From: a virus
Length of the DNA: 40,429 bases
Strand: one strand, 5' to 3'
IMG/VR virus record: IMGVR_UViG_3300008450_000112
Coordinates: 1-40,429 of that record
Shown: piece by piece, positions 1 to 40,429 of the stretch
Layout of the letters: each line of letters begins with the position of its first letter
Numbering within the stretch: the first letter of the stretch is position 1
Program-made: the position numbers and the translations under genes
The notes under the pieces: generated by a model
Database searches by the model: none
What the model saw: only the letters and a program-made list of their open reading frames with translations
Told to the model about the DNA's origin: nothing

Positions 1-114
1 GAAGCCTCAACAGTTGGAGACATTGCAACCATCACAGAACTCACGGATCAAGGCGAGCCGTTGGGTATGGAAGAACAAACTAGCGCGGAAGGAACAACTA
101 CCGCCTGAAGGTGA
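1..114. repeat. 114-bp terminal direct repeat, left copy
   Basis: These bases are identical to 40316-40429. The repeat lies inside coding sequence shared by the end of terS and the start of terL. A physical genome end here would cut both genes. The simplest reading is an assembly overlap showing that the genome is circular or circularly permuted, not a true packaged terminal repeat. Confidence 0.95.
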
Positions 115-1372
115 CTGGAACATTTGGCTTGCAATGGCAGGCCGTGGATTTGGCAAAACAAGATTAGGCGCTGAAGAAATAGCCTGGCAAGCAATCGTTC
201 AACCCGCTACCAGGTGGGCAGTAGTTGCCCCTACATTCTCAGATGCTAGAGATACATGTGCTGAAGGTGAGTCAGGCATTGTTGCAGTGCTACAGCGCTA
301 TCAAATGCTTCAGAATTACAACCGTTCTATTGGTGAGATCCTGCTCAAGAACGGAAGCCGCATAAAGTTATTTAGCGCAGACAATCCTGAGCGTTTCCGT
401 GGCCCACAGCATCATGGCGCTTGGTGTGATGAATTAGGCGCATGGCGCTATCAAGATGCCTGGGATCAATTGCAGTTTGGCCTACGCCTGGGAAAGAAGC
501 CGCGGGTCATTGTTACCACCACACCGCGCTCTACGGCGCTTATACGCATGCTTGCAGGCCGTACAGATGGCTCAGTAGTTATTACCAGGGGATCAACATT
601 TGATAACGCTAAAAACCTAGCCCCTAGCGCATTGATGGAGTTACAAGCCCGCTACAACGGCACAAGATTGGGAAGGCAAGAACTTTATGGAGAAATCCTT
701 GATGATGTTGAAGGCGCGTTATGGACTAGAGGTTTAATTGACCGCACACGCATCACAACAGCCCCCACTATGGCCCGCATTGTTGTAAGCGTAGATCCTG
801 CCGTAACTAACTCAGAGAAGTCAGATGAAACAGGAATTGTTGTTGTTGGATCTACTTCAGACGGTCAGGGTTATGTACTGGGAGATTACTCATTTAGAGG
901 ATCACCGTTGCAGTGGGCTACAAAGGCAGTAGAACTATTTGACTCATACAAGGCAGATGCAGTTTTGGTTGAAGTAAACCAGGGCGGTGACATGGTGGGC
1001 GCAGTGTTGAAGCAAGTACGGCCTACCTTGCCAATCAGAGAAGTGCGAGCGCATGTGGGTAAGAAACTACGCGCTGAACCTGTAGCGGCTATGTATGAGC
1101 AGGGGCGTATTCACCACATTGGGGAGTTTGCAGAGTTAGAAGATCAGATGTGTACCTGGACAGTAGATGAACCCAACTCACCTGACCGCATTGATGCAAT
1201 GGTGCAGGGCTTTAGTGATCTATTAGGAAAAGTTACAGTCAGTAATTACTTTAATGCAATTGCTAACCATTGCCCTAAGTGTGGGTTGCCAATGCCTAAA
1301 TCATTTACACATTGTTCTGCATGTAGAACCGCTATGATTGACCCAAATTCTGAGGTGTCACAGGGAGCGTAA
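2..1372 (+). CDS. terL: Terminase large subunit (3' part; 5' part lies at the other contig end)
   Basis: This is the ATPase-nuclease motor that packages DNA into the prohead through the portal. The frame is open from base 2. A TTG at 14 would give 452 residues, but joining the contig ends restores an ATG at 40266 behind a good Shine-Dalgarno and a 473-residue protein. Visible motifs are Walker A GRGFGKT (about residues 64-70 of the joined protein), Walker B-like AWCDE, and the RNase H-like nuclease motif VVSVDPA with downstream acidic residues. An unusual feature is a C-terminal zinc-ribbon-like tail with two C-x2-C pairs (CPKC and CSAC), which most terminases lack. The stop overlaps the next start (TAATG). 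Confidence 0.95.
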   Translation, partial: KPQQLETLQPSQNSRIKASRWVWKNKLARKEQLPPEGDWNIWLAMAGRGFGKTRLGAEEIAWQAIVQPATRWAVVAPTFSDARDTCAEGESGIVAVLQRYQMLQNYNRSIGEILLKNGSRIKLFSADNPERFRGPQHHGAWCDELGAWRYQDAWDQLQFGLRLGKKPRVIVTTTPRSTALIRMLAGRTDGSVVITRGSTFDNAKNLAPSALMELQARYNGTRLGRQELYGEILDDVEGALWTRGLIDRTRITTAPTMARIVVSVDPAVTNSEKSDETGIVVVGSTSDGQGYVLGDYSFRGSPLQWATKAVELFDSYKADAVLVEVNQGGDMVGAVLKQVRPTLPIREVRAHVGKKLRAEPVAAMYEQGRIHHIGEFAELEDQMCTWTVDEPNSPDRIDAMVQGFSDLLGKVTVSNYFNAIANHCPKCGLPMPKSFTHCSACRTAMIDPNSEVSQGA

Positions 1373-1917
1373 TGGCTGACAATTACAACACAATAATTGA
1401 TCAAGGCTCTGACTGGTTTCGCAATTTCTTGTACACACAGCCTGCAACAATTACAAATGCAGTAGGCAACGGCACAACTGTTACATACACCGCAGAAAAC
1501 GGATTTAGTGCAGGGCAGACTGTTTACATTGAAGGCATCATGCCTAGCCAATACAACTTAGGCAATGTAACAATTGCTTCACGCACCTCAACACAATTTA
1601 CAGTTACTAATTCTGCTACGGGCTTGTACATTCAAGGTGGAGACGCATTAAGCGCAGTGGACATTACTGGTTACACAGCAACAATGCAGTTGCGCTCTTT
1701 ACCCAATGATCCAATTGCAGTTTTAACACTTACACAGGCAAGCGGCATTACAATTGATGGGCCTAGCGGAACTCTTGCAGTACGAGCAACAGCGGCACAA
1801 ACGGCGGCAATAATTGCAGGCCCGTATTATTATGATTTAGAGATAACATCACCTACTGGTGTGAAAACACGGCTTGTTCAGGGTGAATTAAATGTAAATG
1901 CAGAGGTGACAAGATGA
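1372..1917 (+). CDS. Fibre-associated beta-sandwich protein with inserted domain
   Basis: A virion protein of 181 residues, probably part of a fibre or baseplate adaptor. The C-terminal half (about 95-181) has the pattern of small phage beta-sandwich proteins of BppU-N type: GYTATMQLR, then hydrophobic strands, YYYDLEI and a closing GELNVNAEVTR. The usual first strand of this fold (IDQGSDWFRNF) is at residues 9-19. A separate domain of about 65 residues (NGFSAGQTVYIEGI, then YNLGNVTIASRT) is inserted after it. That insert resembles a small beta domain seen in other phage tail proteins. The gene overlaps terL upstream and the collagen-like gene downstream, so it is probably co-translated with both. 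Fold assignments are by eye. Confidence 0.6.
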   Translation: MADNYNTIIDQGSDWFRNFLYTQPATITNAVGNGTTVTYTAENGFSAGQTVYIEGIMPSQYNLGNVTIASRTSTQFTVTNSATGLYIQGGDALSAVDITGYTATMQLRSLPNDPIAVLTLTQASGITIDGPSGTLAVRATAAQTAAIIAGPYYYDLEITSPTGVKTRLVQGELNVNAEVTR

Positions 1918-4469
1918 CATACAACCCAAATAACTTTTTAAACAATCCAAACCCTGTTGGAACTCCCAATGTCATTGTTGTAACACCTGGCCCTATGGGG
2001 CAACAAGGCGCTCAGGGTATTCAAGGTATTTCAGGTAACTTCTCTGCTCAAGGTACGCAAGGTACACAGGGTTTACAAGGTGGCGGCTTTAATCAGGCAC
2101 AAGGAACACAGGGCTTAGAAGGCCCACAAGGATTAACTGGTGTTCAAGGTACAAATGGTTTGCAAGGTGTACAAGGCGCACAAGGCACAACAGGTATTCA
2201 AGGCCAAACTGGTATTCAAGGATCATTTGGTGTTCAAGGAATTAACGGAACACAAGGCACATCAGGAGCGCAGGGAGTTGAAGGCGTACAGGGTGCAACA
2301 GGAACACAGGGTTTAGTTGGCGTACAAGGAACTAATGGCGCGCAAGGTATTACAGGAACACAAGGAGCAACTGGTACACAGGGCTTGCTTGGTATTCAAG
2401 GTTCTATTGGCGCGCAAGGCACAACTGGTATTGATGGTGTTCAAGGCGCAACAGGAACTCAGGGCGTAACAGGAATTCAAGGCACTACAGGAACTCAGGG
2501 TGTGCAGGGCTTACTAGGTAATGTTGGAACACCTGGAACACAAGGAACAATAGGATCGCAAGGTTTAACTGGTGTGCAAGGTGCTATTGGTGATACTGGT
2601 TCACAAGGCACAACAGGAGCGCAAGGTGTTCAAGGTATTACTGGCACACAAGGTTTAACGGGTGCGCAAGGTACACAAGGAATTCAGGGCCATGACGGAA
2701 CACAGGGAACTGTTGGATCACAAGGAATTACTGGCGCACAAGGAACGATAGGCGCTCAAGGAATTGATGGAACACAGGGTTTAACAGGTGTTCAAGGATC
2801 AACGGGTGCGCAAGGTTTAACTGGTTTACAAGGTGTTACAGGCTCTCAAGGACTTGATGGAATTCAAGGAACTGTTGGAGCGCAAGGAACTCAAGGCGTA
2901 CAGGGAATTACTGGTAGCCAGGGTGTTCAGGGCTTAGATGGTATTCAAGGTGTGCAAGGTAATACTGGTGCAAGCGGTACATCATCATCTATTTTTGAGT
3001 ATGAAGCAGATACTAACTCACAAGCACCCGCACCTACCGCTGGTTACATTAGGTGGAATAACGCTACACAAATTTCTGCAACAAACATTTACATTTCTCA
3101 CTTAACAGATTTAAATGTGGACATTGATTTTCTATTAGCAAACATTAAAGATAATGACATTTTCTTCATTCAAGATAGAACTGACTCTAACAATTATCAA
3201 GAATGGGAAGTAAACGGCACACCTACATTTGTTACTAACAGTTATTTCACTTTTCCTGTAACGCTTATTGCATCAGGTGGAACAGGTACAACAAACTTTG
3301 CTAATAATGATCAAATTTCTCTTATTACTCAAAGCGTTGGTGTTCAAGGAGTTACTGGTGCGCAAGGCACGACAGGCGCGCAGGGAACTCAGGGCTTGCA
3401 GGGTGTTCAGGGAACTGAAGGTTTACAGGGAACAACTGGAACTCAAGGACTTGTTGGCGCTCAAGGTACAACTGGCGCACAAGGCATTGAAGGCTTGCAG
3501 GGTACTCAAGGAGTTCAAGGTGTAACTGGTTCTCAAGGACAAACTGGATCACAGGGCTTAGACGGTATTCAGGGAACTGTTGGCGCACAAGGTTTGACTG
3601 GATCTCAAGGTATTACTGGCACACAGGGAGCAGTAGGTGCGCAGGGCTTAGAAGGTTTGCAAGGAACTCAGGGAACTGAAGGATTGCAAGGAGTCACGGG
3701 TAGCCAGGGAACACAAGGAACGCAAGGCACACAAGGAACTCAAGGACTTGAGGGTTTGCAAGGTGTTACTGGATCTCAAGGTACTGATGGATTAAATGGT
3801 TCTCAAGGAACAACTGGTACTCAAGGTACAACTGGCACTCAGGGTATTACTGGATTGCAAGGAATTACTGGTACGCAAGGTACGCAAGGGCTTGAGGGAA
3901 TTCAGGGAACAACTGGATCTCAGGGGCTTGATGGAATTCAAGGTACTACTGGAACTCAGGGCTTAACTGGTACACAAGGAACTACTGGTGAGACTGGTAT
4001 TCAGGGAACGCAAGGTACAACTGGTATTCAGGGCGCTACTGGAACTCAAGGAACAACAGGTAGCCAGGGAACTCAAGGTACTCAGGGAGTTCAAGGAGTT
4101 CAAGGCACAATTGGTTTACAAGGTTTAACTGGAACTCAAGGAACATTGGGTACACAGGGAACTACTGGATCACTTCCTACAGTTACATTTAATGCTCAAT
4201 CAACTGCTTATCAATTGGTTGCAGGAGATGTAAATAAGTGGGTTACACAGAGCGGTACTGCAAACATTACTGTTCCTGCGGGAGTATTTAGTACTGGACA
4301 GGTTATTTATGTACAGCGTACGGGCGCAGGTGCGGTTTCTATCGTGGCAAGCGGCGTTACATTTACATCAAATGGATCTGCAAGCCCTGTATTACGCGCT
4401 CAATACAGTTCTGCATCAATTCTTTGTACAGGATCAAACACCTTTACAATTGTTGGAGACATTTCCTAA
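1914..4469 (+). CDS. Collagen-like fibre protein (G-x-Q/G-x-T repeats)
   Basis: An 851-residue fibre candidate built mainly of collagen-type Gly-X-Y triplets rich in Gln and Thr (typically GTQGTTG). Two triplet blocks, about 28-355 and 475-752, are separated by a non-collagen domain at about 357-473 that contains an EYEADTNS strand and aromatic beta segments. The C-terminal 95 residues form a beta tip ending in VGDIS and resemble the end of the protein at 22630. Collagen triplets normally form a trimeric helix, so this is probably a trimeric rod with a central knob and terminal tip. GAGGTG precedes the ATG, which overlaps the upstream stop (ATGA). Its place between terL and the portal is unusual for a fibre gene. 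It converges on minus-strand island 1. Role in adsorption is inferred. Confidence 0.8.
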   Translation: MTYNPNNFLNNPNPVGTPNVIVVTPGPMGQQGAQGIQGISGNFSAQGTQGTQGLQGGGFNQAQGTQGLEGPQGLTGVQGTNGLQGVQGAQGTTGIQGQTGIQGSFGVQGINGTQGTSGAQGVEGVQGATGTQGLVGVQGTNGAQGITGTQGATGTQGLLGIQGSIGAQGTTGIDGVQGATGTQGVTGIQGTTGTQGVQGLLGNVGTPGTQGTIGSQGLTGVQGAIGDTGSQGTTGAQGVQGITGTQGLTGAQGTQGIQGHDGTQGTVGSQGITGAQGTIGAQGIDGTQGLTGVQGSTGAQGLTGLQGVTGSQGLDGIQGTVGAQGTQGVQGITGSQGVQGLDGIQGVQGNTGASGTSSSIFEYEADTNSQAPAPTAGYIRWNNATQISATNIYISHLTDLNVDIDFLLANIKDNDIFFIQDRTDSNNYQEWEVNGTPTFVTNSYFTFPVTLIASGGTGTTNFANNDQISLITQSVGVQGVTGAQGTTGAQGTQGLQGVQGTEGLQGTTGTQGLVGAQGTTGAQGIEGLQGTQGVQGVTGSQGQTGSQGLDGIQGTVGAQGLTGSQGITGTQGAVGAQGLEGLQGTQGTEGLQGVTGSQGTQGTQGTQGTQGLEGLQGVTGSQGTDGLNGSQGTTGTQGTTGTQGITGLQGITGTQGTQGLEGIQGTTGSQGLDGIQGTTGTQGLTGTQGTTGETGIQGTQGTTGIQGATGTQGTTGSQGTQGTQGVQGVQGTIGLQGLTGTQGTLGTQGTTGSLPTVTFNAQSTAYQLVAGDVNKWVTQSGTANITVPAGVFSTGQVIYVQRTGAGAVSIVASGVTFTSNGSASPVLRAQYSSASILCTGSNTFTIVGDIS

Positions 4470-5140
4470 CGCACCCACAACATACCTACATCTGCGGTAG
4501 GGCGTAGGTTGGCTATTTTCCAACCGCCGTTTATCCATTCATCAGATGTAAGTTGATGCCAGGCGTTTAATTGATTGACATTGTTAGATTGCATGTTGCC
4601 CCACTCTTGAGGCTCTTGCAGATGGTTCACAATGTATTGCGCGGCCATTTCTCTGTAGCCCAATGTAAACAAATAATCTAACTGATCCTCATGCTGGTGC
4701 ATGGTTTCAAATGTCCACTCAAAACAAATCATGCCCCCGTAATGGCGGGTCATGCCTTTCATAACTTGCCACTCTGCACCTTCAACATCAATCTTGATCA
4801 AATCAGGATTGCCGTATGTATCTGCAAGGGTGTCAATGGTGATTGTGTTTACCTCAATCTCACGGTGAGACTTTCCTGCGTATGGCATGCGTTCATTTGT
4901 TAGCCAATCTTGGTTGAGCGAACTAAGGCCATCTTCATCTGCTTCATAGAACTTTAAGCGCTCGCCATCTTTGTCACTGACTGCCATTCTAAGAGGCACA
5001 ACATTAGGGTTGTAGATGAAGTTACCAACCAACTCTGAATAGACGCGTGGAGCGGCTTCTAAGGCTATTACACGGTATCCCTGCGCTAACCCTGCAAGCA
5101 CTGCATCACCACGATTAGCCCCAACATCAAATAGAAGCAT
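4466..5140 (-). CDS. FkbM-family SAM-dependent methyltransferase
   Basis: A 224-residue class I methyltransferase of FkbM type, a family that methylates sugar hydroxyls and natural products. The SAM-binding motif DVGANRGDAV is at residues 5-14, the acidic strand-2 end VIALEAAP at about 24-31, and the family hallmark LIKIDVEGAEW at about 114-124. The protein starts almost directly at motif I, so the N-terminus is short but domain-complete. It is last in a three-gene minus-strand operon and overlaps its upstream neighbour by 14 bases, suggesting translational coupling. Its end overlaps that of the collagen-like gene. Methylation of a phage- or host-derived glycan is the likely role; the substrate is unknown. 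Confidence 0.85.
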   Translation of the reverse strand: MLLFDVGANRGDAVLAGLAQGYRVIALEAAPRVYSELVGNFIYNPNVVPLRMAVSDKDGERLKFYEADEDGLSSLNQDWLTNERMPYAGKSHREIEVNTITIDTLADTYGNPDLIKIDVEGAEWQVMKGMTRHYGGMICFEWTFETMHQHEDQLDYLFTLGYREMAAQYIVNHLQEPQEWGNMQSNNVNQLNAWHQLTSDEWINGGWKIANLRPTADVGMLWVR

Positions 5141-5696
5141 TGCCTATCCTTTCAAGATTGTTTTGCACTGCGGCTTTGTACCCTGGATCTATGTCCATTG
5201 CATTTAAACGGCCTAGTATTTGAATACTTTCATCTTTGCGGCCAATCCACCAGGCGGCTACTGCCTTTTCAAATAGCAATACATAACTGCCTTCATAACC
5301 GACATGAACAGGAAGCGGTGAATGAAGTTGATTGTGCAATCCTATGTTTGCCCAGGTGTAGCACTCTTGCCATTGCCCTAAACGCTCATGGAACTGCGCA
5401 AGCAAGAAATAACCTTCAGGGCGGTATGGCAAATACGCAACAGCCTGCAATAAACAATTACTAACGGTTGCCTGGCGGTCATTTTGATCATCAAAACAAT
5501 GCGCGGTTTTAAGTAATGACGCATAAACCAGGGTGGGGTGTGACTCATGGCCGTATTCTGCGGTGCGCAAATAGAAAGAAACCGCTGAGGCTGTTTGGTT
5601 TTGCCTCTCATACTCCACTGCTACATCAAAATTAAGCGCTGGATTAAATGGATCTTTGGATAGTTCTACAACTAATTGCTCAATTCTCATAAGCAA
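5127..5696 (-). CDS. TPR-like helical repeat protein
   Basis: A 189-residue alpha-helical protein with TPR-type repeats. The pattern PALNFDVAVEYERQNQTASA is followed by paired helices around AEYGHESHPTLVYASLLKTA and YRPEGYFLLAQFHERLGQW. TPRs mediate protein contacts, and in glycan operons they often accompany sugar-modifying enzymes. The gene overlaps the upstream propeller gene by 17 bases and the downstream FkbM gene by 14, so the three are expressed together. No catalytic motif is visible. A scaffold for the two enzyme-like neighbours is a reasonable inference only. Confidence 0.6.
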   Translation of the reverse strand: MLMRIEQLVVELSKDPFNPALNFDVAVEYERQNQTASAVSFYLRTAEYGHESHPTLVYASLLKTAHCFDDQNDRQATVSNCLLQAVAYLPYRPEGYFLLAQFHERLGQWQECYTWANIGLHNQLHSPLPVHVGYEGSYVLLFEKAVAAWWIGRKDESIQILGRLNAMDIDPGYKAAVQNNLERIGNASI

Positions 5697-6681
5697 GGGC
5701 CTCCATAATTAGATCTTCTACTACTGCGCCAGGCACTTCAAGCACAAATGCGGCGTTATCCTGAAAACCAAAAGACACTAAAAGGTTGCCGTTATGGACT
5801 GCCGCGCCTACACAGAACTCAACGCGAGCATCTAAGAATGAAAATTCCTTACTTAGCCCCACAACATTTAATTCTTGATCCCACACAACTAAGCGGTGAC
5901 GGTAAATTGCATCTTTCTGCTTGAGGTAATTCTTAAATAGATCTACCTCATGGGTAATTGAGATGTACATACTGCCCCACCGTATGACCTGGCTAGATCC
6001 GCGCTGATCTTTAGGCGCTGGCTTTGTGTGGCGCACAAATACCTGTTCACACTCACCGCTAATGGGGTTGGCATAAACTAATTCTGTTGGCATTGTCCAT
6101 TTGATGAAGTGGTAAGGCTTATCAAGGACAGGTATCCAATTTTTCTCACAATAAGAAGCATCAGGAGCAGGTGCTTTAATACGCACACGCCTAACCTCTT
6201 TGACTGCCCAATTATCCCAGTCAATTTCAATACGGCTGTACTCCATGCGGCCTACACCGTTGGTTGTTGTATCGCGGCGCACTCCTACCAGGTAATAATC
6301 ATCTAGCCACTGCACAACGCGGCAATCTTCTTCACCCACAAACTCCCACATGGGTGTTACATCTAATACAGAAGTGTCCACTTTGGCGTGATGAGTCATT
6401 TCAAGATCATCATTAAGGCGGCATAAGTAATTAACAGTTACTAAGCGTTGATCCTTTTCAGGGTGCAGGTATGACAGTGGCCCAAAACGGCTAGGAAACT
6501 TCTGCTCATTTTCTGCATGGTACAGCGTGTAATTTACATGGCGTAAGTTCACAAGAATGTTGCCTTTGTCATCAATAAAAATTGATGGGTTCATTAGCCC
6601 TGTACCGCTAGTTAATCCGTGAGGGATTACCAGGGGCGCAAGTTTGCCACCGTGTTGAACTGCCTTCTCTACTAAGTTCAT
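5680..6681 (-). CDS. Putative beta-propeller glycan-active protein (GH43/GH130-like)
   Basis: First gene of the minus-strand operon, 333 residues. It has repeated beta-blade-like segments, each with an aromatic or acidic turn: NPSIFIDDKGNILVNLRHVN, VQWLDDYYLVGVRRD, GSSQVIRWGSMYISITHEVD and a late VSFGFQDNAAFVLEVP. This resembles five-bladed propeller proteins related to GH43/GH130 glycosidases and phosphorylases, which often act in glycosyltransferase clusters. Catalytic residues cannot be assigned confidently from sequence alone. No clear Shine-Dalgarno precedes the ATG; a TATTGT element lies 7 bases upstream on the minus strand. The FkbM and TPR neighbours support a role in making or trimming a glycan. 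Alternative: a non-enzymatic propeller. Confidence 0.5.
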   Translation of the reverse strand: MNLVEKAVQHGGKLAPLVIPHGLTSGTGLMNPSIFIDDKGNILVNLRHVNYTLYHAENEQKFPSRFGPLSYLHPEKDQRLVTVNYLCRLNDDLEMTHHAKVDTSVLDVTPMWEFVGEEDCRVVQWLDDYYLVGVRRDTTTNGVGRMEYSRIEIDWDNWAVKEVRRVRIKAPAPDASYCEKNWIPVLDKPYHFIKWTMPTELVYANPISGECEQVFVRHTKPAPKDQRGSSQVIRWGSMYISITHEVDLFKNYLKQKDAIYRHRLVVWDQELNVVGLSKEFSFLDARVEFCVGAAVHNGNLLVSFGFQDNAAFVLEVPGAVVEDLIMEALAYEN

Positions 6682-6688
6682 AAACCTT

Positions 6689-6720
6689 ACAATACATGAA
6701 CTTGCAAAAATCGCTATTAT
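6689..6720. promoter_or_regulatory. Divergent promoter region between island 1 and head genes
   Basis: The 83-base gap 6682-6764 separates divergent genes and must carry transcription start signals for both. Minus strand: TATTGT at 6694-6689, 7 bases before the ATG, compatible with a leaderless transcript. Plus strand: TATTAT at 6715-6720 is -10-like. No convincing -35 box was found for either. Confidence 0.35.
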
Positions 6721-6764
6721 TACAACACGCCTGATTTACAAGAGGCATAACAAGGGAGATACGC

Positions 6765-8612
6765 ATGGGTCTGCGTGACCGTATCGCAAGAGCATTAGCA
6801 ACTCAAGACATTGAAAAAGGCCCTAACCTGCCTGCGGGTGCTACAACAATTGGCACTGACGCACTTATGGCATCATCAGGTTTAGCAATGCAACAAACAT
6901 ACGGCAACAATGTTGCACTCCCACGCGCACCGTTTAGTTCAACAGTTCCATTTGGCCCAGGCAATCCAATTATCCCTGGTGCGATTAACCCAATTAACCC
7001 CGCTACTGGCCGCCCTGAACCGCGCCGCTATGAGTACCAGGTTGCTCAGAACATCAACATTGTTCCAACGCGTTTAGTTCCATTTACAACATTACGCGCC
7101 GCTGGTGACAGTATTGACATTTTGCGCCGTTGCATTGAAGTAACTAAATCAAAAATGAACGGCTTACAGTTTGACATTGTTCTTGGTGCAGACGCATCAG
7201 AGAAAATTGCGGCAGAGTCAGGCGGAGATCATGTGCGCGCTATGGCTAAGGCCCGCGAAAAGTACACAGATGAAATTAACCGCTTGCGTGAGTTTTGGGA
7301 AAACCCTGACAAAGCAAATGGATACACATGGAATGACTGGATCAACATTGCAATTGAGGACATTCTTGTAATTGATGCGCTTGCTATTTACCCACAACCA
7401 ACAGTAGGCGGAGATCTTTACGGTTTCCAAATTCTTGATGGCTCAACAATTAAGCCTCTTATTGATGACCGCGGTATGCGCCCAATGTCACCTAACGCGG
7501 CGTTCCAACAGATCCTTTACGGTTTCCCACGCTCAGAGTTTTCTGCAACAGAAGAAGATCCAAAGGCAGACGGTGAATTTACATCTGATCAATTGGCTTA
7601 CTTGGTTCGCAATCGCCGCTCAACAACTGTTTATGGATTTAGCCCAGTAGAGCGAGCGCTACCACTTGCTGACATTTATTTGCGCCGCCAACAATGGATC
7701 AGAGCAGAGTACACAGATGGTGTTATGCCTGAACTTATGTTTACAACTGATGAAGATTGGGGAACTAACCCTGATCTCTTGCTTGCTTATGAGCGTATTC
7801 TTAATGATGATCTCGCAGGGCAGACAGAGCAACGCAAGCGCGCTCGCCTATTGCCAAAAGGTTTAACACCTGTTGTTAATGAAGGTTATGGCGAGAAGTT
7901 CAAGGACACACTTGATGATTATTTAGTTACTTCTATTTGCGGACACTTTGGCGTACAACCATCTGAAATTGGTTTCTCACCAAAGGGCGGATTGGGTGGC
8001 GCTGGTTTCTCAGAAGGACAAGCAGAAAACGGTGAAGCGCTAGGCATTGGGCCTCTTGCTAACTGGATCTCTAAGCAACTTACAAATCTTTCTTACACAT
8101 ACTTAGGCATGCCGCGTGAACTTGAATTTAAATTGCTTACATCAGAGCGCAAAGACACAGAAGAAAATGCGCGTAAGAATGAGATTGAAGTGCGTTCAGG
8201 CGGTAAGTCAATCAATGAGCGCAGATCAGAACTTGGTTTGCCGTTGCTAGATACACCTCAAGCAGACATGCCAATTATGGTTGCAGGCTCAAGCGTTTTG
8301 TTGTTCTCACCTGATGGATTGATTGATGCGGCTAGTGCGGCAACAGCGCCAACATTAAGCGGCCCTGATGCAAAACCTGATGCGCCTACAACTCCTAATC
8401 CTCTTGAGCAGAAACCTTCTACTGAAGTACAACCTGAAGAAGATGAAGTGACTGAAGTAAAAGCATTTATGAAATGGGCGGCTAAAGGTAAGCGCGCAAG
8501 ATTATTTGAATTCAAATCACTTGATCCAATTGTGGGAGATGCGCTCAACCGTTGTGCTTTTGATGGTGATTTAGATACTGCGCGAGCGCTGGCTAAGGCT
8601 TATCTAACATGA
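6765..8612 (+). CDS. Portal protein
   Basis: A 615-residue protein expected to form the dodecameric DNA gate at one capsid vertex and to bind terminase. The central region has the usual portal pattern: DILRRCIEVTKSKMNGLQFD (about 112-131), RLREFWENPDK, a conserved block around PVERALPLADIYLRRQQW, and a helical clip/crown region with FGVQPSEIGFSPKGG. The C-terminal 90 residues are Pro/Glu-rich and probably flexible. Start is the ATG behind AAGGGAG. It overlaps the MuF-type gene by four bases (ATGA), the usual portal-minor head protein arrangement, and lies about 5.4 kb from terL because fibre genes and island 1 intervene. Confidence 0.85.
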   Translation: MGLRDRIARALATQDIEKGPNLPAGATTIGTDALMASSGLAMQQTYGNNVALPRAPFSSTVPFGPGNPIIPGAINPINPATGRPEPRRYEYQVAQNINIVPTRLVPFTTLRAAGDSIDILRRCIEVTKSKMNGLQFDIVLGADASEKIAAESGGDHVRAMAKAREKYTDEINRLREFWENPDKANGYTWNDWINIAIEDILVIDALAIYPQPTVGGDLYGFQILDGSTIKPLIDDRGMRPMSPNAAFQQILYGFPRSEFSATEEDPKADGEFTSDQLAYLVRNRRSTTVYGFSPVERALPLADIYLRRQQWIRAEYTDGVMPELMFTTDEDWGTNPDLLLAYERILNDDLAGQTEQRKRARLLPKGLTPVVNEGYGEKFKDTLDDYLVTSICGHFGVQPSEIGFSPKGGLGGAGFSEGQAENGEALGIGPLANWISKQLTNLSYTYLGMPRELEFKLLTSERKDTEENARKNEIEVRSGGKSINERRSELGLPLLDTPQADMPIMVAGSSVLLFSPDGLIDAASAATAPTLSGPDAKPDAPTTPNPLEQKPSTEVQPEEDEVTEVKAFMKWAAKGKRARLFEFKSLDPIVGDALNRCAFDGDLDTARALAKAYLT

Positions 8613-10243
8613 TTGAGGGCGCTCTCAAGGCAGATGGGCGCTTAGCGGCAAAGAACGCAGTGAAGATTAGGGCGGCACTGCACCAGGTAACAGACTTCAA
8701 ACGAGTCTTTAACAAATACCAGGAAACAATGCCACAGCCAACGGATAACCCTACGCAAGATCGTGTGCGCGCTCGCTCATGGGTTTTGCTAAATGTTTAC
8801 CTTAATGATGAACCCCTACGCAATGCCGTTATGCAAGCCTGGGCGGAGGCTTATGTTTTGGGCGCTGTTGCCGCTAGTGAATGGTTAGAAAAAACCCGCA
8901 TAGCAAACAAGGCTGATGACATTGAAATCAATTGGGATAAATGGCGGCCAGGAGATACGGCTACCGCTTTAAGAATTACTCCAACTGAAGGTTTTAGCAA
9001 ATACTTGCGAACAGTAAACGCAGATAGTTATTTTAAAAATTTTAACAAAGAAACTGTTACAAATTTAGGCACTGCTCTTTCTGACGCAATAGCCGCTGGT
9101 TTAGATGCTGAAAGTGCCGCTGTAATGATTGGGCGGCATGTAGCAAACCCTAGCCGCGCTTTGACTATTGCAATTACTGAGCAGAACCGCGCTATGTCGT
9201 TTTCAAGCATTGAGCGTTACAAAGAGGCTGGCTTGCAAAAGATGGAATGGGCCGTGTCTGACCCGTGTGACATTTGCGCAAAAAATGATGGGCAAGTAAT
9301 TCTTATTGGGCAAACATTTGCATCAGGAGACGCGCAACCCCCTGCTCACCCGCATTGCCGTTGCGTATTACTACCTGTAATTCCTGGCATGGAAGATGAT
9401 TTGACAGGCGGAACAGTTACAAGCCCAACAATTGATGCTGACGGCGCAATTGCAAATGAACCTTTCACTCCTGGTGTTGTGCCACAAGGCGAGTGGACAT
9501 TAGTAACAGAAGATAGATGGGTAGAACGCCAGGAGGCTATTCGTTTACAACGCGGGCTAGGGCCTGCAAATGAAAATCATTTGCGTATTATCCGTGATCA
9601 AGTTGCAGATGCTCAAGCAATTTATGAACGCGGGCCTAACATTGTTGTTTTAGGTAATGATGTTACAACAGTAACAGAAGAACACATGAAACAATTTATG
9701 AGAAATTTTGATCTTGCTTATGAAAAATTACCTGAATGGCGAAGGGTAAGCCCTGACGGTTCTTTAAGAGGCTATTCTTTAATTATCAATAATAAAGACC
9801 GTTACCGTTCTTCTTTGGCTTATACATACATAGGACATGACTCTATTTGGTTCTCCCCTGGTGATGTTATTTCTTCATTAAACCCACCTAAAGATTGGGC
9901 GGGCTGGTTTATGCCTGCGGCTAATAGTGTTTCTGAAAATCTTTACACAATTATGCATGAGTTAGGCCACACCACAGATAGTTATGTAAATGATAATAAA
10001 CGCGGGTATGTAAGAAGCCTTCTGACGCGTAAATACAAACAATTATTTTCAAAGTACAGCCGTAAAAATACTAAAGAAACTTACGCGGAAATTTTTGCTC
10101 AATGGGGATTGGGTGAAAAAAATGCATTAACTGAAGCCTATGCAGAAGCATTTGGTTGGGATTTATCTGCCGCAGAGTATTACGAGAAGTTTGGTGAATT
10201 TGATCGTTGGAAGCCTAGTATGAGACCGTCAGGGGTGCGTTAA
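8609..10243 (+). CDS. MuF/SPP1 gp7-like minor head protein with C-terminal HExxH domain
   Basis: A 544-residue two-part protein. The N-terminal half is the minor head (MuF) domain, with its Cys/His signature CDICAKNDG and PPAHPHCRCVLLPV (about 222-256). This family sits inside the head near the portal and can be ejected with DNA. The C-terminal half (about 310-544) carries HELGH (450-454), a zinc-metallopeptidase HExxH motif. Glutamates downstream at 490 and 494 or in YAEAFG could be the third ligand. MuF proteins are known carriers of variable C-terminal toxin or enzyme domains, so a packaged protease effector is plausible. The gene overlaps the portal gene by four bases. Confidence 0.8.
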   Translation: MIEGALKADGRLAAKNAVKIRAALHQVTDFKRVFNKYQETMPQPTDNPTQDRVRARSWVLLNVYLNDEPLRNAVMQAWAEAYVLGAVAASEWLEKTRIANKADDIEINWDKWRPGDTATALRITPTEGFSKYLRTVNADSYFKNFNKETVTNLGTALSDAIAAGLDAESAAVMIGRHVANPSRALTIAITEQNRAMSFSSIERYKEAGLQKMEWAVSDPCDICAKNDGQVILIGQTFASGDAQPPAHPHCRCVLLPVIPGMEDDLTGGTVTSPTIDADGAIANEPFTPGVVPQGEWTLVTEDRWVERQEAIRLQRGLGPANENHLRIIRDQVADAQAIYERGPNIVVLGNDVTTVTEEHMKQFMRNFDLAYEKLPEWRRVSPDGSLRGYSLIINNKDRYRSSLAYTYIGHDSIWFSPGDVISSLNPPKDWAGWFMPAANSVSENLYTIMHELGHTTDSYVNDNKRGYVRSLLTRKYKQLFSKYSRKNTKETYAEIFAQWGLGEKNALTEAYAEAFGWDLSAAEYYEKFGEFDRWKPSMRPSGVR

Positions 10244-10254
10244 AGGAGATGACA

Positions 10255-11208
10255 ATGAAAGAACCAAACCTAGATGAAGTTGGTGTAATCAATGATTACG
10301 CCGCTATGCCCAAATTTGAATTGCAACAAAGGGCTATTTTTGGTGACGCTAAAGCAGAACGCATTTACTTTGAACGCTATGGCAAAGGTAACAAAAGCGT
10401 TGATGGTGACATTGAAAAGAACAACCCAAACCGTGACCCTAAAGGCCGTTTTACTTTTGGATCAGGTGGCCCGCAGGCTGGTGGCGGTGGAAACGCTGGC
10501 GGTGGAGAAGGCGGAGAAAGCGCAGGCGGCGGAGGCGGAGGCGCTGGAGAGCCTGGTGAAGGCAAAGACATAACTTCTGAATTAGGCAGAGATTATGGAC
10601 AAGTTTCAGAAACCAAAAGAGGTGCAGAACTTAGAGCCAAAGACATGTCTCCTGAAACAAGGGGTGATCCAACATTACAAGACATTGCCCACAGACAAGG
10701 TTTTGATGGTAAAGCAGAAATGGTTGATCAAGAGGCTTTTGATCAAATTGTTGCTGAAGGAGGAACTGTTACTTATCGTGGCGTTACTGATTATTATGAT
10801 AGTTATAGCGCAAATGATGCTAAATACATTTCAGGAGAAACTCAAATAAGCGAACAATTTGCGGAAGGCCCTTATTTTGGCGGCATAGGCGGCTACGGAA
10901 GCGGCACTTATACATCATCAGATGTGAGCGTTGCGCAACATTATGCTTTTGAAGATGGCGCAAAAGGGGGAGTAATAACAATGGTAGTTAAACCTAATGC
11001 TAAAATCGCAACACCTCAACAATGGCAAGCCGCTAGAACAGCGGCAAGAGAAGGCAAAGGTGGCTTTATGGGGGCTAATAATGAAGGAAGAATTTTAGCG
11101 GCTCAAGGATTTGATGGTTTTCGCATAGCCTCAAAAGATGTGGATCATTTTTCTAATCAATTTGTCGTTGTATTAAATAGAAAAGCAGTGGCGGTGTTGA
11201 AAAAATGA
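10255..11208 (+). CDS. Putative ADP-ribosyltransferase-like head-associated protein
   Basis: A 317-residue protein. AAAGGAG sits six bases before the ATG at 10255, so I prefer this to the ATG at 10249. Residues 50-105 contain NPNRDPKGRFTFGSGG, a basic RDPxGRF element often seen beside MuF-type modules, followed by a Gly-rich linker. The C-terminal 150 residues read like an ART fold: YRG (Arg175), GTYTSSDVSVAQHYA (about 217-231) as the central strand, E277 with a GFDGF strand, and a closing NQFVVVLN (301-308). Packaged phage ARTs such as T4 Alt modify host proteins on entry. Here the target is unknown, and the fold call needs structure prediction. Confidence 0.55.
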   Translation: MKEPNLDEVGVINDYAAMPKFELQQRAIFGDAKAERIYFERYGKGNKSVDGDIEKNNPNRDPKGRFTFGSGGPQAGGGGNAGGGEGGESAGGGGGGAGEPGEGKDITSELGRDYGQVSETKRGAELRAKDMSPETRGDPTLQDIAHRQGFDGKAEMVDQEAFDQIVAEGGTVTYRGVTDYYDSYSANDAKYISGETQISEQFAEGPYFGGIGGYGSGTYTSSDVSVAQHYAFEDGAKGGVITMVVKPNAKIATPQQWQAARTAAREGKGGFMGANNEGRILAAQGFDGFRIASKDVDHFSNQFVVVLNRKAVAVLKK

Positions 11209-11408
11209 ACTTAAATAATCCTTTAGTTTCACGCGCAATAGCGTCACTTATGAAGCAATTAAGCCCTAAAGATAGGTATGACTTGAGTGGCTTAACTCTT
11301 AAATTTACGGCTTTAAGTCAATTGCCTGGCAAATGGCAGGTTGCCATAAAAGCGGAAATGGCTAAAAACGCTGTAACTAATGCAAGGCGAGATTTGCCAA
11401 CAGATTAA
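11205..11408 (+). CDS. Small basic hypothetical protein
   Basis: A 67-residue protein starting at an ATG that overlaps the upstream stop (ATGA). It is predicted mainly helical, Lys/Arg-rich, with no cysteine or recognisable motif. Tight coupling to the ART-like gene suggests a partner, for instance an immunity protein, a chaperone, or a small head protein. There is no direct evidence for any of these. Confidence 0.6.
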   Translation: MNLNNPLVSRAIASLMKQLSPKDRYDLSGLTLKFTALSQLPGKWQVAIKAEMAKNAVTNARRDLPTD

Positions 11409-11411
11409 AAC

Positions 11412-11458
11412 CGCTTGCGTAAGCGTAACTTGATACAGTATGCGCTAAGGCTTTATGT
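11412..11458 (+). promoter_or_regulatory. Possible promoter upstream of the capsid module
   Basis: TTGATA (11430-11435) and TTATGT (11453-11458) are separated by 17 bases in the 71-base gap before the protease-scaffold gene. A small hairpin (CGCTT/AAGCG, 11412-11425) lies just upstream. Extra transcription of the capsid genes from here is plausible but the boxes are imperfect. Confidence 0.3.
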
Positions 11459-11479
11459 ATTCCAATGGATTGAGGACTA

Positions 11480-12955
11480 ATGGCTAATCTAACAACAACT
11501 TCCTACTTCAGTATTGAGAAGGCTGACCGTAATGCAGACGGCACAATGACCGTTTACGGTAAGGCAACAGATGACTCACTAGACATTGATCAACAGATTT
11601 GTGACGGCGATTGGCTAAAGCGCGCAATGCCTGCCTGGTTTAAGTCAGGTGGAAACATTAGAGAACAACACAGCCAAATTGCCGCAGGCGTGGCAAAAGA
11701 GTATGAAGCAAAGGCTGATGGACATTACATTGGCGTTTTGGTTGTAGATCCTGTTTCAGTTAAGAAGGTAGATGCTGGCGTACTCAAGGGGTTTTCAGTA
11801 GGTATCAAAAACCCACGCGTTGTACGCGATAGCAAAGCGGCAAATGGCCGCATCATTGATGGGCAGATTGTAGAAATTTCTTTAGTGGATCGCCCTGCCA
11901 ACCCCAACTGCCAGTTAGTTTTGGCTAAGTCTGTTGATGGTGAAAAGGACTTGGTTCAGGTAGAAGAATTACATGAAAAAGAAGAAACAGAAAATAATAA
12001 TCCAATACAATCTGACAATAACTCTGAGAAAGAAAGTGACGCAATGGACACATCAACCGTTTCAGTACCTAAGTCTATTGTGGGCGATCTTGTTAAATTT
12101 GATAAGGCTCAGTTTGAAGCGGCGCGTGAAGCGTTGGCTAACCTTATTTCAATTGAAGCGCAAGAAATGAAGGAAGGTCACAATGAACTTTCTTCTCTTG
12201 CACACCTATTAGAAGCCGTATCTCATCTCCATGCTTGGTATGAAGGTGAAGAAGCAGAGGGAGAAGTAATGGAAGAAGTAGAGTTAGAAATGTCTAGCAA
12301 GGCAGATGATGAAAAAGAAATGATGCCTGCTAAGGGTGAGACTAAAGACGCGTTTATGAAGCGTTGTAAAGAAGCAGGAAAATCTGATGACTATGGAATG
12401 AAGTGTTGGAATAAGTACATGGAGAAATCAAACGCGGCTACTGACATGACACCAACAGCGGAAACAGGTGCAAACCTAGACACCGCAACAATTGTTCCTC
12501 CTGCGGACACACCTAAATCTGCGGAAGCAGAAGAAGCACCAGTTGCAGAAGAAGTAGTTGCTGAAGAAGCACCTACGGCGGAAGAAGTTACAGAAGAAGT
12601 TTCTGTTGATGAAAACTCAACAGAGAAGTTAGAAGCCATAGTAGAAGAAGTGGTGGAGAAAGCAACAAAGGCTCTCAAATCAGAGATTGCCAACCTTGTG
12701 TCTGCAAAAGAGGCGGCTGAGGTGCGCGCAATGAGTTTGGAAACTGAGTTAGCAACCGCTAAATCTTTGGCTCTAGGTGGTGGCCCAAAGCGAACAGTAA
12801 GCCCAATAGATGTGAAAACAACTAATGACTTGCTAACTAAGGCCGCTGTTTACAAAGAAAAAGCAAAAGCAACAACAGACATAACACTTGCTAAGGGTTA
12901 CAAAATACTTGCAGATGAATACATTGCAGAGTATGAAAAAACCCTTGATAAGTAA
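11480..12955 (+). CDS. Prohead protease fused to scaffold-like region
   Basis: A 491-residue fusion. Residues 1-150 match the HK97-type (U35) capsid maturation protease: YGKATDDSLDIDQQI, His64 in NIREQHS, Ser106 in KGFSVG, and the conserved closing strand IVEISLVDRPANP. His64 and Ser106 are the likely catalytic pair. From about 160 on the sequence becomes very acidic (runs of EEAPVAEE and EEVSVDEN) and helical, like an internal scaffold. It sits directly upstream of the capsid gene, where the protease and scaffold normally lie, and no separate scaffold gene is present. Auto-release of the scaffold after assembly is the usual mechanism in related fusions. GAGG precedes the ATG. Confidence 0.85.
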   Translation: MANLTTTSYFSIEKADRNADGTMTVYGKATDDSLDIDQQICDGDWLKRAMPAWFKSGGNIREQHSQIAAGVAKEYEAKADGHYIGVLVVDPVSVKKVDAGVLKGFSVGIKNPRVVRDSKAANGRIIDGQIVEISLVDRPANPNCQLVLAKSVDGEKDLVQVEELHEKEETENNNPIQSDNNSEKESDAMDTSTVSVPKSIVGDLVKFDKAQFEAAREALANLISIEAQEMKEGHNELSSLAHLLEAVSHLHAWYEGEEAEGEVMEEVELEMSSKADDEKEMMPAKGETKDAFMKRCKEAGKSDDYGMKCWNKYMEKSNAATDMTPTAETGANLDTATIVPPADTPKSAEAEEAPVAEEVVAEEAPTAEEVTEEVSVDENSTEKLEAIVEEVVEKATKALKSEIANLVSAKEAAEVRAMSLETELATAKSLALGGGPKRTVSPIDVKTTNDLLTKAAVYKEKAKATTDITLAKGYKILADEYIAEYEKTLDK

Positions 12956-12984
12956 CCCAACCTAATCTCTGAAAGGAAACACAA

Positions 12985-14670
12985 ATGGCACTTACACCTC
13001 CAAAGGTGGCCGATCTATTCAGTGATGCAACTCCTAAAGAAGCCGCAGAACGCTTTGAGGAATACTCAGGCGAACTCTCAAAGAGTCTTTCACGCGCTTC
13101 ACATGTTCCAGGACAAGCACCACAGGCAGATCCAATCTCAACACTTGAAGCACTAGCGGCTAACAAGTCACTTACAGGTGACGCTATGAACGGTTTGAAT
13201 ACTGCTCTAGCGGCTCAGCGCATGGCAATGCAGGACATTCAGAAGGAAATCACACTTACTTCTCCTTTGTCATCTTCATTTGCGGCGTTTGACCTTGAAG
13301 CACCTGCAAAGTTGCTCACACCACGCCCAACTCCACTCCGCAACCGTATTCCCCGTAAAAAGGGTGTTGGTACTTCTCACCGTGTAAAGCGTATTCTTGG
13401 TTACACAGGTACAGGTACAGGCGGACAAGGACAGATTTGGCCTGGTATTTCAGAAAACACACAGAATAACTTTGCTGGTGGCGGTTCTACTCCACTTGAG
13501 TTAATCCGTGGCCCACAGATCTCTTACACAGCAGATGATCTAATCTTGCCTTACAACTCATACTCACTATCTGATCAGGTTTCATTTGATGCAAACTTCT
13601 CAGGTATGGGCTATGAGGATCTACGCCAGTTATCATCAACTTCTACTCTATACGCAACAATGCTTATGGAAGAACGCATGATGCTAATGGCTCGCGGAAC
13701 TGCATCAGGTTACTCAGGAGCGATTGCCGCTCCAACAGCACTTGTTGCATCATCTCCTGCGGCAACAGGTTCACAGACTGCACTAGCGGCGGCTACTTAC
13801 TACATCTACATCACCGCAGACGCAGGTATTTCTGCCAACGGTTTTGGTGAGTCAATCGTTTCAGCCGTTGCATCAGAAACAGTTGCATCAGGTGATGTTC
13901 TTTCTGTTTCCTTCACAGGATCAGTTGGCGCACTTGGTTACAATGTTTATGTTGGAACTGCAACAGGAACAGCAAACTGCAAGTTGGTTGGAACAGTAAA
14001 GGGCGGAACAACAGTTATTGTTCAGGGCGCTTCTGCAACAAACCTTCCTGCAAATAACTTTGCGTTTAGCACAAGTGGCCCTGCCGCATCACGCGCTAAC
14101 GCTGATACATCTGCTTACGCAACTGGTTATGACGGAATTCTTCCAACAGTTCTAGGCCCTAACACTGGCTTCAACAACGCAATCAACGCGGCGTTCTCAA
14201 CATCTAACCCAGGTGTGGAATTCCAAGATGTTTTTGCTGAGTTGTACCAGAATGTAAAGGCTGATCCTGACATGGTTCTCATGAACGGAAATGACCGTAA
14301 GCAACTATCTGATGCAATCAAGGGTGGATCAACTGCTAACTATCGTCTAGTTATCAACAACCCAGGCGCAGATGGAACTACATACGGTTCTATTGTTACA
14401 GGACTTCAGAATGAAGTAACAGGCAAGGCAGTGGACATCATGGTTCACCCGTGGCTGAACTCAGGTGTTGCACCTGTTCTTTCATTCACATTGCCAATTC
14501 CTGATACACAGGTATCTGATGTATGGGCGAACTTCTTGGTACAGGACTACATGGGTATCCAGTGGCCAGTAACTCAGTTCACTTATGACTTCTCAACATA
14601 CTTCCGCGGAACTTTCTTCTGCACCGCTCCTGCATGGAACGGCGCAGTTTCAGGAATTCAAACAGCGTAA
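12985..14670 (+). CDS. Major capsid protein with Ig-like insertion domain
   Basis: A 561-residue HK97-fold capsid candidate, placed just after the protease-scaffold gene and followed by a hairpin. The N-terminal 100 residues are helical and could be a delta-like domain removed by the protease. The core includes a basic segment RNRIPRKKGVG, LILPYNSYSLSDQVSFDA, EERMMLMARG and a late DVWANFLVQDYMG. An insert at about 248-365 looks like an Ig/fibronectin-type domain (strands around TYYIYITAD, LSVSFTG, YNVYVGTATG). It probably projects from capsomers and could bind cell surfaces or polysaccharide. Without it the protein is about 440 residues, larger than a minimal HK97 shell protein. Confidence 0.85.
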   Translation: MALTPPKVADLFSDATPKEAAERFEEYSGELSKSLSRASHVPGQAPQADPISTLEALAANKSLTGDAMNGLNTALAAQRMAMQDIQKEITLTSPLSSSFAAFDLEAPAKLLTPRPTPLRNRIPRKKGVGTSHRVKRILGYTGTGTGGQGQIWPGISENTQNNFAGGGSTPLELIRGPQISYTADDLILPYNSYSLSDQVSFDANFSGMGYEDLRQLSSTSTLYATMLMEERMMLMARGTASGYSGAIAAPTALVASSPAATGSQTALAAATYYIYITADAGISANGFGESIVSAVASETVASGDVLSVSFTGSVGALGYNVYVGTATGTANCKLVGTVKGGTTVIVQGASATNLPANNFAFSTSGPAASRANADTSAYATGYDGILPTVLGPNTGFNNAINAAFSTSNPGVEFQDVFAELYQNVKADPDMVLMNGNDRKQLSDAIKGGSTANYRLVINNPGADGTTYGSIVTGLQNEVTGKAVDIMVHPWLNSGVAPVLSFTLPIPDTQVSDVWANFLVQDYMGIQWPVTQFTYDFSTYFRGTFFCTAPAWNGAVSGIQTA

Positions 14671-14689
14671 GTTACAACTTAATAAGAAG

Positions 14690-14722
14690 GGAGGGGTGCG
14701 GTGTAAAAGCCGCACCCTTTCC
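14690..14722 (+). terminator. Hairpin after major capsid gene
   Basis: A perfect 8-bp stem, GGGTGCGG (14694-14701) with CCGCACCC (14710-14717), an 8-base loop, and outer GGGA/TCCC that can extend it. Only a short T-run follows, so it may be a weak terminator or an mRNA 3' stabiliser that makes capsid message more abundant than the downstream neck genes. Confidence 0.6.
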
Positions 14723-14742
14723 CAATTAACTAGGAGGCAAAA

Positions 14743-15018
14743 ATGGCAAGATGGGTAGCACCTGACAGGGGTGTAAAAGAAACTGTTATTGGCGGACAAA
14801 GTTATTTTACAGACCGTCAAGGTATTTACAATGTAGAAAACAAGGCACATCAGAAGGCAATGAAGGCTGAAGGATTTTTTGAAGCATCACTTAATCCAAT
14901 TTCTAGTGATGACCGCAAGCGCGGATTTAGTTGCGTAGAATGTGGCTTTGAGGGCTGGTTTCGCAAATGTGGGCGTTGCGGATACGAGTCACAAGAAACA
15001 CCGCGAGATGGAGAATAG
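14743..15018 (+). CDS. Small zinc-ribbon protein
   Basis: A 91-residue protein of unknown function behind a strong TAGGAGG. The C-terminal part holds two C-x2-C pairs (CVEC and CGRC, about residues 65-82), a treble-clef or zinc-ribbon pattern. The N-terminal half contains a short beta-rich segment (GGQSYFTDRQGIYNVEN). Small head-neck-region proteins of this type are common in actinobacteriophages. A structural or assembly role is inferred from position between capsid and connector genes. Confidence 0.6.
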   Translation: MARWVAPDRGVKETVIGGQSYFTDRQGIYNVENKAHQKAMKAEGFFEASLNPISSDDRKRGFSCVECGFEGWFRKCGRCGYESQETPRDGE

Positions 15019-15021
15019 ATC

Positions 15022-15915
15022 ATGGCCGTAGGTATCACGCCCGACATTAGTAATGAGAACCCATACATCAGTGTGGCGGAATACAAGAACGCACCAACGG
15101 CAATCAACTATGACATGTTAGTTGTGGGCGGTAATGCCGCGGCTCAAGATGCAGAACTTGCAGAAGTTATTTTGCGCGCTTCTTCATACATGAATGAGTA
15201 CCTCAACCAAAACCTTGTGGCTAGTCAGTACACAGAAACACAACGCATACGCTATTCAGCATCAGGTGGGTACTACGCGCTACACCCATACAATGCGCCT
15301 ATTGTTTCTCTTTCAGCATTTTATTATGGGGCAAACCCAAATCAACTAAATGAATTACAGGACTGCTCAATTGCATGGTTTGAAGGCCAACAAATTATTA
15401 TCCCTGGCAATTACATTGGGTGGAACTACACATCTCAAGGCCCGCTTCAGTTTGGCGGATCTATCGGACAAAGCAATTACACATTTACTAAGTACACATA
15501 CATTGCGGGATACGCCAACACAGAATTAGCGGTGGCTACCCTTGCGGGCGATAGCACCCTAACCGTAGCCAGTGGTACAGGTATTTTGGCAGGCGAGCAG
15601 TACCGCATTTTTGATGGTCAGAGAACTGAGCGCGTAACGGTTGCAAGCAACTATGTTTATGGATCAACAACAGTTCCTTTGGCTTCTCCTATGCTCTTTG
15701 CTCATGGCGTTGGGGCAACATTTAGCAACCTGCCAACTGTTCTCAAGCAAGCCTGTATTTTAATTACAACGGCATTTATTAAAATGCGTGGTGATGCTTC
15801 TACAACTATGGCTTACACAACCTCACCTTCAGGCAACATTCCTGGTTCAGTGCGCTACGGCAATGACCTGGCCGTTGCGCTAGACATGGTGAACAAGTAC
15901 CGCAGGATCAGATAA
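15022..15915 (+). CDS. Head-tail connector candidate
   Basis: A 297-residue protein in the place normally held by the gp6/gp15-like head completion protein. The helical start (AELAEVILRASSYMNEYLNQ) with later helices (LKQACILITTAFIKMRGD and AVALDMVNKYRRIR) fits that adaptor family. A large beta-rich middle section (about 65-215) contains an STLTVASGTGILAGEQYRI segment like small phage hairpin domains. It is therefore longer than the usual 100-170 residue adaptor and may carry an inserted decoration. The stop overlaps the next start (TAATG). Confidence 0.5.
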   Translation: MAVGITPDISNENPYISVAEYKNAPTAINYDMLVVGGNAAAQDAELAEVILRASSYMNEYLNQNLVASQYTETQRIRYSASGGYYALHPYNAPIVSLSAFYYGANPNQLNELQDCSIAWFEGQQIIIPGNYIGWNYTSQGPLQFGGSIGQSNYTFTKYTYIAGYANTELAVATLAGDSTLTVASGTGILAGEQYRIFDGQRTERVTVASNYVYGSTTVPLASPMLFAHGVGATFSNLPTVLKQACILITTAFIKMRGDASTTMAYTTSPSGNIPGSVRYGNDLAVALDMVNKYRRIR

Positions 15916-16421
15916 TGCCTGCCGTACCTACTCTTACAGGCCGCAACGCGGTACGCCAAACGCTATCTTTATTTTTAGCCAATCCGCGCATCACAAATGT
16001 CAATCAGGTTTTTACATCTTTTCCAAAGATCATCAATTACCAGGTAAACGCTGAACCAGGACAGGCCACAAGAGCGGCAATTGTTGTTTACATTGCTGAT
16101 GAGTATGAAACACGCCTAGCAATTGGCGGAGCAACTAATGGTTGGAAGCGTGTGGATTACACCGTAATTGTTCAGATTTTCTGCATTTCTTTTCATAGAG
16201 AGGCAGAAGATGTTATGACTGACTTTGACACAATCGTTGATAACATCAAAGATCGCTTGAGATCAGATCATAACTTTGGCGATCCAACAGGTAATTTAGT
16301 TTGGCAAGGTGCAGAGCCAGTTATTCAGGCCCGTTACGGAGAACCTTCTACTGAAAAAGAAGGCGTTACAGAAATCTTTGCTGAGATACAATTTCCAGTA
16401 ACACAGATGATCCAGGCATAA
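15915..16421 (+). CDS. Tail terminator / head-tail joining candidate
   Basis: A 168-residue protein. An alpha-beta layout with an N-terminal helix (GRNAVRQTLSLFLANP), central strands (ATRAAIVVYIADEYETRLA, DYTVIVQIFCISF), a helix (DFDTIVDNIKDRLRSD) and a final strand (EIFAEIQFPVT) fits tail terminator or gpU/gp17-like neck proteins, which cap the tail tube and join it to the head. Position between connector and tail tube supports this. The family is highly diverged, so the call rests mainly on order and fold pattern. Confidence 0.5.
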   Translation: MPAVPTLTGRNAVRQTLSLFLANPRITNVNQVFTSFPKIINYQVNAEPGQATRAAIVVYIADEYETRLAIGGATNGWKRVDYTVIVQIFCISFHREAEDVMTDFDTIVDNIKDRLRSDHNFGDPTGNLVWQGAEPVIQARYGEPSTEKEGVTEIFAEIQFPVTQMIQA

Positions 16422-16426
16422 GGAGC

Positions 16427-16639
16427 ATGATGAAATACAAATACAATGGAACTGATGAACGCGTGTTCCCTAGTGTTGGGGTGACTGTAAAACCTGGTGA
16501 TGAGTTTGACGCACCTGAAGGATTTGTTGCCGCAAATGTAACACTTGCAGGCGCAAAGCCATCAGTCACAGAACCAACAGAACCAAAAGAAACAACAACA
16601 ACTATGTCTGCCGCGTCAGACAAGAAACTAGGAGCGTGA
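16427..16639 (+). CDS. Small neck-region protein
   Basis: A 70-residue protein with AAGGAG immediately upstream. Two adjacent ATGs exist and the second (16430) has better spacing. The N-terminal half looks like a small beta barrel (GTDERVFPSVGVTVKPGDEF), a pattern shared by many short proteins next to phage tail genes. The C-terminal third is Thr/Pro-rich and disordered. Function unknown. Confidence 0.6.
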   Translation: MMKYKYNGTDERVFPSVGVTVKPGDEFDAPEGFVAANVTLAGAKPSVTEPTEPKETTTTMSAASDKKLGA

Positions 16640-16643
16640 AATA

Positions 16644-17630
16644 ATGTCTGTTCAACAGTCCGTACGCTCGTACTTAGGTATTGCTAAAGAAGCAACCCGC
16701 GGTACGGCAGTAGCACCAACCGACTTCATTCCAGTAATGAAGGACGCATTAAAGCCAGTGGACATTGTTGATCCACTTTATGACACAGGCTTGCGTGGAT
16801 CAAATGCCTTGAATTACAACTACATTCCAGGCCGTACACGCTCAACCGTAGATTTTGGTGGCGCAGTATTTGCAGACACCGTAGGTTATGGAATTGCAGG
16901 CCTTCTTGGTTCAGTAGCAACTACTGGCGCATCTGCACCATACACTCACACAATCTCATTATTTAACAGCCTTGCATCAGGCGGAGATGTTCAGCCAATT
17001 TCTTACACATTGACTGACTTCTATGCCGTAGATGTTCGCTCATACCCTGGTTGCCAGTTCTCTGACTTCTCATTGAAGTTCAACGCAGACGGCATGCTTG
17101 AGTATGATGCAAAAAGCACTGGTTGGGCATCTGAAGTTGTTTCAGATCCAACACCTACATTCTCAACAGTTCTTCCTACACCAGTATGGCGCGGTACTGT
17201 TTCTGTTGGTGGATCTACCGTAGCAACCGCTATGACTGGCAACATTGACATGAAACGCCCTGCAACACCTATCTATGGCATCTCAGCAACACAAGATCCA
17301 TACCAGGTTTTCTTAGGCCCACTAGAAGTTACAGGCAAGATTACATTTGTCATGGAAGATGACTCTGAATTGCTTAACTTCCTTAACAACACACAGCCTG
17401 CGCTTGTGTTTAACTGGGCTTATGGTTCAGGTGCATCTGAAGTTCAGATCCAGGCAACTCTTACTAAGGGCGCTTACACCACTGGTGTGATTGAACGCGG
17501 TGAAGATTTTGTTCAGGTATCTGTTGATTTCAATGCGCAAGCAAACACAACTGATGATGGTGCTTCAGGAGGTTTCTCACCTATTAAGTGGGTACTCAAG
17601 AACGCTAAGCCATCAGGCACATACGCATAA
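16644..17630 (+). CDS. Major tail tube protein
   Basis: A 328-residue protein forming the stacked rings of the tail tube. The N-terminal pattern (YLGIAKEATRGTAVAPTDFI) is typical of siphovirus tail tube proteins, followed by beta-rich segments (SDFSLKFNADGMLEYDAKST, LEVTGKITFVMEDDSELL) characteristic of the tube fold and a final IERGEDFVQVSVDFNAQAN strand. It is directly upstream of the tail assembly chaperone and followed by a hairpin, consistent with high expression. Start is the ATG behind GGAG. Confidence 0.85.
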   Translation: MSVQQSVRSYLGIAKEATRGTAVAPTDFIPVMKDALKPVDIVDPLYDTGLRGSNALNYNYIPGRTRSTVDFGGAVFADTVGYGIAGLLGSVATTGASAPYTHTISLFNSLASGGDVQPISYTLTDFYAVDVRSYPGCQFSDFSLKFNADGMLEYDAKSTGWASEVVSDPTPTFSTVLPTPVWRGTVSVGGSTVATAMTGNIDMKRPATPIYGISATQDPYQVFLGPLEVTGKITFVMEDDSELLNFLNNTQPALVFNWAYGSGASEVQIQATLTKGAYTTGVIERGEDFVQVSVDFNAQANTTDDGASGGFSPIKWVLKNAKPSGTYA

Positions 17631-17643
17631 CTAGATCAGGGCG

Positions 17644-17702
17644 GCGGTGTGGTTGAGGGCGATTGCCTTCCCGCTCTCCCACACCGCTTGCTCTCCTTTT
17701 TA
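17644..17702 (+). terminator. Hairpin and T-run after tail tube gene
   Basis: A perfect 9-bp stem, GCGGTGTGG (17644-17652) with CCACACCGC (17679-17687), encloses a 26-base loop that itself contains GGC/GCC pairing. A CTCTCCTTTTT tract follows a few bases later. It probably attenuates transcription into the chaperone and tape measure genes, which are needed in smaller amounts than tail tube. Confidence 0.65.
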
Positions 17703-17740
17703 GTATGATTTAGGAAGGCAAACCCAACACAGGAGGCAAC

Positions 17741-18097
17741 ATGTCTAAAGAAGTAACACTGCCATCAGGCGCAAAAGTAACACTTAAAGATCCATCAACT
17801 TTGCGTGTAAAAGATCGCAAAAATGTAATGCGTAGCGCAGACAATGCGGTAGGCGGAGATCTTACAAAGGCACTTGCATTAGGTGATGCACTTATTGCAA
17901 TGCTTGTTGAGTCATGGACATTTGATTTAATTCCGCCATCAATCAAACTTGAGTCATTAGATGAACTTACAATGGTTGATTATGATGCTTTGGTAGAACA
18001 TACAAAGGACGCTCAAAAGTATCTGTTCCCTAATTTGGCTGAAACGCCACAGACAGAGGCAGACCCAAAAGCAATTGGCGAGAACTCCAACGCCTAA
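17741..18097 (+). CDS. Tail assembly chaperone, short form
   Basis: A 118-residue gpG-like chaperone that coats the tape measure protein during tail assembly. It starts behind AGGAGG. The typical N-terminal pattern is visible (LPSGAKVTLKDPSTLRVKDR) followed by helices around LALGDALIAMLVESW. It sits between tail tube and tape measure genes as expected. Codons 108-110 contain the slippery heptamer described at 18064, where a fraction of ribosomes should shift to make the longer form. Confidence 0.85.
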   Translation: MSKEVTLPSGAKVTLKDPSTLRVKDRKNVMRSADNAVGGDLTKALALGDALIAMLVESWTFDLIPPSIKLESLDELTMVDYDALVEHTKDAQKYLFPNLAETPQTEADPKAIGENSNA

Positions 18098-18294
18098 AAT
18101 GGTTACTCAAGGGTGGGGAAAGGCATGAAGCCTTTTCCTATCCTGATGAGCAATGGTATTACTACCAAATGGCGGATCGGTTTGGTTGGACACCTGAACA
18201 GGTAGATAACTTGCCCGCTAATACGGCAGATTGGTTGTTAGCAATTGCTAGAACCGTTGATGAAGTGAAAACAGAAAGGTTGGATAATGGCTGA
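17741..18294 (+). CDS. Tail assembly chaperone, long form by -1 frameshift
   Basis: A 184-residue gpGT-like fusion. It reads in frame to AAA at 18068-18070, slips back one base, then continues AGC AAT TGG to the stop at 18292-18294. The extension has the conserved character of this family: KWLLKGGERHEAF, then WYYQMADRFGWTPEQVD and ADWLLAIARTVDEVK. This protein-like segment between 18098 and 18290 has no start of its own. Its end overlaps the next gene by eight bases. The family is known to use this mechanism; the frameshift itself is inferred. Confidence 0.88.
18064..18070 (+). promoter_or_regulatory. Programmed -1 ribosomal frameshift site
   Basis: CCCAAAA is read in the zero frame as C CCA AAA, which fits the X XXY YYZ rule for -1 slippage. 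The zero frame ends 24 bases later, while the -1 frame stays open for 74 codons with tail-chaperone sequence. This placement near the end of the upstream ORF is standard for siphovirus tail chaperones. Confidence 0.85.
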
Positions 18295-18757
18295 AATTGT
18301 CATTAAGAACCTTAAAGATGTTCTTGCCGCAATTGATGGAGCGGCTGAAAAGATTGAACAAGGCGCGCAATTAGGAATTATGCGTGTTGGTTTGGCTGTT
18401 GAACGACAAGCAAAATTAAACTTTCAAGGTACGCGTAGTTATGAAAAGCGTGTAAGTAAAAACGGCAATCCGTATTTAAAAATTACTCCGCCAAAACATG
18501 TTGGTGGATCAGGCCCTAACACGGTTACAGGTAATCTTAAAAGATCTATTAAAACTACATACCGTGTTGGCTTAGGTGTTTACACCGCTGAAGTTGGCCC
18601 AACAATGATCTACGCCCGTCAGGTAGAAAAGGGCGGTGGAAAATGGCCGCCAGGGGTAAAATACCCTTACTTAGAACCTGCGGCATTGATGCTATTGCGA
18701 AGTGGCAAAATCAACAGGATCTTTACAACCGCTGTTAAAGAGAAATTGGGGAGTTAA
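18287..18757 (+). CDS. HK97 gp10-like tail completion protein
   Basis: A 156-residue protein with the features of the HK97 gp10 family: an N-terminal helix with AVERQAKLNF, a central KITPPKHVGGSGPNTVTGNLKRSI segment, GVYTAEVGPTMIYARQVEKGG and the near-C-terminal YPYLEPA motif. Such proteins act in head-tail joining or tail completion and are usually encoded before the tail tube gene. Here the gene lies between the chaperone and tape measure genes, a less usual place. Its start overlaps the end of the frameshifted chaperone reading frame. Confidence 0.7.
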   Translation: MAEIVIKNLKDVLAAIDGAAEKIEQGAQLGIMRVGLAVERQAKLNFQGTRSYEKRVSKNGNPYLKITPPKHVGGSGPNTVTGNLKRSIKTTYRVGLGVYTAEVGPTMIYARQVEKGGGKWPPGVKYPYLEPAALMLLRSGKINRIFTTAVKEKLGS

Positions 18758-18759
18758 TC

Positions 18760-21700
18760 ATGGCTGATCTAATTCCACCAATGCTCATTAAATTACAAGC
18801 AGATGTAGAAGGATTAAAGACAGGCTTAGCCCAGGCGGAAAATGCTATTAAGGGTGTAGATAAATCTGTACAAACAGCATCTACTGGCATGACAAATTTC
18901 ATGGGCAAAATTAAACAAATTGGTGCATCTCTTGGTATTGCTTTTGCAGGTACACAAGTTTTGCAATTTGGTAGAGATGTAATACAGCAAGCGCAAGAAG
19001 CAGAAGCGCAACAGCAACGCTTGTATCAATTGATGAAGGTTGGTACTGGCGCAACTGATGAACAGATTGCCGCACTCAATGCGCAAGCAGACGCGCTACA
19101 AAAAGTAGGCGTTGTTACCGCTGGCAACATTACGCAGACACAATCACAGTTGGCAACATTTAATTTGCAGGCTGACACTATTGAAAGATTGACACCTGCC
19201 ATTCTTGATTATGTCACCGCTGAAAAGGGCGCTAACGCAAGCGCTGATGAATTTAAACAAATGACAAACGGATTGGCACAAGCGCTTAACGGCAACTTTG
19301 GATCTCTCACAAGAGTTGGCTTTGTGCTTGATGATCACACCAAAAAACTTATTTCATCAGGAACAGAAGCAGAAAAATCTGCGGCAATTGTTGATGTACT
19401 TAACTCAACTTACAAAGACTTTAACAAAGAATTACGCAATACACCTGAAGGCCGCATGCAAGTTCTCAGAAATGACTTTGATCAATTAAAAGAAGATTTA
19501 GGTAAAAAATTATTACCTGCTCTTAAAATAGTTACAGACTTTTTAACTGATCAACTTATTCCTGCGTTGCGTTCATTAGGCACATTTGTTAAAAATAACT
19601 CAACAGTTATTCTTGTATTGGCTGGTTCAGTTACCGCAGGAGTTGTAGCATGGAAAGCCTATTTAGCAATTCAAAAATTAGTTGCAATTTCTACTACTGT
19701 TTTAAAAGTTGCGCAAGTTCTTCTTACTGGTGGGCAATTAGCATCTATTGCGGCTACTAATGGGCTTGCCGCTTCTATGCTGAGACTTAATGCAATTATG
19801 TACGCAAACCCTATTGGTTTAGTTGTAGCCGCGGTTGCATTGCTTGTTACAGGATTTGTAATTGCATACAAAAAAAGCGAAACATTTAGAAATGTTGTTG
19901 GAGAAGTAGCAAAAGCAGTTCTTACTTATGTAGGTTTTATGATTAAAGTATGGGGTGCAATGATCACTACCATTATGAAGGTGGTAACTGGGCCTCTCAG
20001 ATTGTTCTTAACTGTTATGTCTAAATTGCCTGGCGTTGGCAGTACAGCCAAAAGCGCTTTAGGATTGATTGATGGCGCTATTGAGGGCGTTGGTGATTTT
20101 GCCGCAAAAACCGCAGAAAAAATTGAAGGAATGAAAGGCGCTGTAGATAAATTTACTAAATCTGCAAATGATGCCGCTAAAGCAGGTAAAAATGCTAAAG
20201 ATAAAGGTGGTACAGGCGGTGGCGGTGGCGGCGGTGGCGGCGGCGCTGGCGGCGGCCTTGATGATAAAGCAAAAAAGAAACTTGAAGCCTACAAAAAAGA
20301 TGTAGAAAAAATTTACAAAGACATGAATGAAGTCATTGCTGAGTCTCAAGAAAAGGCTCAAGAGGCTCTTGAAAACCGCAATGAAAAAATGTTTAAAGCG
20401 CATAAAGAGTATGATGAACGCGTTGCTGAACTTAACAAGCGAAACAAAGAAGTTCTTGCTGAAGCCCAAAAGCGTTTTGATGAAGCAACGGCTGATGCAC
20501 AAAAGCGCAGAGATAAGGCTGAAACAGAAGCATACAAGCGCAACAAAGAAACGCTTGAAAACATTGAGAAAGATTACGCTAATAAAAAGGCAGATCTTCT
20601 TAAAGCCAACAATGACAAACTTGATGACATACGCAAAAGCGCGGCTGAAAAAACTGCTAATTTAACTAAAGCCGCGGCTGAAAAACAAGCAAACATTATT
20701 CAACAGGGCGTAGATCGGTTGCGCAATGCTTTTGCTTCTAAAACTGGTTTTGATGTAGGTGAAGCATTTAAGGGTGGCGCAGATAGCGCAGAGAAACTTC
20801 TTGCTGATCTAAAGGCTAAATTAGCCGCGGCTAAAGAACTTCAGGCTAACGCCGCGGCTCTTGCTGGCATGGGTTACAGCCAGGTGTTTATTGAGCAGGT
20901 TGTTAAAAATGGCCCTGAAGCGGGTAACAAGATTGCTGAAGCGCTTAAAGCGGCATCTCCTGAAGCAACTACTGAATTACAAGAACTTTACTATGGACTA
21001 GAAGATGTTTCTGAAAACGGATTAAATGCTCTTGCTAAGCAAATGAATACATCTACCAGTTTTGCAACTGAAGAAATGATGAACGCTTACAATCAAGTTG
21101 CTATTGATCTCAAAGAGTCTTTGGCTGAAGTCAATACCCAAATGACAGAAGCGTTGGCGGAGTCTAATAAGGCTTATGAAGAAGCAATGGCGCAAGCCCA
21201 AAAAGACCGTAATGAAAAAATTGTTGATGCTAATAAGGCTTTAACAGAGGCTTTGGCTGATGCTAAAACTGCTTATGATGAAGCCATAGCAGACGCTACA
21301 AAGGCTCTTACAGAGGCTAGGGCAGAGGCTCAAAAGAACCTTGATGAAGGACTTGCAGAAGCCACTAAAACCCTTCAAGAAGCGCTTGCAGAGGCTCAGA
21401 AAGATTATGAAAAGGCTATTGATGAAATCAATAAGTCCACAATGAAAAAACTTGCAGATCTTCAAGATAAATTAAAAGAAGTTGCCGCGGCTATGGCGGC
21501 AATTAGTAAGGCTTCTGCGGCTAGTGCTTTAGCAAATGCTCCTACCCTTGCCAAAAAGGGTGACATTATTCCAAGTGTGGGTTATGACCCTGCGCGGCAA
21601 GGAATGACCGCTGGCGGCTCGCGTTTATCTTCAGTAACAGTTACTAATAACATTACTGCAACATCAGTTGATCCTAACGCTGTTAGTTCAGCGGTTGTTA

Positions 21701-21762
21701 GCGCTGTTAAATACGGTAACGCTGTAATGCTTGGTAATAGAGACGCGGTAGCAATAGCATGA
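18760..21762 (+). CDS. Tape measure protein
   Basis: At 1000 residues this is the longest gene; it sets tail length and is ejected ahead of DNA. The N-terminal 270 residues are helical, with the common tape-measure opening (MLIKLQADVEGLKTGLAQAE). Two hydrophobic stretches (about 283-310 and 351-372) probably interact with the host membrane. A Gly-rich spacer (about 484-500) leads into long Ala/Glu/Lys coiled-coil segments (510-660 and 785-910), rich in EALAEAQK-like heptads. By the usual ratio of about 1.5 angstrom per residue the tail would be near 150 nm. No peptidase motif was seen. It follows the frameshifting chaperone, as in other siphoviruses. Confidence 0.9.
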   Translation: MADLIPPMLIKLQADVEGLKTGLAQAENAIKGVDKSVQTASTGMTNFMGKIKQIGASLGIAFAGTQVLQFGRDVIQQAQEAEAQQQRLYQLMKVGTGATDEQIAALNAQADALQKVGVVTAGNITQTQSQLATFNLQADTIERLTPAILDYVTAEKGANASADEFKQMTNGLAQALNGNFGSLTRVGFVLDDHTKKLISSGTEAEKSAAIVDVLNSTYKDFNKELRNTPEGRMQVLRNDFDQLKEDLGKKLLPALKIVTDFLTDQLIPALRSLGTFVKNNSTVILVLAGSVTAGVVAWKAYLAIQKLVAISTTVLKVAQVLLTGGQLASIAATNGLAASMLRLNAIMYANPIGLVVAAVALLVTGFVIAYKKSETFRNVVGEVAKAVLTYVGFMIKVWGAMITTIMKVVTGPLRLFLTVMSKLPGVGSTAKSALGLIDGAIEGVGDFAAKTAEKIEGMKGAVDKFTKSANDAAKAGKNAKDKGGTGGGGGGGGGGAGGGLDDKAKKKLEAYKKDVEKIYKDMNEVIAESQEKAQEALENRNEKMFKAHKEYDERVAELNKRNKEVLAEAQKRFDEATADAQKRRDKAETEAYKRNKETLENIEKDYANKKADLLKANNDKLDDIRKSAAEKTANLTKAAAEKQANIIQQGVDRLRNAFASKTGFDVGEAFKGGADSAEKLLADLKAKLAAAKELQANAAALAGMGYSQVFIEQVVKNGPEAGNKIAEALKAASPEATTELQELYYGLEDVSENGLNALAKQMNTSTSFATEEMMNAYNQVAIDLKESLAEVNTQMTEALAESNKAYEEAMAQAQKDRNEKIVDANKALTEALADAKTAYDEAIADATKALTEARAEAQKNLDEGLAEATKTLQEALAEAQKDYEKAIDEINKSTMKKLADLQDKLKEVAAAMAAISKASAASALANAPTLAKKGDIIPSVGYDPARQGMTAGGSRLSSVTVTNNITATSVDPNAVSSAVVSAVKYGNAVMLGNRDAVAIA

Positions 21763-22619
21763 CAACTTTAACGCAGGTTTATTCATTTGCTTTTAACAAT
21801 CAAGTATTTGGTGGCGCTGGTTCTCCTTATCAAATACTGAGTGTTGATGGCTTAGAGTCTTTGCCTGGTATCCGTAATCAAGATGATAACCGTGGATACC
21901 ATGATGGCATGTTTACAGGCCGTGACTTTTTAAGCGGCAGAACAATCTCAATTATTTTCAATACTTTTGGCGATAGCAACGGATCTGCTCAAACAAATTA
22001 CAACACAATTCAAAGCGTTCTTTTGCCTCAAACATCAGGCACAACACCTCTTTATTTTAAATTTCCAAACATTCCAACCAGTGAACAATTTGTTGATGCT
22101 CGCGTACGCGCTTTGCGTACAAGCGTAGATCCTAATTACACTTATGGATACATTACATCTCAGGTTGATTTCTTTTGCCCTGATCCAAATTATTATGACA
22201 GTAATTTGCAAACCGCTAACATGCTTATTAGCGCGGCTCTAGGGCGTACCTATAACAAAACATTTAATTACACATACGGTGGTGGTTCTTCTAGCGTTAC
22301 AACTACAATCAATAACATTGGTTGGGCTACTACTTACCCAACAATTACTATTCAAGGGCCTATTACAAACCCTGTTATTGGTAACACAACAACTGGAAAT
22401 ACACTTAATTTTACAGGCACATACACTGCTTTAGATACTTTGGAAATTGATCTTTACAATCAATTAATCACACTTAATGGCAACCCTGCGCGTAATCTTT
22501 TAATTTCAGGCACATGGTTTGATGCGCCACCAGGCAACTCAAATTTCTTTTTTACTGGCACAAGCACATTAGCGGGAACTACTCAGGCTACCGTTTCTTG
22601 GTATTCTGCGTACATCTAA
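21759..22619 (+). CDS. Distal tail (Dit-like) protein
   Basis: A 286-residue protein immediately after the tape measure, overlapping it by four bases (ATGA). The layout fits Dit: an N-terminal beta barrel (QVFGGAGSPYQILSVDGLE, then GRDFLSGRTISIIFNTFG), the connecting ARVRALRTSVDPNYTYGYIT strand, DFFCPDPNYYD, and a C-terminal galectin-like beta domain (TNPVIGNTTTGNTLNFTG, ALDTLEIDLYNQ). Dit hexamers join the tail tube to the baseplate or fibres. The family call rests on position and segment pattern. Confidence 0.75.
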   Translation: MTTLTQVYSFAFNNQVFGGAGSPYQILSVDGLESLPGIRNQDDNRGYHDGMFTGRDFLSGRTISIIFNTFGDSNGSAQTNYNTIQSVLLPQTSGTTPLYFKFPNIPTSEQFVDARVRALRTSVDPNYTYGYITSQVDFFCPDPNYYDSNLQTANMLISAALGRTYNKTFNYTYGGGSSSVTTTINNIGWATTYPTITIQGPITNPVIGNTTTGNTLNFTGTYTALDTLEIDLYNQLITLNGNPARNLLISGTWFDAPPGNSNFFFTGTSTLAGTTQATVSWYSAYI

Positions 22620-22629
22620 GGGAGAACAA

Positions 22630-23526
22630 ATGACACTACAAACGCCCCCATCATGGCTACAGGCAGGCTCATACCCTGCTCAGTATGACCGTTTAACAGC
22701 GCAAGCATTGTGGGCCACTACTGGCACAATTGGTAGTTCTTCATTGGCTGTTAGCCCTAATTCTCCTGTTGGTATGTCAGTACGCGTTGCTTCAGGCTGG
22801 GCCGCAATTGTTGGAACAACTACAACAAACATGGGCGTTTACACAATTTTCAATGACGCAACCGATACGCTAACAATTACAACAGCCGATCCAACAAACC
22901 CACGCATTGATCTTGTGTGTGCAACAGTGCGTGATGCTTTTTATTCAGGTGCTAACAATGATGTAATTTTTCAAGTAATTGCGGGAACTCCTGCGGGATC
23001 TCCTGTTGCTCCCGCACTTCCTGCTAATTCAATTTCACTTGCAACCGTTGCAGTAGGTGCGGCTGTAACTCAAATTAACTCAGGTGACATTACAGACACA
23101 CGCGTTGCTGTTACTACAAACATTCCTGAAACTGGTGACATTTCTAGCGTTACAGCGGGAGCGGGATTAACAGGAGGCGGATCAAGCGGGGCTGTAACTT
23201 TAGCCGCAAGCGTTGCAACAAATACACAAACAGGAACAACTTACACTTTGGCTTTAGCAGACAACGGCAAACTTGTCACACTTGCAAACGGTTCTTCTAT
23301 TGCAGTAACAATTCCTCTTAACAGTTCTGTTGCATTGCCTGTTGGTGCTGTTATTATTATGGCGGCTTATGGAGCAGGCGCAGTAACAATTTCAGGAGCA
23401 GGAGGCGTAACTGTGGTTTCAAATGGAGCAACAGCCGCAACGCCTGTAATCCGCACAACTTATTCTTCTGTTGCCGCTATTCAAACTTCTGCAAACAATT
23501 GGTTAGTGGTAGGAGATCTTATCTAA
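22630..23526 (+). CDS. Tail tip / receptor-binding candidate
   Basis: A 298-residue protein. Residues 1-175 match a widespread minor tail protein pattern (WLQAGSYPAQYDRL, MSVRVASGWAAIVG, NPRIDLVCATVRD, ISLATVAVGAAVTQI), typical of baseplate or fibre-attachment proteins. After a Gly-rich GAGLTGGGSSG hinge, the C-terminal 95 residues form a beta domain ending in VVGDLI. That domain resembles the tip of the collagen-like fibre at 1914. Start is the ATG behind AAGGGAG; its stop overlaps the next start. Confidence 0.65.
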   Translation: MTLQTPPSWLQAGSYPAQYDRLTAQALWATTGTIGSSSLAVSPNSPVGMSVRVASGWAAIVGTTTTNMGVYTIFNDATDTLTITTADPTNPRIDLVCATVRDAFYSGANNDVIFQVIAGTPAGSPVAPALPANSISLATVAVGAAVTQINSGDITDTRVAVTTNIPETGDISSVTAGAGLTGGGSSGAVTLAASVATNTQTGTTYTLALADNGKLVTLANGSSIAVTIPLNSSVALPVGAVIIMAAYGAGAVTISGAGGVTVVSNGATAATPVIRTTYSSVAAIQTSANNWLVVGDLI

Positions 23527-24944
23527 TGTCACTTCTTAGTGTAATTTCAGGATCAGATAGAAGCGTACCTAGCGCTCCTACAATTGGAACTGCAACAGAT
23601 GTTGGTACTGCTCGCGCCTATAACAATGGTGCGGCATCAGTAACATTTACTGCGCCAACTTATACAGGGCGTTTACCAATTACCTCTTACACAGTTACAT
23701 CTAGCCCAGGCGGGTTTACCGCTTCAGGTGCATCATCTCCTTTAACTGTTACAGGTTTGCAATCATCTACTTCATACACTTTTACTGTTACTGCCACAAA
23801 TTCTTTAGGTACAAGCGCGGCTTCATCTGCATCAAATAGCATTACTGCAACAACAGTTCCACAAGCACCTACTATTGGAACAGCAACAGGAGGCAATGCT
23901 TCTGCAACCGTTACCTATACAGCAAATGCAACGGGCGGAAAGGCTGTATCTGCTTACACAGCAACTTCATCTCCTGGATCATTAACAGGAACAGGCGCAA
24001 GTCCTATTACAGTTTCAGGATTAACTAACGGAACTGCTTACACATTTACAGTTACAGCAACTAACGCTAATGGAACATCAACCGCTTCAGCGGCTTCTAA
24101 CTCAGTAACTCCTGTTGCTCCACTTCCTGCTCCAACGAGTGTTGATTATCTTGTTGTTGCTGGCGGTGGTGGAGGTAATCAATCTGGTGCTGGAGCGGGT
24201 GGTTTTAGAACTGGAAGTTTAGCGGTTTCAACTTCATTCACCGTCACAGTAGGCGCTGGTGGCGCTGGTGGACCAACATCACTTTATCAACCTGCAGTAA
24301 ACGGAAGCAACTCTGTATTTAGCAGTATTACATCAGCAGGTGGTGGTGGTGGTGCTACAGGTAATCCTGGCAGTAGTGCTAATGGTGTAGCAGGAGGTTC
24401 AGGTTCAGGTGCTTGGGGTTCGTCAGGAACGGTTGGCGCGGGTAACACTCCTTCAACATCTCCGTCACAAGGTAATAATGGTGGAGCAGGTGCAACTCCT
24501 GGTGCATACGGCGGTGGTGGTGGAGCGAGCGCGGCTGGTACTAGTGGTGTTGCTATTGGACCTCCAGGTTTTGAGACTTATGGTGGCAACGGTGGAGCAG
24601 GTTCAAGTTCATCAATTACTGGAACATCAACTGCATACGCTGGAGGAGGCGCGGCGTCAAGTGGTAATGTTACAGCGATACAGCCTGGAGGAGTAGGTGG
24701 AGGCGGTAATGGCGGTAATGGTAGCGCTGCCGCAACCGCTGGAGGAACTAATTTAGGTGGCGGATCAGGTGGAGGATCTGTTGGTGGATACAAAGCAGGT
24801 GGTTCAGGTGTAGTTATTATTGCCTACCCCAATACTTCAGCGGCATTGACTTCTATTCCTGGGACATTAACTTATGACCAACCAACACGAAGTGGTTATA
24901 GAGTTTATCGTTTTACTGCTGGAACAGGAACGGTGACGGTCTAA
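23526..24944 (+). CDS. Fibronectin type III and glycine-rich tail fibre protein
   Basis: A 472-residue fibre protein. I start it at ATG 23526, overlapping the upstream stop (TAATG), rather than at 23499. Two fibronectin type III domains occupy about 10-205 (PITSYTVTSSPGG and a second copy with SAYTATSSPGS, each ending in AYTFTVTATN-like strands). The remainder is a Gly-rich domain (VDYLVVAGGGGG onward) closing with GSGVVIIAYP and YRVYRFTAGTGTVTV. This Gly-rich family is known in phage fibres and may form packed polyglycine helices that present variable loops to receptors. Confidence 0.75.
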   Translation: MSLLSVISGSDRSVPSAPTIGTATDVGTARAYNNGAASVTFTAPTYTGRLPITSYTVTSSPGGFTASGASSPLTVTGLQSSTSYTFTVTATNSLGTSAASSASNSITATTVPQAPTIGTATGGNASATVTYTANATGGKAVSAYTATSSPGSLTGTGASPITVSGLTNGTAYTFTVTATNANGTSTASAASNSVTPVAPLPAPTSVDYLVVAGGGGGNQSGAGAGGFRTGSLAVSTSFTVTVGAGGAGGPTSLYQPAVNGSNSVFSSITSAGGGGGATGNPGSSANGVAGGSGSGAWGSSGTVGAGNTPSTSPSQGNNGGAGATPGAYGGGGGASAAGTSGVAIGPPGFETYGGNGGAGSSSSITGTSTAYAGGGAASSGNVTAIQPGGVGGGGNGGNGSAAATAGGTNLGGGSGGGSVGGYKAGGSGVVIIAYPNTSAALTSIPGTLTYDQPTRSGYRVYRFTAGTGTVTV

Positions 24945-25324
24945 TGGCACATTACGCATTTCTTGATGAAAACAACATTGTTACTGAAGTAATTGTTGGG
25001 CGCAATGAAGATGAAATTGTAGATGGTATTTCTAATTGGGAAATCGCTTACGCAGAAGTACGCGGTCAGGTATGTAAAAGAACTTCTTACAACACAAGCG
25101 CAGGAGTGCATGCAAAGGGCGGAGTTCCATTCCGTAAAAATTATGCAGGCATTGGCATGATTTTTGATGAAGAAAGAGATGCTTTTTATGCACCTCAACC
25201 ATTTCCTTCATGGATACTTAATGAAGAAACTTGCATTTGGGAAGCGCCTATTTCCATGCCTGAACATGATCCCGCAATTGAATTTCCTTTATGGAATGAA
25301 GCAACTCAATCATGGGAATTATGA
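24944..25324 (+). CDS. Conserved aquatic-phage fibre-region protein
   Basis: A 126-residue protein of a type I recognise from many marine and freshwater phages, usually next to fibre genes. Features are AHYAFLDENNIVTEVIVGRN at the start, a central RKNYAGIGMIFDEERDAFY and the closing PSWILNEETCIWEAP. Function is unknown. Position at the end of the fibre block suggests a fibre tip or attachment role. It overlaps the upstream stop (TAATG) and converges with the minus-strand gene that follows, their ends overlapping by six bases. Confidence 0.6.
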   Translation: MAHYAFLDENNIVTEVIVGRNEDEIVDGISNWEIAYAEVRGQVCKRTSYNTSAGVHAKGGVPFRKNYAGIGMIFDEERDAFYAPQPFPSWILNEETCIWEAPISMPEHDPAIEFPLWNEATQSWEL

Positions 25325-26041
25325 GTAAGTTTTTTTAGACCAAATGTTTTTTATGTAATGATTAACAATTGTGCCATTAAAATTTTTATCTTCTAATTTT
25401 TGGTATTCCCCATTTTTAAGGTATGAGTATTCTGCTTTCCAATCAGAACGCTTAAATGGAACAACCTGAACCATAGGTGTGCCTTTTTCTAGTATGCCTT
25501 CAAAATCATTTGTAAACCAAACAGGAGGCAGTATTTCAAGATTGCTTCTATCGGTATCAATAACGGCTGGTATTGCTTGAACACCAGTTTGACGATAACC
25601 AAAAGGTTGTGTAATTAAACATGAATAACCTTTAGGTGTAATTATTCTCCATTTATTAAGAAACTTAAATACTTGTGAATTAAAACCAATAGGTGTTTCT
25701 ACTTCTGCTCTTGCTTGCATACCATGTTCTTGAAACACTGCTTCTGTTGTTCGCCAGGTAATAATTTTGTTTTCACCTTCATTTTTTATTTGAACATCTG
25801 ACCACAATGGAATGATGTAACCTGTTGTAAGAGCGTCCAACATAGGAACACATTTTTTAGGGCCTGCATTTGACACGCGCTCTCTAACAATCAATTTATT
25901 GCCTTTAGGGTTATCTTCACTTTTGGTGTAAGGAGTCATAGCCTTCCACCATTCAGGGATTGCTTGAGTTGCAGGGTATGGGCGTTCTGCTACTTCCCAC
26001 CCGTATTCATCTCTTGCTTCAAACTTAATTATTTGTTTCAT
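25319..26041 (-). CDS. Conserved phage protein of unknown function (possibly DUF6065 family)
   Basis: A 240-residue minus-strand gene behind TATTAGGAGG. It has IPEWWKAMTPY near the N-terminus, KKCVPMLDALTTGYIIPLWS in the middle, a KFLNKWRIITPKGYSCLIT core and VWFTNDFEGILEKGTPMVQV later. I recognise this as a family found in aquatic phages and tentatively link it to DUF6065, which has no established function. The KGTPMVQVVPF stretch suggests a beta-rich pocket. It is alone on the minus strand within the tail genes, converging on a fibre-region gene, like a moron insertion. Confidence 0.5.
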   Translation of the reverse strand: MKQIIKFEARDEYGWEVAERPYPATQAIPEWWKAMTPYTKSEDNPKGNKLIVRERVSNAGPKKCVPMLDALTTGYIIPLWSDVQIKNEGENKIITWRTTEAVFQEHGMQARAEVETPIGFNSQVFKFLNKWRIITPKGYSCLITQPFGYRQTGVQAIPAVIDTDRSNLEILPPVWFTNDFEGILEKGTPMVQVVPFKRSDWKAEYSYLKNGEYQKLEDKNFNGTIVNHYIKNIWSKKTYS

Positions 26042-26073
26042 TTTGCCTCCTAATAAATTACACCAAAGAGTAG

Positions 26074-26079
26074 TACCAT
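26074..26079 (+). promoter_or_regulatory. Possible -10 element for a leaderless hub gene
   Basis: TACCAT lies nine bases before the ATG at 26089. No Shine-Dalgarno is present and the gap to the divergent minus-strand gene is only 47 bases, so the gene needs its own start signal. No good -35 was found. Confidence 0.3.
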
Positions 26080-26088
26080 TAGCAAATT

Positions 26089-27201
26089 ATGGCAACCACA
26101 TACCGCTATTTGTTTGTTGATCTACTGAGCAACACGATTATTGGAGAACTTCCTTTAACGGGCGTTGGCTTTACTCAACAACTTAATCAGCCTGGAACTT
26201 TTCAAGGCCACCTGCTCCTTTCAGGCGTAAACGCGGATAAGTACAATGTTGAACTTTCAACTATTCCTGCTCACTGCGGTTTGTATGTAGATAGAGACGG
26301 TATTTTGGTATGGGGCGGGGTTATTTGGGGGCGTAGTTACAGTAGCGCTTCACAGACTCTTACCTTTAGCGCGCAAGAATGGATCTCTTATTTTGATCAT
26401 AGGCGCGTTACTCAAGATGTTCAGTTCACAAACATTGATCAATTGGTAATTGCCAAAACCCTCATTGAAGATGCTCAAAACGCAACCTATGGTGACATTG
26501 GCGTTGGCTATAACAGCGCAGGCCAAACAACATCAGGCGTGTTGGTAAATCGTACTTATTACAATTATGAATTAAAAAATGTATTTCAGGCGGTGCAGGA
26601 TCTTAGCCGCCAGGGTGATGGTTTTGATTTTTCTATTGATGTTGAGTATGACGGCATTACAGGTTTGCCTGTTAAAAACTTTAACACTTATTACCCGCGC
26701 AGTGGAACGGCTTACACATTTGGTGATCCTGATGTTCCTGTATTTACTTTTCCTGCGGGCAACATGGTTGAGTATGAGTACCCTGAAGATGGTTCAGTTG
26801 TAGCCAATACTGTTTATTCATTAGGCGCTGGTTCTAATGAAGGTAAACAAATTGCAGTAGGGCAGGACACTACAAAACTTTTGGCAGGTTGGGCATTGTT
26901 AGAAACAACGGCTAATTATTCAGACATTACAGATCAAACAGTTTTGCAAGAATTAGCAAACGCGCAATCTTTGGCTACTTCTTATCCGCCAACGGTTCTC
27001 AAAGTAGTTGTACCTGCCTATGTTGATCCTGTATTTGGTACTTACGCGCTAGGTGATGACACCCGCATCATCATTACAGATAGCCGTTTTCCTAATACCT
27101 TAGATGAAATTTACCGCATTGTTGGCCTTACAATCCAACCAGGTGAAGATGGCCCTGAGCGCGTAACATTGACTCTTGCACAAGGAGCGGGAGAAGCGTA
27201 A
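26089..27201 (+). CDS. Minor tail / baseplate hub-like protein
   Basis: A 370-residue protein resembling the actinobacteriophage minor tail proteins that follow Dit (ReqiPepy6 gp37-like or Tal/hub N-terminal). Visible segments are a starting YRYLFVDLLSNTIIGELPL, GVGFTQQLNQPGTFQGHL, LYVDRDGILVWGGVIWGRSY, SFSAQEW-like TFSAQEWISYFDHR and a closing IVGLTIQPGEDGPERVTLTL. Hub proteins of this kind plug the tail end. It is displaced from Dit by two fibre genes and the minus-strand island. The start lacks a Shine-Dalgarno. Confidence 0.65.
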   Translation: MATTYRYLFVDLLSNTIIGELPLTGVGFTQQLNQPGTFQGHLLLSGVNADKYNVELSTIPAHCGLYVDRDGILVWGGVIWGRSYSSASQTLTFSAQEWISYFDHRRVTQDVQFTNIDQLVIAKTLIEDAQNATYGDIGVGYNSAGQTTSGVLVNRTYYNYELKNVFQAVQDLSRQGDGFDFSIDVEYDGITGLPVKNFNTYYPRSGTAYTFGDPDVPVFTFPAGNMVEYEYPEDGSVVANTVYSLGAGSNEGKQIAVGQDTTKLLAGWALLETTANYSDITDQTVLQELANAQSLATSYPPTVLKVVVPAYVDPVFGTYALGDDTRIIITDSRFPNTLDEIYRIVGLTIQPGEDGPERVTLTLAQGAGEA

Positions 27202-27416
27202 TGGCATACATCAATCAACCTTTAGATTTACACAGAATGTTTGCGGACATTAATACCCGCTTAAACAAACTTGAAACGGCTACACGCTTTACATTTCCTA
27301 ATGTAACTGTTGATCCAACTTACCCGCGTATTGGTGATGCCTGGTTAAACATTACAACTAATCAAGCCAAAATAGTTGATAGCGCTGGCACTGTTCGCGT
27401 CATTACCTGGACATAA
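27201..27416 (+). CDS. Small tail-associated protein
   Basis: A 71-residue protein overlapping the hub-like gene (TAATG). A short N-terminal coiled-coil helix (ADINTRLNKLETATRF) precedes a beta segment PRIGDAWLNITTNQAKIVDS. Many phage minor tail genes are followed by such a small protein, often a trimeric needle or fibre adaptor. Exact role unknown. Confidence 0.6.
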   Translation: MAYINQPLDLHRMFADINTRLNKLETATRFTFPNVTVDPTYPRIGDAWLNITTNQAKIVDSAGTVRVITWT

Positions 27417-27420
27417 CAGT

Positions 27421-27426
27421 TATACT
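27421..27426 (+). promoter_or_regulatory. -10-like element before lysis module
   Basis: TATACT, a near-consensus -10, lies eight bases before the ATG at 27435, a gene without a Shine-Dalgarno. It could drive a nearly leaderless late-lysis transcript. No clear -35 box. Confidence 0.35.
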
Positions 27427-27434
27427 TTTTCACC

Positions 27435-27653
27435 ATGAACGCATTAGATTGGGCCGCATTAGCCGTTAGTATTACCACTATTTTAGGTGGGTTTGTAGCG
27501 GCGGTTAGATGGCTTGTTAAACATTACCTGGCTGAACTTAAACCCAATGGCGGAAGTTCATTGCGTGATGAACAAAATAGGCAGGGTGACACAATCAAGC
27601 GTTTGGAAAGCCGCGTTGATGAAATTTATCGTTTGCTTCTTAATCGCTCTTAG
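27435..27653 (+). CDS. Holin-like membrane protein with coiled-coil tail
   Basis: A 72-residue protein with one N-terminal membrane segment (about 6-26, AALAVSITTILGGFVAAVRW) and a charged C-terminal helix (RQGDTIKRLESRVDEIYRLL). This layout resembles XhlA-type holin accessory proteins. It opens the lysis region, ahead of a lipoprotein, a second membrane protein, the endolysin and another holin-like protein. A holin or antiholin role is inferred. Confidence 0.55.
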   Translation: MNALDWAALAVSITTILGGFVAAVRWLVKHYLAELKPNGGSSLRDEQNRQGDTIKRLESRVDEIYRLLLNRS

Positions 27654-27804
27654 CCTTAGCGGGTGCGGGTATCAAGGCTACACACGCTACCCATGCCAGG
27701 AATTTGAAAATTGGCAAAAGGCTGAATGTAACCCGCCGCAATGTGAAGCGGTAGGCCAATGTACAAAGGATCTATTACCTGATGTGGAGACTCAAAATGG
27801 CTAG
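27619..27804 (+). CDS. Small lipoprotein conserved in aquatic phages
   Basis: A 61-residue protein starting at ATG 27619, inside the end of the previous gene in another frame. A Lys-led hydrophobic signal (MKFIVCFLIALSLSGC) ends in a lipobox LSGC, so Cys16 should be lipidated. The mature part is Cys-rich (GYTRYPCQEF, CNPPQCEAVGQCTKDL), a pattern I recognise in small lipoproteins of pelagic phages. The nested position recalls Rz1 within Rz, but actinobacteria of this type lack an outer membrane, so a classical spanin role is doubtful. Superinfection exclusion or wall contact is possible. Confidence 0.65.
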   Translation: MKFIVCFLIALSLSGCGYQGYTRYPCQEFENWQKAECNPPQCEAVGQCTKDLLPDVETQNG

Positions 27805-28078
27805 ACGCAAATTCACACCTGAAGAATTACATGCGCGCTTAATTGTAACCATAGGAATTTTGCTTGCTTTGGTATTTGCAGGTTCAGTATTTGCCATGTT
27901 GTATGCGTTGGTTTTTGTCACGCAACCTATGGCTCAAGCCCCTAATGATGCGGCATTTATTGATCTTGTTTCTACCTTGTGCGTATTCCTTACGGGTACG
28001 CTATCAGGCATTTTGTCGGCTAATGGACTAAAATCTAAACCAAAGCCACAGGAAGGAAAAGAAGATGAGCCTAAATAA
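27797..28078 (+). CDS. Two-helix membrane protein, holin candidate
   Basis: A 93-residue protein. The ATG at 27797 has GGAG at good spacing, so I prefer it to the ATG at 27782. There are two membrane segments (about 20-42, VTIGILLALVFAGSVFAML, and 57-78, LVSTLCVFLTGTLSGILSA) and a short charged tail (KPKPQEGKEDEPK). A two-TM class II holin layout next to the CHAP endolysin is typical. It overlaps genes on both sides. Confidence 0.6.
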   Translation: MARRKFTPEELHARLIVTIGILLALVFAGSVFAMLYALVFVTQPMAQAPNDAAFIDLVSTLCVFLTGTLSGILSANGLKSKPKPQEGKEDEPK

Positions 28079-28532
28079 AGTTATAGAACTTTGTGAAGCA
28101 TCAATTAATTACACAGAAGGCCCAAACAATGACACCACATTTGGTAAATGGTTTGGCCTAAACAATCAACCCTGGTGCGCAATGTCTGCATCAAAGATGT
28201 ATTTTGATGCTGGAATTATTGCATCAGTAGCCAATACCAAAAAAGGTTTTGCATCATGTGATGCTTGGTTAAAATACCTAACAAAAAACAATCAACTTGT
28301 GCCTATAGGTCAAGCCCAACGCGGAGATCTTGTTTTTTTCCAATTTGATGAAGATGCTCAGCCTGATCATGTGGGCATTGTTAAATTTCATCACAAAACA
28401 CTTAAATACCTACAGGTGTTTGAGGGCAATACATCTTCAGGTAAGGCTGGAAGCCAGTCAAACGGTGATGGTTTTTACCTCAAGAAGCGTGACTACAAAA
28501 CAATCATGGCGGTAGCCCGCCCAAAGGAGTAA
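28065..28532 (+). CDS. CHAP-domain endolysin
   Basis: A 155-residue peptidoglycan amidase or endopeptidase consisting of a CHAP domain only. Cys38 in QPWCAM, His102 in PDHVGIV and Glu120 in FEGNTSS form the expected catalytic set, and GDLVFFQF is the usual strand between them. There is no signal peptide or cell-wall-binding domain, so release depends on a holin. It starts at an ATG overlapping the holin candidate and ends two bases before another membrane protein gene. Confidence 0.85.
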   Translation: MSLNKVIELCEASINYTEGPNNDTTFGKWFGLNNQPWCAMSASKMYFDAGIIASVANTKKGFASCDAWLKYLTKNNQLVPIGQAQRGDLVFFQFDEDAQPDHVGIVKFHHKTLKYLQVFEGNTSSGKAGSQSNGDGFYLKKRDYKTIMAVARPKE

Positions 28533-28534
28533 CA

Positions 28535-28789
28535 ATGGAACAGAAGCACCTAGACATGTTGAAATCAGCAATCCGCCACTTTGCAGTTACCGCTGTTGCG
28601 CTTTATGCCGCAGGAGTAACTGACATTAAGGCGCTTGCATTTGCAACAGCGGCGGCAGTTGTTGGCCCTGCAATCCGCGGCATTGACAAGAAAGACCCTG
28701 CATTTGGATTGGTTGCAGATGTAGTAACCGCAGAGATTGACAAGTTGGCAAAGGCAAAAAAGAAGCCCGCGCCTAAAAAAACGAAATAA
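28535..28789 (+). CDS. Holin-like membrane protein
   Basis: An 84-residue protein starting behind AAGGAG, two bases after the endolysin stop. The central region (about 14-46, AVTAVALYAAGVTDIKALAFA then AAAVVGPAIRGI) is hydrophobic and Ala-rich and may cross the membrane once or twice. The C-terminus is strongly basic (KAKKKPAPKKTK), as in many actinophage holins. It is the last gene of the lysis module, followed by a strong terminator. Confidence 0.65.
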   Translation: MEQKHLDMLKSAIRHFAVTAVALYAAGVTDIKALAFATAAAVVGPAIRGIDKKDPAFGLVADVVTAEIDKLAKAKKKPAPKKTK

Positions 28790-28796
28790 GTGAACT

Positions 28797-28819
28797 GCCC
28801 CGCTAACGCGGGGCTTTTT
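28797..28819 (+). terminator. Rho-independent terminator of the late operon
   Basis: A perfect 7-bp GC stem, GCCCCGC with GCGGGGC, a TAAC loop and an immediate T-run. It closes the structural and lysis operon and separates it from the early-type genes. Confidence 0.92.
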
Positions 28820-28855
28820 ACTTTGCGGTACGCTTTGCGCAAGGAGGCAACACAC

Positions 28856-29110
28856 ATGGCATTAGAAAATGCGTTTAGTGAAATACTTAGTAAGCGGGCA
28901 ATAGGCCGTTCTCCTATTGCTGGAGTTTGTTCTTATCAAGCGCTTTACAATACTTTGGCAAAGGAAGATCAAAAAACATTAGATGAAGCATGGGAAAGAA
29001 ATTACCCTGTTAATTTGATTGTTCAGGCTCTACGGGCAGATGGCCACAAATGCAGTGCAGACACAATCAGAACTCATAGATACGGTACTTGCAGGTGTCC
29101 AAAAGAGTAG
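28856..29110 (+). CDS. Putative helix-turn-helix protein
   Basis: An 84-residue protein behind AAGGAGG, which sets the start at ATG 28856. It is a helical protein with a possible HTH in the second half (VNLIVQALRADGHKCSADTIRTHR), resembling small DNA-binding proteins that follow phage terminators. The final CRC pair could bind metal. Function is otherwise unknown. It overlaps the next ORF. Confidence 0.5.
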   Translation: MALENAFSEILSKRAIGRSPIAGVCSYQALYNTLAKEDQKTLDEAWERNYPVNLIVQALRADGHKCSADTIRTHRYGTCRCPKE

Positions 29111-29352
29111 ATGAAGTTCTTGATGACCGCCAACATGAATACGGAAGCGCTCGCAAAAACTTCACAGCCATAGGCCGTATGTGGGGCGCTCTCTTAGACA
29201 TAGAGGACATTGATCCTGCCATTGTTGCGTTGATGTTTGATGCGGCAAAGTCAGTACGGATCACAGCCAACTTAGAACATGAAGATAGTTGGATAGACAA
29301 AGAAGGCTACACACACCACGGCAAGGAGATTGTGTTTACAAATGAGCCTTGA
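29089..29352 (+). CDS. DUF6378-like phage protein
   Basis: An 87-residue protein starting at TTG 29089 or GTG 29095, overlapping the upstream gene. The pattern RQHEYGSARKNFTAIGRMW, DPAIVALMFDAAKSVRI and the closing DSWIDKEGYTHHG match a small all-helical family common in phage replication regions (DUF6378). Its role is unknown; related folds include MazG-like and other nucleotide-binding helical bundles. The gene ends overlapping the phosphoesterase start. Confidence 0.7.
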   Translation: MQVSKRVDEVLDDRQHEYGSARKNFTAIGRMWGALLDIEDIDPAIVALMFDAAKSVRITANLEHEDSWIDKEGYTHHGKEIVFTNEP

Positions 29353-30373
29353 AAAAAGATTACAGGACATGCCTGAAGGCATTGAGTCACAAGATGTGAA
29401 AGAACTACGCCAAGTTATTTTGCGATTGCAAAAACAACTCAAGCAATCTAAAGAGCGCAGTGAAGATTTGGTAGAGGCAACTCACCGCGGTGCTTATGAT
29501 GCAATGATTTCATTGGGTGCAGTGCCACCTGTTTCTGCGCCACAAAAAGACACACGCAAAATAAATGCTGAAGTTGCTTTGATCCACACAACGGATTGGC
29601 AAGGCGCAAAAGTTACAACCAGTTACAACACTGAAATTATGCGTGAGCGGGTGATGCAATTTTCTGAAAAAGTTGTACACCTAACTGATTTGCAACGCCA
29701 TCACCACCCTGTAAAAGAGTGCGTAGTGATGTTTGGTGGTGACATGGTTGAAGGTTTGTTTAATTATCCTGCGCAGTTATGGCAGATAGACGCTTCATTG
29801 TTTGGGCAATTTACAAATGTTTCACGGCTTTGCGTGGATTTTGTGCGCACAATGTTGGCCAACTTTGAAAAAGTCACGGTGATTGCTGAATGGGGAAATC
29901 ATGGGCGCATTGGCGGCAAGCGGGCAGAAGTGCCTAAGTCTGACAATGTGGATCGCATGGTGTACGAGATGAGCCGCCAAATCCTTGCAGGAGAAAAGCG
30001 TTTAACCTGGGAAGATTGTCCAGAGGACATTCAAGAAGTTGAGATTGGCAATTACCGCGCTCTGCTTATGCATGGTGATGAGTTAGGCCGTTCAGGATTT
30101 GCAAGCCCTGCGGCATGGATTGCAGGTGCTAACCGTTGGAAAGCGGGCGCACATGATTACGATTTTCACGACATTTTTTTAGGTCACTATCACCGACATG
30201 CACAAGAGCCTATTCAAAAGCACTACAACATTTATTGGACGGGTTCAACAGAGTCAGATAATCGTTATGCCCGTGACTCAATGGCCGCTAGTGGCAGACC
30301 GTCACAGCGTTTGCACTTTGTAGATCCAATTAAAGGCAGAACAACAGCGCAGTATCAAGTTTGGTTGGATTGA
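29342..30373 (+). CDS. Calcineurin-like metallophosphoesterase
   Basis: A 343-residue enzyme with a helical N-terminal 60 residues and then a metallophosphoesterase domain. Motifs in order are TTDWQGAK (about 83-90), GGDMVEG, GNHGR, LMHGDE and GHYHRH. Motif I normally reads D-x-H; here it is D-W-Q, so one metal ligand is changed. Phage homologues are often annotated as DNA-repair or nucleotide phosphatases. ATG 29342 overlaps the previous ORF; an upstream in-frame GTG at 29330 is less likely. A nuclease or cyclic-nucleotide phosphodiesterase role is possible. Confidence 0.8.
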   Translation: MSLEKRLQDMPEGIESQDVKELRQVILRLQKQLKQSKERSEDLVEATHRGAYDAMISLGAVPPVSAPQKDTRKINAEVALIHTTDWQGAKVTTSYNTEIMRERVMQFSEKVVHLTDLQRHHHPVKECVVMFGGDMVEGLFNYPAQLWQIDASLFGQFTNVSRLCVDFVRTMLANFEKVTVIAEWGNHGRIGGKRAEVPKSDNVDRMVYEMSRQILAGEKRLTWEDCPEDIQEVEIGNYRALLMHGDELGRSGFASPAAWIAGANRWKAGAHDYDFHDIFLGHYHRHAQEPIQKHYNIYWTGSTESDNRYARDSMAASGRPSQRLHFVDPIKGRTTAQYQVWLD

Positions 30374-30834
30374 TGGCGCTTGAGCCAATTAGAGAAGTAA
30401 TAAGCGACAATGCAAAAGAGCGCGCAATGGCGGCGTTTTTACAAGAGGCTATGAGATGGGAACTTTTCCCAACGCCTAAATTTTATTTTACTGATTTTCA
30501 CATTTTGCAACTGTACGACAATGGGCGCAAGAATTACATTGGTGATCTTGAAATTAAATGGCTAAACATACCTAGCAATGTTCCCGCAATTTTTCCGTTC
30601 AATAAATTACAACAGATGATGATTGCCCCACCATACACAGATAGCCCAAACTCATTTCATAGGATCTGTTTTAGATTTACTGATGGTGTTTTGATGTTGC
30701 CCGTTAAGGAATTGGCTCGCCTGCACCCTGAGATACACACGCGGCGCGATACTAATGAAACGGATTTAGTTATCAAAGTTTCTGTTGCCGATTACACAAA
30801 ATACTTTAGACCGATAATAATTCAAGAACCTTGA
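30373..30834 (+). CDS. Conserved hypothetical protein
   Basis: A 153-residue protein that starts at an ATG overlapping the upstream stop (TGATG). It has a compact alpha-beta composition with IGDLEIKWLNIPSNVPAIFP, HRICFRFTDGVLMLPVKEL and DLVIKVSVADYTKYFRP segments. I recognise the pattern from phage replication regions but cannot assign a function. Coupling to the phosphoesterase suggests a shared pathway. Confidence 0.6.
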   Translation: MALEPIREVISDNAKERAMAAFLQEAMRWELFPTPKFYFTDFHILQLYDNGRKNYIGDLEIKWLNIPSNVPAIFPFNKLQQMMIAPPYTDSPNSFHRICFRFTDGVLMLPVKELARLHPEIHTRRDTNETDLVIKVSVADYTKYFRPIIIQEP

Positions 30835-30948
30835 TTTTGGCTGTCAAATCGTAAGTGGCATTTCCGTTTTTGTGGCGTGTTGCAATTTTTTTACGCGTGA
30901 CTTGCCAAATAAATTACAAGAAATCAAAAAGTGAAAAACCTCAAAAAG

Positions 30949-30954
30949 TATAAT
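30949..30954 (+). promoter_or_regulatory. Consensus -10 box in the 30.9-kb gap
   Basis: A perfect TATAAT lies in the 160-base gap 30835-30994 before the small gene at 30995. No matching -35 is obvious. The rest of the gap is A/T-rich with several A-runs and no ORF. Likely the promoter for a rightward early transcript. Confidence 0.5.
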
Positions 30955-30994
30955 TATCCTGCAACCTCAAATTAAGGAACAGAAAGGTAATTCA

Positions 30995-31198
30995 ATGAGC
31001 AAGTGTTGTGAGATCGTGTATTTCAAACATGACATGGGTTGGGATTGTTATGAGAAATCAGAGTGCCACAAATTTCAAGGCACATGGCTTCCTAGATGGT
31101 TCAACAATCCCATTGTGGAAGATGCGCCCACCAAAAAAGATGCCACGCAACAGATCAAAGACATGCACATTTTAGGATTGTGCTTAGTCAAACCTTAA
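30995..31198 (+). CDS. Small Cys-rich hypothetical protein
   Basis: A 67-residue protein behind AAAGG. It contains CC near the start, two further cysteines (WDCYEKSEC) and conserved-looking aromatic residues (GTWLPRWFNN). First gene after the consensus -10 box, so probably expressed early. Its stop overlaps that of the convergent minus-strand gene. Function unknown. Confidence 0.55.
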   Translation: MSKCCEIVYFKHDMGWDCYEKSECHKFQGTWLPRWFNNPIVEDAPTKKDATQQIKDMHILGLCLVKP

Positions 31199-31401
31199 TC
31201 ATCATCATCATCTGAATACTCAGATGTGATCAGGCGCATGTCAGAAACATCAACGCCATGCTCTGTTGCCTTGTCCATTGCGTCTTTAAAGGTTGTTAAG
31301 CAACGGTTGGTTAAATCGCTAACCATGTCGGGGTATTGGGCTTCAGTTCCCAACTCCACGATAAGACCGCCTAAACGGATTGAGATTTGTGAGTAAGCCA
31401 T
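31195..31401 (-). CDS. Small minus-strand protein with acidic tail
   Basis: A 68-residue protein behind AGGGGG on the minus strand, which supports it as real. It starts MAYSQISIRLGGLIVELG, has a helix (LTNRCLTTFKDAMDKATEHG) and ends in five Asp residues. The only minus-strand gene in the early region, lying between two rightward transcripts. Possible regulator or host-takeover peptide; no motif proves either. Confidence 0.6.
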   Translation of the reverse strand: MAYSQISIRLGGLIVELGTEAQYPDMVSDLTNRCLTTFKDAMDKATEHGVDVSDMRLITSEYSDDDDD

Positions 31402-31423
31402 GATTTCCCCCTGACCCCTAAGT

Positions 31424-31483
31424 ATGCCACCACCGACACGCTAGGCACATAAATTACGGGGTTCTTGTATTTGTCGGTGGCAT
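31424..31483. promoter_or_regulatory. Imperfect inverted repeat in divergent gap
   Basis: ATGCCACCACCGACA (31424-31438) is complementary to TGTCGGTGGCAT (31472-31483) apart from a three-base bulge, around a 33-base loop. It lies between the minus-strand gene at 31401 and the annealing-protein gene at 31537. It could be an operator for divergent control or a leader hairpin. No clear promoter boxes are seen in the rest of the gap. Confidence 0.45.
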
Positions 31484-31536
31484 GGTGTTCAATCCTCCCT
31501 ACACGGGCTGGTTAGCCCCTAACAGGAAGGTTTCAC

Positions 31537-32127
31537 ATGGCAAGTTACAAAGGCCCATTAGATTACATTGATGTGGCAACACGCATTATTGAGTTCCGCG
31601 AGAAGTATCCAACAGGTTCATTACAGTCATGGAAAGATCCGTATGTAATTGAAGTAAAAATGCCTGACGGAAGTATTAAAAGTTACATGGTGTACAGCGC
31701 CGCGGCATACCGCTCACCTGATGATCAATTGCCTGGCGTTGGTTGGGCATACGAGCCAATCCCAGGGCCAACCAACTTTACCCGTGACTCTGAGTTACAA
31801 AACGCTGAAACAGCCGCGTGGGGGCGCGCAATGGTTGCCGCTCTTGCAGTGGATACAAAAAAAGGCATTGCATCATCTGAAGAAGTACGCAACCGCCAAA
31901 CAAAAACAACTGAAGCACCACAAGCCAAAGCACCTGCGGCAAAGCGTGAGTACACAGAAGAAGAAAAAGCAAGCGCATTTGCAGTTTTCAGTTTGATTGA
32001 AACTAAAACAACAGAGGAAGAACTCAGAAGCGCATGGCAATTAAATCTTGATCTGCTTGATGTTGTAATTGAAGGCGCAACTTTGCGTGATCACCTTTTG
32101 ACACGCAGGGCGGCTCTCAATGGATAA
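31537..32127 (+). CDS. Single-strand annealing protein-like (ERF/Sak/Rad52 group)
   Basis: A 196-residue protein resembling phage single-strand DNA annealing proteins. It shows DYIDVATRIIEFREKYPTGS at the start, SAAAYRSPDD and PGVGWAYE in the middle, and the ELQNAETAAWGRAMVAAL block typical of the ERF/Sak-like group (about 86-105). The C-terminal 70 residues are linker plus a helical domain. These proteins promote recombination and replication-repair together with SSB and exonucleases; here a Cas4-like nuclease, RusA and SSB are encoded nearby. AGGAAGG precedes the start. Confidence 0.65.
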   Translation: MASYKGPLDYIDVATRIIEFREKYPTGSLQSWKDPYVIEVKMPDGSIKSYMVYSAAAYRSPDDQLPGVGWAYEPIPGPTNFTRDSELQNAETAAWGRAMVAALAVDTKKGIASSEEVRNRQTKTTEAPQAKAPAAKREYTEEEKASAFAVFSLIETKTTEEELRSAWQLNLDLLDVVIEGATLRDHLLTRRAALNG

Positions 32128-32425
32128 CAAAGTCATCATTGCTCATAATGCACAACCCACATCAGTAGCCGCGGCTATGAAAGCGTTGCCTAGAACTGGA
32201 TCATTGCGCCGCAAGGTGTATGAATACATTTTGAAGCAGGGCTTGCGTGGCGCTACGGATCAAGAAATAGAAAAAGCATTAGGCATTGAAGGCAACACAG
32301 TACGCCCAACCAGGATTAGCCTGATTAAAGATGGTTACATCATTTGGGCAGGCACATTTAGAAAAAACCACCACAACAATGACTGCCTGGTTTACCGCGC
32401 AGTAGAGGAAGGAATGATGCTATGA
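32120..32425 (+). CDS. Winged-helix DNA-binding protein
   Basis: A 101-residue protein overlapping the annealing-protein gene by eight bases. The sequence RRKVYEYILKQGLRGATDQE, IEKALGIEGNTVRPTRISL and DGYIIWAGTFRK is a clear winged-helix with recognition helix NTVRPTRISLI. Similar small proteins are common in actinophage early regions. It is a candidate transcription regulator or replication accessory factor. Confidence 0.7.
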   Translation: MDNKVIIAHNAQPTSVAAAMKALPRTGSLRRKVYEYILKQGLRGATDQEIEKALGIEGNTVRPTRISLIKDGYIIWAGTFRKNHHNNDCLVYRAVEEGMML

Positions 32426-32682
32426 GTAACAAAGAAAATAAATTTGAACCGTCAAACGGATTAAAGGTTGCAGTTCATTTCAACATTATTGCAATCCGCG
32501 CAGTAGCGCAGGAGTTGGACATTTTTCCTGAAGTGTTGGCTGAAAAATTAGACAGAGCGGGATTTATGCTTACCCCTGATCCGTTTAACATGTCATCAGA
32601 TGCGGGCAAAGTAATTGTTTTGCAAAACAAGCGTGAAAATGCAAACCTAAGTGTTGTTAAAGAGGCGGAAGAAAATGAATGA
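32422..32682 (+). CDS. Small hypothetical protein
   Basis: An 86-residue protein overlapping its neighbour by four bases (ATGA). It has an N-terminal helix (FNIIAIRAVAQELDIFPEVL) and a short strand VIVLQNKRE, with no recognisable motif. Part of the coupled early operon. Confidence 0.55.
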   Translation: MSNKENKFEPSNGLKVAVHFNIIAIRAVAQELDIFPEVLAEKLDRAGFMLTPDPFNMSSDAGKVIVLQNKRENANLSVVKEAEENE

Positions 32683-32803
32683 ACAAGAAAAAGCCTTTTG
32701 GGTTTGGTGGCAAACGGTTGAGCAAAACATAGATGCAACAACATTGCGCATGGCTTTTGATGCTGGTTACGAAAAAGCAAAAAAGGAAGTGAATAATGTC
32801 TGA
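32675..32803 (+). CDS. 42-residue hypothetical protein
   Basis: A short ORF starting at an ATG behind GGCGGAAGAAA, overlapping the ends of both neighbouring genes. It encodes a helical, Trp-rich peptide (AFWVWWQTVEQN, then GYEKAKKEV). Such small helical proteins with FWxWW and AFDAGYEKAK patterns occur in phage early operons. Function unknown. Confidence 0.6.
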   Translation: MNEQEKAFWVWWQTVEQNIDATTLRMAFDAGYEKAKKEVNNV

Positions 32804-33164
32804 AATTATTACTCCTGCAATGGTGGAGCAAAAATTACGGGGGCTTTCAAAAGAAGTAGATGTAGCCCACAAAGATCTTGTAGAAGTTGAAACGATTTAT
32901 CACAGCATCAAAGCAGATTATGAAATTGCTATGGCTAAATCTCGTATGACTTTTGCAACTCAATCATCACCTACTGGCAAAAATTACACAGTAGGTGAGC
33001 GTGAGGACATGGCGCTTATTCAGAATGAAGAACTGCATAAGGATCTTGCCATTGTGCAAGCCAAAGTTTTGGCTACGCGCGCTAACACCAACCGCTTAAA
33101 AATGCAGGTGGACATTGCCCGCTCAGTAGGTACATCAGTGCGCACCAGTATGGATCTCACATGA
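32796..33164 (+). CDS. Coiled-coil hypothetical protein
   Basis: A 122-residue protein predicted to be two long helices (LRGLSKEVDVAHKDLVEVE and HKDLAIVQAKVLATRANTNR) with a short loop around GKNYTVGER. It resembles small helical phage accessory proteins. No catalytic motif. Overlaps neighbours by eight and four bases. Confidence 0.55.
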   Translation: MSEIITPAMVEQKLRGLSKEVDVAHKDLVEVETIYHSIKADYEIAMAKSRMTFATQSSPTGKNYTVGEREDMALIQNEELHKDLAIVQAKVLATRANTNRLKMQVDIARSVGTSVRTSMDLT

Positions 33165-33334
33165 TTACATTTATTGTCTTTTTAATTGGTTTATTTTGCG
33201 GCTATTGGCTGTATTTATTAAACATGACATGGAAGTTGTACAAGATCCAAAAGAAACTGGTTGCACTAGAACTAGAACACATGAAAGTTATGGAAGATTT
33301 ACGCGGCCCACAATGGAATGAGGATAATTTGTGA
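33161..33334 (+). CDS. 57-residue membrane protein
   Basis: A short ORF overlapping the upstream gene (ATGA). Residues 2-20 form one hydrophobic helix (ITFIVFLIGLFCGYWLYLL), then a basic helix (KLYKIQKKL) and an acidic end. A type I-like single-pass protein with a cytoplasmic tail; role unknown. Confidence 0.65.
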   Translation: MITFIVFLIGLFCGYWLYLLNMTWKLYKIQKKLVALELEHMKVMEDLRGPQWNEDNL

Positions 33335-34002
33335 TTAATTTACAAGAGATGGTTACTAAAACTTTAGTAGCCAATGACAATGCCAGGGCTAGATCACAGC
33401 AAACAGCCATTGGGCCATCTGCAATTGGTGGGTGTCAGCGCAGGCTTTGGCATGACATTGCACAAACAGAACCAACAAATGTTGGCGATAAATTGGGCGC
33501 AATTTTGGGAACTTACATTCACACAGGCATTGAAGAAGCGATACGCCGTGAAGATCCATTTGGCGTTCAGTATGAATTAGAAATTGCTGTTGAAGCCAAT
33601 GGTGTTCCTGGGCATGTTGATTGCTATGACAAAATTAGCCACACCGTAATTGATTGGAAAACAATCAAAAAAGGGAGTGGCCGTTATTTTGGCGGCAACA
33701 ACAGGCAACAAGTTTGGCAAGTACATCTTTACGGCTATTTGCTCAAGCAAAATGGTTACATTGTTGAAGATGTAGCCCTGGTAGGTATTCCGCGTGATGG
33801 AAAAATGTCAGACATTTTGGTGTACAACCAACCTTATGATGAAGCGATTGCACTAGAAGCGTTGGATCATTTAGAAAAAACGCGTGACATGGTGGCACAA
33901 CAGTTAAAACCTAAACCTGAAAAGCCGTTAGCGTTTTGCGCAGATTTCTGCCCCTACTATGATCCGACAGGAGAAGAAGGTTGCCCAAGTACACAGAAGT
34001 AA
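33331..34002 (+). CDS. Cas4/RecB-like PD-(D/E)XK nuclease with Fe-S cysteines
   Basis: A 223-residue exonuclease-like protein starting at GTG behind GAGGA. Core motifs are GGCQRRLWH (Cys35), HTGIEEAI, GHVD (94-97) and VIDWKTIKK (Asp108, Lys110), followed by a QVWQVHLYGYLL helix. Cys203, Cys207 and Cys218 near the end, with Cys35, match the four-cysteine iron-sulfur arrangement of Cas4 and AddB. No Cas1 or CRISPR array is present, so a recombination exonuclease that feeds the annealing protein is the likely role. The end overlaps whiB by 22 bases. Confidence 0.8.
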   Translation: MINLQEMVTKTLVANDNARARSQQTAIGPSAIGGCQRRLWHDIAQTEPTNVGDKLGAILGTYIHTGIEEAIRREDPFGVQYELEIAVEANGVPGHVDCYDKISHTVIDWKTIKKGSGRYFGGNNRQQVWQVHLYGYLLKQNGYIVEDVALVGIPRDGKMSDILVYNQPYDEAIALEALDHLEKTRDMVAQQLKPKPEKPLAFCADFCPYYDPTGEEGCPSTQK

Positions 34003-34325
34003 ATTGGGAAGAAGCAGAATGTAAGCGTCAAGAAATTTACACTGATCTTTTTTATGACATAGAAGAACAAAGATCTGTTGATGCTTATGACCACATTAAT
34101 TCAGTGCGGGCTGTTTGCGTTTCTTGTCCTATTTGGAAAGATTGTTTAACCTACGCGTTTCAAAATGAAAATTACGGAATGTGGGGAGCAATGACTAGCC
34201 AGGAGCGGGCAAGCATTGATGAACCGCTCAAGTATCCAAATCAGCGCATCAGAGGACTTAGATCATTACAACAAATGGGAATTTCACTAGACATGATTAA
34301 AGAATGTAAGGGAGGCGCAAAATGA
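33981..34325 (+). CDS. whiB: WhiB-family iron-sulfur transcription regulator
   Basis: A 114-residue protein starting at TTG with AGGAG seven bases upstream. Cys14, Cys46, Cys49 and Cys55 form the C...C-x2-C-x5-C cluster site, and GMWGA (66-70) is the turn that normally reads G-V/I-W-G-G. The basic C-terminus (YPNQRIRGLRSLQQ) follows. WhiB proteins are confined to actinobacteria and their phages; phage copies can redirect host sigma factor A or block host WhiB function. This is the best host marker in the window. Confidence 0.92.
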   Translation: MPKYTEVNWEEAECKRQEIYTDLFYDIEEQRSVDAYDHINSVRAVCVSCPIWKDCLTYAFQNENYGMWGAMTSQERASIDEPLKYPNQRIRGLRSLQQMGISLDMIKECKGGAK

Positions 34326-35092
34326 CATGGATCAAATTAGATGACACATTGCCAAACAATCCTAAAATTTTACCGCTCAGTGATAAGGCTTTCAGGCTTT
34401 ACATTGAAGGGCTTTGTTATGCCAACCAATACTTGACTGATGGATTTTTAGCGCAAGCCGTAATCAATCGCCTAGACAATGGCAACGCGTTAGAAGAACT
34501 TATTGTGGCTACATTGTGGCTACAAACTGAGGGCGGAATTCAGATCCACGATTATTGCGAGCATCAAACAAGCCGCAAGGTAGTAGAGGAAAAGCGTGAG
34601 GCGGTGCGCAATCGTGTAACGCGTTACAGGGAAAAAAGTAACGCTGTTGTAACGACACCAGAAACAGAAACAGAAACAGAAACAGAAACAGATAAAAGAT
34701 TATTGTTTGATGAATTTTGGAAAATTTATCCTTTGAAGATTGGAAAGGGTAAAGCCCAAACTGCATTTATGAAAGCGATCCGTACAACTGATGCAGACAT
34801 AATCATTAAAGGCGCTCAGAGGTACAAATCAGACCCTAACAGAACTAAAACCTATACAGCCCACCCTACGACCTGGTTAAACGCTCACAGATGGCTTGAT
34901 GAGCCTTTACCGCCTAAAGCATTTTCTGTTGATGAGAAAAAAGAAAAAGAATTACAGGAAGCGCGCATTAAATCAGAGCGAGAGAAGGAAGAAGCCGCAC
35001 AATGGTTCAGGGAACAAGAAGAACAAAGATTACGCGCAGTTCCGCCACCCGCAGAACTCAGAGAGTTATTGAGAAAGAGTTTTACAAAATAA
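34322..35092 (+). CDS. Replication initiator / DnaD-like protein
   Basis: A 256-residue protein. The N-terminal 110 residues look like a winged-helix domain of phage replisome organisers (MTWIKLDDTLPNNPKILPLS, then AQAVINRLD). An ET dipeptide linker encoded by a hexamer repeat separates a C-terminal domain with FDEFWKIYPLKIGKGKAQTAF and HPTTWLNAHRWLDEP, typical of phage DnaD-like proteins that load host helicase. A charged helical tail ends the protein. Its presence without a polymerase implies recruitment of the host replisome. ATGA overlap with whiB. Confidence 0.75.
   Translation: MTWIKLDDTLPNNPKILPLSDKAFRLYIEGLCYANQYLTDGFLAQAVINRLDNGNALEELIVATLWLQTEGGIQIHDYCEHQTSRKVVEEKREAVRNRVTRYREKSNAVVTTPETETETETETDKRLLFDEFWKIYPLKIGKGKAQTAFMKAIRTTDADIIIKGAQRYKSDPNRTKTYTAHPTTWLNAHRWLDEPLPPKAFSVDEKKEKELQEARIKSEREKEEAAQWFREQEEQRLRAVPPPAELRELLRKSFTK
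34661..34690 (+). repeat. (GAAACA)5 tandem repeat
   Basis: Five perfect GAAACA units encode the Glu-Thr linker of the replication protein. Gain or loss of a unit keeps the frame and changes only linker length by two residues. Confidence 0.95.
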
Positions 35093-35145
35093 CTCAAACA
35101 TTAACTGTAACTGTTACACTTGATGTAACCATTACAGGAGGAACT

Positions 35146-35334
35146 ATGACTAAGCAATTAGTTGATCCCGCAGTTGTGCAACCAGGAGATCATGTATTAG
35201 TTAATAATCATGATTTGATGGTGAAATACATTCAAGGCCCTGATCATGTTGGCGTTTATGATTTTCATGGCGTTAATGAAACTGGTGCAGATCAAATTGC
35301 AACAGCGCAGGATCTCATTACACTTCTTAGGTGA
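35146..35334 (+). CDS. Small beta-rich hypothetical protein
   Basis: A 62-residue protein; AGGAGG sets the start at ATG 35146. The sequence PAVVQPGDHVLVNNHDLMVK and HVGVYDFHG suggests a small beta barrel. A repeat-rich TAACTGTAACTGTTAC segment lies in the 53-base gap upstream and may be regulatory. It overlaps rusA by four bases. Confidence 0.6.
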   Translation: MTKQLVDPAVVQPGDHVLVNNHDLMVKYIQGPDHVGVYDFHGVNETGADQIATAQDLITLLR

Positions 35335-35711
35335 TTACTTTTCAGGTAGATGGCCAACCAGTTCCGCAAGGATCTATGAAGGTCATCAATGGGCATGTCA
35401 TTCATGCCAAAGGTTCAGAACTGGCCGCGTGGCGTTCTGCCATTGCTTTGCGGGCTAGGGAAGCAGGGGCAAAACCCCACATTGAGCCAGTTGAAATAGA
35501 CATGATTTTTACAATGGCCCGCCCAAAGACCGTAAACCGCCCTGAGCCATCTGTAGCCCCTGATTTGGACAAACTGGTGCGGGCAGTCCTAGACGGCCTT
35601 ACAGCCATTGCCTACCGTGATGACGGGCAGGTTGTACGCCTGACCGCGGCTAAGCAGTACGGGATCAACCCTGGGGTTTGGGTTCAAATGTGGGCCAAAA
35701 TGCCCGCGTAG
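35331..35711 (+). CDS. rusA: RusA-like Holliday junction resolvase
   Basis: A 126-residue nuclease that cleaves four-way junctions during recombination or before packaging. It starts at GTG overlapping the upstream stop. The family motifs are complete: PVPQGSMK near the N-terminus, the acidic catalytic segment PDLDKLVRAVLDGLT (about 80-94) and YRDDGQVVRL (about 98-107). Length fits the family. It belongs with the annealing protein, Cas4-like nuclease and SSB as the recombination set. Confidence 0.9.
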   Translation: MITFQVDGQPVPQGSMKVINGHVIHAKGSELAAWRSAIALRAREAGAKPHIEPVEIDMIFTMARPKTVNRPEPSVAPDLDKLVRAVLDGLTAIAYRDDGQVVRLTAAKQYGINPGVWVQMWAKMPA

Positions 35712-35732
35712 GGCCTGACCAGTCATAAAAAA

Positions 35733-35787
35733 ACATTTACAAAATGTGGCACATTTATTGCTAAATGTCCGCGGTTTGATGTAATCT
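35733..35787 (+). promoter_or_regulatory. Promoter with tandem palindromic operator-like sites
   Basis: Two dyads of the same half-sites occur in tandem: ACATTT-aca-AAATGT (35733-35747) and ACATTT-attgct-AAATGT (35751-35768). The second overlaps a -35-like TTGCTA (35758-35763), which is 18 bases from TAATCT (35782-35787). A repressor bound here would block this promoter. Confidence 0.6.
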
Positions 35788-35798
35788 TTTCTTTGTAA

Positions 35799-35813
35799 GG
35801 GAGATCCGCTCCC
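35799..35813 (+). promoter_or_regulatory. Small leader hairpin before Shine-Dalgarno
   Basis: GGGAG-atccg-CTCCC forms a 5-bp stem ending two bases before AAAGGAGG of the next gene. It may tune translation or stabilise the 5' end. Confidence 0.4.
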
Positions 35814-35825
35814 AAAGGAGGCATC

Positions 35826-36218
35826 ATGACAAAAGCAATTTATTTCAAAAACAGATTGTATTGCGCTAATTGTGGTTCAAAAGTTACTAAAGAAATTTCA
35901 AAGGCTGGAAATTCTTACCTTGCAAGCGAAGCGCGCCCATCTATTCACGGTGGTTATTTCACACCTGCTCACGCTTGCCAACAGCGTGAAGGTTTATCTT
36001 TTCAAGATGTATTGATCAAAGAAGGCGAAATTGTTTCAGGTCAAATTGTAAAAGTTGTTAGAGGCCGCAAAGTTGCTGTTGGTACAGTTGGTGAAATCAT
36101 GTGGCTTGGCGAAAATGGTTTTGGCGATACTTACGGCCTTAAATTATCTGATGGTTCAACTGTATTTGTAGCCGCAAAAAATTGTGAAGTTAATTCAACA
36201 GTAGAGGCAGGTAACTAA
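35826..36218 (+). CDS. Zinc-finger/SH3-like barrel hypothetical protein
   Basis: A 130-residue protein, first of the operon behind the palindromic promoter, with AAAGGAGG. The N-terminal half has CANCG and later H-A-C residues that could bind zinc. The C-terminal half (about 68-124) reads as a KOW/SH3-like barrel: GQIVKVVRGRKVAVGTVGEI, then YGLKLSDGSTVFVAAKNCEV. Similar proteins occur in other phages. A nucleic-acid or ribosome contact is a guess from the barrel type. Confidence 0.6.
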   Translation: MTKAIYFKNRLYCANCGSKVTKEISKAGNSYLASEARPSIHGGYFTPAHACQQREGLSFQDVLIKEGEIVSGQIVKVVRGRKVAVGTVGEIMWLGENGFGDTYGLKLSDGSTVFVAAKNCEVNSTVEAGN

Positions 36219-36220
36219 TT

Positions 36221-36490
36221 ATGACTACACCAACAGTTCACAATCACAATCAAGATGCAACAGCAACACAATTTCACACAGATACAAATTGCTGGTGTGC
36301 GGTAGCAAAAGTTAATCTTGATCAATTTATGACAGATGTTCACACTGGTACAGGTTTTACATTTGACACTTTTCACAAAATGTTTCGTTATGTAAATGAG
36401 CGTTATTTTGGCCGTACTTTGTACACACAAATTAAGAGCGAACAAATTACGGTTGATGAAGTTGTATCACTTATGAAGGGAGCAATGTAA
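36221..36490 (+). CDS. Hypothetical protein
   Basis: An 89-residue protein with a His-rich N-terminus (TVHNHNQDATATQFHTD), a CWC pair and a helical C-terminal half (FHKMFRYVNERYFGRTL, then VDEVVSLMKGAM). No family recognised. It overlaps the Gp88-like gene by one base. Confidence 0.55.
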   Translation: MTTPTVHNHNQDATATQFHTDTNCWCAVAKVNLDQFMTDVHTGTGFTFDTFHKMFRYVNERYFGRTLYTQIKSEQITVDEVVSLMKGAM

Positions 36491-37203
36491 TGACATGGCC
36501 TAAGAAATTATTAACTCAAAACAGTGAGTTAAAACCTGATGGCATTTTTAATTGGACATTGCCCGCTTTTGGCGTAACGCTTACAAACGGAAAAACTATG
36601 AATGTTTGCCCTAACGCGGGTGTGTGCGCTTCTTTTTGTTATGCCAGGAACGGCACTTACAACTTTTCTAATGTCAAGCGCCGCCACATTCAAAACCTTG
36701 AGTACATTCTTGATGAACCGCAGGCATGGTTTGATCAGATGCTTGCTGAGGTTTCAAAACCAAAGATGAAAGGCAAGCATGTGCGCATACATGATGCGGG
36801 TGATTTTTTTAGTGAAGATTATTTACACATGTGGTTCAAAATTGCTGAACTTGTGCCTGATGTAACTTTTTATTGCTATACAAAAGAAGTAGCCATGTTT
36901 AAAAAGCAAACTAATGTGCCATCTAATTTTAAGTATTTGTTCTCAATGGGCGGCAAGCAAGATCATTTAATCAATCTTGAGAATGACCGCCATGCAGAAG
37001 TGTTTAAAGATGATGCGGCCATTTTAGATGCTGGTTATGGCAATCAAGATGCTTCTGATTTGCTGGCAATTACATTACCAACAAACAAAATTGGTATTCC
37101 TGCCAATAACATTAAACATTTTAATAAAAAAATGGCTGGCAAAACATTTGGTGAATTACAGTTAGAACGCAATTACAAAAAAGAAAAGAGAACATGCCAG
37201 TGA
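36490..37203 (+). CDS. Gp88-family protein
   Basis: A 237-residue protein of the phage 'gene product 88' family. It shows CPNAGVCASFCYARNGTY (about 38-55, spacing C-x5-C-x3-C), HVRIHDAGDFFSEDYL (about 97-112) and VTFYCYTKEVAMF (about 122-134). The clustered cysteines next to a Tyr-Ala and the barrel-like strand order recall iron-sulfur or radical-SAM proteins, but the spacing is not the standard C-x3-C-x2-C. No function is established to my knowledge. GGGAG lies before the ATG. Confidence 0.7.
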   Translation: MTWPKKLLTQNSELKPDGIFNWTLPAFGVTLTNGKTMNVCPNAGVCASFCYARNGTYNFSNVKRRHIQNLEYILDEPQAWFDQMLAEVSKPKMKGKHVRIHDAGDFFSEDYLHMWFKIAELVPDVTFYCYTKEVAMFKKQTNVPSNFKYLFSMGGKQDHLINLENDRHAEVFKDDAAILDAGYGNQDASDLLAITLPTNKIGIPANNIKHFNKKMAGKTFGELQLERNYKKEKRTCQ

Positions 37204-37370
37204 AATTCAAAGTAGAGATGACGGTTGAGTTTAGTGATTTTGTAATACCTGACAACAAAAGCCAATCAATGATCAATGGCATGCAACGCGAGCAGGTAGC
37301 GTTTGCATTACAAGATAAATTGGCTGACATGAATTTGCAGATCCACAATGTCTATAAGCAACGAGCCTAG
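37194..37370 (+). CDS. 58-residue hypothetical protein
   Basis: A short ORF overlapping the end of the Gp88-like gene by ten bases, preceded by AAAGAGAAC. It encodes a beta strand (PVKFKVEMTVEFSDFVIP) and a helix (EQVAFALQDKLADM). No family recognised. Confidence 0.55.
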   Translation: MPVKFKVEMTVEFSDFVIPDNKSQSMINGMQREQVAFALQDKLADMNLQIHNVYKQRA

Positions 37371-37512
37371 ATGTATTTGGTGCGGAACTTATGGTTCACC
37401 TGCAAATTTTGTAATTGTTTTTGAAGCAGTAGAAGGCAATGCACTGAGTGAGTGCGAGTGGTGCGGCACACAAGAATGGTTCAGGAGGAAGGCAAGCAAT
37501 GGCAAAGAGTAA
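37348..37512 (+). CDS. 54-residue zinc-finger protein
   Basis: A short ORF overlapping both neighbours. Two C-x2-C-G knuckles (CIWCG and CEWCG) separated by about 25 residues form a minimal zinc ribbon. Role unknown; a nucleic-acid or protein adaptor is possible. Confidence 0.6.
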   Translation: MSISNEPRCIWCGTYGSPANFVIVFEAVEGNALSECEWCGTQEWFRRKASNGKE

Positions 37513-37654
37513 ATTGACACGCAGAGGCAAGATTGTTTTGGGAATTGTTATAGCCGTAATTGTTTATTGGCTGTACGACATAACAACGCCTGATCAATGC
37601 AAGGTAGCAATTGAGAACATGTCTGAATGGTGCAAAGATTTGAGATACCCATGA
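37499..37654 (+). CDS. 51-residue membrane protein
   Basis: Start at ATG 37499, with AGGAGG upstream inside the previous gene. A basic N-terminus (AKSKLTRRGK) precedes one hydrophobic helix (IVLGIVIAVIVYWLY) and two cysteines follow outside it. Single-pass, probably N-in. Function unknown. Confidence 0.6.
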   Translation: MAKSKLTRRGKIVLGIVIAVIVYWLYDITTPDQCKVAIENMSEWCKDLRYP

Positions 37655-37857
37655 CACCTGAAGAAGTAATTAAAAACCATTTAGAGCCGCTTCAAGATGT
37701 TTTAACAACATGGATTGAAGGCCCGTATGTGGCAAAAATGTTGGCTGAACCTGAAACGCGTGAGCGTTACATGGGTTTTGTGGAAGGCATCAGATTAAGC
37801 AGGGCTAATGTAATTCAAGCAATTATTAACTTAACGCCACAGGAGGAAGAAGAATGA
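37651..37857 (+). CDS. Small helical hypothetical protein
   Basis: A 68-residue protein starting at an ATG overlapping the upstream stop (ATGA). All-helical with an acidic end (QEEEE); no motif recognised. It overlaps the next tiny gene by four bases. Confidence 0.55.
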   Translation: MTPEEVIKNHLEPLQDVLTTWIEGPYVAKMLAEPETRERYMGFVEGIRLSRANVIQAIINLTPQEEEE

Positions 37858-37937
37858 TCTTTATTGTGAGCGTAATTGTTGTGACGCTTTTAGGCGTTGT
37901 AATCTCTGAAATTTGCTATAAAATAGAGCAGTCCTAA
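37854..37937 (+). CDS. 27-residue membrane peptide
   Basis: A tiny ORF with AGGAGG upstream and ATGA coupling. Nearly all of it is one hydrophobic helix (IFIVSVIVVTLLGVVIS). Plausible real micro-protein; role unknown. Confidence 0.5.
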   Translation: MIFIVSVIVVTLLGVVISEICYKIEQS

Positions 37938-37961
37938 AAATAACCTGAAAGGGGTAAAGAA

Positions 37962-38051
37962 ATGGACAGTTTAGTTAATCGTTGTTTATGCGGTAGTTGG
38001 GTTTACGGTAACGCCGCTTGCGAAGTGTGTAGAAAGTTGGCGAAAGGCTAA
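37962..38051 (+). CDS. 29-residue zinc-knuckle peptide
   Basis: A tiny ORF behind AAAGGGG. It holds four cysteines as C-x-C and C-x2-C (RCLCGSW and CEVCRK), enough for one zinc site. Its stop lies just before the CTG-initiated lysozyme gene, whose ribosome site is within this ORF. Confidence 0.5.
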   Translation: MDSLVNRCLCGSWVYGNAACEVCRKLAKG

Positions 38052-38054
38052 AGC

Positions 38055-38480
38055 CTGAAGCGTCTAACACAGATCCTTTTAAGCGCCGCGTTAGCGGTAG
38101 GAATTGTGTTTGCTTCACCATCTGCCGCTCAAGCACCAAAGATAGAGTTGCATCAAATGCCGCCCAAAGTTATTGCATTTGAAATGGTGAAGAAAAGTTA
38201 CCCTGACTACAAAAAGCAATTTTCCTGTTTGGAGCAATTGCTGTACAAGGAGAGTGGGTGGCGCGTAAATGCGCTTAATCGCTCATCAGGCGCATTTGGG
38301 CTTTTTCAGTTTTTGCCTAGCACCTGGGCTAACTACAAATACCCGTTTAAGCCCAAAGACGCACACACGCAGATCAAGGCTGGGTTACGCTATGTCTATA
38401 AGCGTTACCAAACTCCCTGCAACGCCTGGGAATTTTGGAAAAAACAGGCTGGCCCTGACATGCATGGAGGTTGGTACTAA
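38055..38480 (+). CDS. Secreted lysozyme-like transglycosylase, CTG start
   Basis: Extending the frame upstream of GTG 38106 to CTG 38055 gives 141 residues and a textbook Sec signal: MKRLTQ, a hydrophobic core (ILLSAALAVGIVFA) and a small-residue cleavage region (SPSAAQA, about 21-27). AAAGG lies seven bases before the CTG, and a stop directly precedes it. The GTG start would remove the positive end and core. The mature part has LYKESGW (catalytic Glu66) and SGAFGLFQFLPSTW, matching SLT/Rpf-like wall-cleaving domains. It is far from the lysis module, so a role in wall remodelling or entry block is possible. Confidence 0.75.
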   Translation: MKRLTQILLSAALAVGIVFASPSAAQAPKIELHQMPPKVIAFEMVKKSYPDYKKQFSCLEQLLYKESGWRVNALNRSSGAFGLFQFLPSTWANYKYPFKPKDAHTQIKAGLRYVYKRYQTPCNAWEFWKKQAGPDMHGGWY

Positions 38481-38572
38481 TGACCACATCACCATTTGGC
38501 CTGCCGTTACGCGTTGATCTTCCTACGGTAGATCCTACTGAATGGGAAGATGAAGAAGAAGATGGCGATTGA
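38480..38572 (+). CDS. 30-residue acidic peptide
   Basis: A tiny ORF overlapping the lysozyme stop (TAATG). Its C-terminal half is acidic (EWEDEEEDGD). It ends inside the HNH gene start. Coupling and spacing support expression; function unknown. Confidence 0.45.
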   Translation: MTTSPFGLPLRVDLPTVDPTEWEDEEEDGD

Positions 38573-38903
38573 TAAGAAAGTTGTTGCTACCGTAATTAAC
38601 AGGGCCAATGGCTATTGTGAAGTATGCGGTGGCCCAGGCTTGCCTGAAAACATGGCTCTGCATCACCGCAAACTTAAATCAAGGGGCGGCAAAGACACCG
38701 TTTCCAATCTCATCTTGATCCATCACGGTTGCCATAATCTAAAAACCGATAGTATTCACCTCAAGCCTGCAAGTGCAGAGCAAAAGGGTTGGATTGTGCC
38801 ATCTTACAGAGAGCCACATGAATTTCCTTTTGTGAAGCCTGATGGTTCAATTGTATTACTACAAGATGACGGCACTGAGGCCGTAATGATGGAAGGTGAC
38901 TAA
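38562..38903 (+). CDS. HNH endonuclease
   Basis: A 113-residue nuclease from ATG 38562 (an in-frame ATG at 38550 is possible). The ββα-metal motif is clear: CEVCGGPG, then LHHRKLKSRGGKDTVSNLIL and HHGCHNLK. The two C-x2-C/C-x-x-like zinc ligands frame the HH dyad. HNH proteins encoded near terminase genes support DNA packaging in HK97-like phages. This one lies about 1 kb before terS, so a packaging role is plausible; a homing nuclease is less likely because no intron or intein is seen. Confidence 0.85.
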   Translation: MAIDKKVVATVINRANGYCEVCGGPGLPENMALHHRKLKSRGGKDTVSNLILIHHGCHNLKTDSIHLKPASAEQKGWIVPSYREPHEFPFVKPDGSIVLLQDDGTEAVMMEGD

Positions 38904-39274
38904 TGAACATAAGCGTTAAAGGTAATTTAGGCAGTGACCCTGATCTAAAGTTTTCAAAAAACAACACCGCATACTGTAATTTTTCATTGGCTTACACACC
39001 GCGCAAGCAAGTTAATGGTGAGTGGCAAGATGGCGAAACAATGTGGTTTAAAGTTGTTGCGTTTGGTACAAAGGCTGAAGCAATCGCAGACACTTTTAGA
39101 AAAGGTGACACAGTTCTAGTAACTGGTGAAATGGCACAAAGCACATACACCGACAAAGAAGGCAATGAAAAAACATCAATGGAAATTACAGCAAAAGAAG
39201 TTGGTTTAGTTCCTAGATTGGGAAAGCCAAAAGAACAAAAGCAATTCACATCTAAGGAGGCAACACCGTGGTAG
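38903..39274 (+). CDS. ssb: Single-stranded DNA-binding protein
   Basis: A 123-residue OB-fold SSB. It shows NISVKGNLGSDPDLKFSKNN at the start, NFSLAYTPRK, MWFKVVAFGTKAEAIADTF, KGDTVLVTGEM and ITAKEVGLVPRLG. The C-terminal tail is short (QFTSKEATPW) and lacks the acidic DDxxF tip that host SSBs use to recruit partners. GAAGGTG precedes the ATG, which overlaps the HNH stop. It works with the annealing protein in replication and recombination. Confidence 0.9.
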   Translation: MNISVKGNLGSDPDLKFSKNNTAYCNFSLAYTPRKQVNGEWQDGETMWFKVVAFGTKAEAIADTFRKGDTVLVTGEMAQSTYTDKEGNEKTSMEITAKEVGLVPRLGKPKEQKQFTSKEATPW

Positions 39275-39453
39275 AAGATCTAATGAGCGCGGCAGAAGTT
39301 TGCGAGCGCTTGAACATTACATTGAATAACTTACGACAGATCCAACACCGTAAGACACTTACATGGGTGCAGAAGTCAGGCCGTAATGTGTTCTACACAA
39401 AAGCAGATGTTGAAAACTACTTTTTAAAGCGCCAGGAGCGTAATCAAGGCTAA
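39268..39453 (+). CDS. MerR/excisionase-like HTH protein
   Basis: A 61-residue protein starting at GTG behind AAGGAGG. The single domain (MSAAEVCERLNITLNNLRQI, then VFYTKADVENYFLKRQ) is a MerR-type winged helix like phage Xis or DNA-binding protein HTH_17. No integrase is encoded in the window, so excision is unlikely; a regulator is preferred. Confidence 0.75.
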   Translation: MVEDLMSAAEVCERLNITLNNLRQIQHRKTLTWVQKSGRNVFYTKADVENYFLKRQERNQG

Positions 39454-39462
39454 CATCTTCAT

Positions 39463-39648
39463 GTGATCGTCATTGAAGAAGAAGTAACCGTGGCTCAGAT
39501 AGATGAATGTCTGAGCCATGTTTACGCCATGCTTAAAACAGATGAATTTGGCAACCGCATGGATTGGCGCAAAAAAGAAATGCTTACAGAACAATTAGAT
39601 GAATTGCTTGATGCGCGTTTAAACCTTGTAAGGACTGGTAAGCCATGA
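39463..39648 (+). CDS. Small helical hypothetical protein
   Basis: A 61-residue protein starting at GTG 39463 without a Shine-Dalgarno; TAACAT lies six bases upstream. Two helices (TVAQIDECLSHVYAMLK and EMLTEQLDELLDARL) suggest a helical hairpin. Function unknown. Confidence 0.5.
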   Translation: MIVIEEEVTVAQIDECLSHVYAMLKTDEFGNRMDWRKKEMLTEQLDELLDARLNLVRTGKP

Positions 39649-39734
39649 CTGAAGATGAAAAGATGGAAGCATTGTTAGATGAAATTTTAAGCAGGCAACC
39701 AAAGGAAAAAAAGAATGAACAACACACCGTTTGA
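39645..39734 (+). CDS. 29-residue hypothetical peptide
   Basis: A tiny charged helical ORF with ATGA coupling to the previous gene (TEDEKMEALLDEILSRQPKE). It overlaps the next tiny ORF by 20 bases. Function unknown. Confidence 0.45.
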   Translation: MTEDEKMEALLDEILSRQPKEKKNEQHTV

Positions 39735-39804
39735 TGGCGTAATGCTTTTTATTGTTTTGGGATTGTTTATTGCTGTAGTTGCAATGTCATTAGGAATTAG
39801 ATAA
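39715..39804 (+). CDS. 29-residue membrane peptide
   Basis: A tiny ORF with AAAGGAAA upstream. One hydrophobic helix (VMLFIVLGLFIAVVAMSLGI) makes up most of it. Last gene before the terminator pair. Function unknown. Confidence 0.5.
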   Translation: MNNTPFDGVMLFIVLGLFIAVVAMSLGIR

Positions 39805-39817
39805 GTTACGCGTACTG

Positions 39818-39834
39818 ATCCCCACCGTGGGGAT
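39818..39834. other. Perfect 7-bp hairpin in packaging-proximal gap
   Basis: ATCCCCA-CCG-TGGGGAT, a perfect stem with a three-base loop and no T-run, 17 bases before the terminator hairpin and about 90 bases before terS. It could be a second terminator element, or part of a terminase recognition site, since cos/pac sites often lie next to terS. Confidence 0.6.
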
Positions 39835-39850
39835 TGAGTGCTGGACACAG

Positions 39851-39883
39851 CCCACATTCTTACGAGTGTGGGTTTTGTTCTTT
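39851..39883 (+). terminator. Rho-independent terminator before terS
   Basis: CCCACATTC pairs with GAGTGTGGG (one G-T pair) around a TTAC loop, followed by TTTTGTTCTTT. It ends the early-type operon just upstream of the terS promoter. Confidence 0.8.
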
Positions 39884-39887
39884 CAAT

Positions 39888-39916
39888 TTGCAGGAAAGTT
39901 TTTAAAACATTAACAT
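39888..39916 (+). promoter_or_regulatory. terS promoter, leaderless type
   Basis: TTGCAG (39888-39893) and TAACAT (39911-39916) are 17 bases apart. The -10 lies nine bases before the terS ATG, which has no Shine-Dalgarno. Transcription should begin at or just before the ATG, a common arrangement in actinobacteria. It is likely the late-operon promoter. Confidence 0.65.
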
Positions 39917-39925
39917 CTACACATT

Positions 39926-40423
39926 ATGGTAGAAAATACGCGTGATTTAGTAGAAAAAGAAACAACCATAATTGAGTTGCGCCATGAAGGTTATGTGTGG
40001 CGTGAGATAGCAGTTATGGTGGACATGAGCGTTGCTGGTGTTGCTAAGGCATACAAGCGCGCTTTAACGCGTCACCCGCATGCCACGATAGATGAACACC
40101 GTGAACTGGAATTAGATCGTTTAGATAATTTACAGCGTACTTACTGGCAACCTGCGGTGGCTGGCAATTTAAGAGCGGCAGATTTTGTTCTACGCGTAAT
40201 TGATAAGCGCGCAAAATTACTGGGATTAGATGCACCATTGAAGGTACAAGCAGAGGTGGTTACTTATGACGGATCAGACCTGGACAGAGAAGTTGAACGA
40301 GTCGCAAGAATTATTGAAGCCTCAACAGTTGGAGACATTGCAACCATCACAGAACTCACGGATCAAGGCGAGCCGTTGGGTATGGAAGAACAAACTAGCG
40401 CGGAAGGAACAACTACCGCCTGA
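39926..40423 (+). CDS. terS: Terminase small subunit
   Basis: A 165-residue DNA-recognition subunit of the packaging motor. The N-terminal HTH (ELRHEGYVWREIAVMVDMSV, then AGVAKAYKRAL) is followed by a helical oligomerisation segment (HRELELDRLDNLQRTYWQPA) and the typical FVLRVIDKRAKLLGLDAP block. The ATG has no ribosome site and is probably leaderless. Its last 158 bases overlap the start of terL in another frame. The end of the gene repeats at bases 1-108 of the window. Confidence 0.85.
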   Translation: MVENTRDLVEKETTIIELRHEGYVWREIAVMVDMSVAGVAKAYKRALTRHPHATIDEHRELELDRLDNLQRTYWQPAVAGNLRAADFVLRVIDKRAKLLGLDAPLKVQAEVVTYDGSDLDREVERVARIIEASTVGDIATITELTDQGEPLGMEEQTSAEGTTTA

Positions 40424-40429
40424 AGGTGA
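40266..40429 (+). CDS. terL: Terminase large subunit (5' part, continues at base 2)
   Basis: ATG 40266 is preceded by GAGGTGG at a six-base spacing. The frame reads through the contig end and matches the frame at base 2, giving 473 residues in total with an N-terminus (MTDQTWTEKLNESQELLK) ahead of the RKEQLPPEGDW segment that usually precedes Walker A. It overlaps terS by 158 bases, which is long for this gene pair but has strong start evidence. Confidence 0.85.
   Translation, partial: MTDQTWTEKLNESQELLKPQQLETLQPSQNSRIKASRWVWKNKLARKEQLPPEG
40316..40429. repeat. 114-bp terminal direct repeat, right copy
   Basis: Identical to bases 1-114. It marks the closure point of a circular assembly. Confidence 0.95.

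What the first reader, a model, noticed from the sequence alone, without database searches (positions are those of the whole stretch)
4466..6681. Glycan-type gene island beside the collagen-like fibre
Three overlapping minus-strand genes (propeller/glycosidase-like, TPR, FkbM methyltransferase) lie inside the structural region and converge on the fibre gene. A phage-encoded glycan modification of the fibre or of host surface sugars would explain the placement.
Basis: partly seen in the sequence, partly recalled or inferred. Interest (0 to 1): 0.7.

Follow-up and report, generated by a model that had tools for sequence, protein, structure and literature searches.

The report
Phage glycosylation cassette beside collagen-like fibre
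Three overlapping phage genes (a beta-mannosyltransferase-like propeller, a TPR partner and a sugar-type methyltransferase) form a widespread cassette that is repeatedly found beside threonine-rich, proline-poor collagen-like virion proteins and so probably decorates them with methylated sugars; the chemistry and the target are inferred, not shown.

Summary
In detail: three overlapping minus-strand genes (6681-5680 propeller, 5696-5127 TPR, 5140-4466 FkbM methyltransferase) lie between a collagen-like virion gene and the portal gene. The propeller is predicted with high confidence as a five-bladed beta-mannoside phosphorylase/mannosyltransferase fold (GH130 Z 20-23, GT108 Z 16-18); residues matching GH130's mannose site (N31, E118/D119, D308) are invariant in 179 non-redundant phage members. 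Propeller and TPR are an obligate pair (177 of 178 loci), sometimes fused; one bacterial ORF joins FkbM, a TPR-like middle and the propeller. So this is a glycan-building cassette, not a chance cluster, and a transferase is likelier than a glycosidase. The fibre link is supported by two tests not selected on the cassette: among the window's portal relatives, cassette and collagen are both present (18) or both absent (20), never mixed; and the cassette accompanies 33/79 Thr-type but 0/80 Pro-type collagen loci. Yet T4-like phages carry it without collagen, so collagen is not its only target. Best reading: it O-glycosylates and O-methylates virion proteins, here the Thr-rich collagen. No sugar, linkage or acceptor has been shown. 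New variant of a known kind.

The parts
5680..6681 (-). five-bladed propeller, predicted beta-mannosyltransferase/phosphorylase-like (333 aa); N31, R47, G116, E118, D119, K180-N181-W182, R227-G228, H244, Y260, E288, F289, G292, D308 invariant in 179 nr phage members
   Evidence: model pLDDT 87.5 pTM 0.88; GH130 Z 20-23, GT108 Z 16-18; hhalign to 30 GH130 proteins prob 91 E 1e-6, conservation in 179 nr members
5127..5696 (-). TPR partner protein (189 aa from TTG 5696, 187 aa from ATG 5690)
   Evidence: PF13431 26.4 bits; partner in 177/178 loci; fused to propeller in L128, L163-L166, L169
4466..5140 (-). FkbM-family SAM methyltransferase (224 aa), probable sugar O-methyltransferase
   Evidence: PF05050 1e-17, TIGR01444 3.6e-25; model pLDDT 90.7, nearest solved 2PY6 FkbM Z 14.0, rmsd 2.0 over 148 residues
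1914..4469 (+). collagen-like virion protein (851 aa): 191 Gly-X-Y triplets, Thr at 64 X and 46 Y sites, Pro 2 of 382, no Lys among them; proposed acceptor
   Evidence: PF01391 301.8 bits; triplet count; co-occurrence
6682..6764 (.). 83-bp divergent gap between cassette start and portal start; no sigma-70-like promoter found by consensus
1372..1917 (+). small conserved gene (g2) between terminase and collagen gene, phrog_1084; context, not part of the cassette
   Evidence: present in both cassette and cassette-less relatives

Best explanation
The three genes are a virion-glycosylation cassette. In this phage the acceptor is most likely the adjacent collagen-like decoration/fibre protein, whose proline-poor triple helix is full of threonine hydroxyls. 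Shown here: gene anatomy, predicted fold, conserved sugar-site residues, obligate pairing and fusions, statistical linkage to Thr-rich collagen. Inferred: enzymatic activity, donor, sugar, linkage, attachment to threonine, methylation of that sugar, and any effect on helix stability or adsorption.
For: Fold: nearest solved structures are GH130 mannoside phosphorylases, then Leishmania GT108 mannosyltransferases. Active site: hhalign places N31, E118-D119, F289 and D308 on conserved GH130 positions that correspond, by motif and spacing, to BT3780 N74, E141-D142, F344, D363 (PMC4599007) and Teth514_1788 N28, E91-D92, D281 (PMC4264767); E141Q, D142N and D363A abolish BT3780 activity. The S-SCSM2R member aligns GLEDCR with GIEDCR of the mannoside synthase Uhgb_MS (E 0.47, weak alone). 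A bacterial relative found with the phage profile is GT2-TPR-propeller and scores over cut-off for fungal beta-mannosyltransferases PF12141, E 1.7e-7. Teamwork: 177/178 loci pair propeller with TPR; both fusion orders exist; the TPR domain sits in proteins with GT2, GT17, GT25, GT7C and FkbM domains; one bacterial ORF runs FkbM, TPR-like middle, propeller (L663; its TPR part is read by eye, the profile did not score it). Target: portal-seeded loci 18 with both, 20 with neither, 0 mixed; 3 independent changes on the portal tree, all concordant; Thr-type collagen 33/79 vs Pro-type 0/80 loci, 27/63 vs 0/65 after removing duplicates and isolates; 28 of the 33 lie in loci without the window's structural genes.
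Against: No biochemistry. T4-like phages carry the cassette without collagen, so the acceptor cannot be collagen in general. Cassette and collagen could be co-transferred passively as one block. Thr-type and Pro-type collagens may come from different phage groups or habitats, which the comparison does not fully control. Only three independent changes on the portal tree (sign test p 0.25). The window propeller itself misses every Pfam family cut-off.
Confidence: 0.6

Rival explanations
1. The cassette modifies the host's surface glycans (LPS, capsule) so that superinfecting phages cannot adsorb, and lies next to the collagen gene because both are adsorption-related and travel together.
For: Bacterial relatives are fused to GT2 and to Gly_transf_sug/Caps_synth-type domains typical of polysaccharide synthesis; phage glycosyltransferases are often read that way, e.g. 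PMC7029224.
Against: Joint presence/absence with collagen at one virion locus; the preference for Thr-rich over Pro-rich collagen has no reason under this reading.
Confidence: 0.17
2. The cassette glycosylates another virion protein (capsid, decoration, neck), and collagen is a passenger in the same module.
For: T4-like phages have it beside virion structural phrog_3758, a head-tail adaptor homologue and DUF7936 genes without collagen.
Against: Specific association with Thr-rich, Pro-poor collagen in otherwise unrelated phages.
Confidence: 0.15
3. The propeller is a hydrolase or lectin-like domain that cuts or binds host beta-mannosides, an accessory to adsorption.
For: GH43 folds also match (Z about 17); some GH130 members are hydrolases (PMC4599007).
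Against: Paired with TPR almost without exception and usually near a methyltransferase or glycosyltransferase; its closest cellular relatives by sequence are domains of glycosyltransferase proteins.
Confidence: 0.05
4. It glycosylates phage DNA.
For: Known phage glycosyltransferases often act on DNA (established knowledge; no tool result here points to it).
Against: The window genes scanned show no hypermodified-base pathway (not every gene was scanned); linkage is to a virion gene.
Confidence: 0.03

Closest known systems
GH130 beta-mannoside phosphorylases (BT3780, BfMGP, Teth514_1788)
   Same: five-bladed propeller, GxED motif, Asn and two Asp of the -1 mannose subsite
   Different: about 10-17% identity, below Pfam cut-off, near-obligate TPR partner, phage-encoded, no catabolic context
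GT108 Leishmania mannosyltransferases (MPT) and fungal BMT (PF12141; CAZy GT91 from memory)
   Same: GT108: fold at Z 16-18; BMT: a bacterial relative of the propeller scores over the PF12141 cut-off
   Different: window protein itself has no PF12141 match; donor and linkage untested
Mimivirus L230 collagen lysyl hydroxylase/glucosyltransferase (PMC9614988)
   Same: virus-encoded enzyme that glycosylates the virus's own collagen-like protein, which is also proline-poor
   Different: GT25-like glucosyltransferase acting on hydroxylysine; the window's collagen triplets have no Lys and the enzyme is a propeller
Bacillus BclA exosporium collagen-like glycoprotein
   Same: bacterial collagen-like region that is glycosylated (PMC8968730); O-methylated sugars on its threonines recalled from memory
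   Different: different glycosyltransferases; a spore protein, not a virion protein
Chlorovirus A064R (PMC9614988)
   Same: virus-encoded glycosyltransferase domains joined to a methyltransferase domain that builds the capsid glycan
   Different: different glycosyltransferase fold; N-glycan on the capsid; eukaryotic virus

Membership tests
GH130 (PF04041) | sequence above the family's curated cut-off (26 bits) | tested here: not met
   12.3 bits; best phage relative 21.4 bits
GH130 (PF04041) | five-bladed beta-propeller | tested here: met
   predicted model, Z 20-23 to GH130 structures
GH130 (PF04041) | catalytic Asp of the ED motif and -1 subsite Asn/Asp | tested here: met
   hhalign alignment and invariance in 179 nr sequences
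GH130 (PF04041) | three basic phosphate-binding residues | tested here: inconclusive
   K180, R227 and H244 are invariant, but their equivalence to the GH130 positions could not be mapped
GT108 | mannosyltransferase/phosphorylase activity with GDP-Man or Man-1-P | not testable with these tools
   fold match only, Z 16-18
BMT (PF12141) | sequence above cut-off (28.3 bits) | tested here: not met
   no hit for the window protein; bacterial relative L660 30.7 bits
FkbM methyltransferase (PF05050/TIGR01444) | sequence above cut-off | tested here: met
   65.2 vs 22.7 and 89.1 vs 37.7 bits
FkbM methyltransferase (PF05050/TIGR01444) | sugar O-methylation | not testable with these tools
   fold nearest 2PY6; activity untested
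GH43 | fold and catalytic carboxylate triad | tested here: inconclusive
   fold Z about 17; triad not mapped
Collagen (PF01391) | Gly-X-Y repeats above cut-off | tested here: met
   301.8 vs 27.2 bits

The most novel reading that the evidence does not exclude
A dedicated collagen-glycosylation system of bacterial viruses: a new propeller glycosyltransferase family, with a TPR presenter and a methylating cap, O-glycosylates threonines of nearly proline-free collagen and thereby replaces hydroxyproline as the stabiliser of the triple helix.
Probability: 0.35. Interest if true: 0.82.

Novelty: new variant of a known kind. Interest (0 to 1): 0.64.

Why it matters
Virion glycosylation is known in a few phages and in giant viruses, but the literature searches here found no description of this cassette, and PHROGs has no family that matches the propeller. 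If the cassette glycosylates collagen, it would explain how proline-poor viral collagens hold together and give a genetic handle on how phages modify surface fibres. The pairing with one class of collagen makes the hypothesis directly testable.

Tried and rejected
Sequence search of the propeller against PDB gave no relative; profile searches gave mainly repeat-type lectin matches, read as noise. The genome-contig scan for cellular homologues returned five contigs, which look like phage sequence binned into MAGs; clear cellular relatives are rare and multidomain: 4 of 590 genomes in two phyla, besides the two seed genomes. The distance profile of collagen ORFs along cassette loci showed upstream enrichment but no sharp peak, so the unselected tests were used instead. 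The C-terminal domain common to most long TPR proteins is only weakly FkbM-like (hhalign probability up to 32), so it is not counted as a methyltransferase. A paper search for FkbM methyltransferase + phage + collagen-like gave nothing. The idea that the genes between FkbM and collagen in relatives are further sugar enzymes was rejected: where identified they are Gly-rich or fn3 proteins of virion type. 'Foreign island' by base composition rejected. First attempts that failed on technical grounds: structure job with rows from the phage collection.

Full report
What is there. The three minus-strand ORFs exist at the stated coordinates and overlap each other; the last shares stop-codon bases with the convergent collagen-like gene. 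The FkbM methyltransferase is a clear family member, the TPR assignment passes its cut-off narrowly, and the propeller is unrecognised by Pfam, NCBIfam and PHROGs at their thresholds. The window is an IMG/VR virus record.

The propeller. A 35-sequence alignment gave a model of pLDDT 87.5 and pTM 0.88. The best solved structures are GH130 mannoside phosphorylases (Z 20-23), then GT108 Leishmania mannosyltransferases (16-18) and GH43 enzymes (about 17). A profile of 179 phage sequences aligned to 30 GH130 proteins with probability 91 and E 1e-6, superposing N31, E118-D119, F289 and D308 on conserved GH130 positions; by motif and spacing these are the active-site residues named in PMC4599007 and PMC4264767. 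N31, E118, D119 and D308 do not vary in those 179 sequences, and N31, R47, G116, E118, D119, K180-N181-W182, R227-G228, H244, Y260, E288, G292 and D308 stay invariant when bacterial relatives are added (numbered there on L660). The site is therefore conserved as an enzyme's would be. Bacterial relatives are domains of multidomain glycosyltransferases; one scores over cut-off for fungal beta-mannosyltransferases. Related folds occur in giant viruses, some in proteins named as glycosyltransferases. I therefore prefer transferase over hydrolase, without proof.

The cassette. Of 316 propellers, 274 have the TPR gene directly downstream. In 178 loci with enough flank, 177 hold a TPR homologue. The two are fused in both orders in a few phages. 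The TPR domain is also fused to FkbM plus radical SAM/SPASM in Dishui Lake cyanophage DSL-LC02, whose genome was assembled from a metagenome (PMC10611076), and it sits with GT2, GT17, GT25 and GT7C domains elsewhere. A bacterial ORF carries FkbM, a TPR-like middle and the propeller in one chain. FkbM is dispensable: L048 and L087 lack it beside the pair. The core is thus propeller + TPR, with methylation as an accessory.

Link to collagen. Two tests did not select for the cassette. First, a scan with the window's portal protein: of 38 loci reaching from terminase to portal, 18 have cassette and collagen, 20 have neither, none is mixed. With cassette-seeded loci added, 42 distinct portals give 24 and 18, again unmixed; the state changes three times on the portal tree and both traits change together each time. 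The gene in collagen's place in cassette-less relatives is a head-decoration-type protein. Second, artificial collagen queries: Thr-type loci carry the propeller in 33 of 79, Pro-type loci in 0 of 80, p about 1e-12; 27/63 versus 0/65 after removing duplicates and isolate genomes; no locus with 10% or more proline in its repeats has it, 0 of 59. Only 5 of the 33 share structural genes with the window's phage family. The window's collagen has 191 triplets, 29% threonine in X/Y sites, two prolines and no lysine there.

Limits. In T4-like phages the cassette occurs without collagen, beside other virion genes. The control terminase was itself taken from a cassette-bearing contig, so its 26/79 is not a base rate. 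Habitat and lineage may confound the Thr/Pro comparison. The three portal-tree changes are too few for significance on their own. Passive co-transfer of collagen and cassette cannot be excluded. No sugar, donor or acceptor is demonstrated, and attachment to threonine is inferred from composition only.

Comparison. It would work like mimivirus L230, which modifies the virus's own collagen (PMC9614988), like Bacillus BclA, a glycosylated collagen-like protein (PMC8968730), and like chlorovirus A064R, which joins glycosyltransferase and methyltransferase domains. It is a member of none of these; the propeller fails the GH130 and BMT sequence cut-offs while meeting GH130's fold and active-site features. 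I rate it a new variant of a known kind: a virion-glycosylation cassette built around a propeller family that I found undescribed.

Noticed in passing
window 25319-26041 (-): Lone minus-strand DUF6065-like gene (26.5 bits, cut-off 26.6) in the plus-strand tail region, just downstream of an fn3 + Gly-rich fibre-like gene (23499-24944): possibly a second, separate modification gene.
   Followed up: no
window 8609-10243: Minor head protein has a long C-terminal extension with an HELGH zinc-protease-type motif and a weak, sub-cut-off match to a metallopeptidase-type family.
   Followed up: no
L662, L663, L664, L666: Bacterial proteins of 774 to over 1200 aa combining GT2 or FkbM, TPR, the same propeller and, in the longer ones, a second glycosyltransferase domain; an uncharacterised cellular glycosyltransferase architecture.
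   Followed up: partly
BFVD hits to Pithovirus LCPAC and Solivirus: Close fold matches of the propeller (TM about 0.75) in uncharacterised giant-virus proteins, one inside a protein named alpha-1,3-fucosyltransferase.
   Followed up: no
L089, L180, L208 and other T4-like loci: Recurring neighbours of the cassette: cytidylyltransferase fused to mannose-6-phosphate isomerase-like cupin, 2OG-Fe(II) oxygenase, radical SAM proteins and DUF7936.
   Followed up: partly
window 36490-37203 and 39926-40423: GP88 (PF17338) and an RNase E-like protein (phrog_645).
   Followed up: no

What the first reader, a model, noticed from the sequence alone, without database searches (positions are those of the whole stretch)
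8609..11208. Two candidate effector enzymes in the head operon
The MuF protein carries HELGH in its C-terminal domain and the next gene looks like an ADP-ribosyltransferase with a RDPxGRF element and Gly-rich linker. MuF proteins are known to carry variable toxin domains, and T4 packages an ART. This phage may inject a protease plus an ART at infection. The small coupled gene at 11205 could be an immunity or chaperone partner.
Basis: partly seen in the sequence, partly recalled or inferred. Interest (0 to 1): 0.75.

Follow-up and report, generated by a model that had tools for sequence, protein, structure and literature searches.

The report
Swappable enzyme cargo in phage head
Next to its portal gene this phage carries two enzyme-like modules, a zinc-protease-like domain and an ADP-ribosyltransferase-like domain with its own small partner gene, and closely related phages carry different enzymes at the same spot, which suggests interchangeable proteins packed in the virus head for use on the host cell.

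Summary
MuF (8609-10243) ends in a predicted gluzincin metallopeptidase domain (pLDDT 88.7; lethal factor catalytic domain Z 9.5, Pro-Pro endopeptidase Z 8.7; HExGH is followed by S-x-Y-x6-E-x-x-A-E in 50 of 50 distinct domains). The next gene (10249-11208) is a short head-operon segment, NPNRDPKGRF, a Gly-rich linker, and an ART-fold domain (pLDDT 89.7). The 67-aa gene at 11205 overlaps it by ATGA.

Among 22 non-identical MuFs whose portals are at least 93% identical to this one there are 8 kinds of MuF C-terminus. The ART domain occurs on MuF, on this carrier, or on a third carrier; the carrier segment stands alone as a 47-aa ORF in two close relatives. After 26 of 27 distinct ARTs of these phages a small protein starts in ATGA overlap (26 of 28 with one bacterial-contig relative).

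This is a variant of known MuF polymorphic toxins: a second cargo slot, in an apparently complete 40.3-kb genome without a detected integrase. Presence in virions, injection, catalysis and immunity are not shown. The canonical ART glutamate position is not conserved, so the reaction is open.

The parts
6765..8612 (+). portal protein (conserved core next to the cassette)
   Evidence: phrog_2662 E 1.6e-56; PF04860 35.1 bits, below its cut-off of 39.1
8609..10243 (+). MuF minor head protein with C-terminal peptidase domain (slot 1)
   Evidence: PF04233 46.9 bits at residues 153-254
9065..9370 (+). MuF domain, residues 153-254
9554..10240 (+). predicted gluzincin peptidase region, residues 316-544
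   Evidence: model pLDDT 88.7, pTM 0.88; lethal factor catalytic domain Z 9.5, PPEP-3 Z 8.7; profile against PDB: lethal factor E 3.6e-6, Pro-Pro endopeptidase E 0.0016
9956..9970 (+). HELGH (H450, E451, H454); Y483, E490 and E494 lie downstream
   Evidence: 38 of 38 rows of A1 (HExxH there by construction); downstream Y and E kept in 50 of 50
10249..11208 (+). carrier plus ART-fold protein (slot 2); probable start 10255
10249..10389 (+). conserved carrier (anchor) segment, residues 1-47
   Evidence: stand-alone 47-aa ORF in L016 and L017, sharp break after it; 46-68 aa ORFs in further relatives
10423..10452 (+). NPNRDPKGRF motif, shared in this or near form by slot-2 proteins with unrelated C-termini
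10459..10566 (+). Gly-rich linker
10567..11205 (+). ART-fold domain, residues 107-319; R177, Y221, D289, LNR 309-311
   Evidence: model pLDDT 89.7, pTM 0.86; ART-type matches in PDB and BFVD; conservation
11205..11408 (+). 67-aa small partner, ATGA overlap with the ART gene
   Evidence: same position after 26 of 27 distinct ARTs of these phages; dN/dS 0.17-0.25
11480..12955 (+). putative head maturation protease, downstream border of the cassette
   Evidence: phrog_80 E 1.5e-6; best PHROG match, phrog_21715, has no known function
12985..14670 (+). probable major capsid protein
   Evidence: phrog_13692 (unknown function) E 6.1e-80; tblastn E 3e-14 to a gene annotated major head protein in Alicyclobacillus phage MMB025

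Best explanation
The locus is a hypervariable cargo cassette of the virion head. Slot 1 is the C-terminus of the portal-associated MuF protein, here a lethal-factor/PPEP-like zinc peptidase domain. Slot 2 is the next gene: a short head-operon carrier segment, NPNRDPKGRF, a flexible Gly-rich linker, then an ART-fold domain. The carriers place a few cargo enzymes in the capsid; the enzymes enter the next host with the DNA and act on host proteins or defences, while the 67-aa partner keeps the ART harmless in the producing cell. Shown: domains, predicted folds, conserved residues, swapping, and ART-partner linkage. Inferred: encapsidation, injection, catalysis, target, neutralisation.
For: MuF domain next to the portal. 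Peptidase fold and residues. ART fold: by title, 48 of the 50 second-look PDB rows shown are diphtheria/exotoxin A/cholix-type toxins, tankyrases or ParT, the other two being a cyanophage pre-ejectosome protein (first) and the catalytic domain of an insecticidal protein; in BFVD, PolyVal ARTs and a MuF fusion protein of Microbacterium phage Schubert. Eight slot-1 types among 22 non-identical MuFs with portal at least 93% identical (two further rows were cut and dropped). The ART occurs fused to MuF, on this carrier, or on a third carrier in L089. Carrier stand-alone with a sharp junction in L016 and L017. Silent divergence to L002: portal dS 0.27, MuF N-terminus 0.51, peptidase 1.21, ART 1.05, so the cargo seems to have its own history (one pair). 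Partner after 26 of 27 distinct ARTs of these phages; ATGA-overlap ORF of 50-100 aa after 27 of 30 ART-bearing MuFs, 5 of 48 others, of which 0 of 16 short ones. Known MuF toxins have this anatomy (PMC5576092; PMC11699363).
Against: No virion, injection, activity or toxicity data. Peptidase Pfam score is below the curated cut-off (16.6 against 27.4 bits). ART PDB matches are weak one by one (Foldseek E at best 4.3e-3, Z at most 7.3). The canonical third catalytic position is Q304 here and takes 11 different letters in 23 rows. No small gene directly follows the peptidase-bearing MuF itself. L009 has a relative of this ART without a partner, and so has the remote L168 of a Verrucomicrobia contig. 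MuFs with other cargo are also often followed by short overlapping ORFs of unrelated sequence (L022, L097, L098, L143, L147), so such an ORF is not peculiar to the ART.
Confidence: 0.72

Rival explanations
1. The peptidase is not a host-directed effector but a processing enzyme that trims MuF or its cargo, releasing the ART.
For: In 34 of 34 non-identical proteins with both, the peptidase lies before the ART; Iyer et al. 2017 propose zincin processing of polyvalent proteins (abstract passage in PMC5512222).
Against: In this phage nothing follows it in the same protein; it is replaced by unrelated domains in phages with near-identical portals and stands without a fused ART in 24 of 78 distinct complete MuFs, this one included.
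Confidence: 0.3
2. The ART acts in the producing cell late in infection (for example against superinfecting phages or in lysis control) and is not packaged; the small protein is an antitoxin.
For: It lies among the head genes, so is presumably expressed late, with its own coupled partner.
Against: The same ART domain is fused to MuF, a head protein, in 23 of the 27 distinct ARTs (all but this phage, L002, L003 and L089; two of the 23, L110 and L140, are ORFs cut at their 5' end, so the fusion is inferred from the matching end), and the carrier segment sits in the head operon even without the ART.
Confidence: 0.12
3. The 67-aa protein is an adaptor or chaperone for loading the ART into the head rather than an immunity protein.
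For: Consistent pairing and translational coupling fit either role.
Against: Nothing here separates the two; by analogy, small proteins next to the tested MuF toxins Bxa and Apk2 neutralise them (PMC11699363, passages; PMC12226406, abstract).
Confidence: 0.3
4. Both domains are catalytically dead decorations of head proteins.
For: The canonical ART catalytic glutamate position is not conserved.
Against: Peptidase residues are kept in 50 of 50; dN/dS well below 1; ART D289 and the LNR asparagine kept in 22 of 23 rows and its arginine in 23 of 23.
Confidence: 0.08

Closest known systems
MuF polymorphic toxins (Jamet et al. 2017, PMC5576092; abstract and sections 5, 9, 13 read)
   Same: MuF protein directly after the portal gene; variable C-terminal enzymes including metallopeptidases and ARTs; small ORF after toxin-bearing MuFs.
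   Different: Here a second cargo gene on a separate carrier; the small ORF follows the ART gene, not MuF; no integrase found, while that survey found no known toxin domain on MuFs of virulent phages.
Bxa, MuF-ART toxin of a Bacteroides prophage (PMC11699363, passages)
   Same: ART fused to MuF in the head region, neutralised by adjacent small proteins.
   Different: Bxa modifies arginines; one of its two immunity proteins is an ADP-ribosyl hydrolase, the other a binding inhibitor. No sequence comparison with Bxa was made here.
MuF-VIP2 fusions of Microbacterium phages, some lytic (PMC7302621, passages)
   Same: MuF fused to an ART, also in phages without features of temperate life (Cluster EJ).
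   Different: VIP2 belongs to the R-S-E clade (PMC5512222); here the ART shows no such signature and sits in a separate gene.
Polyvalent-protein ARTs and zincins; ART-PolyVal (PMC5512222, passages and section 9)
   Same: Predicted injected ART and zincin domains; BFVD structural matches to proteins named PolyVal ART.
   Different: Two small head-operon genes instead of one large multidomain protein; strand-1 residue is R, not H.
Phage T4 Alt (as described in PMC5512222 and PMC9503650, passages)
   Same: Works-like model: head-packaged ART injected with DNA.
   Different: R-S-E clade; no cognate small partner that I recall.
Lethal-factor/Pro-Pro endopeptidase type (M34, ATLF) peptidases
   Same: HExxH, downstream Tyr and Glu, fold.
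   Different: About 10-13% identity in the structural alignments; below the Pfam cut-off; attached to a phage head protein.

Membership tests
MuF polymorphic toxin | MuF domain in the gene directly after the portal | tested here: met
   PF04233 46.9 bits against 29.6; portal 6765-8612 upstream
MuF polymorphic toxin | Variable C-terminal domain on a conserved N-terminal part | tested here: met
   8 slot-1 types among 22 non-identical MuFs with portal at least 93% identical
MuF polymorphic toxin | Small downstream ORF (reported for 89.4% of MuF toxin genes, so not obligatory) | tested here: inconclusive
   MuF is followed by the 319-aa ART gene; the small ORF follows that gene
MuF polymorphic toxin | Toxic C-terminal activity neutralised by an immunity protein | not testable with these tools
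   needs expression experiments
MuF polymorphic toxin | Temperate phage (a reported correlate, not a defining feature) | tested here: not met
   0 of 18 records match PF00589, 0 of 18 match PF00239; exact 114-base terminal repeat in the window; no integrase among matches of 50 window ORFs in PHROGs. No dedicated repressor search was made.
ATLF / M34-like gluzincin peptidase | HExxH plus downstream Tyr and Glu | tested here: met
   50 of 50 distinct domains
ATLF / M34-like gluzincin peptidase | Fold | tested here: met
   Z 9.5 to lethal factor over 166 residues, 3.7 A; PPEP-3 Z 8.7; aminopeptidase-type gluzincins close behind, Z 8.3-9.2. So gluzincin fold is clear, the narrower assignment rests on sequence as well
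Pfam ATLF (PF07737) | Score over the curated cut-off | tested here: not met
   16.6 bits for the window, 21.1 and 22.1 for two relatives, against 27.4; so called ATLF-like, not filed in that Pfam family
ART superfamily | ART fold | tested here: met
   PDB scores individually weak, but the matches agree
Tox-ART-HYD2 clade | Histidine in strand 1 | tested here: not met
   Arg in 23 of 23 aligned rows (R177 here; most rows were picked with an RG filter, but 32 of 33 HMM-found ARTs also show it); so not filed in HYD2
Tox-ART-HYD2 clade | Tyrosine in strand 2 | tested here: met
   Y221; motif in 33 of 33 HMM-found distinct ARTs
Tox-ART-HYD2 clade | Aspartate in strand 5 | tested here: inconclusive
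   D289 in 22 of 23 rows, but just before the strand I count as fourth; the position before the next strand (Q304) varies
R-S-E ARTs (Alt/VIP2) | ExE signature | tested here: not met
   no conserved Glu column in A2; no PF03496 match listed for the window protein at E up to 1

The most novel reading that the evidence does not exclude
A modular loading system in virulent phages: a short carrier segment with an NPNRDxKGRF tag and flexible linker delivers exchangeable enzymes into the head beside MuF, so that cargo modules move between MuF, this carrier and others, together with their own cognate small protein; lytic phages would then carry combinatorial sets of injected effectors as polymorphic toxin systems do, but for host take-over or counter-defence.
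Probability: 0.4. Interest if true: 0.75.

Novelty: new variant of a known kind. Interest (0 to 1): 0.62.

Why it matters
Phages with nearly the same portal (and, in the six cases where it could be compared, capsid genes 83-98% identical to this one) differ in which enzymes they carry beside the portal, so this group offers a natural set of swaps for asking what injected proteins do in the first minutes of infection. It also extends MuF-type cargo to a second gene with a candidate loading tag, gives an unnamed ART type with a closely linked small partner, and adds to the evidence that MuF cargo is not confined to temperate phages.

Tried and rejected
Plain ADPrib_exo_Tox or ART-PolyVal assignment of the ART gene by sequence: rejected, no such match listed in Pfam at E up to 1; PHROGs and NCBIfam list none. 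Annotated phages: no tblastn match for the ART gene; for MuF, 102 records, and in the 40 listed no match reaches past residue 338, so the peptidase is not covered. Homology of the 67-aa protein to the other partners: an HMM of 22 other partners gives L089 E 2 and does not list the window protein at E up to 5; profile comparison gives E 3.6e-4 but probability 37%; left open. The stand-alone peptidase as an essential head-assembly protease: rejected, since it is absent or replaced in close relatives. Prokaryotic genomes: scanned once, with an alignment of MuF-fused relatives (A3), not with the window ART; one relative, on a Verrucomicrobia contig (L168, 28% identity); its ART-like end keeps GYDAI and LNR and has no overlapping small ORF. 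Literature: searches listed no paper on this phage group or on a second tagged cargo gene; only the listed titles were seen, in an open-licence library.

Limits: the portal and capsid scans were capped at 80 loci each, of 276 and at least 598 confirmed. Class labels YRAV, DUF3626-like, ExE-ART, PEP-L/W are mine, by HMM or regular expression; there a portal match of 200 aligned residues sufficed, and MuFs counted as distinct if their first 400 residues were not identical. Its slot-2 column missed L092 and L006, whose slot-2 genes were seen. L034 (typed PEP-W) is cut at a contig end. In one search one of the 27 ART-bearing hits (L037) has an unrelated 54-aa ORF, and one counted as a miss (L189) is cut at a contig end. 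Counts treat related phages as separate, so the Fisher values overstate the strength. Habitat and host are not known from these calls.
Full report
What is there. MuF (8609-10243) overlaps the end of the portal gene, has a significant MuF domain at residues 153-254 (PF04233, 46.9 bits), and HELGH at residues 450-454. The next gene (10249-11208, probable start 10255) has NPNRDPKGRF at residues 59-68, a Gly-rich stretch and a C-terminal domain of about 210 residues. The 67-aa gene at 11205 overlaps it by ATGA.

The peptidase domain. Against the PDB, a profile of 38 relatives matches the lethal factor catalytic region (E 3.6e-6) and Pro-Pro endopeptidases (E 0.0016). The model of residues 316-544 has mean pLDDT 88.7; Foldseek's best PDB match is PPEP-3 (E 4.1e-3), and the second look gives lethal factor Z 9.5 and PPEP-3 Z 8.7, with aminopeptidase-type gluzincins at similar Z. 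Y483, E490 and E494 fall in columns invariant over 38 rows; the rows were picked with an HExxH filter. Independently, S-x-Y-x6-E-x-x-A-E follows HExGH in 50 of 50 distinct HMM-found domains, and the only HMM hit without HExGH is an ORF cut at a contig end. It scores below the Pfam ATLF cut-off, so I call it ATLF-like. Equating Y483 and E490 with the catalytic Tyr and zinc-ligand Glu of lethal factor rests on the printed alignment and recall.

The ART domain. No family library used names it. The model has pLDDT 89.7 and pTM 0.86. The 50 rows shown of Foldseek's PDB list are PE-like toxins, PARP-type enzymes and a cyanophage A4 pre-ejectosome protein, best E 4.3e-3, none at E up to 0.001. In the second look that cyanophage protein leads (Z 7.3), then diphtheria-type and exotoxin-A-type enzymes, tankyrases and ParT. 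In BFVD, 20 matches have E up to 0.001, among them PolyVal ARTs, ART-PolyVal-like proteins and a capsid protease-MuF fusion of Microbacterium phage Schubert. Single scores are moderate, but they agree. Asp289 is kept in 22 of 23 aligned relatives. Arg177 and Tyr221 are invariant in those 23, partly because most rows were picked by that motif; among 33 distinct HMM-found ARTs the RG motif is seen in 32 and the G-x-G-x-Y motif in 33. The usual catalytic Glu position is Q304 and takes 11 letters in 23 rows. So the fold is well supported, the reaction is not; the Arg at the first position keeps it out of the HYD2 clade as defined in PMC5512222 (section read).

Swapping. Scans with the portal and capsid proteins gave 80 loci each, capped. 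Among 22 non-identical MuFs (this one included; two cut rows dropped) whose portal is at least 93% identical, the C-terminus is of eight kinds: peptidase of two types, peptidase plus ART, ART alone, a related ART type, an ExE-type ART, a YRAV domain and a DUF3626-like domain. Pfam places the ExE type in ADPrib_exo_Tox in L012 (E 1.3e-15) and in the more distant L143 (E 9.1e-20); L147 is below the cut-off. In the pair window-L002 the portal has dS 0.27 but the peptidase 1.21 and the ART 1.05, which fits exchange by recombination; one pair only.

Two slots. The first 46 or so residues of the ART gene form a 47-aa ORF in L016 and L017, whose DNA closely matches this phage up to that point and then diverges at once. 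Other relatives have the segment as a 46-68 aa ORF. Slot-2 proteins with NPNRDxKGRF or a near form carry either this ART (window, L002, L003) or the YRAV domain (for example L004, L005, L008, L009, L010, L012, L014). In L089 the ART follows the same kind of motif but on a different N-terminal domain. In L009 an ART relative (30% identity) is fused to MuF while slot 2 carries YRAV. The motif was found in no other of 119 plus-strand window ORFs of at least 40 aa.

The partner. Of 83 ART-HMM hits 33 are distinct. Of these, 27 are members from this phage group with a complete end in LNR or LDR; in 26 of the 27 a small protein starts in ATGA overlap (24 stand-alone, one cut by a contig end, one in frame with the protease in L089). 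The exception, L009, also lacks the conserved Asp. The other six were set aside: L037 and L070 with another tail type, L061 cut, L183 broken, and the remote L168 and L201. L168 does end in LNR and has no overlapping small ORF; counting it gives 26 of 28. Among 78 distinct complete MuFs an ATGA-overlap ORF of 50-100 aa follows 27 of 30 with ART, 3 of 24 with peptidase only, 2 of 8 others and 0 of 16 short ones; the three after peptidase-only MuFs look like carrier proteins, and several MuFs with other cargo are followed by short overlapping ORFs of other sequence. Partners of the MuF-fused ARTs form one loose family; this phage's partner is not clearly related by sequence.

The phage. The window ends in an exact 114-base direct repeat of its start, as a complete genome of about 40.3 kb would; in 16 of 16 other long relatives with a match to the last gene, that gene lies directly before the terminase gene (the 18th record, G014, has no match). 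PF00589 and PF00239 match 0 of 18 records each, and no integrase was among PHROG matches of 50 window ORFs. It is probably virulent; repressors were not searched for as such. A WhiB-like gene suggests an actinobacterial host (WhiB's restriction to Actinobacteria is recalled).

What is known. MuF toxins with metallopeptidases and ARTs and small downstream ORFs are in print (PMC5576092, sections read); Bxa is a tested MuF-ART with two immunity proteins (PMC11699363, passages); Apk2 is another tested MuF toxin (PMC12226406, abstract); ARTs near head genes or fused to MuF are surveyed in PMC9503650 (passages); MuF-VIP2 fusions, also in lytic phages, are in PMC7302621 (passages). Not seen in the searches made are the second tagged slot, this ART type with its linked partner, and this extent of swapping among phages with near-identical portals.

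Verdict. A new variant of a known kind, with good genomic support and no experimental support yet.

Noticed in passing
window 1-114 and 40316-40429: Exact 114-base direct terminal repeat: the record looks like a complete genome of about 40.3 kb.
   Followed up: yes
window 33981-34325: WhiB-like transcription factor (phrog_472 E 1.7e-14), pointing to an actinobacterial host.
   Followed up: no
window 4466-6681, minus strand: Three minus-strand genes between the collagen-like fibre and the portal: FkbM methyltransferase (E 1e-17), TPR protein, and a very weak GH130 match (E 0.081); genes of similar size lie there in L007, L009, L011, L013 and L017. Possibly a glycan module.
   Followed up: no
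window 1914-4469: Collagen-like tail fibre, 851 aa.
   Followed up: no
window 11480; L016:2489; L089:4094: Many relatives have an extra N-terminal domain of about 107 aa on the protease gene (RNNAKRGLELR ... WLLWGGDAG) that this phage lacks; in L089 it is the N-terminal carrier of the ART gene.
   Followed up: partly
L022:8845-10743, L038:8845-10389, L068:5984: MuF C-termini with a DUF3626-like domain (Pfam E 1.8e-4 in L022, 0.16 in L038, both below cut-off; L068 by eye), a possible further cargo class.
   Followed up: no
L029:8845-10095 and slot-2 genes of L004, L008, L012: YRAV domain (YRAVPE..NPGDWVTLSP) found in both slots; no Pfam match for it in L029 or L008: a swappable cargo domain without a name here.
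   Followed up: partly
window 25319-26041, minus strand: A minus-strand gene with DUF6065 similarity (just below the cut-off) and phrog_7084 E 2.5e-44 inside the tail region.
   Followed up: no
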